This document shows, piece after piece, positions 1 through 64,000 of a DNA stretch of 64,000 nucleotides. The DNA lies in contig NZ_FNTZ01000001.1 in the NCBI RefSeq assembly GCF_900105555.1, positions 2,728,001 to 2,792,000 of the forward strand, given 5' to 3'. Both the position numbers and the translations under genes were made by a program. This stretch comes from Pseudomonas coleopterorum. Its GTDB lineage: Bacteria > Pseudomonadota > Gammaproteobacteria > Pseudomonadales > Pseudomonadaceae. The notes beneath the pieces were generated by a model. The model saw only the letters and a program-made list of their open reading frames with translations. It was not told where the DNA came from and made no database searches. Every line of letters starts with the position of its first letter. Position 1 is the stretch's first letter.

Positions 1-398
1 TCGTCGACGATCCGCTGGAATCGGGCCAGAGTGATCCGCACCATCCCTCCGGGCGCCTGAGCAGAGTGGCCGTACTCGAGCGGGATGGCGTAGGGCAGAT
101 TGTTCACGATGTAGATCTGCTGACCTGGCCGAAAGTCGTTGAATGCGGCCACAAGCGATTCGATCGTCTCGCGCCCGCTTGGGTCGAGATCGTCAAAGGT
201 GTATGGCTCAATGAAGTCCAAAGAGGCGTGCCAGTTGGCCCTGAATCGGCCGGTATCCACTGGAGACATGCGGATCAGCGAGTTGCCGATCTCTATGGCC
301 ACTTCGCGTACTGAGGCATTGATCGCCGCATTGGCTTTTTCTGCAAACTCGGCCAGCTGCAGTCCGAAGCTGCCCTGCTTGCCCGCGTACTTGCTCAT
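1..398 (-). CDS. HK97 gp10-like head-tail/tail-completion protein (partial)
   Basis: The reading frame starts at ATG 398 and runs off the left edge with 132 codons visible. It contains a 'SPVDTGRFRANW' motif typical of HK97 gp10/neck-type proteins, which join the head to the tail or form the tail tube terminator. It overlaps the stop of the upstream gene by an ATGA tetranucleotide, so the two are translationally coupled. Position downstream of the capsid and head-completion genes supports the call. The exact family (gp10, or Mu-type neck protein) cannot be settled from the visible part. Confidence 0.7.
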   Translation of the reverse strand, partial: MSKYAGKQGSFGLQLAEFAEKANAAINASVREVAIEIGNSLIRMSPVDTGRFRANWHASLDFIEPYTFDDLDPSGRETIESLVAAFNDFRPGQQIYIVNNLPYAIPLEYGHSAQAPGGMVRITLARFQRIVD

Positions 399-766
399 GA
401 GCGCACCTGCAGCTCGTACAGGATCGGCGTGCCGGCCGGGTTGATCTCTTTCACCGGCGGGATGATCGACCAGGTTCGGCCTTGGGCCGCGACCTTGCTC
501 AGAAGGCCGGGCGCCGATCCAAGGCCCTGCGCGGCGATCTTCAGCTTCTTGTCGCCGAACTGGATCAGGCTGTTGGTCTGGAACTCGTAACCGGTGAAGT
601 CGAGCAGGATGCCTTGCGCGGTGCGCTCCACGACCGTGTCTGGGCCGTTCTGGCTTGTTTCGGGGTCATACTCACCCGGCGTTACGTCCAGGATGATCAC
701 CGGCTGGCCGAACTCAGTGATCAGGTCGAGAGCCACTGCGGCCATCTCGTCGTAGAAAATGGCCAC
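395..766 (-). CDS. Phage head-closure/neck-type structural protein
   Basis: A protein of 123 residues in the head-completion module, between the HNH gene and the gp10-like gene. It is rich in beta-type sequence and has no recognisable motif. Size and location match the head-closure (stopper) proteins that follow the adaptor in siphovirus operons. It is coupled by ATGA to the next gene. The functional assignment is by position only. Confidence 0.55.
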   Translation of the reverse strand: MAIFYDEMAAVALDLITEFGQPVIILDVTPGEYDPETSQNGPDTVVERTAQGILLDFTGYEFQTNSLIQFGDKKLKIAAQGLGSAPGLLSKVAAQGRTWSIIPPVKEINPAGTPILYELQVRS

Positions 767-781
767 GTCTGCTCCTTATAT

Positions 782-1360
782 TTAGATCACGTCAGCGTTC
801 TGCTTTAGCGCACGGACTCGAATAATGCTGCTCAGCGATACACCATAGTGCGCAGCAGCCTGCTTGATAGTTAACCCAAGCACGTTTTCCCGAATCTCGA
901 CAACATCTTGTGTGGTCAGCTTGCGCTGCCAGTTCTGGACTGTTTTGTTATCTGTTTGGTGTTTGTACTTATCCGACTGGTTGGCAACTGGTGTAGCCCA
1001 AGCAAGGTGCTGTGGGTTTATGCAGAGCGGATTGCCGCAAGAGTGGGCTGCTTCGAACTCGCACGAAGGTGCCGGACCGTGTAATTTCTCGCAGACAATG
1101 CGATGAACAAGCCTGGGCGCCCCGCCGATATTGATTTGGCCATAGCCGTGGCCGCCTACGGAAAATTTCCAAATCAGACAAAGTTCAGATTTCGAATCAC
1201 ATGCTGCATCCAGCATCCGTTTTGGCGCGCCGCGCTCAGTGCCATTTGCAGTGGTGCTGCCGGACTTCCGTTGCCGTTGATAGTGCAGTCCGCACAATCC
1301 GCGGCCGTAATGCTTTCTGGCGCAGCCGCTTTCGCTGCAGACCTTATCTGCTTCTGCCAT
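782..1360 (-). CDS. Free-standing HNH homing endonuclease
   Basis: A protein of 192 residues. The N-terminus has a Cys/His cluster of the 'GLCGLHYQRQR' type. The centre carries an HNH core (LVHRIVCE..., then AAHSCGNPLCINPQHL with the NPxH signature). The C-terminus (about 150-185) is a helix-turn-helix reading 'LTIKQAAAHYGVS', typical of DNA recognition in homing enzymes. It sits inside the head operon, separated from the upstream gene by about 95 non-coding bases while its neighbours are tightly packed, and its base composition is less GC-rich. These are the marks of a mobile HNH insertion. No intron or intein boundary is visible, so it is probably free-standing. Confidence 0.88.
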   Translation of the reverse strand: MAEADKVCSESGCARKHYGRGLCGLHYQRQRKSGSTTANGTERGAPKRMLDAACDSKSELCLIWKFSVGGHGYGQINIGGAPRLVHRIVCEKLHGPAPSCEFEAAHSCGNPLCINPQHLAWATPVANQSDKYKHQTDNKTVQNWQRKLTTQDVVEIRENVLGLTIKQAAAHYGVSLSSIIRVRALKQNADVI

Positions 1361-1455
1361 TTCATACCCCTACAGTACGAACCCTAACTTGGAGGTGCGG
1401 CAGGCCGGTTAGGGGCCGGCTCTTCGGGGATCAACCTAGCCGCCCGACCATTATA

Positions 1456-1956
1456 TCAGGCGCGGACGGCGAAGAGCCCCCGCTTGAGTAGGTAATCAGC
1501 GAACTGCGAGCGGCTGGGCCGGTCTGGCGCCGCCGGCAACAGTCTGCTGCTGGTGCTGCTGATCGCGGCGTACTCACGCGTCACAGCGCCTTCGACACGC
1601 TCCAGGGTGACCGCGCCCTTGCGCGAATCAACCGGGTCAACGTCATCGGCATGGATCTCGGCGGCAAGCGCCATCTGCCCGTACTGGATACGTGCAGGAA
1701 TGTAGTTGGAAGGCTTGATCTCGGTATCGACGATCACGTCCTTCCGGGGCCAGGCCAAGGCCTGATCCGGGTTTGTTCGGCGTCCTTTCCACTTCATGCC
1801 ATTCATCGCCAAGGCGGCCCGGCGCAGCAGCGCCTCCTGCGCCACCTCATCGGCCGGAATGGTCACGCCATACATCATGGCGTAGCTGACCAGTTCCTCC
1901 GCCGTTGAGTAGCTGTCGGCATTTGGCTTGCCGGTACCGTCCTCGATGATGAGCAT
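1456..1956 (-). CDS. Head-tail adaptor, 'DnaT-like' phage family
   Basis: A protein of 166 residues starting 'MLIIEDGTGKPNADSY', the conserved opening of a phage family often labelled putative DnaT-like ssDNA-binding protein. It is always found just after the major capsid gene and is more plausibly a head-completion adaptor. Helical content around 30-60 with 'WPRKDV' at about 90 fits the family. The gene follows the small 71-residue ORF by 3 bases. The DnaT label should not be read as a replication role here. Confidence 0.7.
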   Translation of the reverse strand: MLIIEDGTGKPNADSYSTAEELVSYAMMYGVTIPADEVAQEALLRRAALAMNGMKWKGRRTNPDQALAWPRKDVIVDTEIKPSNYIPARIQYGQMALAAEIHADDVDPVDSRKGAVTLERVEGAVTREYAAISSTSSRLLPAAPDRPSRSQFADYLLKRGLFAVRA

Positions 1957-1959
1957 GGA

Positions 1960-2175
1960 TTATTCCTTCGTGGTTTTCCCGGCCTTGGCGGCCTCGGTGT
2001 TCTTGCCGCCGCCGTTGTTGCGCGCCGCGGTTTCGTCCGAATCAGTGCGGACCGAATCCACACCACCGGTTTCGCCAACGGTTTGCGGGCCGACGGTGAT
2101 ATTACCTTCGGAACCACCGTAGCCCCAGCGCGCTTTTACGTTCGGGTCGATGTGCTTGTCTTTTTCAACTGCCAT
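1960..2175 (-). CDS. Small phage protein between capsid and adaptor
   Basis: A protein of 71 residues, highly polar and rich in Gly, Thr, Asn and Lys, with a disordered-looking tail. It sits between the capsid gene and the adaptor gene with short gaps, in the same operon. It may be a minor head or decoration protein; nothing in the sequence decides this. A ribosome-binding site (GGAGAAAG-like) precedes the ATG. Confidence 0.65.
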   Translation of the reverse strand: MAVEKDKHIDPNVKARWGYGGSEGNITVGPQTVGETGGVDSVRTDSDETAARNNGGGKNTEAAKAGKTTKE

Positions 2176-2223
2176 GATCTTTCTCCTTCAGAGCTGCCGG
2201 CCCCGGGCGGGGCCAGCTGTCGG

Positions 2224-3243
2224 TCAGGCCGATACGGTGGAGGTTACGAACGCCAGAGGGACCTGCTTGCGGTCGAACTTGCGCTCCCAATTGGTCGCCA
2301 GCGCCAGGTCCGACCAGTTCGCCGAGATTGGACGGCTGGTGGTAGGGGTGCCGGTGATGGTGCTGCCAGTGAACGAGAAGCCCAGCGGGTGCACAACGAA
2401 GTTGCGACGGCTCCACAGGGTTTCGGTACCGCCACCATTGCCGCGGTCCGGGGCGCGCTCGTATTCCAGGCCGTCTTCGCCTTCAGGCTGCTGCTCTTCG
2501 TAGCCGATTGCGCCAGGGCCGAAGATGACGGAGAGGTACTTGGCAGTTGCACCGGTGCCGATCACTGGCATCGAGTCGTCTACCACGACGCGCATGCCCT
2601 GGAAGCGACCGAACTCGGGGATCTGGTCGGCCAGCGGGGTGAAGTCGATCAGGTTGAGGATCTGCAGTTCGGTCTGCACCGCCGAGTGCATTGCAATGAC
2701 GCTCAGACCGCCCAATTGGCCGGAGTAGTCACCCATGGTGGCCTTGGCGCGGATGATGGAAGCAGCGTTGATGGTGCCGCCTGCATCAACGACCATGTCG
2801 CCACCGTTGGACGCTACGTTGTCGTTGTAGATGCCGATGCTGGTAGCGATGGTGCGGCGCTGGGCGACACGCTGCCAGTAGCTGGTCAGACGGCCTGCCA
2901 CGAATTCCAGCGGATCCTGCTTGGTGATGTTCTTCACCAAGTTCATCGCGTTCCAGCCTTCGTTGAGGTAGGCGGCGCGCGCCTGCATGGAGGCGCTGGT
3001 GACCGACAGCGGCACCGCGATGTCGGTGTACACGTCGTTCGAGTAGTTCGACTCGATCGAGGCGTCCAGATCGACCCACCACGGAATGGTGAAGGTGTTC
3101 GATGGACTGGCCAGAAGCTGGGCCATATCCGAGTTCATCGCGAGGATGCCGGACTGGAAGAACGCGGTGCGCTCGGAGGTGTTCACGTTGATGTAATCCC
3201 GCAATTCGTCGCGGAAGATCACATCGGAGAGGATGGTTGGCAT
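2224..3243 (-). CDS. Major capsid protein
   Basis: A protein of 339 residues beginning 'MPTILSDVIFRDELRDYIN'. It has the character of phage coat proteins of the HK97-fold type without a delta domain: repeated 'WVDLDA', 'GRLTSYWQRVAQRR' and a C-terminal segment ending 'RKQVPLAFVTS'. It lies directly downstream of the scaffold gene and upstream of the adaptor, the usual head order. It would assemble into the icosahedral shell with the scaffold as core. The long open frame on the opposite strand is a codon-usage shadow. Confidence 0.85.
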   Translation of the reverse strand: MPTILSDVIFRDELRDYINVNTSERTAFFQSGILAMNSDMAQLLASPSNTFTIPWWVDLDASIESNYSNDVYTDIAVPLSVTSASMQARAAYLNEGWNAMNLVKNITKQDPLEFVAGRLTSYWQRVAQRRTIATSIGIYNDNVASNGGDMVVDAGGTINAASIIRAKATMGDYSGQLGGLSVIAMHSAVQTELQILNLIDFTPLADQIPEFGRFQGMRVVVDDSMPVIGTGATAKYLSVIFGPGAIGYEEQQPEGEDGLEYERAPDRGNGGGTETLWSRRNFVVHPLGFSFTGSTITGTPTTSRPISANWSDLALATNWERKFDRKQVPLAFVTSTVSA

Positions 3244-3255
3244 TGCTGATGTCCT

Positions 3256-3972
3256 TTACTTTGCCTTGGCCGCGGCGCTCAGGCGCGCGTGCTCGGCGGG
3301 GTTGGTTCGGCGGAGCTCAACGCGCTCCATGCCGCTCATTTGGTCCCACGTTTTCGCGGCCCCGCCGCTTTTGCCACCGCCGGCCCCGCCGCCAGTAGCC
3401 CTGCTTGCTGCAATCAACGGCGCCAGAGCGGCATCGTTGAACAGTTGTTCCTTGAATTCGTCGACCGTCAGCGCAGATGGGCGGCGATCGATGTCGAGCA
3501 CGATCACGACAGGCTTGCCGTCGCGGATCTCCATGCTCAGGCGTGGCTCGATCAGCTGCTGCAGGACGGCGGAAGAGCCATGCACAGCAAGCTCACCGGC
3601 CAGGCGGGCAGCAGTGGCGCCCACAGTCAGCGCGTGGATCTGCGCCTGAGCAGCGGAGAGGGCTGTGTCCTTCTCGCCCAGTGCCTTGGTGTGCTTCTCG
3701 TTCCAGCTGCGCTCCAGCGCTTCGGTATCGCCGTTCTTGCGAGCGGCTTCCTCGGCGGCCAGGCGGGCAGCTTCCTCGGCCTGCTCGCGCTTGGTCTTCT
3801 CGTCCTTCTTCTCCCGCAACAACTCGTCGACCTTGGCTTTCAAGCCCGCGGTGTCTTCGGGGGCAGGCAGCCCTTCGATCACCAGCACGTAGTTTTCACC
3901 CTGGGCCTTGTAGAAGGCTTGCAGGGATGGCTCCAAAGCGTCGTAGGCGGCCTTGTCGATCAGATATTTCAT
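3256..3972 (-). CDS. Phage scaffolding protein
   Basis: A protein of 238 residues. I chose ATG 3972 because an AGGGGGA ribosome-binding site precedes it; the frame extends further upstream but only over the previous gene. Residues about 50-110 are a charged coiled coil (Lys/Glu/Ala-rich, 'REKKDEKTKREQAEEAARLAAEE'-like), followed by a Gly-rich stretch near 205 and a basic C-terminus. That is the usual build of scaffolds, with a C-terminal capsid-binding end. The location immediately before the capsid gene agrees. Confidence 0.85.
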   Translation of the reverse strand: MKYLIDKAAYDALEPSLQAFYKAQGENYVLVIEGLPAPEDTAGLKAKVDELLREKKDEKTKREQAEEAARLAAEEAARKNGDTEALERSWNEKHTKALGEKDTALSAAQAQIHALTVGATAARLAGELAVHGSSAVLQQLIEPRLSMEIRDGKPVVIVLDIDRRPSALTVDEFKEQLFNDAALAPLIAASRATGGGAGGGKSGGAAKTWDQMSGMERVELRRTNPAEHARLSAAAKAK

Positions 3973-4013
3973 GTTTGTCCCCCTGGGACTGGTGTGCCGG
4001 CTCAGCCAGCGGG

Positions 4014-5102
4014 TCAGATGCCTGCGCGCTCGAACGCCAAAGGCTCTAGGGCCTTCATCTGCTCGAGGTTCAGCGGTTTGAAGTTGCGGTCGAGCTGGAG
4101 CTCGGAGAATCGTTCGGTGGTCAAGCCGCCATTGCGGAACAGGGCGCCGCGGGCCTTGCCGATGGCCTGATCCTGGAATGCTGCAGGCTGCTTCTTGAGC
4201 CACTCGTAGTAGGTGAGGTCAGCACTGACCTGGCCTGGCCCGTCAGCGCCTTTCGAAGCGCGCGTGGCGCCTTGAGCGAACAACTCGCTGAGCCTGGTCA
4301 CCATAACGAAGGTGGTTCGGCAGTTCGGATGGAATGGCGGCCGAGGCCCCGAATCCACCGGGAACGTCTTGCCGTCTAGCGTCCTGCAGATCTGACTGGT
4401 CTTGCTGTCGAGTGTGGCCACCAGCTCGATCCTGGTCACGATGTCGGTGTTGGCCTTGGCCGTCTCCATGCGCGCCTGGGTGGCAACGTGCTGGATGGAT
4501 GTGCGCACCACCGTCGTCGCGTTGCGGTCTGTGACAGCCAGGATTCCATCTGAATACTTCAGCGCCTTGGTGCCGCGAAGGCGCTGAATGATCTGGCTGT
4601 TGGTCTGCCCTTCGAAGAATCCCTGCCGGATCGCACCGGTTACCCGGTTGCGCTCGGCAGTGGTCCAATCCTTGATGAAGGGCTCCAGAAGCTTGCCGCC
4701 ATCTGCCCCACGAATGCTCAGAGGGTTGGTGAGGATCGCTGACCTGATTGCAGCCGCCGTGGGCACCACTGCTTCGACGCTCACGGTGATAGGTGCTGCC
4801 TTGGTCAGATTGGTCGCCTCGAACTGGGCCTCATAATTGGCAAGGTCCACCAGGTCAAGCGTCAGCTGATCCGTGAATCGGCCGAAGATACCCAAGAGCA
4901 GAGCGCCTACCTCGTCCAGCAGCCTATTGAGCCGCTCAATCGTGTAAGTGCTCAGGTCACCACGATTGAGCCGCTGGCGTAGCGATCGGTCGATCTCCTT
5001 GAGGAATGGGGCAAACTTCTCCACTTCCGAGGCTTTCAATCGCTCCAGAAAGACGGCGTTGCGGATCGTGGCATCAAGTATTGCCTGCTGCTGCTCCGTC
5101 AT
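4014..5102 (-). CDS. Minor head / head morphogenesis protein (Mu gpF-like)
   Basis: A protein of 362 residues from ATG 5102, which has AGGAAGA about 8 bases upstream. The C-terminal half has the gpF/SPP1 gp7 signature: 'RTSIQHVATQARMETAK', then 'DSKTSQICRTLDGKTFP' and 'RPPFHPNCRTTFV', with the conserved Cys, His and Asn positions. Proteins of this family bind the portal and are packaged into the head. The first 29 bases overlap the end of the portal gene, suggesting coupled translation. Confidence 0.88.
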   Translation of the reverse strand: MTEQQQAILDATIRNAVFLERLKASEVEKFAPFLKEIDRSLRQRLNRGDLSTYTIERLNRLLDEVGALLLGIFGRFTDQLTLDLVDLANYEAQFEATNLTKAAPITVSVEAVVPTAAAIRSAILTNPLSIRGADGGKLLEPFIKDWTTAERNRVTGAIRQGFFEGQTNSQIIQRLRGTKALKYSDGILAVTDRNATTVVRTSIQHVATQARMETAKANTDIVTRIELVATLDSKTSQICRTLDGKTFPVDSGPRPPFHPNCRTTFVMVTRLSELFAQGATRASKGADGPGQVSADLTYYEWLKKQPAAFQDQAIGKARGALFRNGGLTTERFSELQLDRNFKPLNLEQMKALEPLAFERAGI

Positions 5103-6531
5103 CTTCGTCTTCCTCATCATCCAGGCCCAGGCTTGCCGTTTCAGCCTCAAGCTCGCCACGGATCTGGTCGTCGGTCTTCTCTGGGTTGATCACGCCGCGA
5201 TCGCGCAGGTACTGCCAGAAGTCGGCAGCCGGTAGGCGCCCGCCCTGCACAGCATTGAACAGCGCAGAGAGGATGGTCGCGTCCAGGGTGATCTGGCTGA
5301 AGTCCTGGTTGAGCTTGTACTCAGCCTCACCGGACAGGCGCATGAACTGCTGCATCCAGGCCAGGCACTGGGTGTAAGCCTCGCTTACGTTGCTGACGAC
5401 CAGCGACAGCACGCTGTGCTCAGCGGCGCTTTCGTTGTCGGCCTGCGTGGCAGTCTTCACTGCGCTGCCGCGTTCGATCAGCCGGGCGCCCAGGGCAACC
5501 ATCTGGCTTTCCTTGGCGTCCATGGCCTCCTTGGCCAGTGTGTTGGGTTGAGCCTGCAGCATGCCGCATGTGCCATTGGCAGGTAGCAACCACGGCGCAC
5601 GCGCACCGAGGTAGATCCCAGTCTCTTCCAGGTGATCCCGCCACTGCTCGTCCAGGCCCGCCATCCACGGCTGAGGCTGACCGACCAAGTAGCTGGCCTC
5701 CTCGTAGTCGGCGCTGTTGCGGTAGTGGCCGATGTTGATCTCGGCCATGTCGTACAGCGGCGCGTCGTCAATGCTGGAATCGTTGTTCTCGCTGCCCACG
5801 AAGATGAACGGAATTACCCGCCATGGTTGACCTGCACCATCGAGCGGGGTTTGCACCTCGGTCGCCGCAGTCCAGCCACCCTCTTCGTCCCAAAGCTCCT
5901 GCTGATAGACGCCCTCATCAGTCAGGCGCAGAACCCGGTATTGGTCTTTCGCCTCAACGCCGAAACCATCCTCGGTTTCTTTGTCGACCACTTCCTTGAG
6001 CACGACCAGGCTCAGCAGGTACTGACCGCCAACCTTGCGAGCCTTCCAGTTGATGATCGACTCAGCGACGTAGCTGGCAACGGTTGGCCGGATACCGCTG
6101 GCAACGCTGTCAGCGACGCTCACAGCGCCTGATTCAACCGTGGGGTAGTCAACCAGCAGGCCGTGACGGCCAACCTCCAGCAGATGGCCAATGACGGCTT
6201 GGGACTGCTGGTAGATGCTCACGCCCTGGCCATCCACGTCCTTTGCGACGTAGTCGAGCGCGGCCGGAACAGTCAATGTCGGCCAGGTGCGGAAGACTGC
6301 ACCCACAAGGCTGTTCTTCGTGCGGCCGGTGGCGTTGTAGAACACGGAACGAGCGATGTAGCTCAGGTACCGCGCCTTGTTGTCGTCCGATGTATCGCCC
6401 GGGTTTGGTCGGGGCAGGTACAAATCGCCGCGGTGCTTTACAGTTTCGGAGCCCTTGCAGACGTCACGCACCAAGCGCCAACGCGATTGGGCGCCGTCGT
6501 ATTCGGTGCGTTTGAATTGGACGTCTGGCAT
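5074..6531 (-). CDS. Portal protein (DUF4055 type)
   Basis: A protein of 485 residues, the usual length for a DUF4055 portal. It opens 'MPDVQFKRTEYDGAQSRW' and ends in an acidic tail (EEDEDDGAAAG). It would form the dodecameric ring at the capsid vertex through which DNA is pumped. The gene overlaps the terminase stop by one base and sits between TerL and the minor head gene, the standard order. Confidence 0.88.
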   Translation of the reverse strand: MPDVQFKRTEYDGAQSRWRLVRDVCKGSETVKHRGDLYLPRPNPGDTSDDNKARYLSYIARSVFYNATGRTKNSLVGAVFRTWPTLTVPAALDYVAKDVDGQGVSIYQQSQAVIGHLLEVGRHGLLVDYPTVESGAVSVADSVASGIRPTVASYVAESIINWKARKVGGQYLLSLVVLKEVVDKETEDGFGVEAKDQYRVLRLTDEGVYQQELWDEEGGWTAATEVQTPLDGAGQPWRVIPFIFVGSENNDSSIDDAPLYDMAEINIGHYRNSADYEEASYLVGQPQPWMAGLDEQWRDHLEETGIYLGARAPWLLPANGTCGMLQAQPNTLAKEAMDAKESQMVALGARLIERGSAVKTATQADNESAAEHSVLSLVVSNVSEAYTQCLAWMQQFMRLSGEAEYKLNQDFSQITLDATILSALFNAVQGGRLPAADFWQYLRDRGVINPEKTDDQIRGELEAETASLGLDDEEDEDDGAAAGNT

Positions 6532-8018
6532 CAGCGTGCGAATCCCATCTTGATTGATTTGACCGGCTTGCGGGCGCTCTTGGCGACAGCGAAGTACCGG
6601 AAGGCGTCAGAGCCGTGCGAGGTCCAGTCGTGAAGCGGTTTGTCTTTCCAGCAGCCACGCTTGTCGTCCCACTCCTTGCGGTAGTTTTCCAGGCACGCGA
6701 TACCCTCCTCGCATTTGGATTCGTCGAACGCGCAGTGGGGAAGGATCTCGCGGACCTGCTCGATACCGTCGTTGATGCCGATCTTCGGCACCACCTGGAA
6801 CGTCATGCTGTATTTCTGGCCGTCGATCTCATAGCCCTCGCGGGCCAGTTCCCGCCGGGTCTTGGCATCGCTGCCAAACTCGCGGTTGTCGATGTCGTGC
6901 GGCCCCCAGTGCTCGGAGTAGGTGTACCCCTTGTCCTTCAGCACCTTCATGTAGTGCCGCAGGCCCTCGCCGCTGTTCTCGTAGTAGTCGATGAGGTGGT
7001 ACTGCTCGCCCACCTTGCGCACGAACCAGATAGCCGTGGAGTCGCTCACACCGATGTCCCAGAAGGTCATCACCGGCAGGTGTCGGTTGTCCGGGATCAC
7101 ACCGATGCGCTGATCGGTGTAGAGCTTGTTGAACTGCTGGGCGTAATACGCGCCCTCGATCGACTGCTGGAACGCCTCGGCCGGTATCGACGGGTATTCC
7201 CGTTTCATGTCGTCGCCCAGCGTCCGCTCTTTGGCTGCGTACCAGGCGCGCTGACCGGGGTTGGTGACAATGCCGTGCTTGGCGCAAAGCTCGTCGAAAT
7301 ACTTGGTCAGCCGGTCCGGGATGATCGCGGTAGAAGGGTCGAGCCAGTAGCCCTGATTCTTCCACCAGCTGAAGAAGAAAAACTTCCAATCCAGCTGACC
7401 CAGCGGGACGCCGGAAAGGTGCTGCTTCTCGGCAGCCTGGCTGTAATCGAAGAAGTAGCCCGCCCTACCCTCTGCGGTCGACTCGATCGTGACAAAGCAT
7501 TCAGCGGCCACCGCCTCGAACGCACCAGTGACTATCTCGCGCGCTTTGTGCGGATACTTGGCGCAGATCTTCCCGAACTCGGAAACGTGCAGGTAGCGCA
7601 GTGTGCCGCCCCGGAACGAGGTGCTGACGTAGATCGATCCGCCCTTGCTGAACACCAGCTCGCCGGCAGCGTCGTTGCTGGCCGGGTTCGCTGCCTTGAT
7701 CTCGTTCGGCAGGTTGTCGTAGGCGTACTTCACCTTCTCCCGGAACAAGCGCTTGGCGTCGTTCAGGGTGTGAGCAATCAGGGCGCACTTCGCAGACTCA
7801 AACAGTGCTGCATCCAGCTGGATGATGCAGCACTCAGTGGTGAAGCCGAGCTGTCGAGCCTTGAGGATGATGTTGCGAGTGTGGATACCCTCGAAGTACT
7901 CGACCTGCTCGTCCGTCATCCGGAAGCGGACCTTCTTGCCCTGCTTGTCCGTGATGAAGTAGAGGTTGTTCAGTCGCCAGCGCTTGTCCCGGAGCAGCTT
8001 CAGATGCTCGGGCTTCAT
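6531..8018 (-). CDS. Terminase large subunit (TerL)
   Basis: A protein of 495 residues. The N-terminal ATPase has a variant Walker A 'ILKARQLGFTT' (about 50-60) and a Walker B region ending 'CFVTIESTAEG' (about 170-180). The C-terminal RNase H-like nuclease starts at 'VMTFWDIGVSDSTAIWFV' (about 310), with further acidic residues at 'HWGPHDID'. It translocates DNA into the prohead and cuts the concatemer. It follows TerS by one base and overlaps the portal gene start. Confidence 0.93.
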   Translation of the reverse strand: MKPEHLKLLRDKRWRLNNLYFITDKQGKKVRFRMTDEQVEYFEGIHTRNIILKARQLGFTTECCIIQLDAALFESAKCALIAHTLNDAKRLFREKVKYAYDNLPNEIKAANPASNDAAGELVFSKGGSIYVSTSFRGGTLRYLHVSEFGKICAKYPHKAREIVTGAFEAVAAECFVTIESTAEGRAGYFFDYSQAAEKQHLSGVPLGQLDWKFFFFSWWKNQGYWLDPSTAIIPDRLTKYFDELCAKHGIVTNPGQRAWYAAKERTLGDDMKREYPSIPAEAFQQSIEGAYYAQQFNKLYTDQRIGVIPDNRHLPVMTFWDIGVSDSTAIWFVRKVGEQYHLIDYYENSGEGLRHYMKVLKDKGYTYSEHWGPHDIDNREFGSDAKTRRELAREGYEIDGQKYSMTFQVVPKIGINDGIEQVREILPHCAFDESKCEEGIACLENYRKEWDDKRGCWKDKPLHDWTSHGSDAFRYFAVAKSARKPVKSIKMGFAR

Positions 8019-8019
8019 G

Positions 8020-8541
8020 TCAGGCTTCCTTCGATAGCTCGTCCATCAGAGAGGCCAAGGTATCAACTGTCTTGTCGCCCTCCTCGGTGTCGAGGTTATA
8101 GGCCTGGCGTTCGCCCTTGATGACCTTGAGCTGGGCGTCGACGCCAGCATTGAGCGAGCGGGAGAAGTCGCCGAGGTTGTCTTCGGTCACTTCGATCTCT
8201 TGCAGCGCGGCGCTGAGCTTGTTTGCAATGCCACGCCACTGAGCCAAGTCGATCCGGTGAGCCAGCACGACGGCAGCAACCTTGTCGGATGCCTCATCAA
8301 TTATCTCAGCTTCGGTTACCAGTGGGTCTTGGTAACCCTTTGTGGTAACCGCATCGGTAACCTTGCGCTTGGCAGCAGCACGCACCTTGTCGGTGAGGTC
8401 GCGAGCCCATCCTTCCTTCTTGGCTCGCTTGGCTATCGCTACGTGAGAGATGCTGTTCTCTTCGGCGATGGCTCGAACCGAAAGCGACCCGGCCCGGTAG
8501 GCACGTTCAATCGCCTCCCAGTCGGGTTGCTTGGTTGTCAT
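8020..8541 (-). CDS. Terminase small subunit (TerS)
   Basis: A protein of 173 residues. Residues about 8-45 form a helix-turn-helix ('IERAYRAGSLSVRAIAEENSISHVAIAKRAKKEGW') typical of small terminases that recognise pac or cos. A central helical oligomerisation part and an acidic C-terminus follow. It lies immediately before TerL and is translated with it. The packaging site is often within or next to this gene, but I see no repeat set that identifies it. Confidence 0.88.
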   Translation of the reverse strand: MTTKQPDWEAIERAYRAGSLSVRAIAEENSISHVAIAKRAKKEGWARDLTDKVRAAAKRKVTDAVTTKGYQDPLVTEAEIIDEASDKVAAVVLAHRIDLAQWRGIANKLSAALQEIEVTEDNLGDFSRSLNAGVDAQLKVIKGERQAYNLDTEEGDKTVDTLASLMDELSKEA

Positions 8542-8550
8542 GGGTAGTCC

Positions 8551-8796
8551 TTAATCTTGGGTTTCCAGCAGTACATCAATCAGCTTCTGCTCACCCAGGC
8601 GCATAGCACCCAGGCACTGCAAGTCGTCGCACTTTGGCCCGAGGCCGAACACGGTCACCTCTCCCTTTGGTCCGATGAGGGTAAGCGTGCCTACGCTGCA
8701 CTCTGGATGCACACCAGCATCAAGGTCATCGGCGATCTTGCGGAGGGTCTTGGCGGCGTCACGCCACCCCTCTCGGCTAAACTCAACGATCTTCAT
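8551..8796 (-). CDS. Small phage protein, unknown
   Basis: A protein of 81 residues starting 'MKIVEFSREGWRDAAKTLRKIADDLDAG'. It has one amphipathic N-terminal helix and a beta-type middle ('GTLTLIGPKGEVTVFGLG'). It lies between the holin region and TerS, in the late operon, and overlaps the preceding ORF by 14 bases. No function recognised. Confidence 0.6.
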   Translation of the reverse strand: MKIVEFSREGWRDAAKTLRKIADDLDAGVHPECSVGTLTLIGPKGEVTVFGLGPKCDDLQCLGAMRLGEQKLIDVLLETQD

Positions 8797-8980
8797 GCGC
8801 CCCCCCCCTTTTCAGCCACTCTTGGATGATCCGCTGTATCACCGGCTCAGTGAGGATGTGCGAGGGCTTTCTACCTTCTGCTACATCGGTGAGCAGCGCT
8901 ACGGGGATTACGTGAGCGCCATCCGCTGCATGGACGAGCAAGTGGGGCCGATGGTCGGCTATGTCGTGGACTTCGGCCAT
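8783..8980 (-). CDS. Small phage protein, unknown
   Basis: A protein of 65 residues with a C-terminal helix ('SHILTEPVIQRIIQEWLKRGG'). It is in line with the late operon between the 3-TM protein and the 81-residue protein. No motif recognised. The short overlap with the next gene and the absence of an alternative ORF on this strand support it being real. Confidence 0.5.
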   Translation of the reverse strand: MAEVHDIADHRPHLLVHAADGAHVIPVALLTDVAEGRKPSHILTEPVIQRIIQEWLKRGGAHEDR

Positions 8981-9029
8981 ATTTACTCCGCGCCACGAAA
9001 TGGCTGTGATGAATTTGTGGCGCGCGAGA

Positions 9030-9326
9030 TCAGAAGGCGAACATGCGCGCGACGTTTCCTTTCGCCCTGGTGATCAGGATGAACAGGATGCCGAAGATGA
9101 GGGTGTTGTAGATCGATACCACCGGCCATTCCCCGTACATGAGGATGCGGCCGACGATGGAGAGCCATTGCTGGCCCATCAGCGAAGCCAGGCCGAAGGC
9201 GCACAGGCTTGGCAGGAAGTGATACCTGGACCCGGCCCTTTTGTACTTGAAGGCGATCATGAACGCGATGCCGCCACAGAAGATGGCTTGGAGCATGGCG
9301 ACGATCTGGGTTTCGAGCGTGATCAT
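9030..9326 (-). CDS. Small three-TM protein, holin/lysis-associated
   Basis: A protein of 98 residues from ATG 9326, preceded by AGAGGGAA and overlapping the upstream stop as ATGA. It has three hydrophobic segments, about 5-25, 40-58 and 70-92, with a short basic loop (KYKRAGS) between the first two. This fits a class of small phage membrane proteins that accompany holins. It could be the holin itself, an antiholin or a pinholin partner. Confidence 0.65.
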   Translation of the reverse strand: MITLETQIVAMLQAIFCGGIAFMIAFKYKRAGSRYHFLPSLCAFGLASLMGQQWLSIVGRILMYGEWPVVSIYNTLIFGILFILITRAKGNVARMFAF

Positions 9327-9706
9327 TCTGGTTCCCTCTTGCCGGGTCGCAGGCTCCAGATCCATTGCAGCCACTTGGGTGGCGTGCCGGTCTCGAACGC
9401 TTCGATCAGGCTTATGCAGGTGGCGACACAGAACAGACCTGCCACGAACGAGGAAAATCCCGAGGTTTTCGTCCACGCCAGGGAAAGCAGCTCAGCGGCA
9501 CCGAAGTATCCGCCCACCCATCCTACGATCAGGTAGCCGATGCGCTGCCAGGCGCTGATGTCCTTGGCGAACAGGATGAAAAAGAACGCCCCGCCGAATG
9601 CACCCACAACAGACGATAGGTCGACGCCTGGGAACATGCTGGCGATGGTGATACCGGTTCCGCCAACAATCACCGGCGCTGCTGCGGTTGTCATTGCATC
9701 AGCCAT
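9323..9706 (-). CDS. Putative holin
   Basis: A protein of 127 residues from ATG 9706 (GAGG ribosome-binding site; the upstream in-frame ATG at 9733 lacks one). It has hydrophobic segments near 12-30, 38-60, 62-82 and 85-105, ending in a charged tail 'LRPGKREPE'. This is close to LydA/class III-type phage holins. Holins permeabilise the inner membrane at a set time to release endolysin. No endolysin gene is next to it, so that gene probably lies to the left of the window. Confidence 0.65.
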   Translation of the reverse strand: MADAMTTAAAPVIVGGTGITIASMFPGVDLSSVVGAFGGAFFFILFAKDISAWQRIGYLIVGWVGGYFGAAELLSLAWTKTSGFSSFVAGLFCVATCISLIEAFETGTPPKWLQWIWSLRPGKREPE

Positions 9707-9739
9707 ATCGTTGCCTCTAACTTCATTGGGCATGCCTAT

Positions 9740-9994
9740 CTACCACGGCTTAGGTCGTGCCCAATGCATGCCGGTGGCGAAGCTGTATAGGGCGAAAATG
9801 ATGATTGCGGTACTGAGGATGGTGCAGAGCAGAGTGACCCGATCGGTCTCGTGCTCTGTGTCCCGGTTCCTTTTCAGGCCCTGGATGATGAACAGCACGC
9901 CGAGGAACACGTTGGCGCTGATGTCGCGCTGCATGGTGTAGCTCATGAGCGCCATGGCGAATGCGAGCAGGCTCCAGCAGGTGGACCTGGACAT
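9740..9994 (-). CDS. Two-TM protein at start of lysis cassette
   Basis: A protein of 84 residues from ATG 9994 (GGAG five bases upstream). It has two hydrophobic helices, about 5-45 (broken by MQRD) and 55-78, separated by a charged loop with many Arg, Asp and Glu. It is the first gene after the terminator at about 10.03 kb, so it is probably the first late gene. It may be an antiholin or holin regulator; unproven. Confidence 0.6.
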   Translation of the reverse strand: MSRSTCWSLLAFAMALMSYTMQRDISANVFLGVLFIIQGLKRNRDTEHETDRVTLLCTILSTAIIIFALYSFATGMHWARPKPW

Positions 9995-10016
9995 AACCGC
10001 TCCAAATTCCGGGCAC

Positions 10017-10043
10017 AAAAAAGCCCGGAGGTTTGTCCGGGCT
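10017..10043 (-). terminator. Intrinsic terminator before the lysis genes (tR'-like)
   Basis: On the minus strand an 8-bp perfect stem (AGCCCGGA/TCCGGGCT) with a 6-base loop is followed by five or six T. It lies after the Q-position gene and about 23 bases before the first lysis ORF. In lambda the same spot holds tR', which blocks late genes until antitermination. Confidence 0.8.
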
Positions 10044-10107
10044 CGCTGTGTTTGCCAGAGGCAAAATATTAACTATGGCGAAATGATGCCGCCAGCCGTG
10101 CGGGAAG

Positions 10108-10689
10108 TCAAGCAGCGTCTTTCATCTGGTAAATCACGGCTCCAACTGGACTCAACGCCATGCGATCCAAGTCTTCGCAGCACTCGAATGTCAGGGTGAT
10201 CACCGGCTCCCAGTCGCGCGCCCATGCACAGGATTCGATCCTCACCCCATACTCGGCCATCAGCCACGAGCGAAACCCCTCAGGCTTGATCAGCGGATCC
10301 TCATTGGCCGACTGCCCGCCCTGGTGCATGTAGCAGTACCGGCGCATCACCCCCTTGACCACGTACTCGAGCTTTTCACGCTTCGCCGCGGTCATCCGCT
10401 TGGACTTCGAAACGACCATGCCGAAAACCAGTTCCTCTGCTGCCTCTCGGATATCGTCATCCCGGTTGGCGGCGTACATGAACTCTCCGAACAAACGAAC
10501 CTGCGGATGAAGCCTGGCGATGGCTGACTGGATGTGTCCTGCCAGTGCACCGTGCATCGCGTGATTGGCTGTTGGCCCGCGCTCGGTCTTTTGCACCACC
10601 ACACCCAGCTGGACGACGTCCGAGGTCTGGCCGGGAGCGGGGTTGTAGGTGCAGTCATGCCAGGCCTGGCGTGCTGAGTTGATGTTCAT
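10108..10689 (-). CDS. Unknown protein in the position of late antiterminator Q
   Basis: A protein of 193 residues. It is mostly helical, with a basic middle ('VSKSKRMTAAKREKLEYVVKGVMRRYCYMH', about 90-120) and a Cys pair near 170 ('FECCED'). I do not recognise the family. Its location, last in the nin block and immediately before a strong terminator and the lysis genes, is where Q sits in lambda, so a role in late gene activation is a reasonable guess. It is coupled by ATGA to ninG. Confidence 0.6.
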   Translation of the reverse strand: MNINSARQAWHDCTYNPAPGQTSDVVQLGVVVQKTERGPTANHAMHGALAGHIQSAIARLHPQVRLFGEFMYAANRDDDIREAAEELVFGMVVSKSKRMTAAKREKLEYVVKGVMRRYCYMHQGGQSANEDPLIKPEGFRSWLMAEYGVRIESCAWARDWEPVITLTFECCEDLDRMALSPVGAVIYQMKDAA

Positions 10690-11270
10690 GCCGACTCCCT
10701 CCCCTTCAATTCTCGAATCAGCGCTCGGTAGTGCGCCTTGATCTCTTTCAACTGTTCGATGGTGTAGCGCTGGGGCTCATGAGGCCCTTCGATCCAATCC
10801 ACCCTCTCGGCGCCGATGCGATGCATCAGGTTGATCCGGTAGTTCACGATGTCGCCGGACTTGTGGTTGTTGCAGGGCGCGCATTGCTTGTGGACGTTCA
10901 GCGGCTCGAAGCGCAGCTCGGGGCTGGCTGCGACCGTGCGGTAATGCCCGGCGTGGTATTGGCCTTCGTGGTGACGGCCACAGCTCACACAGGGCAGGCC
11001 TGCATCACGGAGACGGATCCACTCGTTGAATACGGTTTGCGTCTCCTTGAGGTGGTCCGCCCTGCTCTTCAGCTTCTCCTTGCGGACCTTGATCTCGCGG
11101 CGTTCGCGCTGCTCGAACGACTTCCGCTCGGCGGCCTGCTTCGCACGAACGATCACCACAGCGCAGTCAGGGCTGCACCAGATCTGAAAGCTCTTCGTAG
11201 GCACGAATGAGGCCCTGCAGGTAGCGACCTTGCACTTCTTCGGACGAGGTCTCTTGGTTGTGAGCGTCAT
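10686..11270 (-). CDS. ninG: NinG recombination-associated protein
   Basis: A protein of 194 residues matching lambda NinG (Rap) in layout. It has an N-terminal zinc-finger-like Cys set ('KKCKVATCRASF... WCSPDC'), a basic coiled-coil region about 45-85, then a second Cys/His set 'CVSCGRHHEGQYHAGHY' and 'CAPCNNHKSGD', an HNH-like metal-binding core. NinG is thought to be a Holliday-junction-type endonuclease aiding phage recombination. It overlaps the 55-residue ORF upstream (TGA/ATG). Confidence 0.9.
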   Translation of the reverse strand: MTLTTKRPRPKKCKVATCRASFVPTKSFQIWCSPDCAVVIVRAKQAAERKSFEQRERREIKVRKEKLKSRADHLKETQTVFNEWIRLRDAGLPCVSCGRHHEGQYHAGHYRTVAASPELRFEPLNVHKQCAPCNNHKSGDIVNYRINLMHRIGAERVDWIEGPHEPQRYTIEQLKEIKAHYRALIRELKGRESA

Positions 11271-11434
11271 AGCGCTTTCCTCGCGGCACGCTCGACTTCC
11301 GCCTTGTGTTCTCGCCGTCGGCGATCAAGCTCAGCAATGGCCTGAGCTCTCCTTCGCTCGATGAGATGGCCTGTAATGACACCGATGACGACCGCCACGA
11401 AAACGACGATCCAGAATTGTTCTGCGGCGCTCAT
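11267..11434 (-). CDS. Single-TM small protein (55 aa) in nin block
   Basis: The sequence between ninG and ninB encodes a 55-residue protein, 'MSAAEQFWIVVFVAVVIGVI' followed by a basic helical tail (RRRAQAIAELDRRRREHK). Residues 7-24 form one clear membrane helix with positive charges after it. The start ATG overlaps the ninB stop (TGATG) and its stop overlaps the ninG start. This double coupling is strong evidence that it is translated. Function unknown. Confidence 0.7.
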   Translation of the reverse strand: MSAAEQFWIVVFVAVVIGVITGHLIERRRAQAIAELDRRRREHKAEVERAARKAL

Positions 11435-11850
11435 CAGTAGCGACCCCCATAGTTATCTTGGGCCGCCCAGCGGACGCCCTCTTGGCTGCCGAAAGCCTCC
11501 ACCCATGTGATCAGGCTGGCGCACTGAGATACGCTGAGCTTCGAGGTGTGCTCGAAGATCATGTCGATGCCGTGACCATCCAGAGCCGGAACCAGCATCG
11601 GAGAGTGCCCGGCCTCCCTGAGCCAGGCCGCGGTGCACAGCCGCTTCCACACGTCGACCGACAGCGTTTGGCCGTGCCATTTCACTTGGGCTGCGATCTG
11701 GCTCAGCAGCTTATGGAGCAGCTTGTTCTGCTCGCCACTGCGGTCCAGGTCCTTGATCACGATCTTCTTGGGCTTGGTGAAGTCGGTGCCGTCGAGGAAG
11801 CCATTGAGCCGGCTGGTGTCGGCGCGACTACGCATGATGATCTCAGTCAT
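11434..11850 (-). CDS. ninB: NinB recombination protein
   Basis: A protein of 138 residues with the NinB pattern: 'KPKKIVIKDLDRSGEQNKLLHKLLSQIAAQVKW' followed by 'VDVWKRLCTAAWLREAG' and 'TSKLSVSQCASLITWVEAFG'. NinB (lambda Orf) is a DNA mediator protein that can substitute for RecFOR and loads the annealase on SSB-coated DNA. It overlaps the Ea22-like gene by 8 bases. Confidence 0.92.
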   Translation of the reverse strand: MTEIIMRSRADTSRLNGFLDGTDFTKPKKIVIKDLDRSGEQNKLLHKLLSQIAAQVKWHGQTLSVDVWKRLCTAAWLREAGHSPMLVPALDGHGIDMIFEHTSKLSVSQCASLITWVEAFGSQEGVRWAAQDNYGGRY

Positions 11851-12454
11851 GGCCGGACTCCTTGCTCATGGCGGCGTCGATGGACGCATCAAGAGCCGAG
11901 TCCGCATCTACGAAGGGACCAGGCATAGGCTCCTCGCAGATGACGCGGTAGCCGTCGATCGTGGCAACGCAGTAGGCGCCGTTTCGCAGGTGGCGGTAGC
12001 GCTCGGCATCCTTGCGCAGCGCCTCGACCTCGGCCTTGAGCTGGTCGCGCTCGGCGATAACGGTTTGCAAATTCTGAGGTGTACCGATCAAACCTTTGCC
12101 GTCGCACTCAACGCACTTATCCATATTCGGCTCTGGCGGGTCCATGTGGCCGAAGTAGGAGTAGCTGCCAGTGAATATTTCACCTTCGCCGCCGCAATCC
12201 GGGCAGGTGCAAAGGTATGCGCTGATCACCTCAACTTCAGAAATCAGATCCAGCACGGCGGCAGGGTTGGCGGCGGCGATGAACTTCAAATTATCCGGAT
12301 GCTCTGCGTCATGGCAGATGTCGCTGCCATCGAAGGTTTCCATCAGGTGCTTGGTGTAGCCGTCTTCGAGCCAGTACAACTCGTTGGCTTCGGTCGACCA
12401 TGGCCCAGGCGTCGCAGCCTCAGCCAGCCGCTTCAATTCGCTGTAGTCGGTCAC
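11843..12454 (-). CDS. Ea22-like protein with an internal DnaJ-type zinc finger
   Basis: A protein of 203 residues. The first 80 residues and the last 70 have Ea22-family features ('LAEAATPGPWS', 'NLKFIAAANPAAVLDLISEVE', 'RDQLKAEVEALRKDAERYRHLR'). Between them, residues about 84-125 carry two CxxCxGxG-type elements (CPDCGGEG and CVECDGKG), a DnaJ central-domain zinc-binding layout. Ea22 proteins are non-essential early phage proteins of poorly known role. The zinc insert suggests a protein-binding function. Confidence 0.8.
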   Translation of the reverse strand: MTDYSELKRLAEAATPGPWSTEANELYWLEDGYTKHLMETFDGSDICHDAEHPDNLKFIAAANPAAVLDLISEVEVISAYLCTCPDCGGEGEIFTGSYSYFGHMDPPEPNMDKCVECDGKGLIGTPQNLQTVIAERDQLKAEVEALRKDAERYRHLRNGAYCVATIDGYRVICEEPMPGPFVDADSALDASIDAAMSKESGHD

Positions 12455-12684
12455 ACATCACCTCGCATAATCCGATCGTGCTTGACCAGTGCCTTAGCCT
12501 GGCTGGCGATCTTCCGGCGCCGGCCCATGCCGGAGGCGGCCACGTTGGCCCAGATTTCCCAAGCCTTGGCATGGCGGTTCAGCACGTCGAGTGCCTGCCC
12601 TACCCGGCCAATGTGCTGCTCGACGGCTCCGCGGCGGATCGTGCAGTCGATGCCGCGCAGGTGGAGCTCTTGGAAGACGTTCAT
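12451..12684 (-). CDS. Small phage protein, unknown
   Basis: A protein of 77 residues from ATG 12684, overlapping the upstream stop as ATGA. It is helical with a basic C-terminus ('GMGRRRKIASQAKALVKHDRIMRG'). The longer frame extends upstream only over the neighbouring gene. No family recognised. Confidence 0.6.
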   Translation of the reverse strand: MNVFQELHLRGIDCTIRRGAVEQHIGRVGQALDVLNRHAKAWEIWANVAASGMGRRRKIASQAKALVKHDRIMRGDV

Positions 12685-12977
12685 GGCTTCCACCCCAACC
12701 CCTCGGCCTCTACGGCCTGGATGCAGTATCGAATGGCTTGGTTCCAGTCCAGGTTGACCCCAGATTGCTGGGGCATCTGAACCATCACAGCGGCACGCGA
12801 GGCCTGCCAAGCCATGAGCCCCAAGCGCAGAGCCGGATCGGCATAGGTGCCATCGTCTCGCGTCCAGGCAAGATTCTTTTGCGCCTGATCGCGGACGCCC
12901 TTACCCAGCAGCTCAACCATCGAAGCCAAGTACCAAGCTTCGAACTCTTCACGCATCTTTTCGCTGAAGTCAGCCAT
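12681..12977 (-). CDS. Phage protein with 'MREEFEAW...MAWQAS' pattern
   Basis: A protein of 98 residues from ATG 12977. It shares its build with the next gene upstream: 'EKMREEFEAWYLA' near the start and 'LMAWQASRAAV' in the middle, so the two are probably old duplicates. These short proteins are frequent in Pseudomonas prophage nin blocks and have no known role. Confidence 0.65.
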   Translation of the reverse strand: MADFSEKMREEFEAWYLASMVELLGKGVRDQAQKNLAWTRDDGTYADPALRLGLMAWQASRAAVMVQMPQQSGVNLDWNQAIRYCIQAVEAEGLGWKP

Positions 12978-13218
12978 GGAGAGCGTCCTCAGGTTCAAAG
13001 TCAGCAAGGTGAGCAAGAAATTCTTCTTGCTCCCGTAGTTGGTTTTTCAGCAGCGCTTCGTAGGAGGCCTGCCATGCCGACCAACTGGTATTGAGATGAT
13101 GCTTGTGACGGCCGGCGTACCAATTGCGCTCGCGAACGATCCGGATTACCCGGTTCTCACGCGCAGCATCGGCAGTGATCCACTCCTCGAACTCATCACG
13201 CATCTTGTCGCTGCCCAT
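12970..13218 (-). CDS. Phage protein with 'MRDEFEEW...SAWQAS' pattern (paralogue of neighbour)
   Basis: A protein of 82 residues from ATG 13218, preceded by GGAGGTGAAGTA. It contains 'DKMRDEFEEWI' and 'TSWSAWQASYEALLK', matching the downstream neighbour. Its start overlaps the stop of the 42-residue ORF (TAATG). Function unknown. Confidence 0.65.
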   Translation of the reverse strand: MGSDKMRDEFEEWITADAARENRVIRIVRERNWYAGRHKHHLNTSWSAWQASYEALLKNQLREQEEFLAHLADFEPEDALHG

Positions 13219-13346
13219 TACTTCACCTCCGCCATAGGCCAGATACTGCGAGCCGTGGCGAGGGCCTCGGCGTAGTCCATCGGTTCTCCACCCATGCGGA
13301 ATGGGTTGTAGCCCGGGACGGTTACTTGCCAGCTGCGATTGGTCAT
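13218..13346 (-). CDS. 42-residue small phage protein
   Basis: The gap between two coupled genes encodes a 42-residue protein beginning 'MTNRSWQVTVPGYNPFRMGG' and ending 'ARSIWPMAEVK'. Its start overlaps the upstream stop as ATGA and its stop overlaps the downstream start as TAATG. The beta-type opening and the double coupling support translation. Function unknown. Confidence 0.65.
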   Translation of the reverse strand: MTNRSWQVTVPGYNPFRMGGEPMDYAEALATARSIWPMAEVK

Positions 13347-13546
13347 GGGCGGGCCTCCGAGAGGTTCCACTTCGCGCGATATTCAGCAATGAACTCAGCT
13401 GAAAATGCCGAGACCCAGCCGCATTGCTGGCAGCTGAACTGGCGTCCGTTCCAGCTAGTGCGCGGCATGGTCCTGCAGCGTTCGCCGCCGCAGTACGGCG
13501 TGTAGCCCGAACGTGTCATCAGGTTTTCTCGAACGATGCTCATCAC
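13343..13546 (-). CDS. Small zinc-ribbon-like phage protein
   Basis: A protein of up to 67 residues (ATG 13546; the second Met at 13543 and the Met at about 13519 are alternatives). It has Cys pairs 'YCGGERC' and 'SCQQCGW', spaced as in a zinc ribbon. It lies directly after replication gene P and overlaps it by 4 bases. Function unknown; a DNA- or RNA-binding role is only a guess. Confidence 0.6.
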   Translation of the reverse strand: MMSIVRENLMTRSGYTPYCGGERCRTMPRTSWNGRQFSCQQCGWVSAFSAEFIAEYRAKWNLSEARP

Positions 13547-14247
13547 GAAGCCCTCCGCTTGCCAAATTTCGCCATCAACAACGCACGCGCCGAGGCGCCG
13601 TCCGCTGGTATGCCTTGCTGAATGATCCGCTCACGCGCCTGCCGATCTGCTCGCTCACTGGCCAGCTCAAGCTCGCTCTTCTGGCTGTCGTGGCCGATGC
13701 CGGTCAGGATCTTGCCGTCGAGTGGCTGGCCTTCCTGGGCGCGGCGTAGGATCACTTCGTAGTTGCGGTCGAAGCGCTGGCGCAGTCCCTTGTCGTCCTG
13801 CTTGGCGCCGCGCAAATCGAACAGGCCGGTGGCCTTGGCTGCCAAGTGGACGGCTTCATGGCTGTAGGTGCCCATCAGCGCTTCGATCCATGCGTCAGCC
13901 ACTGGCGGCATGCCGAAGTCTTCCGGGCTAGGTTTGCACAGGGCAATGAACTCGCCGACGCTCGGGGCGAATGGCTTCTTGGCCTTGCGGCAGTTCTGGA
14001 TACCGAACTCGATCTGCTCGAGCGAGCGGATACCCTCGGCGGCGAAACCCTTGATCCATTCTTCCTTGGCAGCATTCAGCGCTTCGGTGGATGGCCATGC
14101 CTGGCGCCAAGCCGGGAAGATCCCACGCAGCTTGCGGAACAGTGCATTGACGACCTCGGTAGTTTCCGGGCAGACGGGCATAGCCTGGGTGGGCTCGACC
14201 GCCGGCAGATTCGTGGCTGCTGCCATCAGCTGGTTCACGGACTTCAT
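13543..14247 (-). CDS. Replication protein P-like (DnaB helicase loader)
   Basis: A protein of 234 residues with features of the lambda gpP family: 'VVNALFRKLRGIFPAWRQAWPSTEALNAAKEEW' near 30-65, 'IEFGIQNCRKAKKPFAPSVGEFIALCKP' near 80-110, then a conserved Trp/Glu helix. Lambda P recruits host DnaB to the origin bound by O. It overlaps the O-like gene by 4 bases. Confidence 0.88.
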   Translation of the reverse strand: MKSVNQLMAAATNLPAVEPTQAMPVCPETTEVVNALFRKLRGIFPAWRQAWPSTEALNAAKEEWIKGFAAEGIRSLEQIEFGIQNCRKAKKPFAPSVGEFIALCKPSPEDFGMPPVADAWIEALMGTYSHEAVHLAAKATGLFDLRGAKQDDKGLRQRFDRNYEVILRRAQEGQPLDGKILTGIGHDSQKSELELASERADRQARERIIQQGIPADGASARALLMAKFGKRRAS

Positions 14248-15041
14248 GTCTTCACCACAAGGCCATCAGCCCATGAGGTGTCGTCGAAGTCAGGTTCGCT
14301 GGTCTTGCGCACAGGGAACGGATGGATGCTCGCTCCAGCGGCGCCAGTGGCCGTGTCGCGCTTGATCCACTTCACCAGTAGGCTGACCCATGCCTGCTGC
14401 GTCTCGAAGCGTCCTGACGCAGCGTAATGGCAAACAAACGCGCCGATTGCCTCATGGTTGAACAGGGACACGGCCAGGCCCATGCGCTTGGCAAAGGCTG
14501 CCAGCAGGCGGGTATCGGGCTGCCACTCAAGTGTCATTTCGCAAGGCGACTTTGGGTCGACCGGCTCGGACAAATTTTCATCGCTCGCGCGTAGTGTGTT
14601 GTGTTGATCTTCTCCTATTCCCTTCCCTTCCCTTCCGGGGTCGAGCGATCGACGACCAGTCGACGACTCCTCGACGAATTGTCGGCGACCACTCTCCGAC
14701 TCGTCGTCGAATGCAGCGGGAAAAGCAGGGTGTTTGAAATTCTTCTTCTCGATCTTCTGGTGCTTCCAGCCCATGACATGCAAGTACTGCTTGCCCTCGG
14801 CGGTGTAGCTGCAGGTCAGGCTTGCAGCCTCCAATTGATCGAGCAGCGCGCTCACCTCGTCGGTGGTGATGTCGTCGCCAGGGAAGACCAGGGCCTTGAT
14901 TGTCCGGGGCGATAACGGGTGGTTGCCGCCGTCGTCACAGAAATTCCAGATGCCAATAAAGAGCAGGCGCGCCAGCGGGCTGCAGGACATTACCTGCTCG
15001 CTCGACCAGAACTCAGGTTTGACGGTACGGATGCGGGCCAT
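14244..15041 (-). CDS. Phage replication initiator, O-like
   Basis: A protein of 265 residues. The opening 'MARIRTVKPEFWSSEQV' is the hallmark of a phage replication family with a winged-helix N-terminus (about 1-100). A variable charged linker (about 110-170) follows, then a C-terminal DnaT/primosome-type domain ('WQPDTRLLAAFAKRMGL... AWVSLLVKWIKRD'). Two ATGs overlap; I prefer the second, at 15041, seven bases from GGAGG. In lambda-like phages the origin lies inside this gene. The linker DNA near 14.63 to 14.71 kb holds repeated TCGACGA-type words that could be iterons. Confidence 0.8.
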   Translation of the reverse strand: MARIRTVKPEFWSSEQVMSCSPLARLLFIGIWNFCDDGGNHPLSPRTIKALVFPGDDITTDEVSALLDQLEAASLTCSYTAEGKQYLHVMGWKHQKIEKKNFKHPAFPAAFDDESESGRRQFVEESSTGRRSLDPGREGKGIGEDQHNTLRASDENLSEPVDPKSPCEMTLEWQPDTRLLAAFAKRMGLAVSLFNHEAIGAFVCHYAASGRFETQQAWVSLLVKWIKRDTATGAAGASIHPFPVRKTSEPDFDDTSWADGLVVKT

Positions 15042-15280
15042 CATTGGGCCTCCAGTTTTGCTATAAGGTCGCGAGTGCTGCGCTCAATGGCGAGCCGCTC
15101 TCCTTCCGGCATTTGGTTGTAATAGAACAAGGCGCGATGCAGGCTCTTAGCTGCATCAAGCAGTTCTGGGTAATCGGAGTAGTCGCCCATATGAGCGCTT
15201 GTGATACGGCCGCCCGCCAGCAGCATCCCGAGCCTGATAGGAGCGGTAGCGCCTTCGATAACCACGGTTACACGACTCAT
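15041..15280 (-). CDS. Small phage protein, unknown
   Basis: A protein of 79 residues between the Rha-type regulator and the O-like gene, overlapping both by a few bases. It has a beta-type start ('MSRVTVVIEGATAPIRLGMLL') and a helical C-terminus. No family recognised. Coupling to both neighbours supports it. Confidence 0.65.
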   Translation of the reverse strand: MSRVTVVIEGATAPIRLGMLLAGGRITSAHMGDYSDYPELLDAAKSLHRALFYYNQMPEGERLAIERSTRDLIAKLEAQ

Positions 15281-16083
15281 AGGCGACCCTCCCCTATAAG
15301 TTCCACCAGCTCAGCGAAGCGCTCGACGTACCAGTGAGGCTGGGTTTCGCGAGGGCTATTTGGACTGGTCAGGTTCTTGCCGAAATGGAGGCCCTTTTCA
15401 GTGATCGACCAGAATTCGACGACGCCGCGTTTGGCGCTGTTGCGCTGGCACTTCTTGATGATTCCACGTGACTCAAGGTGACGATTGAATACCCTGGCAG
15501 TGCTTCGGATGCCCTGCTCTTTCAGCAAGTCGGTCAAGGGGAGGGTTCGCATGGACGAGCCGCCAGTTGCGTCTGGGGCTGCATCAATGGCATAGCCTGG
15601 TAAGAAGCTGGACTCCAGGCCGTTATTTGCAGCGATCCGGTTCAGCATGGCCATCTGGCTGGAGGGTGATGGCTTGAGCAGGCGCGTGTAGCACTCGAAG
15701 ATCGCTATCTCGCCGTTTACCTTGGCGCCGTTGATCTTCTTTGGCGGAGTAACCGCCTGCTCTTCAAGTTCACGCAAGCGGCGAATGACCTTGTGCCGCA
15801 GCGGGACGCTGTAGCCAGTGACGAGCGTCTCCGTCAGCTCGCGGTCGAGGTTGAAACACGGCAGTAAGCGCCCTGATCCATCGAGATAGCTGCCCCCAAA
15901 ACTGGGGTCAGTGATCTTGAGCTCAGTGAGCATATTGCGGATGTCGCGCATGACGTGGTCGTGCCGCTTCCCAGTCAGTTTTGCGATCTCCCGCGACGAC
16001 ATAGTGCGCGCCACGTTTTCATCACCATCATTTTGTGGCGCGGGACTGCTTAGGCCCTTGGCTTTTCTGTTGGATTCGGTCAT
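15277..16083 (-). CDS. Rha-family phage regulatory protein
   Basis: A protein of 268 residues. Residues about 27-110 match the Rha/pRha domain: 'TMSSREIAKLTGKRHDHVMRDIRNML', then 'YLDGSGRLLPCFNLDRELTETLVTGYS' and 'RHKVIRRLRELEE'. The C-terminal part (about 190-240) looks like a winged helix ('ARVFNRHLESRGIIKK... WSITEKGLHFGKN'). Rha proteins interfere with phage growth in hosts lacking IHF and act as antirepressor-like regulators. The gene lies just after the tR1-like terminator. Confidence 0.88.
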   Translation of the reverse strand: MTESNRKAKGLSSPAPQNDGDENVARTMSSREIAKLTGKRHDHVMRDIRNMLTELKITDPSFGGSYLDGSGRLLPCFNLDRELTETLVTGYSVPLRHKVIRRLRELEEQAVTPPKKINGAKVNGEIAIFECYTRLLKPSPSSQMAMLNRIAANNGLESSFLPGYAIDAAPDATGGSSMRTLPLTDLLKEQGIRSTARVFNRHLESRGIIKKCQRNSAKRGVVEFWSITEKGLHFGKNLTSPNSPRETQPHWYVERFAELVELIGEGRL

Positions 16084-16121
16084 TATTCACCTCACAGAGT
16101 TGTAACGAATGCAGTACAAAG

Positions 16122-16147
16122 AACCACCTGGCCGGGTGGTTTTTTTT
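16122..16147. terminator. Intrinsic terminator hairpin between cro operon and rha (tR1-like)
   Basis: A 7-bp perfect stem (AACCACC/GGTGGTT) with a 6-base loop has eight T on the plus side and TTCTTT on the minus side, so it could act in both directions. No plus-strand gene runs into it, so its likely use is attenuation of the PR transcript, as tR1 does in lambda. Confidence 0.65.
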
Positions 16148-16168
16148 CGTCTGCGGTTTGTGGCAGAG

Positions 16169-16465
16169 CTATTCGGGGCCTTCATCAGTCCCTCCCTCCC
16201 CCTTTTCAGGGCCTGTCGAGTTCTTTGCAGGCGCTCGCTTTGCTACTGGCAGGTTGCGGATTTTCCCTGCCCCCTTTGGCCTGGTCTTCTCGAAGAACCG
16301 TTCTGCGCCAAGCTTTGCGGCCAGTTCGTCGGGCGTCATGCCTTCGGCTTTGGCCAGCCGTTCAAGCTTTTCGTAGAGACGAGCGAGGATCCCATGGCTG
16401 ATGGTTGTTTCAGGCACGTAGCCTCCTTCAGGGACTTCAGCCCACTTGTTGGTTAGCGGTAACAT
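16169..16465 (-). CDS. Early phage protein, unknown
   Basis: A protein of 98 residues from ATG 16465 (a TTG three codons upstream is possible). The N-terminal half is helical ('ISHGILARLYEKLERLAKAEGMTPDELAAKLG') and the C-terminus is basic and low-complexity. It overlaps the end of the RHH gene by 29 bases. By position it replaces lambda cII, but no HTH of the CII type is visible. Confidence 0.5.
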   Translation of the reverse strand: MLPLTNKWAEVPEGGYVPETTISHGILARLYEKLERLAKAEGMTPDELAAKLGAERFFEKTRPKGAGKIRNLPVAKRAPAKNSTGPEKGEGGTDEGPE

Positions 16466-16628
16466 CGCGCTCAACGATGCTTTCCAGCTTCTCCTCGACG
16501 CACATGCGCACGAACACGGCGAGCTGCAGCTTGTGCAGGCGCGCTACGGCCTTGAGGGCCTCGTAGGTTTCGTCGTCGTAGCGGGACTTGATCTCCCGGT
16601 CTTTCAGGTGGCGTGGCTCGTCGTACAT
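16437..16628 (-). CDS. Ribbon-helix-helix (Arc-type) DNA-binding protein
   Basis: A protein of 63 residues: 'HLKDREIKSRYDDETYEALKAVARLHKLQLAVFVRMCVEEKLE'. The strand-helix-helix order and the 'KSRYDDETYEAL' opening fit the Arc/MetJ superfamily. It is the second gene of the PR operon, so it is probably an early regulator of phage transcription. A GGAG-type site precedes the ATG. Confidence 0.7.
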   Translation of the reverse strand: MYDEPRHLKDREIKSRYDDETYEALKAVARLHKLQLAVFVRMCVEEKLESIVERDVTANQQVG

Positions 16629-16657
16629 GTGTTGCTCCTTGTGGCTGATGAAGTGGT

Positions 16658-16843
16658 TTAAGCGGCAGATTTGTTAATCGATTCTTCGTACAGGGCTTCC
16701 ACGGCCTTGCCGGTTTCGTACTTCACCCCAGCGCCTTTGCTGGCACGGTGGATAGTCGGCTGCGTGGTACCTACGCGATCGGCGACGGCTTTTTGGGAGA
16801 AGCCGTGCGCAAACAGACTGTTCAGCATTTCTTGCACGGTCAT
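16658..16843 (-). CDS. Cro-like repressor
   Basis: A protein of 61 residues from ATG 16843, preceded by GGAGGCACGAAA. It contains a helix-turn-helix 'FSQKAVADRVGTTQPTIHRASKGAGVK', of the same TQPT-H type as the neighbouring CI ('VTQPTVHRIITG'). It is divergent from cI and the first gene of PR, the standard Cro place. It would bind the same ATACGC..GCGTAT operators and favour lytic growth. Confidence 0.88.
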   Translation of the reverse strand: MTVQEMLNSLFAHGFSQKAVADRVGTTQPTIHRASKGAGVKYETGKAVEALYEESINKSAA

Positions 16844-16856
16844 TTTCGTGCCTCCG

Positions 16857-16919
16857 ATACGGCGTTGTATTGATCGCATGATACGCAGGCGTATTAGCGA
16901 AGGCAATACACTCCCGCAA
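16857..16919 (-). promoter_or_regulatory. PR promoter and OR operators
   Basis: On the minus strand TTGCGG (16919-16914), 17 bases, then TAATAC (16896-16891) forms a good sigma-70 promoter for cro. The 14-bp palindrome ATACGCAGGCGTAT at 16881-16894 overlaps the -10 box. A related site ATACGGCGTTGTAT lies at 16857-16870. A weaker half-site is near 16905. The first site is identical to one at PL. Confidence 0.75.
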
Positions 16920-16941
16920 TACGTTTTTCTATTGGTGTCGA

Positions 16942-17607
16942 ATGAGCATTGGGGATCGAATAGCTTCGGAAATGGGCGCTCGCGGCTGGAGCGAGGGCGA
17001 GCTGGCGCGTCAAGCCAACGTGACGCAACCGACGGTTCACAGGATTATCACTGGAGAATCGCGATCACCCAGAAGAGACAATGTTGAAAAGATTGCGAAA
17101 GCTCTTCGGGTCTCCAGCAAATGGCTTTGGGACGGCGGGACTGCCGAGGATAGGGTTTCGGCGGACTTCAACGTGGAGCCTGTAGCGAGCCCCACTCGAT
17201 ATCACGAATACCCCGAGATAAGCTGGGTACAGGCTGGGATGCCAATGGAAGTTGAAGAGTTAGCCAACATAGCGAATTGCGAGAAGCACCCATCTGACGC
17301 CTGGGCGGGGCCGCGTGGCTTTTGGTTGAAGGTTCGCGGACCTTCGATGACGTCGCAGGGAGGTATATCTTTTATTGAGGGGATGGTGATTTTGGTTGCG
17401 CCAGACTTTGATATAGAAACAGGAAATTATGTTGTCGCAAGGATGATCGATACCGATGAGGCCACCTTCAAGCAGTTTATATGGGACTCAGGTCGCGCTT
17501 ATCTGAAGCCATTAAACCCCGCCTTCCCAACCGTAGAGGTCGATGACACATGGGTGATAGTTGGGAAGGTCGTCGACGCCAAGTGGCCTAGGTCAATATT
17601 AGGCTGA
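16942..17607 (+). CDS. CI-type prophage repressor (S24 peptidase)
   Basis: A protein of 221 residues. The N-terminal XRE helix-turn-helix is at about 18-40 ('GELARQANVTQPTVHRIITG'). A LexA/CI-like self-cleavage site Ala98-Gly99 ('WVQAGMP') follows, then a catalytic Ser135 ('VRGPSMTSQGG') and Lys177 ('ATFKQF'). This is the RecA-responsive repressor that holds the prophage silent, so induction by DNA damage is expected. GC is lower than in surrounding host DNA, as usual for phage immunity regions. It converges with the VRR-NUC gene, with a 6-base gap. Confidence 0.94.
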   Translation: MSIGDRIASEMGARGWSEGELARQANVTQPTVHRIITGESRSPRRDNVEKIAKALRVSSKWLWDGGTAEDRVSADFNVEPVASPTRYHEYPEISWVQAGMPMEVEELANIANCEKHPSDAWAGPRGFWLKVRGPSMTSQGGISFIEGMVILVAPDFDIETGNYVVARMIDTDEATFKQFIWDSGRAYLKPLNPAFPTVEVDDTWVIVGKVVDAKWPRSILG

Positions 17608-17613
17608 TGAATT

Positions 17614-18357
17614 TCAGGCCCTGATCAGTCGCAGCAGCCTAAAGTTCAGACCCAGTGCTATCAGCGTAGGGATTGTGACTCGCTGATGTGCTGTCAGGCG
17701 GTCTTGGACTTTTACCTCGACCAGCAGCACCTGGCCTTCTTTCACCAGCTCCAGGTCCGGCCATCCATTCGATAAAGATCCATCATACCTGGAGTATATC
17801 TCCAGCAGACTGTGCCAGAAACTAACTGGCACAGCCTCAAGGAACTGTTTAACGCTGGCCTTACCGGATGGCGCTTTAGGCCAGACTGCTCCTGACTCAA
17901 AGCAGATTTTTTCAAAGTCGCGCTGAACACTATCTGCTTCGCTAATCCTATCGTTAATCAGGCCGTGCATAGCAGCCATTGCCGCCGCATCAACACGCTT
18001 TTCATTCCTAATTATCCCGTCAATGCCAACAGCGGTCATGGGAACCAGATAGTGGATGGCGTGCAGGAATGGCGTGGCTCGATCCCCGATGCCCTGATAG
18101 GGATTTCGGTCGATCAAATACGGCAGGATAAGAGCTCGGAATATCGATCTGATTGTGTTTCCCTCCGTATGCTCGCCACACCACCCCTCGCTCTTCATCA
18201 GACCTAGCGCTGCATTTTCTGGGGATCCAGAAAATGGAATCCCCACCCTCTCTTCGCAGGGGCTCCATTGCCGTCCGGCCCCTGGAAGTGGCAACGGCGC
18301 CGTATCGGTTCCGCGCCAATAAACCCCCTGACCTGCTTTTTCCTTACCGCAATCCAT
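17614..18357 (-). CDS. VRR-NUC domain nuclease in the immunity region
   Basis: A protein of 247 residues. The C-terminal 55 residues match the VRR-NUC fold of PD-(D/E)xK nucleases: 'NGWPDLELV', then 'VLLVEVKVQDRLTAHQ', then a helix and strand. The D, E, K and Q positions are all present. The first 190 residues are helical and unrecognised, with several Cys residues ('SEGWCGEHTEG'). The gene is convergent with cI and starts just inside the PL operator region, so it may be expressed from the prophage. In lambda the space beside cI encodes the RexAB exclusion system; a superinfection-exclusion or defence role is inferred from that. Replication-linked nuclease activity is the alternative. Confidence 0.8.
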   Translation of the reverse strand: MDCGKEKAGQGVYWRGTDTAPLPLPGAGRQWSPCEERVGIPFSGSPENAALGLMKSEGWCGEHTEGNTIRSIFRALILPYLIDRNPYQGIGDRATPFLHAIHYLVPMTAVGIDGIIRNEKRVDAAAMAAMHGLINDRISEADSVQRDFEKICFESGAVWPKAPSGKASVKQFLEAVPVSFWHSLLEIYSRYDGSLSNGWPDLELVKEGQVLLVEVKVQDRLTAHQRVTIPTLIALGLNFRLLRLIRA

Positions 18358-18406
18358 GCCATGCCCGCCTGCTCATTCCTGGGGAGGCAGACTCTCATCA
18401 AAAATA

Positions 18407-18448
18407 ATACGCAGGCGTATTGACGCAATCGATACGCTGACGTATTGT
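18407..18448 (+). promoter_or_regulatory. PL promoter with two CI/Cro operators
   Basis: TTGACG (18420-18425), 17 bases, TATTGT (18443-18448) gives a strong rightward promoter. Palindromes ATACGCAGGCGTAT (18407-18420) and ATACGCTGACGTAT (18432-18445) overlap the -35 and the spacer/-10. The first is identical to the OR site. A TATTAT on the minus strand near 18401-18406 could serve the VRR-NUC gene. Confidence 0.8.
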
Positions 18449-18486
18449 TCACCCATCGAGACGCAACAGCCCCTCACGAGGCCCTC

Positions 18487-18512
18487 AGCGGATCGGTCCG
18501 CTCTTTAACAAT
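18487..18512 (+). promoter_or_regulatory. Hairpin plus boxA antitermination site in PL leader
   Basis: AGCGGA-TCGG-TCCGCT forms a 6-bp tetraloop hairpin at 18487-18502. It runs directly into CGCTCTTTAACAAT (18499-18512), a match to the rRNA-operon boxA (GCTCTTTAACA). The order hairpin then boxA is that of rrn leaders and the reverse of lambda nut sites. It lies about 40 bases after the predicted PL start. The next 200 bases are non-coding and rich in short hairpins such as TAGCC-CCGAAA-GGCTA. Confidence 0.75.
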
Positions 18513-18725
18513 CCGCGCAACACGAACAAAGACGGCACCGCCTCTACGGCGACCGGAGATCAGATAGCCCCGAAAGGCTACCAACGCGAGGCGCACCTCG
18601 ACGGCTGACTAGAGCGAAAGGCTCGAACCGAGTGAATGACCCGCTATGCGGTGCCAGCGGAAACCGAACGATTTACTGAAGCGCCTGGGCGACCGGGCGC
18701 TTTGGAAATCAACGGAGGCACGACC

Positions 18726-19010
18726 ATGCAATGCGACTGCAAAGACAAATACCTTGAGGCCGTAAGGGAGCACGTGGTTGCTCGAGCTCCACAAGGCAGC
18801 GAAGGGTTCGAAATCGAGTTGGCCGGCTACGGCATGACCTTCGGTGACGATGGAGTTAACTGGATTTTCAAGGTCGACGTGAAAGGCGAGTACAAAGCTC
18901 CCAAGAAGGCCGGCGGGATGAAATCGGTGAAGGTCAACACTTTCATATCGGCAAACTTCTGCCCTTTCTGCGGTGTGAAATCCAAGGCGGATGAAGCTGA
19001 GGCCGCCTGA
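18726..19010 (+). CDS. First PL-operon protein, Cys-rich, unknown
   Basis: A protein of 94 residues from ATG 18726 (GGAGG nine bases upstream). It begins 'MQCDCKDKYLEAVREHV' and ends with 'ANFCPFCGVKSKADEAEAA'. The paired Cys at both ends could hold a zinc ion. The middle is beta-type ('FEIELAGYGMTFGDDGVNWIFKVDVKGEY'). No family recognised. It is the first coding gene after a long leader. Confidence 0.7.
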   Translation: MQCDCKDKYLEAVREHVVARAPQGSEGFEIELAGYGMTFGDDGVNWIFKVDVKGEYKAPKKAGGMKSVKVNTFISANFCPFCGVKSKADEAEAA

Positions 19011-19047
19011 CCCACCCGTTGGCATTCGCAAGAGTGCCCATCGGGGT

Positions 19048-19168
19048 GTGATCTGGCGTTTGCCTCGCTTGGGACAGGGGTGCCCTGCGTGCGGGGTGCT
19101 GTCGACAAGGTAGCGCTGCTGAAATCGACGTAAGTCTTTCGGGTTCGAATCCCGGCCAGATCACACCA
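19048..19168 (+). ncRNA. tRNA-like RNA with extended acceptor stem and internal insertion
   Basis: A perfect 10-bp pairing (GTGATCTGGC at 19048-19057 with GCCAGATCAC at 19155-19164) is followed by A and CCA (19165-19168). Just inside is a good T-arm: TCGGG-TTCGAAT-CCCGG (19139-19155). A possible D-arm (GTGCT...AGCGC, loop with AAGGT) and a weak anticodon-like arm with loop CTGAAAT precede it. About 40 extra bases lie between the 5' acceptor strand and the D-arm, so the total of about 121 is too long for a normal tRNA. There is no ORF here. Confidence 0.5.
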
Positions 19169-19230
19169 CCGATGCGGACGATTCTGCGGCCTATAACCGC
19201 CCACCTGCATCACCCCAACCGGAGAACGAC

Positions 19231-19371
19231 ATGCTCCTACTGATCCTGATCGGCGCAGCGCTCAGCCATGCGCGGCCAGAACCGCCTCCTGAAAGCGGCC
19301 TGCCAACCGATCCGCTGCGCATCCATCGCGAGCGCTGGCGAACACCCATCGGGCCACGATCATTCTGGTGA
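19231..19371 (+). CDS. 46-residue small protein with hydrophobic start
   Basis: ATG 19231 with GGAG nine bases upstream opens a 46-codon frame: 'MLLLILIGAALSHARPEPPP' then a basic part ending 'TPIGPRSFW'. The first 12 residues are strongly hydrophobic, like a short signal or membrane anchor. It lies between the tRNA-like element and a terminator hairpin. Coding status is likely but not certain. Confidence 0.5.
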   Translation: MLLLILIGAALSHARPEPPPESGLPTDPLRIHRERWRTPIGPRSFW

Positions 19372-19670
19372 TCAGTGTCCCGCCAAAAACTCCTGACTCT
19401 GAGAGATCGGAATTGGAAAGCCCGGGTATTCTCGGGCTTTCGCCTGCACCACCTGCACGGCCTGCGGTTTTCTGCTGGTCCTGCACCCACTCCAACCCAC
19501 ACGACCGCATCGGCGGGTGCCAGGCTGGCTATTCACGCCCAGCTTGGTCCCTGTTGCCTGGCATCCGACCAATGCGGTCAGAGGATCACTCATGGAACCT
19601 GGATATTGCGAAGGTGAAGCCTGCGGTCGTGAAGGCTGCGCGGGCGTTATCGGCGAGCACAAGGTTATGA
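19368..19670 (+). CDS. Doubtful ORF with zinc-finger-like Cys/His
   Basis: A GTG at 19368 overlaps the previous stop (GTGA) and opens a 100-codon frame containing 'FCWSCTHSNPHDRIGGCQAGY', a possible zinc knuckle like those in other phage small proteins. Against it: no clear ribosome-binding site, a terminator-like hairpin lies inside it, and its last 79 bases overlap the better-supported next gene. It may be a decayed gene. Confidence 0.3.
   Translation: MISVPPKTPDSERSELESPGILGLSPAPPARPAVFCWSCTHSNPHDRIGGCQAGYSRPAWSLLPGIRPMRSEDHSWNLDIAKVKPAVVKAARALSASTRL
19417..19440. terminator. Terminator-like hairpin in PL operon
   Basis: AAAGCCCG (19417-19424) pairs with CGGGCTTT (19433-19440) around an 8-base loop; short T runs follow on both strands. 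Its place 1 kb downstream of PL, after the boxA leader, matches tL-type terminators that need antitermination to be read through. Confidence 0.5.
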
Positions 19671-20032
19671 ACTGCAGTTGTCACATCAATCCCCCCTGCG
19701 GGGCATGCACCGCGCCACGCGGCTACTGCGAGGCTTGCGGATGGGAAGAGTCGGAAGAACCAGCTCCCGAGCCACAGCCATTAAGCCAGAAGGAAAAGGA
19801 TTTTTGGAAAGCGCAGGCCGAAGAATGGGAGCGACTTAGGAATGCCCCGCTGGATAACACGAAGGTCAGTTGGCGCTATGCCCCGCATACCAACGCCTCA
19901 ATGATCAAGGAAGGCGTATACCCCGTAAGCATGAGCCGCGAAGAGGTTGAGCGAGAGGTAACTGGCACCTTCGGTGGCCGGTTCGAGCGTTTCGGCAACG
20001 GCCACTTCAAGTACATCGCCTACACCGACTAA
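19592..20032 (+). CDS. Cys-rich zinc-binding phage protein
   Basis: A protein of 146 residues from ATG 19592 (GAGG seven bases upstream). The first 60 residues contain about ten Cys and several His ('YCEGEACGREGCAGVIG', 'CSCHINPPCGACTAPRGYCEACGWE'), suggesting two zinc sites. A Pro/Glu linker follows, then a helical and beta C-terminus ('VSWRYAPHTNASMIKEGVYPVSMS'). Possibly nucleic-acid or protein binding. Family not recognised. Confidence 0.75.
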   Translation: MEPGYCEGEACGREGCAGVIGEHKVMNCSCHINPPCGACTAPRGYCEACGWEESEEPAPEPQPLSQKEKDFWKAQAEEWERLRNAPLDNTKVSWRYAPHTNASMIKEGVYPVSMSREEVEREVTGTFGGRFERFGNGHFKYIAYTD

Positions 20033-20050
20033 CCCACCGAGGACCCCACC

Positions 20051-20266
20051 ATGGCCAAACGATTGGAGAAACTTCCGCGCCGCCGTTCACGCCAAGCTTG
20101 GCCACGGTCGGCGGTCCAGCAGTGCTTTGACGTTGCATTCAGCCACACCGCGCGAGCGCGCAGCTTCATGGTCGCTTGCGACTTCAAGTACGCCCAGCAG
20201 TGCCTTGCGGATGCTGCGCACGCTCATGAATTGGCGCGGCAGATGCTCAGGAGTATTCGCGCATGA
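20051..20266 (+). CDS. Small basic phage protein
   Basis: A protein of 71 residues, with a very basic N-terminus ('MAKRLEKLPRRRSRQAWPRS') and a helical rest ('HTARARSFMVACDFKYAQQCLADAAHAHELARQML'). It is coupled to the next gene by a short overlap. No family recognised. Confidence 0.6.
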   Translation: MAKRLEKLPRRRSRQAWPRSAVQQCFDVAFSHTARARSFMVACDFKYAQQCLADAAHAHELARQMLRSIRA

Positions 20267-20691
20267 ACGCACTTCAGATCGCCCAGGCGGAGTATGACAA
20301 CCGCCTTCCCGCGCCGGTCAACGAAGACCTGGTCGAAACCGAATGGTTGGAAGCCAGCGCTGAGCGCCTCATGGACGGCCAAGCCGTCGAGTGGGGCTAT
20401 CGCAAGGCTGACAAAGGCCAGGTCACTCCGGACGAGTTTGCTACTGCTGTGCAGGCGCACCTGGTCGACCGTCAGATCGCCGGCGAAGACCAGCGCGACG
20501 CCTTCGCCCGACTGGTGATCGCCAATCTCGTGTGGGGCACGCGCTTCGATGGACGGGCCAACGCTGAATACCTGATGGGCAGCCGTACCGCGCTGAAGGG
20601 GATCGCCATGGACCTGCTGCGGCCACACGCCGAGCGCGCCGTTGAGCTTGATCAGCAGTGGCAGCGCGAATCAGAGGAGTGCGGATTTTGA
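20263..20691 (+). CDS. Phage protein, unknown
   Basis: A protein of 142 residues, all-helical in appearance and acidic overall. It begins 'MNALQIAQAEYDNRLPAPV', a type of opening common in short phage and plasmid proteins. It overlaps both neighbours by 4 bases. Function unknown. Confidence 0.7.
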   Translation: MNALQIAQAEYDNRLPAPVNEDLVETEWLEASAERLMDGQAVEWGYRKADKGQVTPDEFATAVQAHLVDRQIAGEDQRDAFARLVIANLVWGTRFDGRANAEYLMGSRTALKGIAMDLLRPHAERAVELDQQWQRESEECGF

Positions 20692-20879
20692 GCGTCCACT
20701 CGAAGCTTTCCACAATGCTCGACGAGCTGCAGCACCCTTCGACTCCACCCCATTACGAGGGCTACGTCGAGCGGAAGATCGTCCAGGCGCTCGAAGAGCA
20801 GGCGATCGACGTCGAGGACTTCCATTACTACTGCGTTCGGTTCCGCAAGGTCTGCGGACAGCGCAAGGAGGCAGCATGA
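20688..20879 (+). CDS. Small phage protein with TTG start
   Basis: The best start is TTG 20688, overlapping the previous stop (TTGA) with GAGGAG eight bases upstream; this gives 63 residues. An upstream ATG at 20658 lies inside the previous gene. The protein is helical, with 'YVERKIVQALEEQAIDVEDFHYYCVRFRKVCG'. Function unknown. Confidence 0.6.
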   Translation: MSVHSKLSTMLDELQHPSTPPHYEGYVERKIVQALEEQAIDVEDFHYYCVRFRKVCGQRKEAA

Positions 20880-21097
20880 GTACTGCACCGGTCAAATCCC
20901 TGGTCGACGAACAAATCGAAGAACTGCCCGCTCACATGGCCATTCCAGACGATCGGGTGTTGATGGTCTTCAAAGGCCTGACCATGTGGGATGCGATGCA
21001 GGCCGCCGAGCGCGCCCACATCTCTAATCCCCAGGCATGGAGCCGCAGGGCCTGCCTGTGTGGTGAGTGGACGCTGAGCTATGAGGTGCGAGCATGA
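20876..21097 (+). CDS. Small phage protein, unknown
   Basis: A protein of 73 residues from ATG 20876, with AAGGAGG seven bases upstream and ATGA coupling to the previous gene. Sequence 'MVFKGLTMWDAMQAAERAHISNPQAWSRRACLCGEWTL'. No known family. The frame extends upstream but without a start site. Confidence 0.65.
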   Translation: MSTAPVKSLVDEQIEELPAHMAIPDDRVLMVFKGLTMWDAMQAAERAHISNPQAWSRRACLCGEWTLSYEVRA

Positions 21098-21552
21098 AAA
21101 TGGAAACCAAACTTGGTGTTCTGAAAGGCGCCTGCCTCAACCATCAGCTTGTAGGCAGCCGCATTACCTGCAACCCGCCGCCCACCAACACAGATCAGGA
21201 TGTGCTTGTTCTCACGGACAAAGACCTCTTTGAGACGCACCTCAAGCCAAGACTTGTTGAGCACAATTTCGACAATGACGGCAGTGACTGTGGGGATATC
21301 AGCGAGTACTTGGGCGAGGAAGAGCTCACTTTTCAGTCTTTCTCTCACGGCGATCTGAACCTGATCATCACTTTTAGCGATCAGTTTTACAGGCGCTTCT
21401 TGGCAGCTACTTCAATAGCCAAACTGCTGAACATCATGCCGAAAGATCACCGGATTGCGCTGTTTCAGGCGGTCCTTTATGGGAACAGCTACACCCCGCT
21501 GCCTTTCCATATGCCGCCTCCAGCGCCTTGGGCGGAAAACCCACCCGCCTGA
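21094..21552 (+). CDS. Possible minimal nucleotidyltransferase-fold protein
   Basis: A protein of 152 residues. Near residue 20 it has 'LVGSRITCNPPPTNTDQDVLVL', which resembles the GS...DxD core of Pol-beta-type nucleotidyltransferases. 'GDLNLIITF' near 90 could supply the third carboxylate. After that the sequence is helical ('RFLAATSIAKLLN'). Such phage proteins are usually labelled hypothetical. Target (tRNA, protein or nucleotide) unknown. It is coupled by ATGA to the preceding gene and followed by the repeated spacer described at 21557. Confidence 0.55.
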   Translation: MKMETKLGVLKGACLNHQLVGSRITCNPPPTNTDQDVLVLTDKDLFETHLKPRLVEHNFDNDGSDCGDISEYLGEEELTFQSFSHGDLNLIITFSDQFYRRFLAATSIAKLLNIMPKDHRIALFQAVLYGNSYTPLPFHMPPPAPWAENPPA

Positions 21553-21556
21553 TGCA

Positions 21557-21578
21557 ATAACCCCTTCCCCATTCAATC
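21557..21578 (+). repeat. Stop-linked TAACCCCTTCCCC spacer, copy 1
   Basis: ATAACCCCTTCCCCATTCAATC lies just after the stop of the nucleotidyltransferase-like gene. A hairpin with stem GCGCC/GGCGC follows, then the GGAG of the bet gene. A near-identical block is at 27380, and shorter versions are at 25184, 28727 and 29523. Confidence 0.6.
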
Positions 21579-21615
21579 GCAGCGCCCCGGTGACGGTATG
21601 GCGCAAGGAGCAACC

Positions 21616-22440
21616 GTGTCCGCACTAATCAAACAAGCCGAGCATATGCCGGCCATGTCCGAGGACGCTCTTGTAGAGGTTCTCAGCGGTAGCCTTTACC
21701 CCGGTGCTGCTCGCAACTCGGTCGTGATGGTGCTTGCCTACTGCAAGGCAGCTCAACTTGATCCGATGTTGAAGCCGGTGCACATCGTACCGATCTGGAG
21801 CAAGGCAGCCGGGAAGATGGTGGACACCGTAATGCCCGGTGTTGGCCTGTATCGCATTCAAGCGGCACGCACCGGCCAGTACGCAGGTATCAGCGAGCCG
21901 GAATATGGTCCGCCCGTCAGCCTCAAGCTAGGCAATGTCGATGTGACGTTTCCAGAGTGGTGCCGCGTTACGGTCAAACGGCAGATGAGCAATGGTTTGG
22001 TGGCAGAGTACACCGCCAACGAGCGCTGGCTTGAGAACTACGCCACAGCAAGCAGAGACTCCGCAGCGCCGAATGCGATGTGGAAAAAGCGCTCATACGC
22101 CCAGCTTGCGAAATGTGCAGAAGCACAAGCACTTCGCAAGGCTTTCCCAGAGGTAGGGTCGGTACCAACTGCCGACGAGATGGAAGGCAAGGTCTTCGAG
22201 GAAGGGCCTCGCGAGGTCGCTTCTCAACGTCAACCTGAGCAGCCTATAGAGGCCGAACCGCTTGAAACCTACCCAGACGCCAAGCTGCAGGAAAACCTGC
22301 CGAAATGGCGGGCTGCAGTCGAGGCTGGTCGCTCATCTCCTGAACACCTGATTGCAACTGTGAGCAGCAAGTACACGCTCACCCAAGAGCAGACCGACAC
22401 CATCAATCAGCTCAAGCCCATCGAAGGTGAAGCCGCATGA
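21616..22440 (+). CDS. bet: Bet/RecT-family single-strand annealing protein
   Basis: A protein of 274 residues from GTG 21616 (GGAG five bases upstream; an ATG six codons earlier lies in the hairpin). The core 'LYPGAARNSVVMVLAYCKAAQLDPMLKPVHIVPIW' and 'DTVMPGVGLYRIQAARTGQYAG' is typical of lambda-type Bet proteins. It ends with a charged C-terminal region. It anneals complementary single strands made by the neighbouring exonuclease during phage recombination. It overlaps the exonuclease start by 4 bases. Confidence 0.93.
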   Translation: MSALIKQAEHMPAMSEDALVEVLSGSLYPGAARNSVVMVLAYCKAAQLDPMLKPVHIVPIWSKAAGKMVDTVMPGVGLYRIQAARTGQYAGISEPEYGPPVSLKLGNVDVTFPEWCRVTVKRQMSNGLVAEYTANERWLENYATASRDSAAPNAMWKKRSYAQLAKCAEAQALRKAFPEVGSVPTADEMEGKVFEEGPREVASQRQPEQPIEAEPLETYPDAKLQENLPKWRAAVEAGRSSPEHLIATVSSKYTLTQEQTDTINQLKPIEGEAA

Positions 22441-24074
22441 AAATTCATAACGTAGCTCAGGGCTCAGCTGAATGGCATGCTCTGCGCGCCCAGTACCGAA
22501 CTGCTTCTGAAGCCCCGGCCATGATGGGCGCTTCGAAGTACCAAACCCGCACCGAACTGCTGAGCATGAAGAAAACCGGCATCGTGCCGGAAGTGACCGT
22601 CCAGCAGCAGCGAATCTTCGACCGCGGTCATGCCACCGAGGCGCTGGCCCGGCCAATCGTCGAAGGTCGCATAGGCGAAGACCTGTTCCCGATCGTGGGC
22701 ACCAGCGGCAACCTGCTCGCGTCTATGGACGGCGCAACGATGCTTGGTGAGATCCTCTTCGAACATAAGCTCTGGAACGAATCCTTGGTCGCCCAGGTGC
22801 GCGCAGGCCAGCTTGAGCCTCACTATTATTGGCAGCTGGAGCAGCAGCTTCTTGTAAGCGGTGCCGAGATGGTGATCTTCGTTTGCTCCGACGGGACGGA
22901 AGAGAATTTCGTATCGATGGAGTACCGCCCAGTGCCGGGCCGCGCTGAGCAATTAGTGGAAGGCTGGAAGCAATTCGAGGTGGACCTCGCCGCTTTCGAA
23001 TCCGAGCCTGCCGCTGCCGTATCCGTTGGAGTATCACCAGAAAGCCTGCCAGCGCTGCGCATCGAAGTCACCGGCATGGTCACCGCTAGCAACCTTGAGC
23101 AATTCAAGGCTCACTCGCTGGCCGTATTCAATGGCATCAACACCGACCTGCAGACGGATCAGCACTTCGCTGACGCAGAGAAGACAATCAAATGGTGTGG
23201 TGATGTCGAGGAGCGCCTCGCCGCAGCCAAGCAGCACGCCCTGAGCCAGACCGAAAGCATCGACGCCCTCTTCCGCGCTATCGACGAGATCAGCGCGCAA
23301 GCCCGGGCGAAGCGCCTAGAGCTGGACAAGTTGGTGAAGGCGCGCAAGGTAGCCATTCGCGACGAGATCGTGATCAGCGCGGCCAAGGCTCTGCAGGACC
23401 ATCTGGACAAGATCAACATTTCGTTCGGCGGCAAGGTGCGCATGCCTGTCGTCAAGGCCGACTTCGCCGGAGCCATCAAGGGCAAGAAGACCATCAGCAG
23501 CCTGCGCGATGCCGCCGACTCGGAACTGGCCCGGGCAAAGATCGAAGCCAGCCAGATCGGCGACGGAATCCGCGCAAACCTAGACAGCCTGCGCAGCCTA
23601 GCCAAGGATCACGCTTTCCTGTTCAACGACGCCCAGCAGCTGGTGCTTAAGGATAACGATGACCTGGTGTCGGTCATCAAGGTGCGGATCAACGAGCACG
23701 AAACCGCAGAAGCCAAGAAGCTCGAGGTTCAACGCGAGCAGATCCGCCAGCAGGAGTTGCAGCGTATCGCTGACGAGCAGGCCGCTGCGGCCATGGCCGC
23801 AGAGGTGAAGCCTGAGCCGGCAGCCGCGCCAGTGGCAGAGACTCCGAAACCCGCTGCCGTACGGCAGGTCACCGGATCCGCGAAGGTAGCGCCGAAGCCT
23901 ACCAAGCTTGAAGCGCGGGTGACCGACCTTGAAGCGCTGGTGAAAGCCGTGGCCGCCGGCGAAGTCCCTATTGCGGTCCTTACAGTCAACTGGCAAGCCC
24001 TCGACGACTTGGTTGACGCCAAGGGCTCAGAATTCAGCATGCCGGGGGTGACCCTGGAGCAGGTGGCAGCATGA
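22437..24074 (+). CDS. YqaJ-type exonuclease with long C-terminal extension
   Basis: A protein of 545 residues. The first about 195 residues are a lambda-Exo/YqaJ nuclease: 'GSAEWHALRAQYRTASEAPAMMG', 'RGHATEALARP', Asp98 in 'SMDGAT' and Glu109/Lys111 in 'LFEHKLW'. The rest is unusual for Exo: about 230-440 is a long helical coiled-coil part, about 440-490 is an Ala/Pro linker, and the last 60 are helical. The extension resembles DUF1351-like phage recombination accessory proteins, so this may be a fusion. It works with Bet for double-strand break recombination. Confidence 0.88.
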   Translation: MKIHNVAQGSAEWHALRAQYRTASEAPAMMGASKYQTRTELLSMKKTGIVPEVTVQQQRIFDRGHATEALARPIVEGRIGEDLFPIVGTSGNLLASMDGATMLGEILFEHKLWNESLVAQVRAGQLEPHYYWQLEQQLLVSGAEMVIFVCSDGTEENFVSMEYRPVPGRAEQLVEGWKQFEVDLAAFESEPAAAVSVGVSPESLPALRIEVTGMVTASNLEQFKAHSLAVFNGINTDLQTDQHFADAEKTIKWCGDVEERLAAAKQHALSQTESIDALFRAIDEISAQARAKRLELDKLVKARKVAIRDEIVISAAKALQDHLDKINISFGGKVRMPVVKADFAGAIKGKKTISSLRDAADSELARAKIEASQIGDGIRANLDSLRSLAKDHAFLFNDAQQLVLKDNDDLVSVIKVRINEHETAEAKKLEVQREQIRQQELQRIADEQAAAAMAAEVKPEPAAAPVAETPKPAAVRQVTGSAKVAPKPTKLEARVTDLEALVKAVAAGEVPIAVLTVNWQALDDLVDAKGSEFSMPGVTLEQVAA

Positions 24075-24802
24075 TCAGCCTCGAGCTCAGCAGCATCCAA
24101 CAGAAGGACACCGAACGCGCCTGGCTTGCTCGGGCGATGGCGGACTACGAAGCAGCGCGAGTGGTTGAGGTTGTACCCATCAGCCGCAGCCTGTTCAACC
24201 CGACTCCATTCAACAGCGAAAGCATCCAGTCCACCTCTGTGCGTTTTGATTGCCCAGCGGACGGGACACCTTCCCCGGCCCCGAAGCGAAACGCTGCTAT
24301 CAAGGTGGCGAACAAAGCTCGCAAGAAAGCGTTCGAGGACGGTATCGCCGCGAAGCTGGTTGCCTACCTGGACGTAGGCCTGGTCGAGGCGGCAAAGGCT
24401 TTGGGCGTGTCTCAGCACCGCCTGAGCCGGATTGCCTCGGAGAACAAGATGGTCTTCGCCCGAAGCCACGAGGCGGAGCGCGCTCTCGATGCCAAGCTCG
24501 CTCCCCAGGTGCGCGAGATGTGCAACCAAGGCATGGGCCAGGTTGAGATTGCCGAAGCGCTGGGCGTGCGCCGTGGCCGCATCCGGCGGATCTCAACTGA
24601 CTACAAGATCCGCTTCGGCACCCGCACCAAGATTGAAGACGAGTTGGCGATCGTCGCGAAGATCAAAGCTCTGCTTCCCAGCGGATGCACACGACGCAAT
24701 GCGGCAGAACAGATCGGCATCACTCAGAAGGTCCTCTCTCGCATCGTCGACCAGTACGCCATCGACTTTCCTCTGCGCACGACGAAGCCGAGGAAGGGAT
24801 GA
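24071..24802 (+). CDS. Protein with three repeated helix-turn-helix units
   Basis: A protein of 243 residues. After a disordered first 80 residues come three HTH-like units: about 105-125 ('GLVEAAKALGVSQHRLSRIASEN'), 155-180 ('MGQVEIAEALGVRRGRIRRISTDY') and 210-235 ('TRRNAAEQIGITQKVLSRIVDQY'). The same spacing and the 'A..LGV....L.RI' pattern suggest internal duplication. It probably binds DNA. It sits in the recombination block and is coupled by ATGA to the exonuclease gene. Confidence 0.7.
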   Translation: MISLELSSIQQKDTERAWLARAMADYEAARVVEVVPISRSLFNPTPFNSESIQSTSVRFDCPADGTPSPAPKRNAAIKVANKARKKAFEDGIAAKLVAYLDVGLVEAAKALGVSQHRLSRIASENKMVFARSHEAERALDAKLAPQVREMCNQGMGQVEIAEALGVRRGRIRRISTDYKIRFGTRTKIEDELAIVAKIKALLPSGCTRRNAAEQIGITQKVLSRIVDQYAIDFPLRTTKPRKG

Positions 24803-24874
24803 TCAAGCAGAAAGCCTGGCGTCGCCGTGTAGAGCAATTTCACATCCCGCCCAGCGGACTGAAGGAGCCTTGTG

Positions 24875-25186
24875 ATGGGTATGACACAGAAAGAGCGGGA
24901 CCAGCGCCGGCACGACAAGGCGGCCAGGCTGCGGGAAGAGGATCTGCGGCTGAAGGTCCGGCCAGGCACAAAGCAGGCGCTGGCCGAGCTGATGCAGTGG
25001 GCGGGCATTGAGGAACAGGGCGAGGCGCTGACCTTGATGATTCATCATCTCCACCGCATAGGGCCTGAACGGGCCTTGGAAATGCTTCAGCTGCCTCCGC
25101 GCCACAAATATGTGATTCCTGAAAACGTGGCGCGCAAATTAGAAATCGCCTACCAGCGCGAAGCACTGCGCATCTGCAACGAATAA
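24875..25186 (+). CDS. RHH-like small protein
   Basis: A protein of 103 residues from ATG 24875, chosen because AGGAG lies seven bases before it (a GTG just upstream is also open). It is basic at the N-terminus, then 'LRLKVRPGTKQALAELMQWAGIEEQGEALTLMIHHLHRIG', which fits a ribbon-helix-helix. A further helical C-terminus follows. A DNA-binding regulator is likely; the target is unknown. Confidence 0.6.
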   Translation: MGMTQKERDQRRHDKAARLREEDLRLKVRPGTKQALAELMQWAGIEEQGEALTLMIHHLHRIGPERALEMLQLPPRHKYVIPENVARKLEIAYQREALRICNE

Positions 25187-25246
25187 CCCCACCCCTATTT
25201 GCCACTCACCGAGATATCGGAGGGCGGCGCATATCTGGAGATTGCC

Positions 25247-25573
25247 ATGCACACCCGAGAAGAATGGCTTGTTGATCGCCAGGACTACATGATTTGCGTC
25301 GAGCGCGACGGCGATTACTTTGAGATCGCCAGCCTGGGCGCCATGGATCACAACGGCATCAAGCCCGTGATTGGCGATGAGACCTGGTCCAACGCGTACC
25401 TGATGCGCTCGGCTCCCCAGCTGCTGGCGGCGCTCGAAGAAATGCTCGGCAAGGCCTACAAGCAGAACTGGAACGACCAGTATCCGCAGTTGGTCGATAA
25501 TGCTGAAAAGGTGATCAAGCTGGCCAAGGCTGGCTATCCGAGCGCGTGTGACGGTGATGAGGTGATTGAATGA
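25247..25573 (+). CDS. Phage protein, unknown
   Basis: A protein of 108 residues from ATG 25247 (GGAG six bases upstream). It opens 'MHTREEWLVDRQDYMICVERDGDYFEIA' and has 'AYLMRSAPQLLAALEEML', an Ea22-type 'NA.LM..AP.LL.AL' element shared by many phage early proteins. Coupled to the next gene by ATGA. Role unknown. Confidence 0.65.
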   Translation: MHTREEWLVDRQDYMICVERDGDYFEIASLGAMDHNGIKPVIGDETWSNAYLMRSAPQLLAALEEMLGKAYKQNWNDQYPQLVDNAEKVIKLAKAGYPSACDGDEVIE

Positions 25574-25818
25574 GCGGCAACCGAAAGTACCTCGGCCGTA
25601 TGGACCACGGCCTGACCGACTGTGGTCGCATTGTGATGAGCCGCTGGGATCAGCCGGAGCGCGCCGACAATGCCGCAGACCTAGGCAGGTTCATCAACGA
25701 CCTGCGACGCAGCGGGTTCACCCATTCCTCTACCGAACGATACGAGGGCGACTCAATGCCCGACTGGGTTGGTCAGTCCAAGTGCAACGACCTGAACTGT
25801 GCCTGCCAGAAGTTCTGA
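25570..25818 (+). CDS. Small phage protein, unknown
   Basis: A protein of 82 residues with a C-terminal Cys cluster ('KCNDLNCACQKF'). Coupled by ATGA to the previous gene. The following 95 bases are non-coding and hold two small hairpins (GGCC-TGAAA-GGCC and GCCTCGGCAGGC). Role unknown. Confidence 0.6.
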   Translation: MSGNRKYLGRMDHGLTDCGRIVMSRWDQPERADNAADLGRFINDLRRSGFTHSSTERYEGDSMPDWVGQSKCNDLNCACQKF

Positions 25819-25913
25819 CCTCGCACAGCAATCTGGCCTGAAAGGCCGACCCTCCCCCACCTTCACCTATCACGCTGAACGCCTCGGCAGGCGGGCGGCT
25901 GTCTGGAGTATCC

Positions 25914-26159
25914 ATGAACATCTATCGGCACACGTTCAAGGCCACCTGCCCTTCGGACGGAGACACGATCATCTACAGCCTGGAAATTCGCTCTTTGGCC
26001 GTGGTGATGGTCGAGCACATCCGGACCGCTACGGCGCTGATCAAATCCGGCTATCACGAGCGCATCGCAGATGAACTGGCAGAGCGCCTCGGCGGTGATC
26101 AAACCATCAAGGCTGTGCACCAAGGCGTCGAGATCGAAACGGTGAGGCTGAGCGGATGA
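25914..26159 (+). CDS. Small phage protein, unknown
   Basis: A protein of 81 residues: 'MNIYRHTFKATCPSDGDTIIYSLEI', then 'VEHIRTATALI' and 'HERIADELAERLGG'. A mixed alpha/beta small domain. It overlaps the TGT-like gene by 4 bases, so the two may work together. Function unknown. Confidence 0.65.
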   Translation: MNIYRHTFKATCPSDGDTIIYSLEIRSLAVVMVEHIRTATALIKSGYHERIADELAERLGGDQTIKAVHQGVEIETVRLSG

Positions 26160-26881
26160 TCCACTACCACGGTACCCCGGTCGGGGGCACCCGGCAGGAT
26201 GGGGCTAGGTTCCTTGCTGGTCGTCACGCACTGGTGCCCTTCCCGCGCCAAGACGACGTAGGCATAGTCGCTGAGGTTTGCCAATCGTTCGTTTTCGACA
26301 ACGGCGCCTTCTCGATCTGGAACAAGGGCGGCACGCTCGACGTCGACGGCTATACCCGCTGGGTTGAGGACTGGCACCGCCACCCAGGCTTCGACTGGGC
26401 GTTGATCCCCGATGTGATCGATGGGAATGAAGCGGCGAACGATGCGTTGCTCGCAGCGTGGCCAAGGGCGCTGCGCGGCGTGCCAGTGTGGCATCTGCAC
26501 GAATCGCTCGAGCGCTTGCAACGGCTCGCCAGCGAGTGGCCGATGGTGGCCTTCGGCAGTTCAGGGCAATGGCGGTGGCCTGGTACCGCGGCTTGGTGGA
26601 AGCGCATGGCAGCGGCCATGGACGCCATCTGCGACGACCAAGGCCGGCCGGCCTGCCGCCTGCACGGGCTGCGCATGCTCGACCCAGCTATCTTCCAGCA
26701 CCTGCCATTCGCCTCGGCCGATTCCACCAACGCCGCGGTCAATGGTGGAAGCATCAGCCGTTTTGGGATGTATGCCCCGCCTACCGCCGGCCAGCGAGCC
26801 TGTGTGATCGCCGACAGAATCGAAGCCCACAACAGTTCACCAGTCTGGCAGCGCGAGTCTCAGGTCGAGATGACGCTTTAG
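26156..26881 (+). CDS. TGT/DpdA-like TIM-barrel protein (tentative)
   Basis: A protein of 241 residues with regularly spaced motifs resembling the tRNA-guanine transglycosylase/DpdA barrel: 'FDNGAFSIWNKGG' (about 47), 'DWALIPDVIDGNEAANDALL' (about 80), 'PVWHLHESLERLQRL' (about 110), 'VAFGSSGQW' (about 130) and 'RLHGLRML' (about 170). Phage DpdA-like enzymes insert 7-deazaguanine bases into DNA. No preQ0-synthesis genes are near, so substrate supply would have to come from the host. The call rests on motif resemblance only; a purely structural TIM-barrel role is possible. It converges with a small minus-strand gene. Confidence 0.5.
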   Translation: MIHYHGTPVGGTRQDGARFLAGRHALVPFPRQDDVGIVAEVCQSFVFDNGAFSIWNKGGTLDVDGYTRWVEDWHRHPGFDWALIPDVIDGNEAANDALLAAWPRALRGVPVWHLHESLERLQRLASEWPMVAFGSSGQWRWPGTAAWWKRMAAAMDAICDDQGRPACRLHGLRMLDPAIFQHLPFASADSTNAAVNGGSISRFGMYAPPTAGQRACVIADRIEAHNSSPVWQRESQVEMTL

Positions 26882-27078
26882 AGCACTTCTTTCCATACAA
26901 CGGAATCAGGATATTCGGTTTTCTGAACGCGCAGCCATTTGGCCTCGCACTCCACGCACCTGTAGCCGGTAACAATATTTTCTCCACGCTCATCCGGTCC
27001 CAAGTTAATGAGTTTGGTCGTAACACCCTCTGTTTCGACTTCAGTCATACCTGCCTCACAACAAGTTCTTGGAACCAT
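26878..27078 (-). CDS. Antisense zinc-binding small protein (moron-like)
   Basis: A protein of 66 residues on the minus strand inside a plus-strand operon. ATG 27078 has a strong GGAG six bases upstream. It starts 'MVPRTCCEAGMTEVETEG' and contains 'GYRCVECEAKWLRVQKTEYP', a Cys-pair layout for zinc. TATATT about 20 bases before the start region could be a -10 box. Its DNA is less GC-rich than its neighbours, and it converges with the TGT-like gene with a 4-base overlap. It looks like an independently expressed added gene. Confidence 0.65.
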   Translation of the reverse strand: MVPRTCCEAGMTEVETEGVTTKLINLGPDERGENIVTGYRCVECEAKWLRVQKTEYPDSVVWKEVL

Positions 27079-27125
27079 AACTAACTCCTTTGATTGAACG
27101 CCGAATATACCGGTGAGGACTGCGC

Positions 27126-27284
27126 ATGTCTGCACAACAGAAAAAACACCCGCTCGACTTCAAGACCCAGTACGGCCTTGGCTTCAATCCGCAAGATGAT
27201 GAGATCGTGGTGGACTTCTTCTGCGGTGGTGGCGGCGCCGGCATGTCCAGCACCTGCCTCGCGGATCAGGAGCATTCATCATGA
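27126..27284 (+). pseudogene. Remnant of a DNA (cytosine-5) methyltransferase N-terminus
   Basis: A frame of 52 codons: 'MSAQQKKHPLDFKTQYGLGF', 'PQDDEIVVDFFCGGGGAGMSS', then a stop. 'VDFFCGGGGAG' is motif I of C5 methyltransferases (VDLFCGxGG), and the opening matches full-length phage DNA methylases of about 500 or more residues. All later motifs are missing. The stop overlaps the next small ORF (ATGA), so the truncated form may still be translated. It is probably a deletion relic. Confidence 0.6.
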
Positions 27285-27382
27285 CCCTCCTCATCGTCCT
27301 AGCTATGTGGTTCGCCTTCGGCTGCATCATCGCCAGCCCCCTCGGCCGCTACATCGCAAGCGCCGACGTCATCGCCAAGTAA
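27281..27382 (+). CDS. 33-residue membrane peptide
   Basis: A frame of 33 codons starting ATG 27281, overlapping the previous stop as ATGA: 'MTLLIVLAMWFAFGCIIASP' then 'LGRYIASADVIAK'. Residues 2-19 would form one membrane helix. The stop is immediately followed by the repeated TAACCCCTTCCCC spacer. Small hydrophobic ORFs like this are common in phage early operons. Function unknown. Confidence 0.55.
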   Translation: MTLLIVLAMWFAFGCIIASPLGRYIASADVIAK

Positions 27383-27400
27383 CCCCTTCCCCTTCAATTC
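27380..27400 (+). repeat. Stop-linked TAACCCCTTCCCC spacer, copy 2
   Basis: TAACCCCTTCCCCTTCAATTC includes the stop codon of the membrane peptide. A CCGC-TGTA-GCGG hairpin and the GGAG of the next gene follow. It is almost the same as the block at 21557, 5.8 kb away. Confidence 0.6.
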
Positions 27401-27438
27401 AAAGTCAGCCGCTGTAGCGGTGTGGCGGAGCTATGCCC

Positions 27439-27861
27439 ATGGAAAATAGAACCCTTGGCCCGGACCATTATCGCTATGTCGATGAAATCGGGCCCGACGG
27501 CCTCACCGTTAGCTGCCGCCGTTACGTGGTGGTGCGCGAAAGCGAGCACTGCTACTGGATCTGCACCGAAAGCTATGAGCTGGTGGCGCGCCAGGCGATC
27601 GAGCGCGGCCGTCTGCCAAAATACCTGAAGCGAGTGCTCAAGGTGTCCAGCCGTAGATTCGCCTACCCCGACAAGAGCGAGGCGCTGCATTCCTACAAGG
27701 CGCGCAAGCAGCACCAGATTTCCCACGCTGAGCTTGCCCTTGAGCGGGCTAGAGCAGCAATTGGGTATTTCGGAAACCTGCGGGTGCCAGTCACCGAAAC
27801 ACCGGAGGAGACCGTGATCCCCAACCAGTACATCCAAGAGCTCAACTGGAGCGAATACTGA
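27439..27861 (+). CDS. Phage protein, unknown
   Basis: A protein of 140 residues from ATG 27439 (GGAG eight bases upstream; ATG 27433 is too close to it). The first half is beta-type ('GLTVSCRRYVVVRESEHCYWICT'), the middle basic ('KYLKRVLKVSSRRFAYPDKSEALHSYKARKQHQ'), then a helix. Coupled to ninX by a one-base overlap. Function unknown. Confidence 0.65.
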   Translation: MENRTLGPDHYRYVDEIGPDGLTVSCRRYVVVRESEHCYWICTESYELVARQAIERGRLPKYLKRVLKVSSRRFAYPDKSEALHSYKARKQHQISHAELALERARAAIGYFGNLRVPVTETPEETVIPNQYIQELNWSEY

Positions 27862-28274
27862 TGACCGGCCTGATCGAGGCACAGACCAGCGCCCTGGTTG
27901 GCGCCGCCCTTGACTGGGCGGTAGCCCAGGTCGAGGGCATCGATGTCGCCATAGCCGCCCCTCACTACGGCACCGACTGGCGCGTCTACCGGACAGACAC
28001 CGGCGGCAAGTACTCGCCGTCGACGGACTGGGCGGTTGGAGGGCCACTGATCGACAAGCATCAACTCACCGTCAGATCGCCACAGGCGCTTGTGCACCGT
28101 CACACGGGCTGGGAGCCGTCCGGCATTTGGTCGGCGTGCACTTGGACGAATGATGGCTACGGCGCCAGGTCCCACGGCTGGCATCAAACAAGCGCATTGA
28201 TAGCCGCGTGCCGGGCGATCGTGCACAACAACCTGGGCGACACCGTGCAGGTGCCCAAGGAGTTGATACCGTGA
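27861..28274 (+). CDS. NinX-like protein (DUF2591)
   Basis: A protein of 137 residues with the NinX/DUF2591 pattern: 'GAALDWAVAQVEG' at the start, 'YSPSTDWAVGGPLIDK' in the middle, and 'HGWHQTSALIAACRAIVHNNLGDTVQVPKEL' at the end. The family is widespread in lambdoid phages and has no proven biochemical role. The stop overlaps the next GTG start (GTGA). Confidence 0.88.
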   Translation: MTGLIEAQTSALVGAALDWAVAQVEGIDVAIAAPHYGTDWRVYRTDTGGKYSPSTDWAVGGPLIDKHQLTVRSPQALVHRHTGWEPSGIWSACTWTNDGYGARSHGWHQTSALIAACRAIVHNNLGDTVQVPKELIP

Positions 28275-28729
28275 GCGCACCTATCGAACCACAGGACTAT
28301 ATCTACGGTGTGAAGGTGGTGCAGATTGAGGACCTTCGGGTTGCTCGAGGGCTGACGCGCCGACCTACATCGTCATGCAAGCACAAGAAAATCGTCTACG
28401 ACGATAAAGAGCGTCGGTGCTGGTGCAGCGACTGCGAGGCCGAGGTTGAGCCGTTCGACGCATTCATAGGCCTGGTGCAGGTTTTCAGCGCTGGAGCCGC
28501 CTCACTCAAACGACGGCATCTAGAACTGGCCGAAGCAGAGCAATTCCAAGTGCGCAGCAGGGCGGCCAAAGTGATGGACGAAGCATGGCGCAGTACCAAA
28601 ACCGCGCCGCTATGCCCGCACTGCAACACCGCCATTCTCCCAGAAGACGTTGTAGGCGGCGTGGGCAAGGCCTCGAAGGCGCTGGTCCTCGCCGCACGCA
28701 AACGCCAAAACCCCATCAAGCCAGCCTGA
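28271..28729 (+). CDS. Zinc-ribbon phage protein
   Basis: A protein of 152 residues from GTG 28271 (GGAG eight bases upstream). It contains 'SCKHKKIVYDDKERRCWCSDCEAEVEPFDAF' (about 35-65), a C-H-C-C zinc ribbon, then a helical region and a second pair 'LCPHCNTAI' near 118. The first ribbon resembles a family of short phage proteins around 'CxHxxxxxxxxxxxxxCxxCG'. Nucleic-acid binding is likely; role unknown. Confidence 0.7.
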   Translation: MSAPIEPQDYIYGVKVVQIEDLRVARGLTRRPTSSCKHKKIVYDDKERRCWCSDCEAEVEPFDAFIGLVQVFSAGAASLKRRHLELAEAEQFQVRSRAAKVMDEAWRSTKTAPLCPHCNTAILPEDVVGGVGKASKALVLAARKRQNPIKPA

Positions 28730-28784
28730 CCCCTTCCCTCCCATCTATGCAGCCTGCCGGTGATCGGCGGGCGAGGACTTCTGC

Positions 28785-29525
28785 ATGCTCGAAAATATTG
28801 AGGTGGTGCGCGTGAAGCGCTTCGCCGCGAACCCTGCTGGTCGCGATTTTGCCGTGGGAGATATTCACGGCCACTTCACCCGCCTGCAAGCCGCCTTGGA
28901 TTCTGCCGGCTTTGATCCTGCCGTGGATCGACTGTTCAGCGTGGGCGACCTGGTTGACCGTGGCCCGGAGTGCCGCGATGTACTTGAGTGGCTAGCAAGG
29001 CCATGGTTTCACCCGGTTCGGGGCAATCACGACGACTACGTGTGCCGCTTTGACACCTGCGACGCGGAAAACTGGGTCTACAACGGCGGCGCCTGGTTTG
29101 CCGGGTTGGCCTGGGATGAACAGCGTGAGTTCGCCGTCCAGTTCAGAGAGCTGCCTGTCGCCATTGAGGTCGAGACAGTCGGCGGCCTGATCGGCATCGT
29201 GCATGCCGACTGCGTTTTTGATACGTGGGCCGAGATGCGAAAGGAGCTGGAAGCGCCGGAGAGTAACAAACGGCTGAAGCTGGTGCAGAACACGTGCATG
29301 TGGTCGCGCAGCCGGGTCGAGAACTTCGACACCGCCCCTGTCACGGACATGCGCGCGGTAGTGGTGGGTCACACGCCGATGAAGCGGCCAGCGGTCCTGG
29401 GCAACGTTTACCACATCGACACCGCCGGCTGGATGCCGGACCGAGGCTACTTCACGCTTTTGAACCTGCATACCCTCGAAACCATTCCCGCTACCCGCCC
29501 GGCACTCAGCCAGGACTGGGATTAA
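28785..29525 (+). CDS. Lambda-type serine/threonine protein phosphatase (NinI-like)
   Basis: A protein of 246 residues with all metallophosphatase motifs in order: 'GDIHGH' (about 25), 'GDLVDRG' (about 53), 'RGNHDD' (about 79), 'GIVHADC' (about 145) and 'VVGHTPM' (about 195). It is a two-metal phosphoesterase of the PPP/bacteriophage phosphatase group that removes phosphate from Ser/Thr and, in lambda, from tyrosine and histidine too. It follows the repeated pyrimidine spacer plus a GCC..CCG/CGG..GGC hairpin. Confidence 0.92.
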   Translation: MLENIEVVRVKRFAANPAGRDFAVGDIHGHFTRLQAALDSAGFDPAVDRLFSVGDLVDRGPECRDVLEWLARPWFHPVRGNHDDYVCRFDTCDAENWVYNGGAWFAGLAWDEQREFAVQFRELPVAIEVETVGGLIGIVHADCVFDTWAEMRKELEAPESNKRLKLVQNTCMWSRSRVENFDTAPVTDMRAVVVGHTPMKRPAVLGNVYHIDTAGWMPDRGYFTLLNLHTLETIPATRPALSQDWD

Positions 29526-29560
29526 CCCCTTCTGCCGCCAAGCGCGGCACGGAGCACCAC

Positions 29561-29842
29561 ATGAATACCAAGTTTCTCCTGATGGCCCAGTACAACGGCA
29601 TGGCCATCATTCCGCTCGAACGGGTGTGCACGGACTACTTCAGCCACCTCACTCCTGAGAAGATGAAGATTAAGGTGGCGGCAGGCGAAATCGACCTGCC
29701 GTTGATCCGCATGGAGAGCAGTCAGAAAGCGGCGCGCGGTGTGCACCTCAACGACTTGGCCGACTACTTGGACGCCCAGCACCTGAAAGCCAAAACCGAG
29801 CACGGTAAGTTGATGGGCAAAGGCCTACGACGCGTTTCGTGA
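29561..29842 (+). CDS. PrtN-family protein next to integrase
   Basis: A protein of 93 residues: 'MNTKFLLMAQYNGMAIIPLE' then 'VCTDYFSHLTPEKMKIKVAAGEIDLPLIR' and 'GVHLNDLADYLDAQHLKAK'. This matches the pyocin activator PrtN family. It has the look of a small winged-helix/excisionase-like DNA-binding protein. Being last in the PL operon and convergent with int (18-base overlap), it could act as the recombination directionality factor; this is inference. Confidence 0.85.
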   Translation: MNTKFLLMAQYNGMAIIPLERVCTDYFSHLTPEKMKIKVAAGEIDLPLIRMESSQKAARGVHLNDLADYLDAQHLKAKTEHGKLMGKGLRRVS

Positions 29843-30955
29843 CTTCCTCTTCTGGGCCTCGATCACGGGGCCCGATATTATCCCCTCCAGCATCGGCCAT
29901 CCTTCATACGGATCGCCATTCCCCCGCAGGTGCGTATAGCGCCTCATCGAGTTCCAATCCCGGTGGCCAGACACAGAGGCGACCTTCGGGATATCCCACC
30001 CCATTTCGAACAACCGACTGATGCCGTCGTGGCGAAGGTCGTGAAAATGCAGGTCTTCGATTTCCAGAAAGCTGCAGGCCCGCGTGAACGCTGTTGATAT
30101 TGACTTGGCGTTGTACGGGAAGACCTCGGCAGCGACTTTCGGCATGGACTGCATGATGCGCCATGCCTCGTCGGGCAAATGGCACCAGACGTCGTTGCCA
30201 TGCTTCTGGCCAGGATTCTTCATATCGGTGATCAGCACCGACTGACGCTTCTCGTCGATGCCATCCCAGCGGATCCGCGTGATTTCTTCCTGGCGACGGG
30301 TGGAGAACAGCGCGAAGGCGATCACCCGGACCATATCGATTTCCTGCTGCCGTGCTTCGCGCTTCCTGACGAAGAAGTCGATGAGGCGCTCGAGCTCATC
30401 GATGGTGGGACGTCGATCACGCTCGCCGCTCTTGGACACAGCACCCATCTTGCGCAGCACCCGGCGCGCATCCGGCATTGCCATGGGGTCGATGTCATAC
30501 CCCCATGCAGGACGAGCGACGGACAGAACTGATCCAAGGTGCGCCAGGTCGTTACCAACGGTCTGCGGCAGCACGCCATCTTCCTGCATTCGTCGGTTCG
30601 CATATTCGACCAGAACTTGGCTGGTGAGCGCCGCGTCCTCAATATCGCCCAGCCATGTGTTGCCGATTGCAAGCAGGGTTCCGCTTTTGGTCTTGCCGAG
30701 AGGCCGGATCTTTCCGTATTCGAGCAGATACTTCTCAATCATTTTCTTGACGGTCACCCCCTGACGCTTTGATTTCTCGATAGCCCCTGGCTGCGCCATC
30801 TCGGTTTCGATCTTCTTCATCCAGGCCTGAGCCGTCGCCTTGCGATCGAAGGTCTGGGTTTCCTGATAGACTGTCACGCCCTTTTGCATGATGCGGACCT
30901 GCGCGTGATACGCGGTCGAGCCGTCCTTGCGCTTGCGGACTGAAATAGAGCCCAT
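29825..30955 (-). CDS. int: Tyrosine recombinase integrase (dusA-associated)
   Basis: A protein of 376 residues from ATG 30955, with GGAGG ten bases upstream. It has an arm-binding N-terminus ('MGSISVRKRKDGSTAYHAQVRIM'), a SAM-like core-binding domain (about 60-170), and a catalytic domain with Arg in 'FALFSTRRQEEITRI', 'HFHDLRHDGISRLF' (HxxR), 'SGHRDW' and the nucleophile in 'MRRYTHL'. It inserts the phage DNA at the 5' end of dusA, 80 bases away. A palindrome TTGCTGAATTTCAGCAA overlaps its promoter region. Confidence 0.94.
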   Translation of the reverse strand: MGSISVRKRKDGSTAYHAQVRIMQKGVTVYQETQTFDRKATAQAWMKKIETEMAQPGAIEKSKRQGVTVKKMIEKYLLEYGKIRPLGKTKSGTLLAIGNTWLGDIEDAALTSQVLVEYANRRMQEDGVLPQTVGNDLAHLGSVLSVARPAWGYDIDPMAMPDARRVLRKMGAVSKSGERDRRPTIDELERLIDFFVRKREARQQEIDMVRVIAFALFSTRRQEEITRIRWDGIDEKRQSVLITDMKNPGQKHGNDVWCHLPDEAWRIMQSMPKVAAEVFPYNAKSISTAFTRACSFLEIEDLHFHDLRHDGISRLFEMGWDIPKVASVSGHRDWNSMRRYTHLRGNGDPYEGWPMLEGIISGPVIEAQKRKSRNAS

Positions 30956-30994
30956 TTTGCTGAAACCTCCAACTGTCTTGCTGAATTTCAGCAA
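30955..30994. repeat. Inverted repeat at int start
   Basis: The 17-bp palindrome TTGCTGAATTTCAGCAA (30978-30994) is accompanied by a further TTTTGCTGAAA (30955-30965) that overlaps the int start codon and the bases after its ribosome-binding site. Likely an operator for int or arm-type binding sites near the attachment site. Confidence 0.55.
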
Positions 30995-31037
30995 AGGGTT
31001 TTGGAGAATAAGCAAAAACGGTAGTAAATGGTAGAGA

Positions 31038-32063
31038 ATGAGAGATAGCAGAATGTCGACCGGAGCCGCAGAAACAAAGCCATCCCCAGCAGATACGGTG
31101 GTGAGGAGATTTTCTGTCGCGCCGATGATGGATTGGACCGACCGCCACTGTCGCTACTTCCTGCGCCTGCTCTCGCGTCACACCCTGCTCTACACCGAAA
31201 TGGTCACCACCGGCGCCCTGCTCAATGGCGACCACGAGCGTTTCCTGCGCTACGACGAGGCCGAGCATCCGATTGCGCTGCAGTTGGGCGGCAGCACGCC
31301 TGCCGACTTGGCGGCGTGTGCACGCATGGCGCAGGCGCACGGGTACGACGAGGTCAATCTGAATGTGGGTTGCCCCAGTGATCGTGTGCAGAACAACATG
31401 ATCGGGGCATGCCTGATGGCGCATCCGGCGCTGGTGGCCGACTGCGTCAAGGCCATGCGCGATGCGGTGTCGATTCCGGTCACGGTCAAGCACCGCATCG
31501 GGATCAATGGCCGCGACAGTTATGAAGCGTTGTGCGATTTCGTCGGGCAGGTGCGGGAGGCTGGCTGTCGCAGTTTCACCGTGCACGCGCGCATCGCCAT
31601 TCTCGAAGGGCTGTCGCCCAAGGAGAACCGCGACATTCCGCCGTTGCGCTATGACGTTGCCGAGCGCCTCAAGACGGATTTTCCCGACCTGGAAGTGATC
31701 CTCAATGGCGGCATCAAGACCCTGGAAGATTGTGCCGAGCACTTGCAGACGTTCGACGGAGTGATGCTGGGACGCGAGGCCTACCACAACCCCTACCTCT
31801 TGGCGCAGGTCGACCAGCAGTTGTTCGGCAGCGACGCACCAGTGATCAGTCGTTTCGATGCGTTGCGGCAGATGCGTCCGTACATTGCCGCACATATCGC
31901 TTCGGGCGGTGCCATGCACCACGTCACGCGGCACATGCTGGGCCTGGGCACCGGGTTTCCCGGCGCACGCAAATTTCGCCAACTGCTGTCGGTGGACATC
32001 CACAAGACCAATGATCCGCTGGCGCTGCTCGATCAGGCCGGAGCGCTGCTCGAAGGTCGCTGA
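31038..32063 (+). CDS. dusA: tRNA-dihydrouridine synthase A
   Basis: A protein of up to 341 residues (ATG 31038; ATG 31053 also possible). It is an FMN enzyme that reduces U20/20a in tRNA. Signatures: 'RRFSVAPMMDWTDRHCRYF', the catalytic Cys in 'LNVGCPSDRVQN', 'VKHRIGIN' and 'VILNGGIKTLEDC'. The first about 25 residues are unlike typical DusA. They are probably encoded by phage DNA, because dusA-integrating phages replace the 5' end yet keep the frame open, and transcription may now depend on phage sequence. Confidence 0.95.
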   Translation: MRDSRMSTGAAETKPSPADTVVRRFSVAPMMDWTDRHCRYFLRLLSRHTLLYTEMVTTGALLNGDHERFLRYDEAEHPIALQLGGSTPADLAACARMAQAHGYDEVNLNVGCPSDRVQNNMIGACLMAHPALVADCVKAMRDAVSIPVTVKHRIGINGRDSYEALCDFVGQVREAGCRSFTVHARIAILEGLSPKENRDIPPLRYDVAERLKTDFPDLEVILNGGIKTLEDCAEHLQTFDGVMLGREAYHNPYLLAQVDQQLFGSDAPVISRFDALRQMRPYIAAHIASGGAMHHVTRHMLGLGTGFPGARKFRQLLSVDIHKTNDPLALLDQAGALLEGR

Positions 32064-32243
32064 TCGCTGGGCGGTGCGCCAGGGCCTGGCGAGGAGCGCA
32101 TACTCGATCCATTGAACCGTCGCGCGGCAAGACACTCGAATGTAGGTCTACTACCGCCCTTTCCCCTGCTGCACCCCGTTGGCCCTTGAGCCAGACGCAG
32201 CGCTCGGGTAACGTCATCCATTCGCAAAGGACAGAGCACGCAC

Positions 32244-33173
32244 ATGACTTCCAAGCTGGAACAACTCAAGCAAATGACCACCGTCGTCGCCGACACCGGC
32301 GACTTCGACGCCATCTCCAAACTCAAGCCGGTCGACGCCACCACCAACCCGTCGCTGCTGCTCAAGGCAGCCTCCCTGGACGGTTACAAGGACCTGCTGC
32401 AAAAGACCATCAGCGACAGCAACGGTGACGTCGGCCTGGCCTCGGACACCTTCGCGGTCGCCGTGGGCACCGGCATTCTCAAAGCCATCCCGGGCCGTAT
32501 TTCCACCGAAGTGGACGCGCGCCTGTCCTTCGACGAGCAGGCTCTGCTGGCCAAGGCCAGCCAGATCATCGACCTGTACGAAAAGGCCGGCGTGGGTCGC
32601 GAGCGCGTCCTGATCAAACTAGCCTCCACCTGGGAAGGCATCCGCGCCGCCGAGAAGCTGGAAAAAGCCGGCATCCAGTGCAACCTGACGCTACTGTTCT
32701 CCTTCGCTCAGGCACAGGCCTGTGCCGATGCCGGCGTGTTCCTGATTTCGCCGTTCGTGGGTCGCATCTACGACTGGTACAAGAAGTCCACCGGCCAGGA
32801 ATACACCGGTGCCGAAGATCCAGGCGTGCAGTCGGTAACCCGCATCTACAACTACTACAAGGCCAACGGCTACGACACCGTGGTCATGGGCGCCAGCTTC
32901 CGCAACATCAACCAAATCGAACAACTGGCCGGTTGCGATCGCCTGACCATCAGCCCGGAGCTGCTGCACAAGCTGGCGGAAGATGAAGGCACTCTGGAGC
33001 GCAAGCTCAAGCCTGGCAATGCCAGCGAGCCGAAGCAGATCCTGACCGAGGCTCAGTTCCGTTGGGCATCGAACGAAGACGCAATGGCCACCGAAAAACT
33101 CGCCGAAGGCATTCGTCAGTTTGCGCGTGACCAGGAGAAGCTGGAAACCCTGCTCACCGCCAAGGTCTCCTGA
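32244..33173 (+). CDS. tal: Transaldolase
   Basis: A protein of 309 residues, close to TalB length. Catalytic Lys125 lies in '[12 protein letters not shown]', with Asp in '[15 protein letters not shown]' and '[18 protein letters not shown]' downstream. It transfers a dihydroxyacetone unit in the pentose phosphate pathway, in the cytoplasm. AAAGGA precedes the start by about 12 bases. It is followed by a strong terminator at 33193. Confidence 0.97.
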
Positions 33174-33192
33174 TTCAGTACGGCGACACATG

Positions 33193-33221
33193 AAAAAGGC
33201 GACCGCAAGGTCGCCTTTTTT
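33193..33221. terminator. Terminator after tal
   Basis: A 12-bp stem AAAAAGGCGACC/GGTCGCCTTTTT with GCAA tetraloop and terminal T run. It lies between tal and the convergent rssC, so it can serve both. Confidence 0.95.
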
Positions 33222-33247
33222 GTGGCCGGAAGAACTGCCTGGAAGTC

Positions 33248-33730
33248 TCAGCTGCGCTCGAGGGCGTTGACCAGGTCATGGAAGGCTTCACGGTTGGACT
33301 CGTTCAGGCCCATGAGAATCTTGTGCGCCTCTAGCACCTTGGATCTTACGACATCTTCGGAAAGGTCCTGCGAGGGCAGATCGGTAAGGCAGTCGGGGCA
33401 CGGAATAGGACGGCCAACGATGTTGAACACCTGATCGAACCCCATGGACTGCAACAGGCGCGTGATGTCCTCGTGGGTCGTCACCACGGTCGGCAGCAAT
33501 CCAACTTTTTGTCGGGACATGATCGACAGCTTGGCCAACAAGCCCAAGGTGGTGCTGTCGATGCTGCGGGTTTCGGTCAGGTCGATGACGATGGCAGAGA
33601 AATCCAGAGCGGTGAAGATCCGCTCGATCGTCGCATCCAGCGCCGAGCAAAGCGTCAGGCGCACCTCTCCCACGAATTTCAACACGAACGTGCCGCTTTG
33701 TTCCGCAAACTGGATTCTACCAGTACTCAT
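33248..33730 (-). CDS. rssC: STAS-domain anti-sigma factor antagonist
   Basis: A protein of 160 residues. Residues about 1-105 are a STAS domain with 'AIVIDLTETRSIDSTTLGLLAKL', where the Ser/Thr of 'SIDSTTLG' is the usual phosphorylation site. The C-terminal 50 residues are a separate helical tail with a 'CPDC' pair. Its start overlaps the phosphatase stop (ATGA). The pair would form a partner-switch in which RssB dephosphorylates this antagonist. The name follows Pseudomonas usage. Confidence 0.85.
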   Translation of the reverse strand: MSTGRIQFAEQSGTFVLKFVGEVRLTLCSALDATIERIFTALDFSAIVIDLTETRSIDSTTLGLLAKLSIMSRQKVGLLPTVVTTHEDITRLLQSMGFDQVFNIVGRPIPCPDCLTDLPSQDLSEDVVRSKVLEAHKILMGLNESNREAFHDLVNALERS

Positions 33731-34911
33731 GCAAGGTTCCTGCTCAGCACCATCAGGGCGATATCATCCGGCATCTCCCCAAGTGTGGCCAGTCCAAACG
33801 TTTGCCGCAAGCCATCCAGGCTGCCGCCCGCTGCGCTGACGATTTCAGGCAATGCAGCTTCTTTTTCCTTCAGCGTCTCACCCGGCAGCAGGTCCAGTAT
33901 CCCATCGGAAAACAGGGTAAGACTGAACTGCTCCGGCAACGCCATGACGTGATCGGTGTAGGTGGCTTCGTTGAACAGGCCGACCGGTAGACCGCGCCCT
34001 TCCAGGTAATGCGTCCGTTCAGGGGTGTACAACACGGGAAGCGGCAGATGGCCGCCTATGCTGTAGGTCAGCAACCCGGTGTGCTCGTCGATCACGCCGC
34101 CGACCATGGTGACATGCTTGCCCAGGCGGGTGTTGATCAGACCACGATTGATATGGCCCAGCACGTCCGACGGCTTGAACTCGGGCATCGAACCACCGCG
34201 CCGTGATTCGAACATGAGGCGCGTGGTCATGAATTTCAACAGCACCGTGACGAATGCCGATGAAGCGCCATGGCCCGAGACATCGGCCAGATAGAACGCC
34301 ACGCGATGCTCGTCGACCCTGAAGTAATCGACGAAGTCCCCCGACAGGTACAACGACGGGATGATCTGGTGCTCGAAACTGAACCCGTCGGTGCTCCAGG
34401 GGTTCTGCGGCAGCATGTTCATCTGCACCTGGCGGCCGGCGGTCTGGTCCTCCTGCAACAGGTGCAGGCTGGCCTCCAGTTCACGGTTGGCCGTTTCCAG
34501 CTTCTCGCGATAGCGCCGGTTCTCCAGCAACAACCGGGAGCGATCCAGTGCGCGCCGAACCGAATGCTCCAGAACGGCCAGGTCTTCCAGAGGTTTGATC
34601 AGGTAGTCGGCAGCGCCCAGACGCAGTGCTTCGACGGCGTCGTTCATCACACCGGCACCGGACAACACAATGACGGGGATATCAGGCGACAGCTCGGTCA
34701 CCTGGCGAATCAGGTCCAGGCCACCGACCTGCGGCATGCGCAGGTCGCAGATGACCAGATCGGGCTGCTGTTGCTCGAATACCTGAAGGCCCTGCAGGCC
34801 ATTGTTCGCCTGCAGCACGCTGAAGCTGCTGTCTTCGAGGTAGGCCGCAAGGCTTGCGCGCACCACATCGTCGTCATCGATGATCAGCAGCGTTGCACTG
34901 GTTTTCTGCAT
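33727..34911 (-). CDS. rssB: Response regulator with PP2C phosphatase output
   Basis: A protein of 394 residues. An N-terminal receiver (about 6-120) has the acidic pocket 'IDDDD', phospho-Asp56 in 'VICDLRMP', Ser in 'VLSGAG' and Lys in 'LIKPLED'. A coiled-coil linker (about 125-160) follows, then a SpoIIE/PP2C phosphatase (about 180-394) with 'SGDFVDYF', 'ADVSGHGASSAF' and 'LFSDGILDLLPGE'. It is coupled to rssC. In Pseudomonas this arrangement tunes a stress sigma pathway; E. coli RssB shares only the receiver. Confidence 0.88.
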   Translation of the reverse strand: MQKTSATLLIIDDDDVVRASLAAYLEDSSFSVLQANNGLQGLQVFEQQQPDLVICDLRMPQVGGLDLIRQVTELSPDIPVIVLSGAGVMNDAVEALRLGAADYLIKPLEDLAVLEHSVRRALDRSRLLLENRRYREKLETANRELEASLHLLQEDQTAGRQVQMNMLPQNPWSTDGFSFEHQIIPSLYLSGDFVDYFRVDEHRVAFYLADVSGHGASSAFVTVLLKFMTTRLMFESRRGGSMPEFKPSDVLGHINRGLINTRLGKHVTMVGGVIDEHTGLLTYSIGGHLPLPVLYTPERTHYLEGRGLPVGLFNEATYTDHVMALPEQFSLTLFSDGILDLLPGETLKEKEAALPEIVSAAGGSLDGLRQTFGLATLGEMPDDIALMVLSRNLA

Positions 34912-35198
34912 GTGGGCAAACGGCGCCAGAAATTGGTTGTCGTAAGTAGGTCAGCGAAGTAAAACCTGGCGAAGACAGCAATGGATCGCCTACCTTTACT
35001 TCTAGCCTCTCGCAGAGGCGAATACAAGCGCTGGGTGCCCTGCGCATGCGGATGCAGAGGTGCCTTGTAAGGCGCAGACGGTACTCCCATCCGGCAAGCG
35101 TTTCAAGGGTGTTGCGACACGAGCCAGAGCGGCTCGCCCGGCAAATTACCCTTGGTTATAAAAACGTCAATAATAGCAACCAGATCGAAGGACAAGCC

Positions 35199-35501
35199 AT
35201 GAGCGTCAATGATCGTGACTACAGTGAGAAACGTGATTTCATCCGCATGACCGTGGATGCCCAGGTCGACCTTCGGGTTGGCGACGTTGTAGTTCCCGCC
35301 GTATGCAAGGATCTTTCGAGCACCGGTATGCAGCTGGAAGCCCGCACCCAGTTGCGGGTCGGGGATCAGGTCAGCGTCCATCTGCCCTCGAATCACCCTA
35401 CCCTCACCGACCTCAATGTTCAGGCCGAAGTGATACGCGTGGAAGATTCGGGGCACGAAGGCGCGCAGACCATAGGCCTGCATACGCTCAGCATGGAGTG
35501 A
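35199..35501 (+). CDS. PilZ domain c-di-GMP receptor
   Basis: A protein of 100 residues from ATG 35199, one PilZ domain. It has the RxxxR motif ('EKRDFIRM') and the DxSxxG motif ('KDLSSTGMQLE'), so c-di-GMP binding should be intact. The 287 bases before it hold no gene; 'TTATAAAAACG' near 35155 may be a promoter element. It is followed by a very strong terminator. Confidence 0.92.
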   Translation: MSVNDRDYSEKRDFIRMTVDAQVDLRVGDVVVPAVCKDLSSTGMQLEARTQLRVGDQVSVHLPSNHPTLTDLNVQAEVIRVEDSGHEGAQTIGLHTLSME

Positions 35502-35509
35502 ATGCAGGG

Positions 35510-35545
35510 CATGAAAAAGGCGACCCTCGGGTCGCCTTTTTCATG
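35510..35545. terminator. Bidirectional terminator between PilZ gene and mlaA
   Basis: A perfect 16-bp stem (CATGAAAAAGGCGACC with its complement) with CTCG loop. A and T tracts on both sides serve the two convergent genes. Confidence 0.95.
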
Positions 35546-35556
35546 CCTGGTTACAA

Positions 35557-36258
35557 TTAAAAATCGTCTTCCACCTGGCCATCTTTGACGCGGAACTCGC
35601 GGTTCTGCAGATAGGCATTGCGCAGGAAGATGTACTTGTCGCCGTTGATGAGCTTTTCCGCCGACAACAGGCTGGCGCGGGTATCGACCACGTTCACGCC
35701 CAGTGTCGTGTTGCGGGTCGGTACATGGTCGATGTAGCGGTACGGCGAGGTGTAGGTGTCGGGATACTTGGCGAACGCATCGCGGACGGTGCTTGGGCCC
35801 AGCAGGGGCAGAACCACGTAAGGACCGCTGCTCACGCCCCAGTAGCCCAGGGTCTGGCCGAAATCTTCGTCGCTGCGCTGCAGGCCCATCTTGGTGCCCA
35901 CATCGAAGAAGCCGAACAGGCCGAAGGTGGTGTTGAAGATCAAGCGCGCCGTATCGGTACCGGCCGCCGCAGGCTTGAGCTGCATGACGTTGTTGGCCAG
36001 GTTGCCGACATCGCCGATGTTGCTGAACACGTTATGGATGCCGTCTTCCAGAAACTGCGGGGTGATCCACTGGTAGCCCTGAGCCAGAGGCTTGAGTGCA
36101 TAGGTGTCCAGGGTGTCGTTGACCCGGAAGATCGCACGGTTGACCGGCTCCCATGGATCTTCTTCCGCAGCCTGGGCGACCATGGGGGCCACGGCAAGTC
36201 CAAGGAGCAGACAGGCTCCAGCCACTCGGTCTATCACAGCTGAACCGGTCAGACGCAT
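35557..36258 (-). CDS. mlaA: MlaA (VacJ) outer-membrane lipid asymmetry protein
   Basis: A protein of 233 residues. The signal peptide covers about 1-30 ('ACLLLGLAVAPMVAQAAEE'). The mature part opens 'DPWEPVNRAIFRVNDTLD' and has 'FSNIGDVGNLANNVMQLK', 'FGQTLGYWGVSSGPYVVLPLLGPS' and 'YRYIDHVPTRN', all MlaA features. It removes misplaced phospholipid from the outer leaflet with the OmpC/OmpF-like partner. Oddly, no lipobox Cys precedes the mature sequence, although E. coli MlaA is a lipoprotein. An A-X-A site fits signal peptidase I. Confidence 0.92.
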   Translation of the reverse strand: MRLTGSAVIDRVAGACLLLGLAVAPMVAQAAEEDPWEPVNRAIFRVNDTLDTYALKPLAQGYQWITPQFLEDGIHNVFSNIGDVGNLANNVMQLKPAAAGTDTARLIFNTTFGLFGFFDVGTKMGLQRSDEDFGQTLGYWGVSSGPYVVLPLLGPSTVRDAFAKYPDTYTSPYRYIDHVPTRNTTLGVNVVDTRASLLSAEKLINGDKYIFLRNAYLQNREFRVKDGQVEDDF

Positions 36259-36530
36259 ACAGGTTACTCCTTGAGATACGATTCGGTCGCAGGCGACCGT
36301 CCAAAAATTTGTGAGCCAGTATAAGGCGTCCAGACCCGATTAGGCAGTGCACTTGCGATCGTGGGTGGATGCCAGGTTCTGAACGTACCCATGCCAGACT
36401 TCCGGGTTGCCCTCAAGTTCACTCGCGGATGGGTTTGCAACCCTGCCAACTGAGAATCAGACAGGGTCGATACGGACCTTTGCGCACCGGGTGCGGTCCA
36501 TGTAAGTGCCTATCACTCAAGGAGAACGTC

Positions 36531-36794
36531 ATGCCAGCCCGCGAATTGCAAGAACAGCTCGATGAACTGCGCGAGCAACTGGACAAGAACCAGACGCTGT
36601 CGCTCGAGGAGCGCGAAGACATGCGCGCCTTGATGGAACAGATCAAGGCGCGCATGGAACTGGAAAACGCCACCGCCGACAACTCGGTCGCCGACAACGT
36701 GAACCTGGCCGTGGAGCGATTCGAAGTCGATCACCCAGGCGTGGCCGGCGCGTTGCGCAACATTGTCCAGACCCTCGGCAACATCGGCATCTGA
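36531..36794 (+). CDS. DUF4404 coiled-coil protein
   Basis: A protein of 87 residues from ATG 36531 (AAGGAG nine bases upstream). Residues 1-50 are a charged coiled coil ('LQEQLDELREQLDKN'), then 'VERFEVDHPGVAGALRNIVQTLGNIGI', the conserved DUF4404 ending. Abundant in Pseudomonas, role unknown. Confidence 0.88.
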   Translation: MPARELQEQLDELREQLDKNQTLSLEEREDMRALMEQIKARMELENATADNSVADNVNLAVERFEVDHPGVAGALRNIVQTLGNIGI

Positions 36795-36843
36795 GAACGT
36801 CACCCCTACAGCCGCCGTTCCCAGCGGCTGTTGAATCGCCGCG

Positions 36844-37674
36844 TTACTGGCGCACGAGTCGGCCGTTGGTAAAATCCAGTGCTTCGGTGCTGCGGTAGGG
36901 GTTGATGTCCAGGCCGCCGCGCCGCACATAGCGGGCGAACACGGTCAGCTTCTGCGGCTGCAACAGCCGCTGCAGATCAGTGAAGATCCGCTCCACGCAC
37001 TGCTCGTGGAAATCCGAATGCTGGCGAAAGCTGACCAGGTAGGCCAGCACGCTGGCAGGGTCCAGCGCAGCGCCGGTGTAGGTAATACACACACTGCCCC
37101 AGTCTGGTTGACTGGTGACCGGGCAGTTGGACCGCAGCAGATGGCTGTGCAGGGACTCCTCGACAATCCTGGCCGGATCGCAACGCAGCAGTTCCGGCTG
37201 CGGGTGATCGTAGCTGCTGACCGTGATATCCAGATCATCGATGCACACCCCCGGCAGGCTGACCACGCCCTCGGCCTCCACTTCCTCCAGCCGCCGTACC
37301 TTGACGCCCACCGGCTTGCCGGCTGCGCCGGACAGGTCCTGCACCAGCACCTTCTCAAGCGCGTCCACCGAGGCGAATGGCGTCTGGTTCAACGAGTTCA
37401 GGTACAGCTTGAACGACTTGGATTCGATGATGTTCGGCGAATCTGCCGGAATGCTGAACTCGCCGATGGCCACCACCGGTTTGCCCGAAGGCAGCAGCCA
37501 GGAAAGCTCGAAGCAGTTCCATACATCCACACCCGTATAGGGCAGCGTGTCGGCGCTCAGGCCCAGCTCGGCCCATTTTGCGGCGCGAGGAATGGGAAAC
37601 AGCAAGGAGGGGGTGTAGGTGGAAACGTACTCGCTGGACTTGCCCAGCGGGGAATGTTCGGCTGCGGGGTGCAT
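36844..37674 (-). CDS. queF: NADPH-dependent 7-cyano-7-deazaguanine reductase
   Basis: A protein of 276 residues, the long (YqcD-type, bimodular) QueF. It has the '[11 protein letters not shown]' motif (about 84), catalytic Cys184 in '[13 protein letters not shown]' and Asp191. It reduces preQ0 to preQ1 for queuosine in tRNA. It is separated from lolE by a 21-bp perfect inverted repeat. Confidence 0.96.
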
Positions 37675-37729
37675 GACATAAACCTGACTGAATGAACGGC
37701 ATCAGTCTAGCGAATTTGCCGCCGCCCTG

Positions 37730-37775
37730 CATGGCAACGGTGGCGCGGTCACAGGACCGCGCCACCGTTGCCATG
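37730..37775. repeat. Perfect 21-bp inverted repeat between lolE and queF
   Basis: Positions 37730-37750 are exactly complementary to 37755-37775 around ACAG. It is GC-rich and without a T run on either side, two bases after the lolE stop. Possibly a terminator of unusual type or an mRNA 3' end stabiliser. Confidence 0.85.
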
Positions 37776-37777
37776 GC

Positions 37778-39022
37778 TCATTCGTAACGCAAGGCGTGCG
37801 CAGGCTCGATCTGCGAGGCCCGATAGGCAGGATAGAGGGTCGCGAGAAAGCTCAGCACCAGCCCAGCCCCGCAGATCAGCATGACATCGCCTGCCTGCAG
37901 CTCCGATGGCAGGTTGCTGATGAAGTACACGTCCGAGGTGAAGATGTGCTGCCCAGTGACGCGCTCCAGCCAGCCGACGATGGTGCTGACGTTGATCGCA
38001 GCGATCACGCCCAGCACGCCCCCGATCACCGTACCGGCGACGCCGATCACCGTGCCCTGGACCATGAAGATGCCCATGATCTGCCGCGGCGTGGCGCCGA
38101 TGGTGCGCAGGATGGCGATATCCGCGCCCTTGTCGTTCACTACCATGATCAAGGTGGCAATGATGTTGAACGCCGCCACCGCGACGATCATCAGCAACAG
38201 CAGCCCGATCATGGTCTTCTCCATCTTCATCGCGCTGAACAGGCTGCCCTGGGTGTGGGTCCAGTCGTCGGCCTTGTAGCCCGTGCCCAGGCCCTTGACG
38301 ATGGCGGCGCTGACTTCAGGGGCCGTGTACAGGTCTTTCAGCTTGAGCCGCACGCTCTGCACCTGACCCGGCTGCCAGCGCTGCATCTCGGCCGCATCCG
38401 CCGCGTTGATCAGGCCCATGGAGCCGTCCAGTTCGGCACCGACCTTGAACACGCCAACCACGTTCAAGCGCTGCATGCGCGGGGTGATGCCACCGGGTGC
38501 AGTGCTGACTTCCGGCACGATGAGGGTGATCTTGTCGCCCACGTTCAAGCGGAAGCGCCTGGCCGTGATCTCGCCGATTACAACGCCGAACTCACCGGGC
38601 TTGAGGTCGTCCAGACGCCCCTGGACGATGTGATCGGCGACGATCGACACTTCGCCTTCGCGAGCCGGATCGACACCGCTGATCTGGATCGGCTGCATCA
38701 TGCCCTTGTACGAGAGCATGCCGTCGAGTTCGGTGAACGGCACGGCCGCCAGGACCTCGGGGTTTTTCATGGCTGCGGCAGCCACCGGCCGCCAGTCGTC
38801 CAGCGGTTTCACGCCCTGGATCATGGCATGAGGCACCATGCCCAGAATGCGTGTGCTCATTTCGCGCTGGAAGCCGTTCATCACCGACAGCACCACGATC
38901 ATCGCGAGCACGCCCAGGGCGAGGCCGATCATCGACGTCATGGAGATGAACGAAATGAAGTTCTTGCGACGCTTGGCGCGGGTGTAGCGCAAGCCGACGA
39001 AGATTGACAAGGGTCTGAACAT
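37778..39022 (-). CDS. lolE: Lipoprotein-releasing permease LolE
   Basis: A protein of 414 residues from ATG 39022. It has four membrane helices (about 25-50, 270-295, 320-350, 380-400), a large periplasmic loop between the first two (MacB-like), and a C-terminal 'AYRASQIEPAHALRYE'. The opening '[19 protein letters not shown]' is shared with LolC, three genes up. With LolD it extracts lipoproteins from the inner membrane for LolA. Third gene of lolC-lolD-lolE. Confidence 0.93.
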   Translation of the reverse strand: MFRPLSIFVGLRYTRAKRRKNFISFISMTSMIGLALGVLAMIVVLSVMNGFQREMSTRILGMVPHAMIQGVKPLDDWRPVAAAAMKNPEVLAAVPFTELDGMLSYKGMMQPIQISGVDPAREGEVSIVADHIVQGRLDDLKPGEFGVVIGEITARRFRLNVGDKITLIVPEVSTAPGGITPRMQRLNVVGVFKVGAELDGSMGLINAADAAEMQRWQPGQVQSVRLKLKDLYTAPEVSAAIVKGLGTGYKADDWTHTQGSLFSAMKMEKTMIGLLLLMIVAVAAFNIIATLIMVVNDKGADIAILRTIGATPRQIMGIFMVQGTVIGVAGTVIGGVLGVIAAINVSTIVGWLERVTGQHIFTSDVYFISNLPSELQAGDVMLICGAGLVLSFLATLYPAYRASQIEPAHALRYE

Positions 39023-39050
39023 GCAGAGGTAACCCGTTAGAAAAAAAAAG

Positions 39051-39734
39051 CTAGATCGGCACCAGACGGCCATCTTCCAGGCGCAGCACGCGGTCCATCT
39101 GTCGTGCCAGGTTCAGATCGTGGGTGACCACCAGAAACGCGGTGCGCAGCGATACGCTGAGTTCGAGCATCAGGTCCTGAATGCCTTGCGCCGTGTGGTG
39201 GTCGAGGTTGCCGGTGGGCTCGTCGAGCATGACAAGGCCAGGCGTGTTCACCAGGGCACGGGCAATCGCCACGCGCTGACGCTCACCCCCCGACAGCTCG
39301 GCAGGCTTGTGCTGCAACCGATGGCCCAGGCCGACACGCTCCAGCAACGCGGTAGCACGCTGCCTGGCCTCGGGGATCGCAGTCTTGCCGATCAGCAGCG
39401 GCATGCAGACGTTTTCCAGCGCGGTGAATTCGGGCAACAGGTGGTGGAACTGGTAGACGAATCCCAGAGCGCGGTTGCGCAGCAGGCCACGGGCCCGCTC
39501 GTTCAACGCCGAGAGCTCTTCCCCGGCCAGCCAGACACTCCCGCGGCTGGGCGTATCGAGCCCGCCGAGCATGTTGAGCAAGGTGCTCTTGCCCGAGCCG
39601 GAACTGCCGACGATGGCCACTCGCTCACCGGCGTGCAGCTCCAGTTGCAGATTGTCCAGCACCACCACGGATTCCGGGCCTTCCTCGTAGGACTTGCCCA
39701 GATTGCGACAACTCAATACTGCTTGTTCACTCAT
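39051..39734 (-). CDS. lolD: Lipoprotein-releasing ABC ATPase LolD
   Basis: A protein of 227 residues from ATG 39734 (ATG 39749 overlaps lolC and is possible). Walker A '[12 protein letters not shown]', Q-loop '[12 protein letters not shown]' (the LolD motif region), signature '[15 protein letters not shown]', Walker B '[12 protein letters not shown]' and 'VVTHD'. It powers LolC/LolE. It lies between its two permease genes with tight spacing. Confidence 0.96.
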
Positions 39735-39741
39735 GCCCGAC

Positions 39742-40992
39742 TCACTCATAACGTAACGCCTCCGCCGGCTGGGTACGCGCAGCGCGCCAGGCCGGATACA
39801 GGGTGGCGAGGAAACTCAGGACCAACGCCGCGCCGCAGACCATGAACACATCGTTGGCCATGAGTTGCGACGGCAGGTAATCGATGAAGTAGACATCGGC
39901 GTTGAGAAACTTGTGGCCGATGGCCTTTTCCAGCAAGGCAATGGCGGCGCTCACGTTCAAGGCCGCGAGAATGCCGACAGCGGCGCCGATCAAGGTGCCG
40001 ACCACGCCGATCACCGTGCCCTGGACCATGAAGATGCGCATGATCTGCCCCGGCGTCGAGCCCAGGGTGCGCAGAATGGCGATGTCGCCCTTCTTGTCGT
40101 TGACCACCATCACCAGTGTGGAAATGATGTTGAACGCGGCCACGGCGACGATCAGCAGCAACAGCAGGCCGATCATGGCTTTTTCCATGCCGATGGCCTG
40201 ATAGAGATTGCCGTGGGTGCGGGTCCAGTCGCGGGCATAGTAGGTCTGGTCGCCCAGTTGCTGGGCGATCTGCCAGGACACGCGTGGCGCCTGGAACAGG
40301 TCCTCGAACTTCAGACGCAAGCCTTGCACCTCGCCGGCTTTCCAGCGGTGCAGCTTGCCCAGGTCTTCGAGGTTGGCCAGGCCCAGGTAGCCGTCCAGCT
40401 CGCCGGCACCGACGTGGAAGATGCCGGTCACGGTGAAACGCTTCATGCGCGGGAACATGCCGGCCGGAGTGACGGTGACTTCCGGTGCCACGAAGGTCAC
40501 CTTGTCGCCGACACCGACGCCCAGCTTGGTCGCGGCCTTGTCGCCGATCATCAGGCCGAATTCGCCGGGTCTGAGGTCATCGACCCTGCCCTGCTTGACG
40601 AAGGCGTCGATGATCGAGACGTTGTGCTCCTGGGCAGGATCGATGCCATTGAGCAGAATCTTCTGGACCTGCCCATCATGGGTCAGCAAACCCTGCATCT
40701 GAGTGAACGGCGCGACCGCCGCCACCTGCGGATTCTGCCGAACCTGCGCGGCCAGGGCTGGCCAGTCGGCGATGGGCTGGCCGGATTCGACGGTAGCGTG
40801 GGGGACCATGCCCAGCACGCGGGTACGCATCTCGTGATCGAAGCCGTTCATCACCGACAGCACGACGATCATCACGACCACGCCCAGGGCGAGACCGATC
40901 ATCGAGGTGAGGGAAATGAACGACACGAAATGATTGCGTCGCTTGGCACGGGTGTAGCGCGCGCCAATGAAAACGAAAAGAGGTCTGAACAT
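39742..40992 (-). CDS. lolC: Lipoprotein-releasing permease LolC
   Basis: A protein of 416 residues, paralogous to LolE: '[19 protein letters not shown]', '[22 protein letters not shown]', then a periplasmic domain and three C-terminal helices ending '[12 protein letters not shown]'. LolC binds LolA while LolE binds the lipoprotein. Which of the two is C or E here rests on gene order. First gene of the operon. Confidence 0.93.
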
Positions 40993-41087
40993 GTCGGGGC
41001 TTGTTCGGGTGAAAGAGGAGACGTCCTGCTGGCAGGGCGTGACGAGCAGCTTTACACTCGGACCATCGCCTCTACCCCGGGTTCGTC

Positions 41088-41675
41088 ATGACGACATCAG
41101 ATGAAGAAGATCGCCGCGAATACTATCGCATCGATGACCGCATCGCACTGGAAATCACCATACTCCCGGAGGTCGAGACGGCAGGTGAAGACATGTTGCA
41201 GGATGCGTCACCACTGTTCGACCTGCTTGGTGAAATGCACCTGGCCGAGTTCGAAACCCAGCACCTGCTGCGCCAGCTAAGCGAAACCAACCGCGCCGTG
41301 GAGGCTGTGCTCAAGGCGCAGAACCGGCGCATCGACCTGCTCGGCCAACTGGTCGCGCAGACCCTGCTGGAGCGTATCGGCGAACCTCGCCCGGTGGTGC
41401 TGTCCGAAGGTGGCCTGGCGTTCTTCCAGCAGCAGCCGATGACCGAGCGCACACGCCTGACCCTGCGTATTGCGCTGATGCCCCAGGCGCTCGGCCTGTC
41501 GCTCAAGGCAAGCGTCACCAGTTGCACTGCCGTGGGTGATGACCAGTTCGAGATCGGTACCCAGTTCATCGACATCAGCGACGCCCAGCGTCAATTGCTG
41601 GCCCGCTACATCCTGCACAGACAGCAACTGCAACGCCGCCAGGCGCGCGAGCGGCAAGCCCCGGCAATCGATTGA
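41088..41675 (+). CDS. PilZ-like protein with helical insert
   Basis: A protein of 195 residues. It begins 'EEDRREYYRIDDRIALEI', a PilZ N-terminus. Residues about 40-95 are a helical insert ('FETQHLLRQLSETNRAVEAVLKAQNRRIDLL'). The C-terminal part is beta-type, ending in 'EIGTQFIDISDAQRQLLARYILHRQ'. No clear DxSxxG is visible, so c-di-GMP binding is doubtful. Close upstream of the GDPD gene. Confidence 0.78.
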   Translation: MTTSDEEDRREYYRIDDRIALEITILPEVETAGEDMLQDASPLFDLLGEMHLAEFETQHLLRQLSETNRAVEAVLKAQNRRIDLLGQLVAQTLLERIGEPRPVVLSEGGLAFFQQQPMTERTRLTLRIALMPQALGLSLKASVTSCTAVGDDQFEIGTQFIDISDAQRQLLARYILHRQQLQRRQARERQAPAID

Positions 41676-41701
41676 CCCACACATTCATTCAAGGAGCGAA
41701 C

Positions 41702-42424
41702 GTGACGCTTATCTACGGCCATCGCGGCGCCAAGGGCGAAGCCCCGGAAAATACCCTCGTCAGTTTCAAGCAATGCCTCGAACACGGGGTGCGTCGATGC
41801 GAACTGGACCTGCATCTGTCCCGAGACGGCGAGTTGATGGTCATTCATGACCCGACCCTCAAGCGCACCACCGGGCGCGGCGGCAAGGTCGTCGAGCACG
41901 ATGCCCAGGCGCTGGTCACCTATGACGCGCGCAAGGGCGGCCCGGGCTGGGTGTCGCCCTGCCCCATTCCACACTTGGAGGAGCTGTTCCAGGCATGCCC
42001 GTTCGAGCACTGGCAGCTGGAGGTCAAGAGCGCGTCGCGCACCCGCGCGGCGACCACCGTGCTGGCCATCCGCGAACTGGCGCAGCGCATGAACCTCCTG
42101 GACCGCATCACCATCACCTCAAGCTCGCGGGAAGTGCTGCGCGCGGCCCTGGAATTGACACCGGACGTGGCGCGCGGTCTGGTGGCCGAATATGCCTGGC
42201 TCGACCCGATCAAGGTCGCGCAGAGCTATGGCTGCGAAATGCTCGCGCTCAACTGGACGCTGTGCACCCCCGAGCGCCTGCTCAAGGCGCAGCGCCAGGG
42301 TTTGCATGTGTCGGTATGGACGGTCAACGAGCCTGCGCTGATGCGCAGACTCGCCGGCTTCGGCGTGGACAGCCTGATTACAGACTTTCCCGGTTTGGCC
42401 AGCGCCACCCTCGGGAATCGCTGA
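41702..42424 (+). CDS. Glycerophosphodiester phosphodiesterase (cytosolic, UgpQ-like)
   Basis: A protein of 240 residues from GTG 41702 (AAGGAG six bases upstream). The GDPD signature is complete: 'IYGHRGAKGEAPENTLVSF', 'CELDLHLSRDGELMVIHDPTLKRTTG' and 'WTVNEPALMRRLAGFGVDSLITDFPG'. There is no signal peptide. It hydrolyses glycerophosphodiesters to glycerol-3-phosphate and an alcohol, recycling phospholipid head groups. Confidence 0.93.
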   Translation: MTLIYGHRGAKGEAPENTLVSFKQCLEHGVRRCELDLHLSRDGELMVIHDPTLKRTTGRGGKVVEHDAQALVTYDARKGGPGWVSPCPIPHLEELFQACPFEHWQLEVKSASRTRAATTVLAIRELAQRMNLLDRITITSSSREVLRAALELTPDVARGLVAEYAWLDPIKVAQSYGCEMLALNWTLCTPERLLKAQRQGLHVSVWTVNEPALMRRLAGFGVDSLITDFPGLASATLGNR

Positions 42425-42466
42425 AATCGGTCTCCCCGGCCGGCTCAGGCCACCGGCCGGAGCCGC

Positions 42467-43861
42467 TCAAAAAAGCCGGTTGAGGCCGTCGTAGGCGGCC
42501 ACTCGATAGGCTTCGGCCATGGTCGGGTAGTTGAAGGTGGTGTTGACGAAGTACTTCAGGGTATTGAGCTCACCGGGCTGGTTCATGATCGCCTGGCCGA
42601 TGTGCACGATCTCCGATGCCTGGTCGCCGAAGCAATGCACGCCCAGTACCTGCAGGGTCTCGCGGTGGAACAGGATCTTCAGCATGCCCACCGGCTCGCC
42701 GGAAATCTGCGCGCGGGCCATGCCCTTGAAGAACGCCTTGCCCACTTCGTAGGGCACCTTGGCCTGGGTCAGCTCATGCTCGTTCTTGCCGATCGAGCTG
42801 ATCTCGGGAATGGTGTAGATCCCGGTGGGCACATCGTTGACGAAGCGCCAGCTGCCGTTGTCGACCACGCTGCCGGCCGCCGAACGGCCCTGGTCATGGG
42901 CGGCACTGGCCAGACTCGGCCAGCCGATCACGTCGCCCGCACCGTAGATCGTCGGCACCGAGGTGCGATACGCCTCGTCGACACTGATCTGGCCGCGGCC
43001 GTTGACCTTGATGCCGATGTTCTCAAGGCCCAGACGGTCGGTGTTGCCGGTACGGCCGTTGCACCAGAGCAAGGCGTCGGCCTTGATCTTCTTGCCTGAC
43101 TTGAGGTGCAGCACCACGCCGTTTTCCAGGCCCTCGACCTTCTCGTATTCCTCGTTGTGCCGCACCATCACGTTGTTGTTGCTGAAGTGATAGCTCAAGC
43201 CCTGGGAAATCTCGGCATCGAGGAAACTGAGCAATTGCTCGCGGTTGTCGATCAGCTCGACCAGCACGCCCAGGCCACTGAAGATCGATGCGTACTCGCA
43301 GCCGATGACTCCGGCGCCGTAGATGATCAGCTTGCGCGGCGTGTGGGTGATGCTCAGCACGGTGTCGCTGTCGTAGATGCGCGAATGGCTGAAATCGATG
43401 TCGGCAGGCCGGTAGGGGCGCGAGCCGGTGGCAATGATGACGCTCTTGGCGATGAGTTTTTCCTGCGCGCCGTTGGCGCAGATCACTTCCACCGTCTGCT
43501 CGTCGGAAAAACTGCCGGTGCCGAAGAACACGTCGACACGGTTGCGCGCGTAATAGCTGGTGCGCGACGCCACCTGCTTGGCGATCACCCGCTCGGCGCT
43601 CTTGAGTACGTCCGGGAACGAGAACCAGCGCGGCTCGCCGATGGCCCGGAACATGGGGTTGGTGTTGAACTGGATGATCTGCTTGACCGAGTGGCGCAGC
43701 GCCTTGGAAGGAATCGTACCCAGGTGGGTGCAGTTGCCGCCGACCTGGCGCCGACTGTCGACCATGGCCACCTTGCGCCCGGCCTTGGCGGCGTTCATCG
43801 CCGCCCCTTCTCCGGCGGGGCCGGAACCCAGCACCACTACGTCGTAGTTGTAGACAGCCAT
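42467..43861 (-). CDS. sthA: Soluble pyridine nucleotide transhydrogenase
   Basis: A protein of 464 residues from ATG 43861 (AAGGAG five bases upstream). FAD-binding '[21 protein letters not shown]', then '[17 protein letters not shown]' with one Cys in place of the disulfide CxxxxC of related reductases, as expected for SthA. NAD-binding '[16 protein letters not shown]' and '[18 protein letters not shown]' follow. It equilibrates NADPH and NADH in the cytoplasm. Confidence 0.97.
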
Positions 43862-44084
43862 GCGTACTCCTTCAAATCTGGCCGGGCGCCACGGCGGCGC
43901 CTGCGGCTGGCGTGCCCTCATCAGGCATCGAAAAACATGCGGTGCATTCTATAGGAAGCGCAGGCACCGCGGATGTTCACCCTTAGTCGGCGCGTAGCCT
44001 ATTTTCCGTGGCCCGCAACGTCAACGATTGCCTGCGACATTTTGCCACTCGAGCCCGGTCGCAGGCCCCTTCCGATGCATAGGA

Positions 44085-44996
44085 TCATGCGATTGCTGCG
44101 GTGGATGCCGGGGTGCCGGATCCGGTCGCGGTTGCCAGAGCACTTTCATCGAGCAGTTCGAGCATCGCCGCCAGGTTCGGCGAGCCGGCGCCACGGCGCC
44201 AGATCAGCCAGGTGTGCAGCCAGCGAAAATCCTCGGCCAAGGTCCATACGCTGACGTTGCTGCTGCCCGGCATGCTCTCCAGCATGCTGCGCGGCATCAG
44301 TGCCAACCCCGCTCCTGCGCTGACGCAGGCGAGCATGCCGTGATAGGACTCCATCTCGAAGATCTTGCCCGGCGCGGCGCCGTCGGCGACGAACCAGTTC
44401 TCGAAATGGCGACGGTAGGAGCAGTTGGCGCGAAAGGCATAAATGGTTTCGCCATTCACGTCCTGAGGTCGTGACACCGGCGCATGGCTGCGCGCGCTGA
44501 CCAGGACCATCTCCTCGTCGAACACCACCCGTCCGTCGAGCAGGGGATGACGCAGCGGTCCGTCGACGAAAGCCGCCGCCAGGCGCCCACTCAATACGCT
44601 GTCGAGCATGTCGCCCGAAGGCCCGGTGGAGAGATCCAGTTCCACCTTCGGATAGCGGTGGTGATAAGCCGCCAGCAACGGTGGAATGCGCACCGCCGCC
44701 GTACTTTCCAGCGATCCCAGCGCGAAGGAGCCCTGGGGCTCGGTACCGGACACCGCTTGGCGCGCTTCTTCGACCAGATCGAGAATGCGCCGGGTGTAAT
44801 CCAGAAAGCTCCAGCCATTGGGTGACAGACGCAGACGCAGTTTCTCGCGGATGAACAGATCCACCCCCAGTTCGCTTTCCAGTTGCTTGATCCGCGTGGT
44901 CAGGTTCGACGGCACACGATGCACCCGTTGCGCTGCAGCAGCGATGCTGCCTTCCTCGGCCACCGCACGAAACAGCTCGAGCTGAGTCAGGTCCAT
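44085..44996 (-). CDS. ptrR: LysR-family regulator, PtrR-like
   Basis: A protein of 303 residues with an N-terminal LysR winged helix ('[43 protein letters not shown]') and a substrate-binding domain (about 90-300). It is divergent from the sad-type dehydrogenase, the arrangement seen for PtrR/sad in E. coli putrescine and GABA catabolism. The 100-base AT-rich gap between them should hold its operator. Ligand not visible. Confidence 0.88.
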
Positions 44997-45096
44997 ACAT
45001 TCTCCAATCGAGATGGTTTTGATTATTATTATTCAGTTTTCATGATTTAACCATCCCCGTATCGTGGCTGACATCTTCCTTTGACAGGTGAACGCC

Positions 45097-46470
45097 ATGA
45101 CCCATGCCATCTCCATGAACCCCGCCACCGGCGCCGAGCTGCAACGCTACCCGTTCGACAGCGAGGCGCAACTCGAACAGACCCTGGCCGGCAGCTTTGC
45201 CGCCTTCGAACAGTGGCGCTACGTTGCGCTGAGTGAACGTTCCGCCGTCATCGCACGCATGGGCGACGTCCTGCGCCAGATGGGCGAACCACTGGCGCAG
45301 ATGATCACCCAGGAAATGGGCAAGCCCATCACCCAGGCCCGCGCCGAAGTCGAAAAGTGTGCCGGACTGTGCCATTGGTACGCTGAGCACGGCCCGGCGA
45401 TGCTTGCAGCCGAAGCCACCCAAGTGCCTGGGCAGAAAGCGCGCATCGAGTACCGCCCGCTGGGGCCGGTGCTGGCGGTGATGCCATGGAATTTCCCGCT
45501 CTGGCAGGTCTTGCGCGGGGCGATTCCCGTGCTGCTGGCGGGCAATGGCTATCTGCTCAAGCACGCGCCGAACGTCATGGGCAGCGCCACCCTGCTGCGT
45601 GATGCGTTCGATCAGGCGGAACTGCCCCAAGGCCTGTTCGGTGTACTCAACGTGGAGCCAGCCGGTGTGTCGCGAGCCATCGCCGACCCGCGTGTGGCAG
45701 CCGTCACCGTGACCGGCAGCGTCGGCGCCGGCTCGGCCATCGCCGCTCAAGCGGGCGCAGCACTGAAGAAATGCGTACTGGAACTGGGCGGTTGCGACCC
45801 GTTCATCGTCCTGGCCGATGCCGACCTGGACGAAGCGGTCAAGGCTGCCCTGCTCGGCCGCTTCCAGAACACCGGTCAGGTCTGCGCCGCGGCCAAGCGC
45901 CTGATCGTCGAATCCAGCATTCTGCCGGCCTTCACCGAACGCTTCCTGGCCGCCACCCGGGCGCTGAAGGTCGGCGATCCGCAGCTCGACGACACCTACA
46001 TCGGCCCCATGGCGCGTTACGATCTGCGCGACGAGCTGGATGGCCAGGTCCAGGCTTCCATCGAGCAAGGTGCCGAACTGCTGCTGGGCGGGCACAAGCT
46101 CGCCGGCGCTGGCAATTTCTACGCACCGACGGTGCTTGGCAACGTGCAGCCCGGCATGACCGCCTTCGATCAGGAACTGTTCGGCCCCGTGGCGTCCATC
46201 ATCGAGGCGCGCGATGCACAGCACGCACTGGCACTGGCCAACGACAGTGAGTTCGGGCTGTCGGCAACGGTGTGGACGGCCGATGCCGAACTGATCGAAT
46301 ACTTCACCGAGCGCCTGGAAACCGGTGCGATCTTCATCAACGGCTACGGTGCGTCGGATGCCCGCGTGGGCTTCGGTGGCATCAAGAAGAGCGGCTTCGG
46401 ACGCGAACTGTCACACTTCGGTGTGCGCGAGTTCTGCAACGCCCAGACGGTATGGCTCGATCGCCGCTGA
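45097..46470 (+). CDS. sad: Succinate-semialdehyde dehydrogenase (Sad-type)
   Basis: A protein of 457 residues from ATG 45097 (a GTG three codons up is possible). Aldehyde dehydrogenase motifs: 'GPVLAVMPWNFPLWQVLRGAIP', 'TVTGSVGAGSAIAAQAGAALKKCVLELGGCDPFIVL' with the general base Glu, and catalytic Cys in 'NTGQVCAAAKR'. Length and a short N-terminus fit the NAD-dependent Sad/YneI group rather than GabD. It oxidises succinate semialdehyde to succinate. Confidence 0.92.
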   Translation: MTHAISMNPATGAELQRYPFDSEAQLEQTLAGSFAAFEQWRYVALSERSAVIARMGDVLRQMGEPLAQMITQEMGKPITQARAEVEKCAGLCHWYAEHGPAMLAAEATQVPGQKARIEYRPLGPVLAVMPWNFPLWQVLRGAIPVLLAGNGYLLKHAPNVMGSATLLRDAFDQAELPQGLFGVLNVEPAGVSRAIADPRVAAVTVTGSVGAGSAIAAQAGAALKKCVLELGGCDPFIVLADADLDEAVKAALLGRFQNTGQVCAAAKRLIVESSILPAFTERFLAATRALKVGDPQLDDTYIGPMARYDLRDELDGQVQASIEQGAELLLGGHKLAGAGNFYAPTVLGNVQPGMTAFDQELFGPVASIIEARDAQHALALANDSEFGLSATVWTADAELIEYFTERLETGAIFINGYGASDARVGFGGIKKSGFGRELSHFGVREFCNAQTVWLDRR

Positions 46471-46538
46471 GCTGTTCAGGCAGCGGGGTTGTGCGGCATA
46501 GTCATGCACTGCATCGTCTACCCACGCCCCGAGGCCCC

Positions 46539-47405
46539 ATGACCCGCACCGTTCTCCAGCAGTTTCCCGCGCAGCGCGACGACATCGGTGACCTGATCAC
46601 CCGTCGCCCGCTGCCGGGCCCTGGCATCGAGCACCTCGATCCCTTCCTGTTTCTCAACCATCACGGCCCGCAGACCTACCCACGCAACAACCAAGGGCTA
46701 CCGTTCGGCCCCCATCCCCATCGCGGCTTCGAAACCGTCACGTTTATCCTGCAAGGCGAGCTGTCGCATCTGGACAGCGGCGGCCACGAGAGCATCATCG
46801 GTGCCGGTGGTGTGCAGTGGATGACCGCAGGTTCCGGACTGGTCCATGCCGAGCTCTCGCCGCAGTCGTTCAAGCGCGAGGGCGGCCCGCTGGAGATTCT
46901 CCAGTTGTGGGTAAACCTCCCCGCACGCCTGAAGATGACTGCCCCGGCCTATGTGGGCCTGCAAGGCGCAGACATTCCCACGATCACTGAACCTCTGGCC
47001 GAAGTCCGCCTGATTTCCGGGGAGTATGTTTCCAGTACACAGCGTTCTGAGCGCGGACCGATCGACTCGCTGACGGGTTTGTGTTTGATGACTGTGCACC
47101 TGCAACCTGGCGCCCGACTCTCGCTGCCAGCGCCGGTGGGCCATAACGTCTTTCTGTATGTGGTTGACGGCCAAGCCAGCATCGCGGGCACCGCGCTGCA
47201 GTGCCATCACCTGGTCAAACTCAGCGACACGCACGACGACGTAACCATCGAGGCCACGGCCTGCGCCACTCTGCTCTACGGCCACGGCGAACCGTTGGGC
47301 GAGCCAGTGGCCAGTTACGGACCCTTCGTGATGAATACCCGCGAAGAGATCCAGCAGGCGCTCGCCGATTATCAGGCCGGCAAGTTCGGGCACATCCAGG
47401 GCTGA
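46539..47405 (+). CDS. Pirin family protein
   Basis: A protein of 288 residues from ATG 46539. Pirin signature: 'LDPFLFLNHHGPQTYP', 'FGPHPHRGFETVTFILQGELSHLDSGGHE' with the metal-binding His residues, and 'GVQWMTAGSGLVHAE'. A bicupin fold, metal-dependent. Some members are quercetinases, others redox-type regulators. The role here is unknown. Confidence 0.93.
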   Translation: MTRTVLQQFPAQRDDIGDLITRRPLPGPGIEHLDPFLFLNHHGPQTYPRNNQGLPFGPHPHRGFETVTFILQGELSHLDSGGHESIIGAGGVQWMTAGSGLVHAELSPQSFKREGGPLEILQLWVNLPARLKMTAPAYVGLQGADIPTITEPLAEVRLISGEYVSSTQRSERGPIDSLTGLCLMTVHLQPGARLSLPAPVGHNVFLYVVDGQASIAGTALQCHHLVKLSDTHDDVTIEATACATLLYGHGEPLGEPVASYGPFVMNTREEIQQALADYQAGKFGHIQG

Positions 47406-47494
47406 GTTCGTAGCGGTTCCCTGGAGCAAAACCCCAGGGACGCGCCATACTCTGCATGAAGTCGACCCGATAATCACAAGAACCGGACTCATCC

Positions 47495-47962
47495 ATGCAG
47501 AACAGCCTCAGCCCGATCGATCGGCGCATCCTGCGCCTGCTCCAACACGACGCCGACCTCTCGGCGGCGCAGGTCGCCGAACGCGTGGAGTTGTCCCAAT
47601 CGCCGTGCTGGCGACGCATCCACCGCATGCAGGAGGAAGGGCTGATCGAGCGCAAGGTCGCCCTGCTCAACCCGAAAAAGCTCGGCCTGAGCATGACCAT
47701 CTTCGTCAGCGTCAAGCTGTCGGGCCACGGCCGACGGCACCTGACCGAATTCGAGGAAGCCATCATCGGCTACCCGCAGGTGCTGGAGTGCTACACCATG
47801 GCCGGAGGCATGGATTTCATGCTCAAGGTGGTGGCCAAGGACATCGCCAGCTACGAGCGATTCCTGCGTGACCACCTGCTGCAGAAGCCCCACGTGCAGG
47901 AAGCCTATTCGAACATCGCCATGAGCGAAGTCAAACGCACGACCGAGCTGCCGTTGGAATGA
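47495..47962 (+). CDS. Lrp/AsnC family regulator
   Basis: A protein of 155 residues. HTH at about 6-55 ('IDRRILRLLQHDADLSAAQVAERVELSQSPCWRRIHRMQEEGLI') and an AsnC ligand domain (about 70-150, 'VLECYTMAGGMDFMLKVVAKD'). It probably senses an amino acid. The target operon is not evident; the upstream pirin gene is 89 bases away, co-directional. Confidence 0.95.
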   Translation: MQNSLSPIDRRILRLLQHDADLSAAQVAERVELSQSPCWRRIHRMQEEGLIERKVALLNPKKLGLSMTIFVSVKLSGHGRRHLTEFEEAIIGYPQVLECYTMAGGMDFMLKVVAKDIASYERFLRDHLLQKPHVQEAYSNIAMSEVKRTTELPLE

Positions 47963-48002
47963 AGGGTGGAAGGAGAAAAGAAAGAAAACGCAGACAAATC
48001 AT

Positions 48003-48032
48003 TTGACATGCAAATGATAACGATTATTATTG
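48003..48032 (+). promoter_or_regulatory. prrF promoter overlapped by a Fur box
   Basis: TTGACA (48003-48008), 16 bases, TATTAT (48025-48030). The spacer and -10 hold AAATGATAACGATTATTATTG, a good match to the Fur box (GATAATGATAATCATTATC pattern). Iron-loaded Fur would block the promoter. Confidence 0.88.
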
Positions 48033-48037
48033 AGCTC

Positions 48038-48152
48038 AACCGGTCGAGAGATCGGTTGGATAATCCGAAGGGCCTTAGGTCGGACCTTCAGATTATCTCC
48101 TCATCAGGCTAATCACGGTTTTTGACCCGGCTTTTTGCCGGGTCTTTTTTTT
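48038..48152 (+). ncRNA. prrF: PrrF iron-responsive small RNA
   Basis: The RNA starts about 8 bases after the -10. A 5' hairpin (CAACCG...CGGTTG) comes first, then the conserved PrrF core 'ATTATCTCCTCATCAGGCTA', 'ATCACGG', and an intrinsic terminator GACCCGGC-TTTTT-GCCGGGTC with eight T ending at 48152. About 115 nt, as expected. When iron is scarce, PrrF pairs with mRNAs of iron-rich proteins (sodB, sdh and others) with Hfq. Only one copy is in this window, as in P. putida-type genomes where the two copies are apart. The rest of the 360-base gap is non-coding. Confidence 0.93.
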
Positions 48153-48324
48153 GGCTCTTCAGGCTAATGAAGAGTGTTGCACGCCGTCGGTTTCGAACAT
48201 CACCGACTTGAAGGCGCCACTGCAAAGATGGCGCGAATGATATCAAAAGAACATCGGAAAACGGAAGTCCGAACTCGCCTTCTCTCTACAGATGACCAGG
48301 ATTCGCGCAAAAGGAGGTGTCCCC

Positions 48325-48843
48325 ATGACCCCACTGCTCACGCCCTCTCATGATCTGTTGGACCTCATTCACGGCCAGCCGCACCGTCAACGCCTCTATC
48401 GGCAGTTGCGTGGCCTGCCGCGCCGAACGCAACAGGTGCTGCTCTACAGCCGTCTCGACGAACTGGACTACCCAGCCATCGCTCAGCGACTGCACCTGAC
48501 CCTGGGCGACGTCGAACAGCGGATGCAGAGCGCGATGCGCGTCTGCTGCAAACCGCTTCTGCCGGGTCAGAGCCTGGCCATTCACTGGTACGTCAAACTG
48601 CAAAATCCGCTCACCACGGCCAGCGAGCGCATCGACTTCCGTCGCTGGCTCGACAGTGACGGCGCGCACCTGGCTGCCTTTCACGCCACCGAGTTGCAAT
48701 GGCGCCAGTTGCTCGCGCCCGCCACGCTGCTGGGGCATGACCGCTGGCACCACAAGGCTCGGCAAGGGCTGAGCCTACGGGGGTGGGCGACCGCAGGCCT
48801 GGCCATGGCACTGGCCCTGGAGTTGATCAGCCAGAGTCTTTGA
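48325..48843 (+). CDS. Hybrid protein: sigma-70 region 4 plus FecR N-terminal-like domain
   Basis: A protein of 172 residues from ATG 48325, with AAGGAGGTG seven bases upstream. Residues about 10-75 resemble sigma region 4 ('LYRQLRGLPRRTQQVLLYSRLDELDYPAIAQRLHLTLGDVEQRMQSAM'). Residues about 110-140 resemble the FecR N-terminus/DUF4880 ('RIDFRRWLDSDGAHLAAFHATELQWRQL'). The end is a hydrophobic helix ('GWATAGLAMALALELI'). There is no sigma region 2, so it cannot be a normal sigma factor. It lies just after prrF, hinting at iron control. Confidence 0.7.
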   Translation: MTPLLTPSHDLLDLIHGQPHRQRLYRQLRGLPRRTQQVLLYSRLDELDYPAIAQRLHLTLGDVEQRMQSAMRVCCKPLLPGQSLAIHWYVKLQNPLTTASERIDFRRWLDSDGAHLAAFHATELQWRQLLAPATLLGHDRWHHKARQGLSLRGWATAGLAMALALELISQSL

Positions 48844-48845
48844 GC

Positions 48846-51212
48846 TTACTGAAACAGACCAAGCTGGCCGCCGATCAGCGTGTTGAAGTCGTCGTTGACG
48901 AACGGCAGGATCGCATCGGCAATGGGCTGCAGTTGTCGAGTCAGGTAATGGTCATAGTCGATGGGTGACTGTCGCGCTTCAAGAGGTTCGGGCCCCGCAA
49001 CCGTCATGACATAGCTGATCCAGCCACCACGTTGATACTGCAGCGGTCGCCCTGTGGATCGGTTGTGTTCATCGGCGATACGCGCCGCTCGGACGTGAGG
49101 AGGAACATTGCGCTCATAGTCGTGCAACGGCCTGCGCAGCCGCTTGCGATAGACCAACAGGCCGTCCAATTCACCTTCCAGGGTCCGTTTGACGTAATCA
49201 CGCACATACGCCTGATAGCCCTGGTGCCTGAAGATTTTCGAATAGAGCGCTTGCTGGAACTCGCGAGCCAGCGGCGACCAATCGGTGCGCACGCTCTCCA
49301 GGCCCTTGTAGACCATCTCGTCCTGGCCGTCGGCGCGCCTGACCAAGCCTGCGTAGCGCTTCTTGCTGCCCTCTTCCGCGCCACGGATGGTCGGCATCAG
49401 AAAGCGCCGGAAGTGGCTCTCGAACTGCAATTCCAATGCACTGTCGAGCCCATATTCGCGCCGCAGATGATCACGCCACCATTGATTGACCTCGGCCACC
49501 AGTTGCTTGCCGATACGAGCGGCATCGGCCTCGTCGTGAGCGCCGTTGAGCCAGACGAACGTCGAGTCGGTATCGCCATAGATCACCGGGTACCCGCAGG
49601 CCTCGATCAGCTCGCGCGTACGGCGCATGATCTCGTGGCCACGCAGGGTGATCGACGATGCCAGCCGCGTATCGAAAAAGCGGCAACCACTGGAACCCAG
49701 TACGCCGTAGAACGCATTCATGATGATCTTCAGCGCCTGCGACAACGGCGCGTTGCCCTGTGCCTTGGCCACTTCACGCCCTTCCCAGACACTTGCGACG
49801 ATGGCAGGCAGGCAATGGACGGTGCGTGAGAAGCGCGCGCCGCGAAAGCCGGGCACCGAGTGCTCGTCGTCAGGATTGGCCAGGCCTTCGGCCAGACCCA
49901 CCGGGTCGATCAGAAAGGTGCGGATGATCGACGGGTACAGGCTCTTGTAGTCCAGCACCAGCACCGACTCGTACAGACCCGGCCGCGATTCCATGACGAA
50001 GCCGCCGGGACTTGCTTCGGGCGGACGACGGCCGAGGCTGGGCGCGACGAACCCCTGGCGGTGCATCGCCGGCAGATACAGATGGGTGAAGGCCGCGATC
50101 GAACCGCCGCTGCGGTCTGCCGGCAGGCCGGTGACGCTGGCGCGCTCGAGCAGGAACGTGAGCAGCTGGGTCTTGGCGAAAATCCGTGTGACCAGTGCGC
50201 AGTCCCTTATGTTGTAGCGTGCAAGGGCCGGCTTGTCCTCGGCGAACATGCGGTTGATCTCGTCCATGCGCTGGTACGGCGTGGAAATGTCCTTGCCTTC
50301 GCCCAGCAAGGTCTGGGAAACGTTTTCCAGACTGAACGAGGGAAAATTCCAGGTCGCCGAGCGCAAGGCCTCGACGCCGTCGATGATCAACCGCCCGGGA
50401 GCGCCGGCGAAATAGTGGTCGTTGCCGCTGCCGTGCTCGCGCCAGGTCATTTCGGCGCCCCCGCGGCCCAACAGCAATGGGACGTTGAGGCGCCTGGCGT
50501 GCTCGTGCAGGACCCGCAGGTCGAACTGCACGACATTCCAGCCGATGATTGCGTCCGGGTCGTGCTCGGCGAACCAGGCATTGAGGCTCTGCAGCAGTTC
50601 CACTCGGCTGTCCCGATAGTGCAGAGCGAAATCCATCTGACGGGTATCGCCATTGGGCGGGCCCAGCATGAACACGTCGCGCTGCCCGCAGCCCTCGATG
50701 CCGATGCAGTAAAGCTCACCCTGGGCCGTGGTCTCGATATCCAGGGAGGCCAGGCGCAGTTGTGGACGGTAGCCCGGCGCCGGTTTGAGCTTGGCCTCAT
50801 GGTATTGGCCATCGGCCTGCATTTGACCGTCGAAGGCCACACCGGCGGTGATGAAGCGCTCCATCAGGTAGCGCTCATGGGGGCGAATGTCGGCCTCGAA
50901 GAGCTCTATCCCGGCTTGCCTGAGCACTGTTTCCACACGCTGCAACTGGCCGTACTGCCGACAGTACAGCCCGGCCACCGGGCGCTGGTCGAAATCACGC
51001 AGGGCCAACGGTTTGATCTCGACGCCGGCTTCGTCCTCGAGCAAGCGCCGCGCCTGCTCCTGGTGCTGCACAGGGAGGAACGCCACCGAGGGCTGCGCGG
51101 GCAGGCGCACGAGACGTGGGCCGGCGTCGGTCGCCAGCCACAGCTCGATCGACGTACCTTCGGCGGTATCGCGCCAGTGTCGCGTCAGGATGAAGCCCTG
51201 TTGTGGGGTCAC
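48846..51212 (-). CDS. polB: DNA polymerase II
   Basis: A protein of 788 residues from GTG 51212, normal for Pol II. Exonuclease motifs '[14 protein letters not shown]', '[14 protein letters not shown]' and 'YNIRDCALV'; polymerase motif A '[15 protein letters not shown]', motif B '[16 protein letters not shown]' and motif C 'YGDTDSTFV'. It is a family B polymerase used in SOS-linked repair and fork restart. It is divergent from the topoisomerase III gene. Confidence 0.97.
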
Positions 51213-51367
51213 GGCAGCAGGCCTTTAACGGAAAATGTGGATGCGGCAACGGCACGTCCGGCTCATATGAAGCAACATCATAAACTGTACATCCATACAC
51301 ATAAAGCTTGCCTGTGTCGGCACGTCTGGCATGCTAGACCTCTGTACAGCTTTTCGATCAGGTTCCC

Positions 51368-53269
51368 ATGCGGCTGTTTCTCTGCGAAAAACCGTCCCAG
51401 GCAAAGGACATCGCCAAGGTCCTCGGCGCCACGCGTCGTGGCGACGGCTGCTGGCTGGGCAACGCCGTCACGGTCACCTGGTGCATCGGCCACCTGCTGG
51501 AGACCGCACCGCCGGACGCCTACGACGCCCGCTACAAGCGCTGGGTGCTGGCCGACCTGCCGATCATCCCGCAGCAATGGAAGATGCAGGTCAAGCGCAA
51601 GACCGCCAGCCAGTTCAAGGCGGTCAAGCGCCTGCTGGGTGAAGCTGGGGAACTGGTCATCGCGACGGACGCCGACCGCGAAGGCGAAATGATCGCCCGC
51701 GAGCTCGTCCAGCATTGTCGCTACCGGGGTCCGGTGCAGCGCCTTTGGCTCTCGGCCCTGGACGACGCCTCGATCCGCAAGGCGCTGGCGGCCCTCAAGC
51801 CAGGTGCCGAGACATTCTCCCTCTACCACAGCGCACTGGGCCGCTCGCGGGCCGACTGGCTGATCGGCATGAACATGAGCCGGCTGTTCACCCTGCTCGG
51901 GCGTCAGGCCGGCTACCAGGGTGTGTTGCCCGTGGGGCGCGTCCAGACGCCGACCCTGCGGCTGGTGGTGGACCGCGACCGCAGCATCGCCGATTTCGTC
52001 CCCGCCGCCTATTGGGCCATCGATGTGCAACTGCTCGGCGAGCAGACCGAATTCACGGCGCAATGGATACCACCGACGGACAGCTGCGACGACCAGGGAC
52101 GTTGCCTCAACCATCCGCTGGCGCAACAGGCCGCTGCAGCGATGATGCAGGCAAAACAGGCGACGCTGACCAAGCTGCGCACCGAGCGCATGAAAGAGGC
52201 CGCCCCCCTGCCCTTCGACCTGGGCACACTGCAGGAAGTCTGCTCGAAGAAGCTTGGCCTGGGCGCACAGGAGACGCTCGACGTGGCTCAGGCACTGTAC
52301 GAAACCCACAAGGTCATCACCTACCCTCGCAGCGATTGCGGCTACCTGCCACTCAGCCAGCATGGGGATGCAGGCGCGATCATCGCCGCGCTGGGCCGCG
52401 CCGATCCTGGACTGACGCCCTTGCTGCCCTACCTGGATGCCCAGCGCCGCTCACGCGCCTGGAACGACGCCAAGGTCGGTGCCCACCACGGCATCATCCC
52501 GACCGCTGTCGCTGCAACGGCGGACAAGCTGCAGGGCAAATACCGCGCGGTCTACAGCCTGATTCGCGCCCGCTACCTGGCGCAGTTCCTGCCCAATCAC
52601 GAATACGACCGTACCCAGGCCGACTTCGACTGCGCGAGCCACGCGCTGCGTGCGGTAGGCAAACAGGTGGTCGAGCCCGGCTGGAAGCGCGCCATCCCAC
52701 AAGCCCTCGGCACAGCCAAGGGCCGCGAAGCACCGGCGCCACAGCCCCTGCCGCGGCTGACCCAGGGCCAGACCTGCGCGGTGCGCGAAGTGAAACTCAA
52801 GGACCTGTGGACCCAACCGCCCAAGCCCTTCACCGAAGGCGACCTCATCAAGGCGATGAAGAACGTCGCCAAGCTGGTCGAAGACCCGCGCCTGAAGCAG
52901 AAACTCAAGGACACCACCGGGATCGGCACCGAGGCCACTCGTGCCGACATCATCCAGGGCCTGATCGACCGTGGTTATCTGACCAAACAGGGCAAGGCCC
53001 TGGCCGCCGCACCTGCCGCCTTCAGCTTGATCGACGCGGTCCCTCGGGCCATCGCCGACCCGGGCACCACCGCCATCTGGGAACAGGCGCTGGACATGGT
53101 GCAGAGCGGCGAGATGTCGCTGGAGACGTTCGTGGCCAAGCAATCGGCCTGGATGAGCAAGCTGGTGGAACGTTGTGCCGGGTTGCGCATGGTCATCAGC
53201 GGCCCGGCGCCGAAGGGTGCCACACCGTGGAAGAACAAACGCAAACGCAAACCCTCCAAGGCGGCCTGA
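51368..53269 (+). CDS. topB: DNA topoisomerase III
   Basis: A protein of 633 residues. Toprim metal site 'LCEKPSQAKDI' (Glu7) and 'DADREGE' (101-107); 'PVGRVQTPTLRLVV'; active Tyr319 in 'HKVITYPRSDCGYLP'; and 'GIGTEATRADIIQGLIDRGY'. It ends in a basic tail ('KNKRKRKPSKAA') without zinc fingers. It decatenates replication intermediates, usually with RecQ. The 155 bases before it hold the shared upstream region with polB. Confidence 0.96.
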   Translation: MRLFLCEKPSQAKDIAKVLGATRRGDGCWLGNAVTVTWCIGHLLETAPPDAYDARYKRWVLADLPIIPQQWKMQVKRKTASQFKAVKRLLGEAGELVIATDADREGEMIARELVQHCRYRGPVQRLWLSALDDASIRKALAALKPGAETFSLYHSALGRSRADWLIGMNMSRLFTLLGRQAGYQGVLPVGRVQTPTLRLVVDRDRSIADFVPAAYWAIDVQLLGEQTEFTAQWIPPTDSCDDQGRCLNHPLAQQAAAAMMQAKQATLTKLRTERMKEAAPLPFDLGTLQEVCSKKLGLGAQETLDVAQALYETHKVITYPRSDCGYLPLSQHGDAGAIIAALGRADPGLTPLLPYLDAQRRSRAWNDAKVGAHHGIIPTAVAATADKLQGKYRAVYSLIRARYLAQFLPNHEYDRTQADFDCASHALRAVGKQVVEPGWKRAIPQALGTAKGREAPAPQPLPRLTQGQTCAVREVKLKDLWTQPPKPFTEGDLIKAMKNVAKLVEDPRLKQKLKDTTGIGTEATRADIIQGLIDRGYLTKQGKALAAAPAAFSLIDAVPRAIADPGTTAIWEQALDMVQSGEMSLETFVAKQSAWMSKLVERCAGLRMVISGPAPKGATPWKNKRKRKPSKAA

Positions 53270-53364
53270 GCTGCAACCCGTCGCTTGAAGCGCCGATACG
53301 GTCGGCTTGCTTTGTGAAATGGCGCAACACCCGGTAGGCTGCGCCGATCATTTTCCGCCAGGCC

Positions 53365-53670
53365 TTGCCCTTGATCGTGCTGCATGACATCGCTGTAGCC
53401 AGCGACTTCGACCCTACCATCAGCTGTGACCGCTGCGCGGCCAAATGCTGCCGGCTGGAAGTCATGCTGATCACCGACACCGGCGTGCCGGAACGCTTCA
53501 TCGAAGTGGATGAATGGGGATCGGAAACCATGTCGCGTCTCGACGATGGCTGGTGCGCGGCACTGGACCGACGCAGCATGAGTTGCAGTATCTACCTGAA
53601 TCGCCCGTTGATCTGTCGCGAGTTCGACATGGGCGGCCCGGATTGCCAGGAAGAGCGGCTGCGGCCGTAG
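53365..53670 (+). CDS. YkgJ-family cysteine cluster protein
   Basis: A protein of up to 101 residues. The start is uncertain: TTG 53365, TTG 53371 and GTG 53377 are all possible, and no ATG opens the frame. Eight Cys residues follow the CxxCxxxCC pattern: 'SCDRCAAKCCRLEV', 'WCAALDRRSMSCSIYLNRPLICREFDMGGPDC'. This is a zinc/iron-chelating YkgJ domain of unknown role. Confidence 0.85.
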   Translation: MPLIVLHDIAVASDFDPTISCDRCAAKCCRLEVMLITDTGVPERFIEVDEWGSETMSRLDDGWCAALDRRSMSCSIYLNRPLICREFDMGGPDCQEERLRP

Positions 53671-53686
53671 GCGGCCGCGCCAGGGC

Positions 53687-54394
53687 TCAGATCACCTTGA
53701 CCGCACGACCGATGAACTGGATGGGGCCGGTCGGTCGGCCTGTCGTGGAACCCGACTTGGGCTCCAGGGTCAGCTCGAACAGCTGGTTGTTTTCCAGCGG
53801 TGGCAGCTTGTCCAGGGGCACATGCACGCTTTGTCCAGGCTCCACCAGCCCGAGGGAGACGGGGCCTTGCCAGCTGTCGGCCTTGGTCCAGAACTGCAAG
53901 GCTCGATCTGGCGGTACCGCCGTCTCGCTGAGGGGGATCAATTGCACTTCCCTCGAATCGCTGGCCTGCACGACCCAGCCCGGTGCCTTGTCCTGGGGCG
54001 CGATGAGCACGACCACATAGGCCGGTCCCGGCACCGGCGCGCGGACGTTGAACAACAGGGCGCCGAGCACCAGGGTTGCCGCCAGCCCGGCGCCCGCCAG
54101 GCCCCGCCATACACCCAGGCGATTCCACCAGATGGGTACCGGCTGCGCCCCTGCGCTGTCCAGGCTGCGCTGGATGCGAGGCCACAAGGTCGCAGGCGTG
54201 GGTACTGGGTTGACGCGTTCGGCTAGCGGCAGCAACCGCGCTTCCCAGGCATCGACCGCGGCGCGCAGTTCACGATCCGTGGCCAATCGCCTTTCGACCT
54301 CTGCGCGTTGCCCGGCGTCGAGCGTTCCCAGCACGTATTCGCTGGCCAGTTCTTCAGTATTCATGGGTTCTACCTGCTCGCTTCGTTCACTCAT
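53687..54394 (-). CDS. Anti-sigma factor, RskA type
   Basis: A protein of 235 residues from ATG 54394, coupled by ATGA to the sigma gene. The cytoplasmic part has a short zinc-less anti-sigma domain ('NTEELASEYVLGTLDAGQRAEVERRLATDRELR'), then a membrane helix (about 97-115, 'GLAGAGLAATLVLGALLF') and a periplasmic beta domain. It would hold the sigma factor inactive until a surface signal. Confidence 0.9.
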   Translation of the reverse strand: MSERSEQVEPMNTEELASEYVLGTLDAGQRAEVERRLATDRELRAAVDAWEARLLPLAERVNPVPTPATLWPRIQRSLDSAGAQPVPIWWNRLGVWRGLAGAGLAATLVLGALLFNVRAPVPGPAYVVVLIAPQDKAPGWVVQASDSREVQLIPLSETAVPPDRALQFWTKADSWQGPVSLGLVEPGQSVHVPLDKLPPLENNQLFELTLEPKSGSTTGRPTGPIQFIGRAVKVI

Positions 54395-54927
54395 CCCATG
54401 CACTCACGCAGCGCTGCCAGACTGCGTTTGATCCAGGCCTTGACCGTACCCAGCGGCGTTTGCAGCCGCTGAGCGATTTCAGCATGTGAATAGCCATCCA
54501 GGTAGGCGTGGTACAGGCATTGGCGGCGCTGCGGATCGAGTTGTTCCAGGCAGCCGTCGATTCGTGCGCTGCCCAGCACCGCCTCCGCGGGCTGCTCGGT
54601 CGCCAACCCGTCCAGATCTTCATCGATGAGGGCTCGCACCCGGGCGTGGCGACGAATATGGTTCAGCGCAAGGTGCCGGGTGATGGTGAACATCCACCCC
54701 CGCGCCGAGCCTCGTTGGGCATCGAAACTGGCCGCCTGGGTCCAGATCCGCACGAACGCGTCGTGCACGATGTCCTCGGCCAGTGCCCGCTCGCCAACCA
54801 GGCGCAGGGCCACGGCCAGCAGGCGCCCGCCCTCGCGCTGATACAAACCCTGCAGCGCCTGACGATCGCCACGAGCACACTGCTGCAGGGCGACTTCGTA
54901 ATCGAATGGATTTTCCGGCAAGGACAC
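54391..54927 (-). CDS. ECF sigma factor (SigK-like)
   Basis: A protein of 178 residues from GTG 54927 (a TTG at 54945 also open). Region 2 'ALQGLYQREGGRLLAVALRLVGERALAEDIVHDAFVRIWTQA' and 'RGWMFTITRHLALNHIRRH'; region 4 'RQCLYHAYLDGYSHAEIAQRLQTPLGTVKAWIKRSLAALR'. The neighbouring anti-sigma and exported DUF3455 gene suggest a small envelope-response regulon. Confidence 0.93.
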   Translation of the reverse strand: MSLPENPFDYEVALQQCARGDRQALQGLYQREGGRLLAVALRLVGERALAEDIVHDAFVRIWTQAASFDAQRGSARGWMFTITRHLALNHIRRHARVRALIDEDLDGLATEQPAEAVLGSARIDGCLEQLDPQRRQCLYHAYLDGYSHAEIAQRLQTPLGTVKAWIKRSLAALRECMG

Positions 54928-55023
54928 GAAAGACCGCCATGGCAAGTGGAAGAATGGAGTTCGCTGGGCAGTGTAGACCAGACGCGCGGACTTGCCGTTC
55001 CGCGCGCCACTGCTACGGCATCG

Positions 55024-55560
55024 TTACTTGGCGGACCAGAAAATGTAGTCGGCCTGGTATTTCACGGTTTCTTTCTGGCCCTTCTGCGCGGTGGTGCAGG
55101 CACTGGTGGGAGCCACGCCACCCTTGAGCGCGGTGCGCTGGATGTAGGTCACACCCTGCATGGCGCCCTTGCCTTCGGCAGGGTTGGCCTTGACCAATTG
55201 GTACGGCAGATTGCCGTCACCGGCCGGAGCCACGGCGACCTGAGTGCCGGTCACCTTGGAGCCGTCTGCCGACTGCCAGGTGGCGGGCGGGCCATAATAG
55301 GTGCCCACCTGCTTGCCGGCACGATCATCAAGGACCGCCTTGGGTCCGACGAACGTCCATTCGGTCTGGCCGGCGGCATTGGCCTTGTCACGGCATTCAT
55401 AGGTGATTTCACCCTTGCCGACGGTTTCCATGGAGACCTTGTTACCGGCCGGAACCTGGACCGGGGCAGGCAGATCCATTTGCGCCTGGGCAGTGGTTGC
55501 CAAAGCGAAGGTAGCGGCGAAGAGGACGTTGGCCAGGCAGAAACGGTGTGTGCTGTTCAT
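55024..55560 (-). CDS. Exported DUF3455 protein
   Basis: A protein of 178 residues from ATG 55560 (GGAG near -10). Signal peptide about 1-26, ending 'TTAQAQ'. The mature part has 'ITYECRDKANAAGQTEWTFVGPKAVLDDRAGKQVGTYYGPPATWQSADGSKVTG' and a C-terminal Cys. DUF3455 proteins are often linked to ECF sigma genes, so it is a likely regulon member. Function unknown. Confidence 0.9.
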   Translation of the reverse strand: MNSTHRFCLANVLFAATFALATTAQAQMDLPAPVQVPAGNKVSMETVGKGEITYECRDKANAAGQTEWTFVGPKAVLDDRAGKQVGTYYGPPATWQSADGSKVTGTQVAVAPAGDGNLPYQLVKANPAEGKGAMQGVTYIQRTALKGGVAPTSACTTAQKGQKETVKYQADYIFWSAK

Positions 55561-55748
55561 CGCGTAAGCTCCAGATAAGGGATCGAGGCGGCAGCGCCTT
55601 GTGTGGCTGCTATAGGTACTACCCACGAGCCGAAGCTTTGGATGCACGAAAAAAAAGATTTTTCCTATCGCGTCCATTTACATGCGGCGCAACCCCTGCC
55701 GCTTATTTGGGTCCATCCTTAAGCCTGCCGCAAATTCCCGAGAGCCCT

Positions 55749-56666
55749 ATGCCTTCCAACACCGCCGCCAGCGACAGCTGGACACAGCGATTTCGCGACA
55801 AACCCTGGTTATGGACCCTCACCGGCGTGCTATTGGCCGTCAGCGCCGTGGTCCTGGTGTGGAGCATCGTCAATGCCTTGCTGCATGCCGACCGTCAACA
55901 CGCCTGGTACGCCCTGCTCGGTGGTACCGGCGGTTTTGCGGCGACGGCACTGGGTGCGTTGATTGCCCTGGCGCTGCGGGAAATTTCCTCGAAGGTGCAG
56001 GACGTCATGCTTGGCTTCGCCGGAGGCATGATGCTGGCAGCCAGTACGTTCTCCCTGCTGCTGCCGGGTCTGGAGGCTGCCAATACCCACACCGACAGCC
56101 CTGCACTGGCAGCGCTGGTGGTGATCCTGGGCCTGGGGCTTGGCGTCGGTCTGATGCTGGCGCTGGACAAGGTGATTCCCCACGAGCATGAGAACGCCGG
56201 CAGACACGGTCCCAACGCCGAGCGGATTCACCGGGTATGGCTCTTCGTGTTGGCCATCACGCTGCACAACCTGCCTGAAGGCATGGCCATTGGCGTCAGC
56301 CTGTCCGATGGCAACCTGGCGGTCGGGATTCCGCTGACCAGCGCGATCCTCCTGCAGGATATTCCCGAGGGGCTGGCGGTGGCCATGTCGCTGCGGGCAA
56401 CGGGCTTGAGTTCCGGTAAAGCCGCATTGGTGGCCATGGGCTCGGGCCTGATGGAGCCACTGGGGGCGATGGTTGGCCTGGGATTGTCGAGCGGCTTTGC
56501 ACTGTCCTACCCGATCAGCATGGGCCTGGCGGCTGGTGCGATGATCTTCGTGGTGTCCCACGAAGTCATTCCGGAAACCCACCGCAATGGCCACCAGACC
56601 CCAGCTACGCTGGGCCTGATGCTGGGCTTCGCCGTCATGATGTTCATGGACACAGCACTAGGCTGA
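55749..56666 (+). CDS. ZIP family metal transporter
   Basis: A protein of 305 residues from ATG 55749. Eight membrane helices; the metal-site motifs 'ITLHNLPEGMAIGVS' and 'LQDIPEGLAVAMSLRATG' lie in helices IV and V. A His-rich short loop (HEHENAGRHGP) sits before them. It probably takes up zinc, perhaps other divalent metals, across the inner membrane. It converges with the sirtuin gene (9-base overlap). Confidence 0.93.
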   Translation: MPSNTAASDSWTQRFRDKPWLWTLTGVLLAVSAVVLVWSIVNALLHADRQHAWYALLGGTGGFAATALGALIALALREISSKVQDVMLGFAGGMMLAASTFSLLLPGLEAANTHTDSPALAALVVILGLGLGVGLMLALDKVIPHEHENAGRHGPNAERIHRVWLFVLAITLHNLPEGMAIGVSLSDGNLAVGIPLTSAILLQDIPEGLAVAMSLRATGLSSGKAALVAMGSGLMEPLGAMVGLGLSSGFALSYPISMGLAAGAMIFVVSHEVIPETHRNGHQTPATLGLMLGFAVMMFMDTALG

Positions 56667-57500
56667 GGGTGGAACGCCCTGGACGAGCCTTTGCGCAATC
56701 TGGGGCAGGACCTGCTCGCAGGGCTGTACGACCTTGACGCTGAGCAACCCATCGGCGCGGGTGCGTCCCAAGTTGATGGCGAGCAGACGCTTGCCCTGAC
56801 GTGACATTTCCTGACACAGGCGAAAGCTCGAGTAGGCCATCAGCGAGGAGCCGACGATCAGCATGCCCGGTGCCGACTCCACGGCTTTCCAGGCCGCCTG
56901 AGCATGCGCAGGCTCCACGCCTCCACCGAAGAAGACTACGTCTGGCTTGAGCATGTCGCTTCCGCAGCACGGACAGTGGGGCGTTCGGAAGGCCTCCAGA
57001 AAGCGCGCCGCCAGTTGCGCATCACCGTCGGGCGCAAGTACCGCGTGCACATCCTGCAAGTAGGGGTTCTGTTCTTCCAGCAACAACTGAACATCGTCGC
57101 GTTGCAAGCGCATTCCACAGTCCAGACAGACCACCCGATGCAGGTTGCCGTGCAGTTCGACGACATTGCGGCAACCGGCAGCATCATGCAGTCCATCGAC
57201 ATTCTGGGTGATCACGCCGCTGATCAGGCCTTGCGACTGCAACGCTGCCAGCGCCTGGTGGGCGGCATTCGGCGCAGCCTGATGCACGCCGCGCCAGCCC
57301 ACCATGGCCCGCGCCCAATAGCGCTTGCGCGTGGCGGCACTGGCGATGAAATCCTGATGCATGATGGGCGCATTGCCGCGCCTGACGCCTTCGGTATCGC
57401 GATAATCGGGAATGCCCGAAGCGGTACTGATACCGGCCCCGGTCAAGACCAGATAGGGCCCCTGCGCCATATGCTGGTACAGCGTATCGAGTTCGACCAT
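56658..57500 (-). CDS. Sirtuin, NAD-dependent protein deacylase
   Basis: A protein of 280 residues from ATG 57500. SIR2 motifs: 'VLTGAGISTASGIPDYRD', 'VITQNVDGLHDAAG', catalytic His in 'VVELHGNLHRVVC', zinc pairs 'CLDC' and 'CPCC', and 'LIVGSSLMAYSSFRLC'. The longer upstream frame has no credible start. It is of the SIR2 class II-like bacterial group that can act on acetyl-lysine or other acyl groups. Confidence 0.93.
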   Translation of the reverse strand: MVELDTLYQHMAQGPYLVLTGAGISTASGIPDYRDTEGVRRGNAPIMHQDFIASAATRKRYWARAMVGWRGVHQAAPNAAHQALAALQSQGLISGVITQNVDGLHDAAGCRNVVELHGNLHRVVCLDCGMRLQRDDVQLLLEEQNPYLQDVHAVLAPDGDAQLAARFLEAFRTPHCPCCGSDMLKPDVVFFGGGVEPAHAQAAWKAVESAPGMLIVGSSLMAYSSFRLCQEMSRQGKRLLAINLGRTRADGLLSVKVVQPCEQVLPQIAQRLVQGVPPSA

Positions 57501-57550
57501 GGCTGCATGCACCTCTGGTTGAGAGCTGTCGCCCTTGCGGGCGCCACCGT

Positions 57551-57772
57551 TCAAGTTTGCGACAGCGCGACCTGACTGAGCAATTCGTCCACCGCCCTGG
57601 CGCATTGAACGCGGTAGTCGGCGTGCAGCAGGCACAGCTCGGGGCTGCCCAGCAGCCGCAGTTTGGCGGCTTCGGCGACCGCTTGCATGTCGACGCCGCG
57701 CCTCGCGAACTCTTCGAGCAGCGCCTGCATTGCATGGTGACGCTGGTCTGGACTGGACGTTGAAATCGACAC
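57551..57772 (-). CDS. Small conserved-looking protein, unknown
   Basis: A protein of 73 residues from GTG 57772 (GAGGAG five bases upstream). Helical: 'MQALLEEFARRGVDMQAVAEAAKLRLLG' then 'LCLLHADYRVQCARAVDELLSQ'. It is the leading gene before the sirtuin, same strand. No family recognised. Confidence 0.6.
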   Translation of the reverse strand: MSISTSSPDQRHHAMQALLEEFARRGVDMQAVAEAAKLRLLGSPELCLLHADYRVQCARAVDELLSQVALSQT

Positions 57773-57961
57773 GGTGGCTCCTCGGTGAAATCCTTGTTCG
57801 GGCTCATCCCATGACAATGACTGCCAGCGTCGAACAAATGCTTCGCCGCCGCGATGGACGGTCGTGCACCGAAGGCCGGTCGAGCCATCGGATTCACGCG
57901 CACGTTCCTGCAATCGCTTAGAATGACCGATGCGCATTGATCATCTATTCCGGAGCCCTAC

Positions 57962-58822
57962 ATGACCGCAGTCCCTACGAACACGCTTTGCATCTACCAT
58001 GGAAACTGCGCCGACGGGTTCGGCGCAGCCTGGGTAGTGCGCAAGGCACTCGGGCCTGAGGTAGAGTTCTGCGCCGCCGACCACGGCCAGCTGCCCCCCG
58101 ATGTCAGTGGTCGGCACGTGCTGATCGTGGATTTCGCCTACGATTACGCAACGCTCATGGCCATGGCCGCGCAGGCCTTGTCGATTCTGGTGCTCGATCA
58201 CCACAAGACCGCCCAGGCAGACCTGCTCAAGGTGCCGGTGGCGGGGGCCTTCGGCGAACCGGTCGAGGGCGGCAACGTGCACGCCCTGTTCGATATGAAC
58301 CGTTCGGGTGCGGGCCTGGCCTGGGACTACTTCTTCGCCGGCCAGCCGCGCCCTGCCCTGATCGACCATATCGAGGATCGTGACCTGTGGCGCTTCAACC
58401 TGCCGGGTACTCGTGAAGTGCTGTCCAATCTGTTCAGCTATCCGCAGGATTTCACTGTCTGGGACACGCTGCTGGCAGCGCCGGTAGAGGATCTGCTGGC
58501 CGATGGCATCGCAATCGAAAGGCAGCGGCAGAAAACCGTGGCCGATCTGCTGCGGTCCACTGCGCGTCGCATGTCGATTGGCGGTCATGACGTTCCGGTG
58601 GCCAACATACCCTCGCTGTTCGCCAGCGATGCGGGCAACATCATGACCCAGGGCGAGCCATTTGCCGCGTGTTACTCGGACGGTCCCAAAGGCCGCTCGT
58701 TTTCACTGCGCAGCACGGATGAAGGCATGGACGTGTCCGAAATCGCCAAACAGTTCGGCGGTGGCGGTCATCGCAATGCGTCGGGCTTCCGCGTACCCTA
58801 CGGCCATGAATTGACGCGTTGA
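57962..58822 (+). CDS. DHH-family phosphoesterase
   Basis: A protein of 286 residues. DHH signature residues: 'YHGNCADGFGAAW' (motif I), 'VDFAYDY' (II), 'ILVLDHHKTAQADL' (III, DHH), 'IDHIEDRDLW' (IV), and 'GGGGHRNASGFRV' (DHHA1). It is a two-metal enzyme likely acting on a nucleotide or oligonucleotide; the substrate cannot be told. Confidence 0.9.
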   Translation: MTAVPTNTLCIYHGNCADGFGAAWVVRKALGPEVEFCAADHGQLPPDVSGRHVLIVDFAYDYATLMAMAAQALSILVLDHHKTAQADLLKVPVAGAFGEPVEGGNVHALFDMNRSGAGLAWDYFFAGQPRPALIDHIEDRDLWRFNLPGTREVLSNLFSYPQDFTVWDTLLAAPVEDLLADGIAIERQRQKTVADLLRSTARRMSIGGHDVPVANIPSLFASDAGNIMTQGEPFAACYSDGPKGRSFSLRSTDEGMDVSEIAKQFGGGGHRNASGFRVPYGHELTR

Positions 58823-58875
58823 GGCCAGGTGGAGTCGCCACCGTCCCCCCGCTGTCTTGTTGGAGAGCGTCATAT

Positions 58876-59118
58876 ATGCCGCAGGAACGCCTGGATCTAC
58901 TGAAGCTGCCCAAGGATGTGCGAGGTTCGATCAACGACTTGGTACGGGCACTCAATGCCGCGAGTACGAAAGCGGATGTCGAGCGCGAAGGCGCGCTCGA
59001 AATCGCACTGATTCTGGGGCTGGAACAATCGCGCAAGCTCAAGCCTGCCGACATCGAAACGCTTTACATGATTTTCGATGATGCCAAGGAAGCGCGGCTG
59101 CGAGCCCTGCAGGATTGA
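58876..59118 (+). CDS. Small helical protein, unknown
   Basis: A protein of 80 residues from ATG 58876. Helices 'DLLKLPKDVRGSINDLVRALNAAS', 'ALEIALILGLEQSRKLKPADIETLYMIFDDA'. It is 53 bases after the DHH gene, co-directional. It has the look of a Pseudomonas-only conserved protein. No function known. Confidence 0.7.
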   Translation: MPQERLDLLKLPKDVRGSINDLVRALNAASTKADVEREGALEIALILGLEQSRKLKPADIETLYMIFDDAKEARLRALQD

Positions 59119-59134
59119 CCACTCGCATGGCCAG

Positions 59135-60355
59135 TCAAGCCGCCGCGCTGCCTTCGAAGGGTGCCTGACGCAGGCAGTTGCGTCCGGCGTCCTTTGCGGC
59201 ATACAACGCCTGGTCCGCCGCCCCAATCAAGTTGTGTGCCGTGACAAAGGGCGCAAGACCCGTCGCTATTCCCACACTAATGGTTACCCGCGCCTCCGCA
59301 CCCAGAGCCGGATGGGGCAGCGCCAGATCCGCCACCGCCGTGCACAGGTCTTGCCCCAGCTGCCTGGCCTGTTGGCCGTCGACCCCTACCCACAACACCA
59401 GCATCTCCTCCCCGCCGAAACGGAACGGCAAGGCGTTGGCTTGCGCGGACAACTGCTTGATGGTGGCGCTGACCTGCTTCAAGCAGTTGTCCCCCTGAAG
59501 GTGCCCATAGCTGTCGTTGTAGAGCTTGAAATGATCGATATCGATGAGGATCGCCGTGACGCGAGTCGCCTGGGTCCCTGCGGCCTGCCATAGCTGGGCC
59601 ATTACATCGCCCTGATGTCGGCGGTTGAACAACTGGGTCAGCGGGTCGGTACGGGCCATATCGGTGAGCTGCACCTCCAGCAGGCGTCCGCGCAAGGCAT
59701 ACAGGTAGCTCAAGCGGCTGCCCCGCTCCAGAAAATACGACGCCATCAACAGCAGTACGACTGTGGAGCCGTATAGAAAGGCATTGGCGCGCCACGTGAC
59801 CGGGTCCATGAACCCGGCAATGTGGGTCGTGACCAGTTGTATTCCCAACATGCTGGCCATGGCGGCTGCCGCGAAGCGAAACGGCAACTGCTGGATCATC
59901 GTGCAGTAGACCATCAGCAACAACATGCCTAGCTGATAGTGCAAGCGATAGGGGCTGTCGCTGTAGATCATCACCACCAGCGGCATCAGCGAGGACAATA
60001 CCGTGGCCACCGCCGAAACGGTTTCCAGCGCACGACGCGAGGTCAGGCGCTGTGCCAGCAGCAGGATAGCGATGATCATCGGGGTGATCAGCAGCAGGCG
60101 CCCTACGGCCACGTAGGCAAACACGTCCTGGAGGGCAAGCCAGTCGCTGATCAGAAAGAGGTTGTAGATGACCGCACCGCAAATGCCCGTCGACGTCAGA
60201 AACTGCAGGCGCTGACGCTGCGTGTCCGTCTCGTAGCGACGCTCCAGAGCCGGCTCGAAGGTGAGTCCGCCCACCCCGCCGGCGATGGCTTGCTCGACCA
60301 TTGCCATGGTCTGCGGCTCAGGGGAATGGGCCGGTTGGGCTTGAACGGCTTGCAT
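59135..60355 (-). CDS. Membrane diguanylate cyclase (GGDEF)
   Basis: A protein of 406 residues. Six or so membrane helices (about 55-215), then a coiled-coil link and a GGDEF domain from about 240: 'DPLTQLFNRRHQGDVM', 'ILIDIDHFKLYNDSYGHLQGD', and the A-site 'FRFGGEEMLVLW' (GGEEM, an active variant). It makes c-di-GMP. It has no I-site RxxD just before the A-site ('NALPFRF'), so feedback inhibition may be weak. Confidence 0.93.
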   Translation of the reverse strand: MQAVQAQPAHSPEPQTMAMVEQAIAGGVGGLTFEPALERRYETDTQRQRLQFLTSTGICGAVIYNLFLISDWLALQDVFAYVAVGRLLLITPMIIAILLLAQRLTSRRALETVSAVATVLSSLMPLVVMIYSDSPYRLHYQLGMLLLMVYCTMIQQLPFRFAAAAMASMLGIQLVTTHIAGFMDPVTWRANAFLYGSTVVLLLMASYFLERGSRLSYLYALRGRLLEVQLTDMARTDPLTQLFNRRHQGDVMAQLWQAAGTQATRVTAILIDIDHFKLYNDSYGHLQGDNCLKQVSATIKQLSAQANALPFRFGGEEMLVLWVGVDGQQARQLGQDLCTAVADLALPHPALGAEARVTISVGIATGLAPFVTAHNLIGAADQALYAAKDAGRNCLRQAPFEGSAAA

Positions 60356-60483
60356 GGGACACCGGAGATGTGATTCAGAATTTTACTAGACTGCGCAATG
60401 ATATCTTAGTGCCATTAGTGCAGGGCGATTGTCGGGTACCAATGGCATGAACGGTAGTGGCAGCTTACGAGCGGTCCTGCGTA

Positions 60484-60912
60484 ATGAATCTTCCCGTCAG
60501 CGCCGTGTCCGATTCGCTAACCAACCAAATGATCGCCGCCATGGAAACGATTGTCGTCGTCGAAGATGAAACCCTGGTCCTTGAACTCCTGGTGGAGATT
60601 CTCGAGGACTTCGGCTATCGCGTCCGCGCATTCGCCACGGCCGACGAAGCCTGGCAGCACATCGTCAACCGCCCCTTCCCGCTCAAACTGCTGATCACCG
60701 ACCTGCAGATGCCGGGCGAGATCGATGGAGTGGAGTTGGTCAATCGCGTCCATACCCGCAACCCGGAAACACCAGTGATCGTTGCCTCCGGTTTCCACGG
60801 GGCCGCGAACTCTCTGTGCGATAAGAAAGTGCATTGGCTGGGCAAACCTTTCTCGATGGACATGTTGAAAGGCATCTGCGAAAAACTCGCACCTCCTCCT
60901 ACCCAGTCCTGA
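60484..60912 (+). CDS. Stand-alone receiver-domain protein
   Basis: A protein of 142 residues from ATG 60484 (ATG 60541 is a shorter alternative). One REC domain: 'VVVEDETLVLELLVEILEDFGY', phospho-Asp in 'LLITDLQMPGEIDG', Ser/Lys pair 'VASGFH' and 'LGKPFS'. There is no output domain, so it may pass phosphate to or from the LOV hybrid kinase 60 bases downstream. Confidence 0.9.
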   Translation: MNLPVSAVSDSLTNQMIAAMETIVVVEDETLVLELLVEILEDFGYRVRAFATADEAWQHIVNRPFPLKLLITDLQMPGEIDGVELVNRVHTRNPETPVIVASGFHGAANSLCDKKVHWLGKPFSMDMLKGICEKLAPPPTQS

Positions 60913-60974
60913 AGTTGCCAACGCCAATCCGGCGGCAGTGACACAGGGCCTGTGTATTCTTACCCGGAGCAGTA

Positions 60975-62564
60975 ATGACTAAACGTACTACCCGAGTGAC
61001 CGACGGCTTCACGGGCGATATCAGCAAGTCTGATCACAATATCTTCTTCGCTGCTGTCGAAACCACTCGTATGCCGATGATCATTACCGACCCCAAGATG
61101 CCGGACAATCCGATCATCTTTGCCAACAATGCCTTCATCGAGATGACCGGTTATTCGTCAAGCGAGCTGCTCGGTCGCAACTGTCGCTTCCTGCAAGGCC
61201 CGGAAACCGATCCTGACACCATTGCCCAAGTCAGAGCGGCCGTAGATGCCCGCCGGGAAGTGGCTGTCGAAGTCGTCAACTACAAGAAGGACGGTTCGAG
61301 CTTCTGGAACGCCCTGTTCATCTCGCCCGTGTACAACGAATCAAACGAGCTCATCTATTTCTTCGCCTCGCAGCTTGACGTCAGTCGTCGTCGCGATGCC
61401 GAAGATGGCCTGCGTCAGGCACAGAAAATGGAAGCTCTGGGGCAGTTGACCGGTGGTATTGCCCACGACTTCAACAATCTGCTGCAGGTGATGATCGGTT
61501 ACCTGGACATGATCCAGCGCTCGGTCGACAAGCCGCAGTACGAACAAGAGCGCCTGCGGCGCAACGCCAGGCACGCCCGCGATGCCGCCGAGCGCGCGAC
61601 CACGCTGACGCAACAGCTGCTGGCGTTTTCTCGCAAACAGAAGCTGCAAGGCCGCGTGGTAAATTTGAACGGCCTGATCGACAACTTCAAGGAAACCGCC
61701 GAGCGCACTCTGGCCGATACGCAGATCCGCTACAGCCTGGCCGAAGACCTGTGGAACTGCCGCCTGGACCCGACCCAGACCGAAGTCGCATTGCTCAACG
61801 TGTTCATCAATGCCCGCGACGCCATGGAGGGTCGTTCCCGTCGCACCCTGGCCGTCGATACGCAGAACGTCACGCTCGATCGGCAGGTGTCCTACGACGG
61901 ACTGATGCCTGGCCGCTACGTCAGTATCGCGATCACCGACAGCGGTCGCGGCATGCCCGAATCGATCGTCAACCGGGTCATGGACCCCTTTTTCACCACC
62001 AAGGAAGAAGGCAAGGGCTCGGGACTCGGGCTCTCCATGGTGTACGGATTCGTCAAGCAATCCGGCGGCTCGGTGCGCATCTACTCCGAAGAGGGCATCG
62101 GCACGACCCTGCGCATGTATTTCCCTGCCGATGACAGCCAACCCCATGCCCTGACGCCAATCGAGGACACCCACGCCTATCCCGGTCACGAGAAAATCCT
62201 CATCGTCGAAGACCGACCCGATGTCGCCGAACTGGCGCAGACCATTCTCGAGGAATACGGCTACAGCTGCGCCATTGCCTACAACGGCAAAGACGCCCTC
62301 GAGCAGCTCGAGAACGACGATTTCGACGTGTTGTTCACCGACTTGATCATGCCCGGCGGCATCAACGGCGTCATGCTCGCCCGCGAAGCCAAACGCATGC
62401 GCCCCAGCATCAAGATCCTGCTTACAACCGGCTACTCGGAAAACTCCCTGGAACGCACCGACGTGGGCGGCACGGATTTCCAGGTGATTTCCAAGCCCTA
62501 TATTCCCAGTGAACTGGCGAAGAAGATCCGCCGGGTGCTGGAAGGGCCCAATGGGGTTAGCTGA
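60975..62564 (+). CDS. LOV blue-light hybrid histidine kinase
   Basis: A protein of 529 residues. LOV domain about 22-140 with 'GRNCRFLQG' containing flavin-adduct Cys70. DHp domain with His164 ('[11 protein letters not shown]'); HATPase about 270-385 ('[10 protein letters not shown]', 'DSGRGMP', '[20 protein letters not shown]'). C-terminal receiver about 405-525 with Asp in '[10 protein letters not shown]'. A soluble photoreceptor kinase of the Pseudomonas type. It probably works with the upstream receiver protein. Confidence 0.95.
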
Positions 62565-62569
62565 TCAGG

Positions 62570-63730
62570 TTACTGGGCCGCGCCCTGCAAGGTAGGGCCA
62601 GGCGTCGAGCCTTTGCGGCGAGTCAGGCGCTTGCCCAATTGCACGCCCGGCATCTCGACGTACTTGTAGGTCAAGGCCGAGACCAGCAGCACCGCCGCCA
62701 GTTGCAAGACGACGATGCCGTTGTCGAGCCAGACACTGTGGGTCGAAATGTACTTGACCATGTTGGGCATGTCATGGCCTTGCAAGGTCTCCGTCAGGTC
62801 TGTGTGGAGCACTTTCGACAGCACGATGATGGCGCTCTTGAACACAAACAGAATGGCCGCGTGCGTCAGGTAGATCGAGAACGACAAGGCGCCCAGCCAG
62901 ACAAAGAAACGGTGGTGCAGCAGTCGCGAAACCACGCCGCGCTCGAACGAGAATGCCAGAATCAAGGCACAGAACAGCAGACTGGCATACACGCCCTTGT
63001 GATCGATGTCCGATACCAGGAGGCGATAGCTGCCCAGGACCAGGGCAATTTCCAGCAGGTTGAAGTCCACGGCGTCCAGGTCCAGGTCTTTTATGCGATC
63101 GTAGAGCACGTACAGGCAGGCACCGGCGAAGAAGCATGAAACACCGCGGAAGATCTCCAGCTTCAGCCAGGACTCACCGTTCCACAAGGTGATGAAGGCC
63201 GCCACGGACATGACTGCGAAGATCTTGATCGTGCGGGTGCGCGCCAGCACTGCAATGACGCCGAATATCAAGTACAGGTAGTACTCGATGCTGATGCTCC
63301 ACGCGGGGTAATTGAACGAGCCGGTCATGGCACTGTTCAGCCAGGATTGCAGCAGAAGCAGGTTGGGCAGGAATTCGTGCATCGACGTAGCGCCACTGAA
63401 TGCCGGCTCGTTGAAACTGAACCCTTTCTTCTCAGCCAATGAGCGGCCCAGCTCCAGTGCCAGGTAAACGCCCAACATTGTCAGGTGCAGGGGATAAAGG
63501 CGCGCCGTGCGACTGATGAAGAAATTCTTATAATCAGTCGCGTTGTTCAAACGCTGGCCGTAGGTGTGGAACAACACGAAACCGCTGAGGATAAAAAAGA
63601 ACTCCACGAACAGAAACGCGTGCTTGAAAAACTCAAGCTCGGCAATGCTTTGAACCACGTAAGTGTGGAACAGCACGACAGCAACCGCACAGAGACCGCG
63701 GAAACTATCGAGCACGACGAATCTTTTCAT
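62570..63730 (-). CDS. Acyltransferase family 3 membrane protein
   Basis: A protein of 386 residues from ATG 63730. About ten membrane helices. The conserved start 'RFVVLDSFRGLCAVAVVLFH' has the catalytic His, then 'FFFILSGFVLFHTYG' and 'RTARLYPLHLTML'. OafA/NodX-type enzymes O-acylate surface sugars (LPS, exopolysaccharide). It ends 3 bases from the LOV kinase stop, convergent. Confidence 0.93.
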   Translation of the reverse strand: MKRFVVLDSFRGLCAVAVVLFHTYVVQSIAELEFFKHAFLFVEFFFILSGFVLFHTYGQRLNNATDYKNFFISRTARLYPLHLTMLGVYLALELGRSLAEKKGFSFNEPAFSGATSMHEFLPNLLLLQSWLNSAMTGSFNYPAWSISIEYYLYLIFGVIAVLARTRTIKIFAVMSVAAFITLWNGESWLKLEIFRGVSCFFAGACLYVLYDRIKDLDLDAVDFNLLEIALVLGSYRLLVSDIDHKGVYASLLFCALILAFSFERGVVSRLLHHRFFVWLGALSFSIYLTHAAILFVFKSAIIVLSKVLHTDLTETLQGHDMPNMVKYISTHSVWLDNGIVVLQLAAVLLVSALTYKYVEMPGVQLGKRLTRRKGSTPGPTLQGAAQ

Positions 63731-63954
63731 GGTTGATCCCAGAGTGTTGTAACCGTTGCCATCCCGGTGGCATGCCAAGAGGCATGGCCCGTTGCCATTA
63801 TTGGCGCAAAGCTAAACCAATCCTTTGGCAGGCACAACCGCAATCAGGCGCGCGGTACCTCTGACGCGCAACTGACATTGTCCAGACCAACAGACCACCA
63901 CCATAGAGGTACGTGCAGTTCGGGTACACAGGCTTTTTCGGTCGCCCAAAGAAA

Positions 63955-63982
63955 AACCCCGCAGACGTTAATCTGCGGGGTT
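63955..63982 (-). terminator. Intrinsic terminator for a leftward gene beyond the window
   Basis: An 11-bp perfect stem AACCCCGCAGA/TCTGCGGGGTT around CGTTAA. On the minus strand it ends in TTTTT, so it terminates transcription coming from the right. The 220 bases between it and the acyltransferase gene show nothing else. Confidence 0.9.
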
Positions 63983-63990
63983 CTCAATGA

Positions 63991-64000
63991 TGGAGGCCGA
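63991..64000 (-). tRNA. Possible 3' end of a tRNA gene (cut by window edge)
   Basis: TGGAGGCCGA read on the minus strand is TCGGCCTCCA, which would be the end of an acceptor stem with CCA. It sits nine bases before a minus-strand terminator, the normal layout for a tRNA gene. Pseudomonas tRNA-Cys has this acceptor, from memory. Only ten bases are visible. Confidence 0.3.

Follow-up and report, generated by a model that had tools for sequence, protein, structure and literature searches.

What does a single nuclease gene do between the repressor gene and the PL promoter of a Pseudomonas prophage? The question is raised by a 64,000-nucleotide stretch of DNA from Pseudomonas coleopterorum, analyzed whole and called here the window (positions 2728001-2792000 of a 4.92-Mb genome), in which an ATG-initiated ORF at 17614-18357 on the reverse strand encodes a 247-residue protein. 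The first-pass annotation had read this protein as ending in a VRR-NUC C terminus and as lying convergent with cI in the immunity region, and both readings are borne out: the motifs GWPD (198-201), VEVK (213-216), DRL, and Q225 are present, although the Pfam VRR_NUC profile (PF08774) scores 18.8 bits over residues 171-242 (E 0.0017), below its curated cut-off of 23.8, and the nuclease and cI ORFs face each other 6 bp apart. PF08774 is carried by distant relatives of the nuclease, e.g., P0011 and P0017. The protein is encoded once in the genome. On its right side, the prophage is marked by an integrase ORF (29825-31015) with a transaldolase-type gene after it. The features of the immunity region and the PL side are as follows.

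16658..16906 as listed, reverse strand: Cro-like HTH protein (phrog_6831); true start probably an ATG near 16843
16857..16870: OR2-like operator ATACGGCGTTGTAT, 2 mismatches
16878..16906, reverse strand: PR-like promoter, TTGCCT-17-TATCAT
16881..16894: OR1-like operator ATACGCAGGCGTAT
16906..16919: OR3-like operator ATACACTCCCGCAA, degenerate (3 mismatches); same register as the proximal OL operator
16942..17607, forward strand: CI-type repressor with HTH and S24 peptidase-like domain (Pfam)
17614..18357, reverse strand: predicted FAN1-type VRR-NUC nuclease of 247 aa, with a single nuclease domain (28-247) after a low-confidence stretch (1-27)
18404..18409, reverse strand: candidate -10 (TATTAT) of a putative nuclease promoter with no clear -35
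18407..18420: proximal OL operator ATACGCAGGCGTAT
18420..18448, forward strand: PL-like promoter, TTGACG-17-TATTGT
18432..18445: distal OL operator ATACGCTGACGTAT
21598..22440, forward strand: RecT recombinase, PL side (family search)
22437..24074, forward strand: YqaJ-type exonuclease, PL side (family search)

The nuclease and its predicted fold

In the predicted structure, ~30 low-confidence residues precede one FAN1-type domain spanning residues 28-247, with ~140 residues between strands 1 and 2. Structure and profile agree on a FAN1-type nuclease fold across the whole domain, with helices between these two strands, and on this modeling the protein is FAN1-type over nearly its whole length. 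The N-terminal 190 residues, which had been set apart as an unrecognized half, are instead the first part of the nuclease domain; an N-terminal domain of its own was considered and rejected, because structure and profile give a single FAN1-type domain. Six residues (E47, E65, D201, E214, K216, and Q225) are invariant in all 14 rows of the family alignment, and the FAN1 catalytic set of a helix Glu, Asp, Glu, and Lys is present as D201, E214, and K216, with either E47 or E65 as the helix Glu.

Like the nuclease domain of human FAN1 and Pseudomonas PaFAN1, the prophage protein has inserted helices between strands 1 and 2, a PD-(D/E)XK core, the conserved glutamates, and the glutamine. It differs in consisting of the nuclease domain alone, in sharing 15-19% identity with FAN1 in structural alignments, and in belonging to a family carried on prophages and plasmids. 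Since the SAP and TPR regions are missing before the domain, we regard it as a FAN1-type domain rather than a FAN1 orthologue. FAN1 itself is a monomer that cuts 5′ flaps, not Holliday junctions. The stand-alone VRR-Nuc Holliday junction resolvases psNUC, stNUC, and saNUC are described in the available part of PMC4103454 as short, dimeric, and without the insertion, whereas the prophage nuclease has ~140 residues at that point and so does not have their short core. TseV-type toxins belong, as it does, to the VRR-Nuc superfamily, and structure-specific cutting is one of their features, but the available part of PMC9635880 places them in a clade other than FAN1, and the prophage nuclease, unlike them, has no secretion domain or immunity gene. 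A phmmer search of PDB sequences with the single nuclease protein returned four matches at E 0.19 or worse, all unrelated, and a viral structure library gave no match at E < 0.001, with short VRR-NUC proteins at the top.

Homologs at 37-83% identity, together with a third-codon-position bias in three close pairs, indicate that the ORF is more than chance. Changes at codon positions 1/2/3 number 2/1/28 between L008 and L010, 26/16/119 between L006 and L014, and 6/11/41 between L011 and L012; the pair L008-L009 has just nine changes (3/2/4) and carries little information. The gene does not stand out as foreign in base composition: its GC content (53.8%) is below the 59.5% of window positions 1-31000, but that of cI is similar (53.6%).

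Genomic sites of the family and exchange of genes past cI

A search of 5.8 billion proteins identified eight full-length relatives besides the query, and full-length relatives were located in two genome contigs and 11 viral loci; when 14 sequences were used for another viral scan, all 11 loci obtained lay on contigs already known from the first. One locus (L007) is the window's own phage, with nuclease and CI 100% identical. In L008, L009, L010, and L013, the nuclease lies in the cI slot in the same orientation as in the window, with CI 72-73% and nuclease 52-54% identical. A tail gene block holds the nuclease in seven distinct contigs (L005, which by size and range is also the L017 contig, L006, L011, L012, L014, L015, and L016), with tail genes named by BLASTP to the Medea1 and phiAH14a genes and their annotation, and lipoproteins named by eye. 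Five of the seven tail copies sit between a relative of the Medea1/phiAH14a pre-tape-measure gene and the tape-measure gene, a site that is empty in Medea1 and phiAH14a themselves, where the flanking genes are 10 bp apart, and occupied in the five contigs. The nuclease directly follows the pre-tape-measure gene in L011 and L012, is preceded by a 319-aa gene and others in L006, and lies beside the tail K gene in L014 and L015. The L006 nuclease and a lipoprotein-like gene are found between two terminator-like sites (four in the stretch vs. 1.7 expected). In L005, L015, and L016, the nuclease is opposite in strand to the tail genes; the other four copies are codirectional with them and could be transcribed along with late genes, and we saw no clear promoter ahead of the tail-block copies. 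A Gp49-family gene and an HTH gene are found within 1 kb of the nuclease in L005 and L016. The tail copies are 328-344 aa long in six of seven and 262 aa in L016, and all except L016 possess an extra conserved N-terminal region of ~100 residues (e.g., L006 9752-10060). The Tab moron of JBD26 is similarly a lone accessory prophage gene among late genes, but according to the available part of PMC10884400, Tab blocks tail assembly, is no nuclease, and sits between terminase genes.

Remote relatives, at 24-25% identity, were detected on an Acinetobacter plasmid and in four records of small E. coli plasmids; for this Acinetobacter plasmid, the available part of PMC9455709 mentions a dif module with a VRR-NUC gene. 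On a 25-row tree, the slot, tail, and plasmid labels were clustered, with two changes sufficing for all three and none of 200 shuffles as low; the tail group was poorly supported as a unit, at 38% of bootstrap trees, and two changes are required for the slot rows on the best tree. The family is rare. With at most six candidates scored per genome and the window's own genome counted, members turned up in 4 of 398 genomes of the genus (the other three with weak C-terminal matches only), in 2 of 369 genomes of the class, and in 2 of 398 genomes of the phylum. Among 50,697 phage records, which may not include those closest to the window's genome, there was no protein match (E limit 0.1) and no megablast match to window positions 14000-24000.

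Other VRR-NUC proteins were also encountered. L018, L019, and L020, from three genomes of the genus, encode a different 229- to 233-aa protein (about 1480-2180, reverse strand) with a VRR-NUC-like C terminus, which matches the nuclease family only there. A 517-aa ORF of L069 (7383-8936, forward strand) has a member of the nuclease family at its C terminus and an extra N-terminal part, and in L070, a same-order genome, a different 402-aa VRR-NUC protein has an Mrr-type endonuclease and an Abi_C protein nearby (8195-12012, reverse strand).

The DNA 3′ of cI was compared in 34 loci with related CI, their ORFs taken from a simple longest-ORF script. By tblastn (E 1e-6, half of the query covered), the nuclease is present only in L021, the window's own phage; the four cI-slot relatives L008, L009, L010, and L013 came from the nuclease search and lie outside the 34. 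One CI locus stops at cI (L041), another ~0.7 kb past it (L022), and four match the CI N terminus only (L051-L054). The CI proteins of L023, L024, L025, L026, and L045 are 96.8-100% identical to one another, yet their slots hold five different gene sets: a 354- and 195-aa pair (L023), a 171-aa protein and a YafO toxin (L024), a 268-aa and a PIN protein (L025), proteins of 126, 112, and 207 aa (L026), and proteins of 122, 131, 116, and 174 aa (L045). None of the 11 genes tested from these slots (of 13 listed) was found by tblastn in any other of the 34 loci, and in aligned pairs of the five, the DNA is common to ~30-350 bp past cI, then diverges, and is similar again further on. The L023 pair looks RexAB-like by eye only, in size, order, and apparent membrane segments; it was not accepted as RexAB, with no Pfam or PADLOC match for either protein and no PDB sequence match for the 354-aa protein.

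Other CI loci carry further genes. L028, with CI 83-84% identical to that of the five loci, encodes a 581-aa AriA/PtuA/GajA/OLD-like ATPase in the cI-PL slot (7147-8892, forward strand), L029 a DUF1828 protein, and L032 a TerB protein, and 15 of the 34 loci have a LuxR-type HTH gene around the slot (e.g., L030 6799-7215). L022, whose CI shares 79% identity with that of the window and whose OR1 operator is the same, has in place of the nuclease a HipA-like kinase gene (5554-6207, forward strand), which lies 38 bp past cI on the same strand, is cut by the contig end, and scores 25.3 in Pfam, just below the cut-off of 27. A 982-aa NACHT and leucine-rich-repeat protein, possibly a STAND-type defence protein but with no PADLOC match, is encoded ~2 kb past cI in L046 (8751-11699, reverse strand).

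The proposal that the nuclease occupies a rexAB-like cargo position, which a survey of related prophages was to examine, is thus upheld: phages with near-identical CI carry different genes there, several of toxin or defence type. Like a moron, the gene is present, absent, or replaced at a fixed site, its slot being subject to exchange and its tail site empty or occupied, and by sequence comparison it behaves as portable prophage cargo. To call this a new system was an overstatement. The available part of PMC8585504 already describes the cI-N region as a mosaic hotspot, exemplified by RexAB and BstA, so that the arrangement is not new in kind, and the available part of PMC12894663 reports defence from the cI-N region of P. 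putida by RexABpp. We found no report of a FAN1-type nuclease in the cI-PL slot in the open-access literature.

Operators and candidate control of the nuclease gene

The sequence ATACGCNNNCGTAT is matched exactly at 16881-16894, 18407-18420, and 18432-18445, the only zero-mismatch sites in the 64 kb, and the last of these is not a perfect palindrome. PR and PL are in matching register, and the PL-like promoter overlaps both OL operators. Read from OR towards cI, the order is an operator, 11 nt, the degenerate operator, and TACGTTTTTC; read from OL towards the nuclease, it is an operator, 11 nt, an operator, and TATTTTTGAT. The OL spacing is identical in L008, L009, L010, and L013, in which, contrary to the window, the distal OL operator is perfectly palindromic and the proximal operator degenerate. 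The nuclease ATG is 49 bp from the nearer operator, in line with the ~50 bases originally estimated, and because the layout of OR and PRM recurs upstream of the gene, the accompanying suggestion of control by CI or Cro is plausible.

In lambda, CI at OR2, about -42, activates PRM, and CI at OR3 represses it. The candidate TATTAT -10 of the nuclease gene would place the distal OL operator at -41.5, the position that OR1 has relative to PRM. Judged from these sites, control could have either sign: the distal OL operator could activate, and the proximal operator, a perfect palindrome over the candidate -10, could repress. A promoter scan detected no sigma-70-type promoter for the nuclease gene, and the AT tract at 18404..18409 may belong to an AT-rich UP element of PL rather than to a nuclease promoter. 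A conserved OL-side AT tract beside other cargo was sought with these two alternatives in mind, but this operator type is absent from nearly all other CI loci.

Possible roles of the nuclease

Our best single guess, which we put at roughly 45% and therefore somewhat under even odds, is an exclusion role: the nuclease would be structure-selective cargo of the cI-PL slot that blocks other phages from the lysogen under CI control. What was observed is the gene, with its predicted fold and conserved active site, a distribution like that of cargo, and operators arranged in mirror image; the substrate, expression in the lysogen, the sign of CI control, and an antiphage effect are inferred. The nuclease would be made in the lysogen from a promoter mirroring PRM and controlled by CI, and it would cut the branched DNA (5′ flaps, forks, and recombination joints) of another replicating phage, so that the incoming phage would be blocked. 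On prophage induction, CI would be lost, nuclease synthesis would fall, and the prophage itself would be spared. It is doubtful that the system takes a more particular form, a one-nuclease exclusion system on a second PRM-like promoter at OL, in which the repressor would switch the guard on and its loss on induction would switch it off, self-immunity arising from the wiring with no antitoxin or protective DNA element. On the PL side, a gene at 26156-26881 (forward strand) matches PHROG 887, annotated as queuine tRNA-ribosyltransferase (E 1.6e-70), with Pfam blank; its product is possibly a DNA modification enzyme like DpdA and might then matter for self-protection.

Known exclusion systems offer partial parallels. 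RexAB of lambda and RexABpp of Pseudomonas putida share the general place downstream of cI (PMC12894663, available part). RexAB is a DNA-binding protein plus a membrane protein, whereas here there is a single nuclease, with no second nonoverlapping ORF of at least 50 aa between cI and PL; RexABpp lies in the operon of its repressor gene, whereas the nuclease is convergent with cI, which counts against an exclusion role. BstA of prophage BTP1 is likewise a lone prophage protein beside cI in the cI-N mosaic hotspot, and it acts on phage DNA replication (PMC8585504, available part). However, BstA is downstream of cI and presumed to share the repressor promoter, so the convergent orientation of the nuclease again counts against exclusion, and BstA has a self-immunity DNA element, whereas none was identified for the nuclease. 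Family libraries named no BstA-family match for the nuclease. PADLOC assigned no families to the nuclease, a silence that does not decide a defence role. The weak sequence resemblance between the nuclease and the full-length FAN1 that the host chromosome encodes (L055, the single Pfam VRR_NUC site in the genome) counts against the exclusion role as well, and so do the rarity of the family, the absence of a sigma-70-type promoter in the scan, and the chance that the AT tract is a PL UP element.

An early lytic function is an unlikely alternative. CI at OL would shut both PL and the divergent nuclease promoter, both would start on infection or induction, and the nuclease would process recombination or replication intermediates with RecT and the YqaJ exonuclease, whose genes lie downstream of PL. 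CI repression is the simplest prediction, since the proximal OL operator, which matches the consensus perfectly, overlaps the candidate promoter; CI bound there, over the candidate -10, would repress the nuclease in the lysogen, much as it represses PRM from OR3 in lambda, contrary to the exclusion role. For phage VRR-Nuc proteins, Pennell et al. suggest a part in recombination, replication, or packaging (PMC4103454, available part). However, the nuclease is outside any fixed replication or recombination module, its family occurring in the immunity slot, the tail block, and plasmids; in L022, a close relative by CI, a different gene occupies the slot; and the tail copies of L005, L015, and L016 run against the neighboring tail genes.

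We consider it improbable that the nuclease is an abortive-infection toxin that is triggered by infection and cuts the branched DNA of the host, so that the cell dies before phage release. Cells tolerate FAN1, a repair enzyme, and with no ORF of at least 50 aa between cI and PL free of overlap with the nuclease, no partner, antitoxin, or sensor gene is evident there. Such a toxin would nonetheless fit the frequency of toxin-like genes in related slots (YafO, PIN, and HipA-like), and another clade of VRR-Nuc domains comprises antibacterial T6SS toxins, which cleave Y-shaped DNA and produce double-strand breaks (PMC9635880, available part). A repair role, in which a minimal FAN1 would improve survival of the lysogen after DNA damage, would suit a fold like that of FAN1, a crosslink-repair nuclease, but is very unlikely, given the full-length FAN1 already on the host chromosome, the missing SAP and TPR parts, and the slot genes of relatives, of which most are without a name and those named are toxin- or defence-like, none of them repair genes.

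If the exclusion role is correct, a structure-selective repair-type nuclease would join the small set of proteins of the lambdoid cI-N hotspot, and the FAN1 domain would have been turned to phage-phage conflict, a testable case. The OL mirror of PRM, if true, would be a way for a prophage to couple an exclusion gene straight to its repressor. The slot survey shows that prophages with near-identical CI differ in the cargo just past cI, which makes this a practical place to seek new defence genes.
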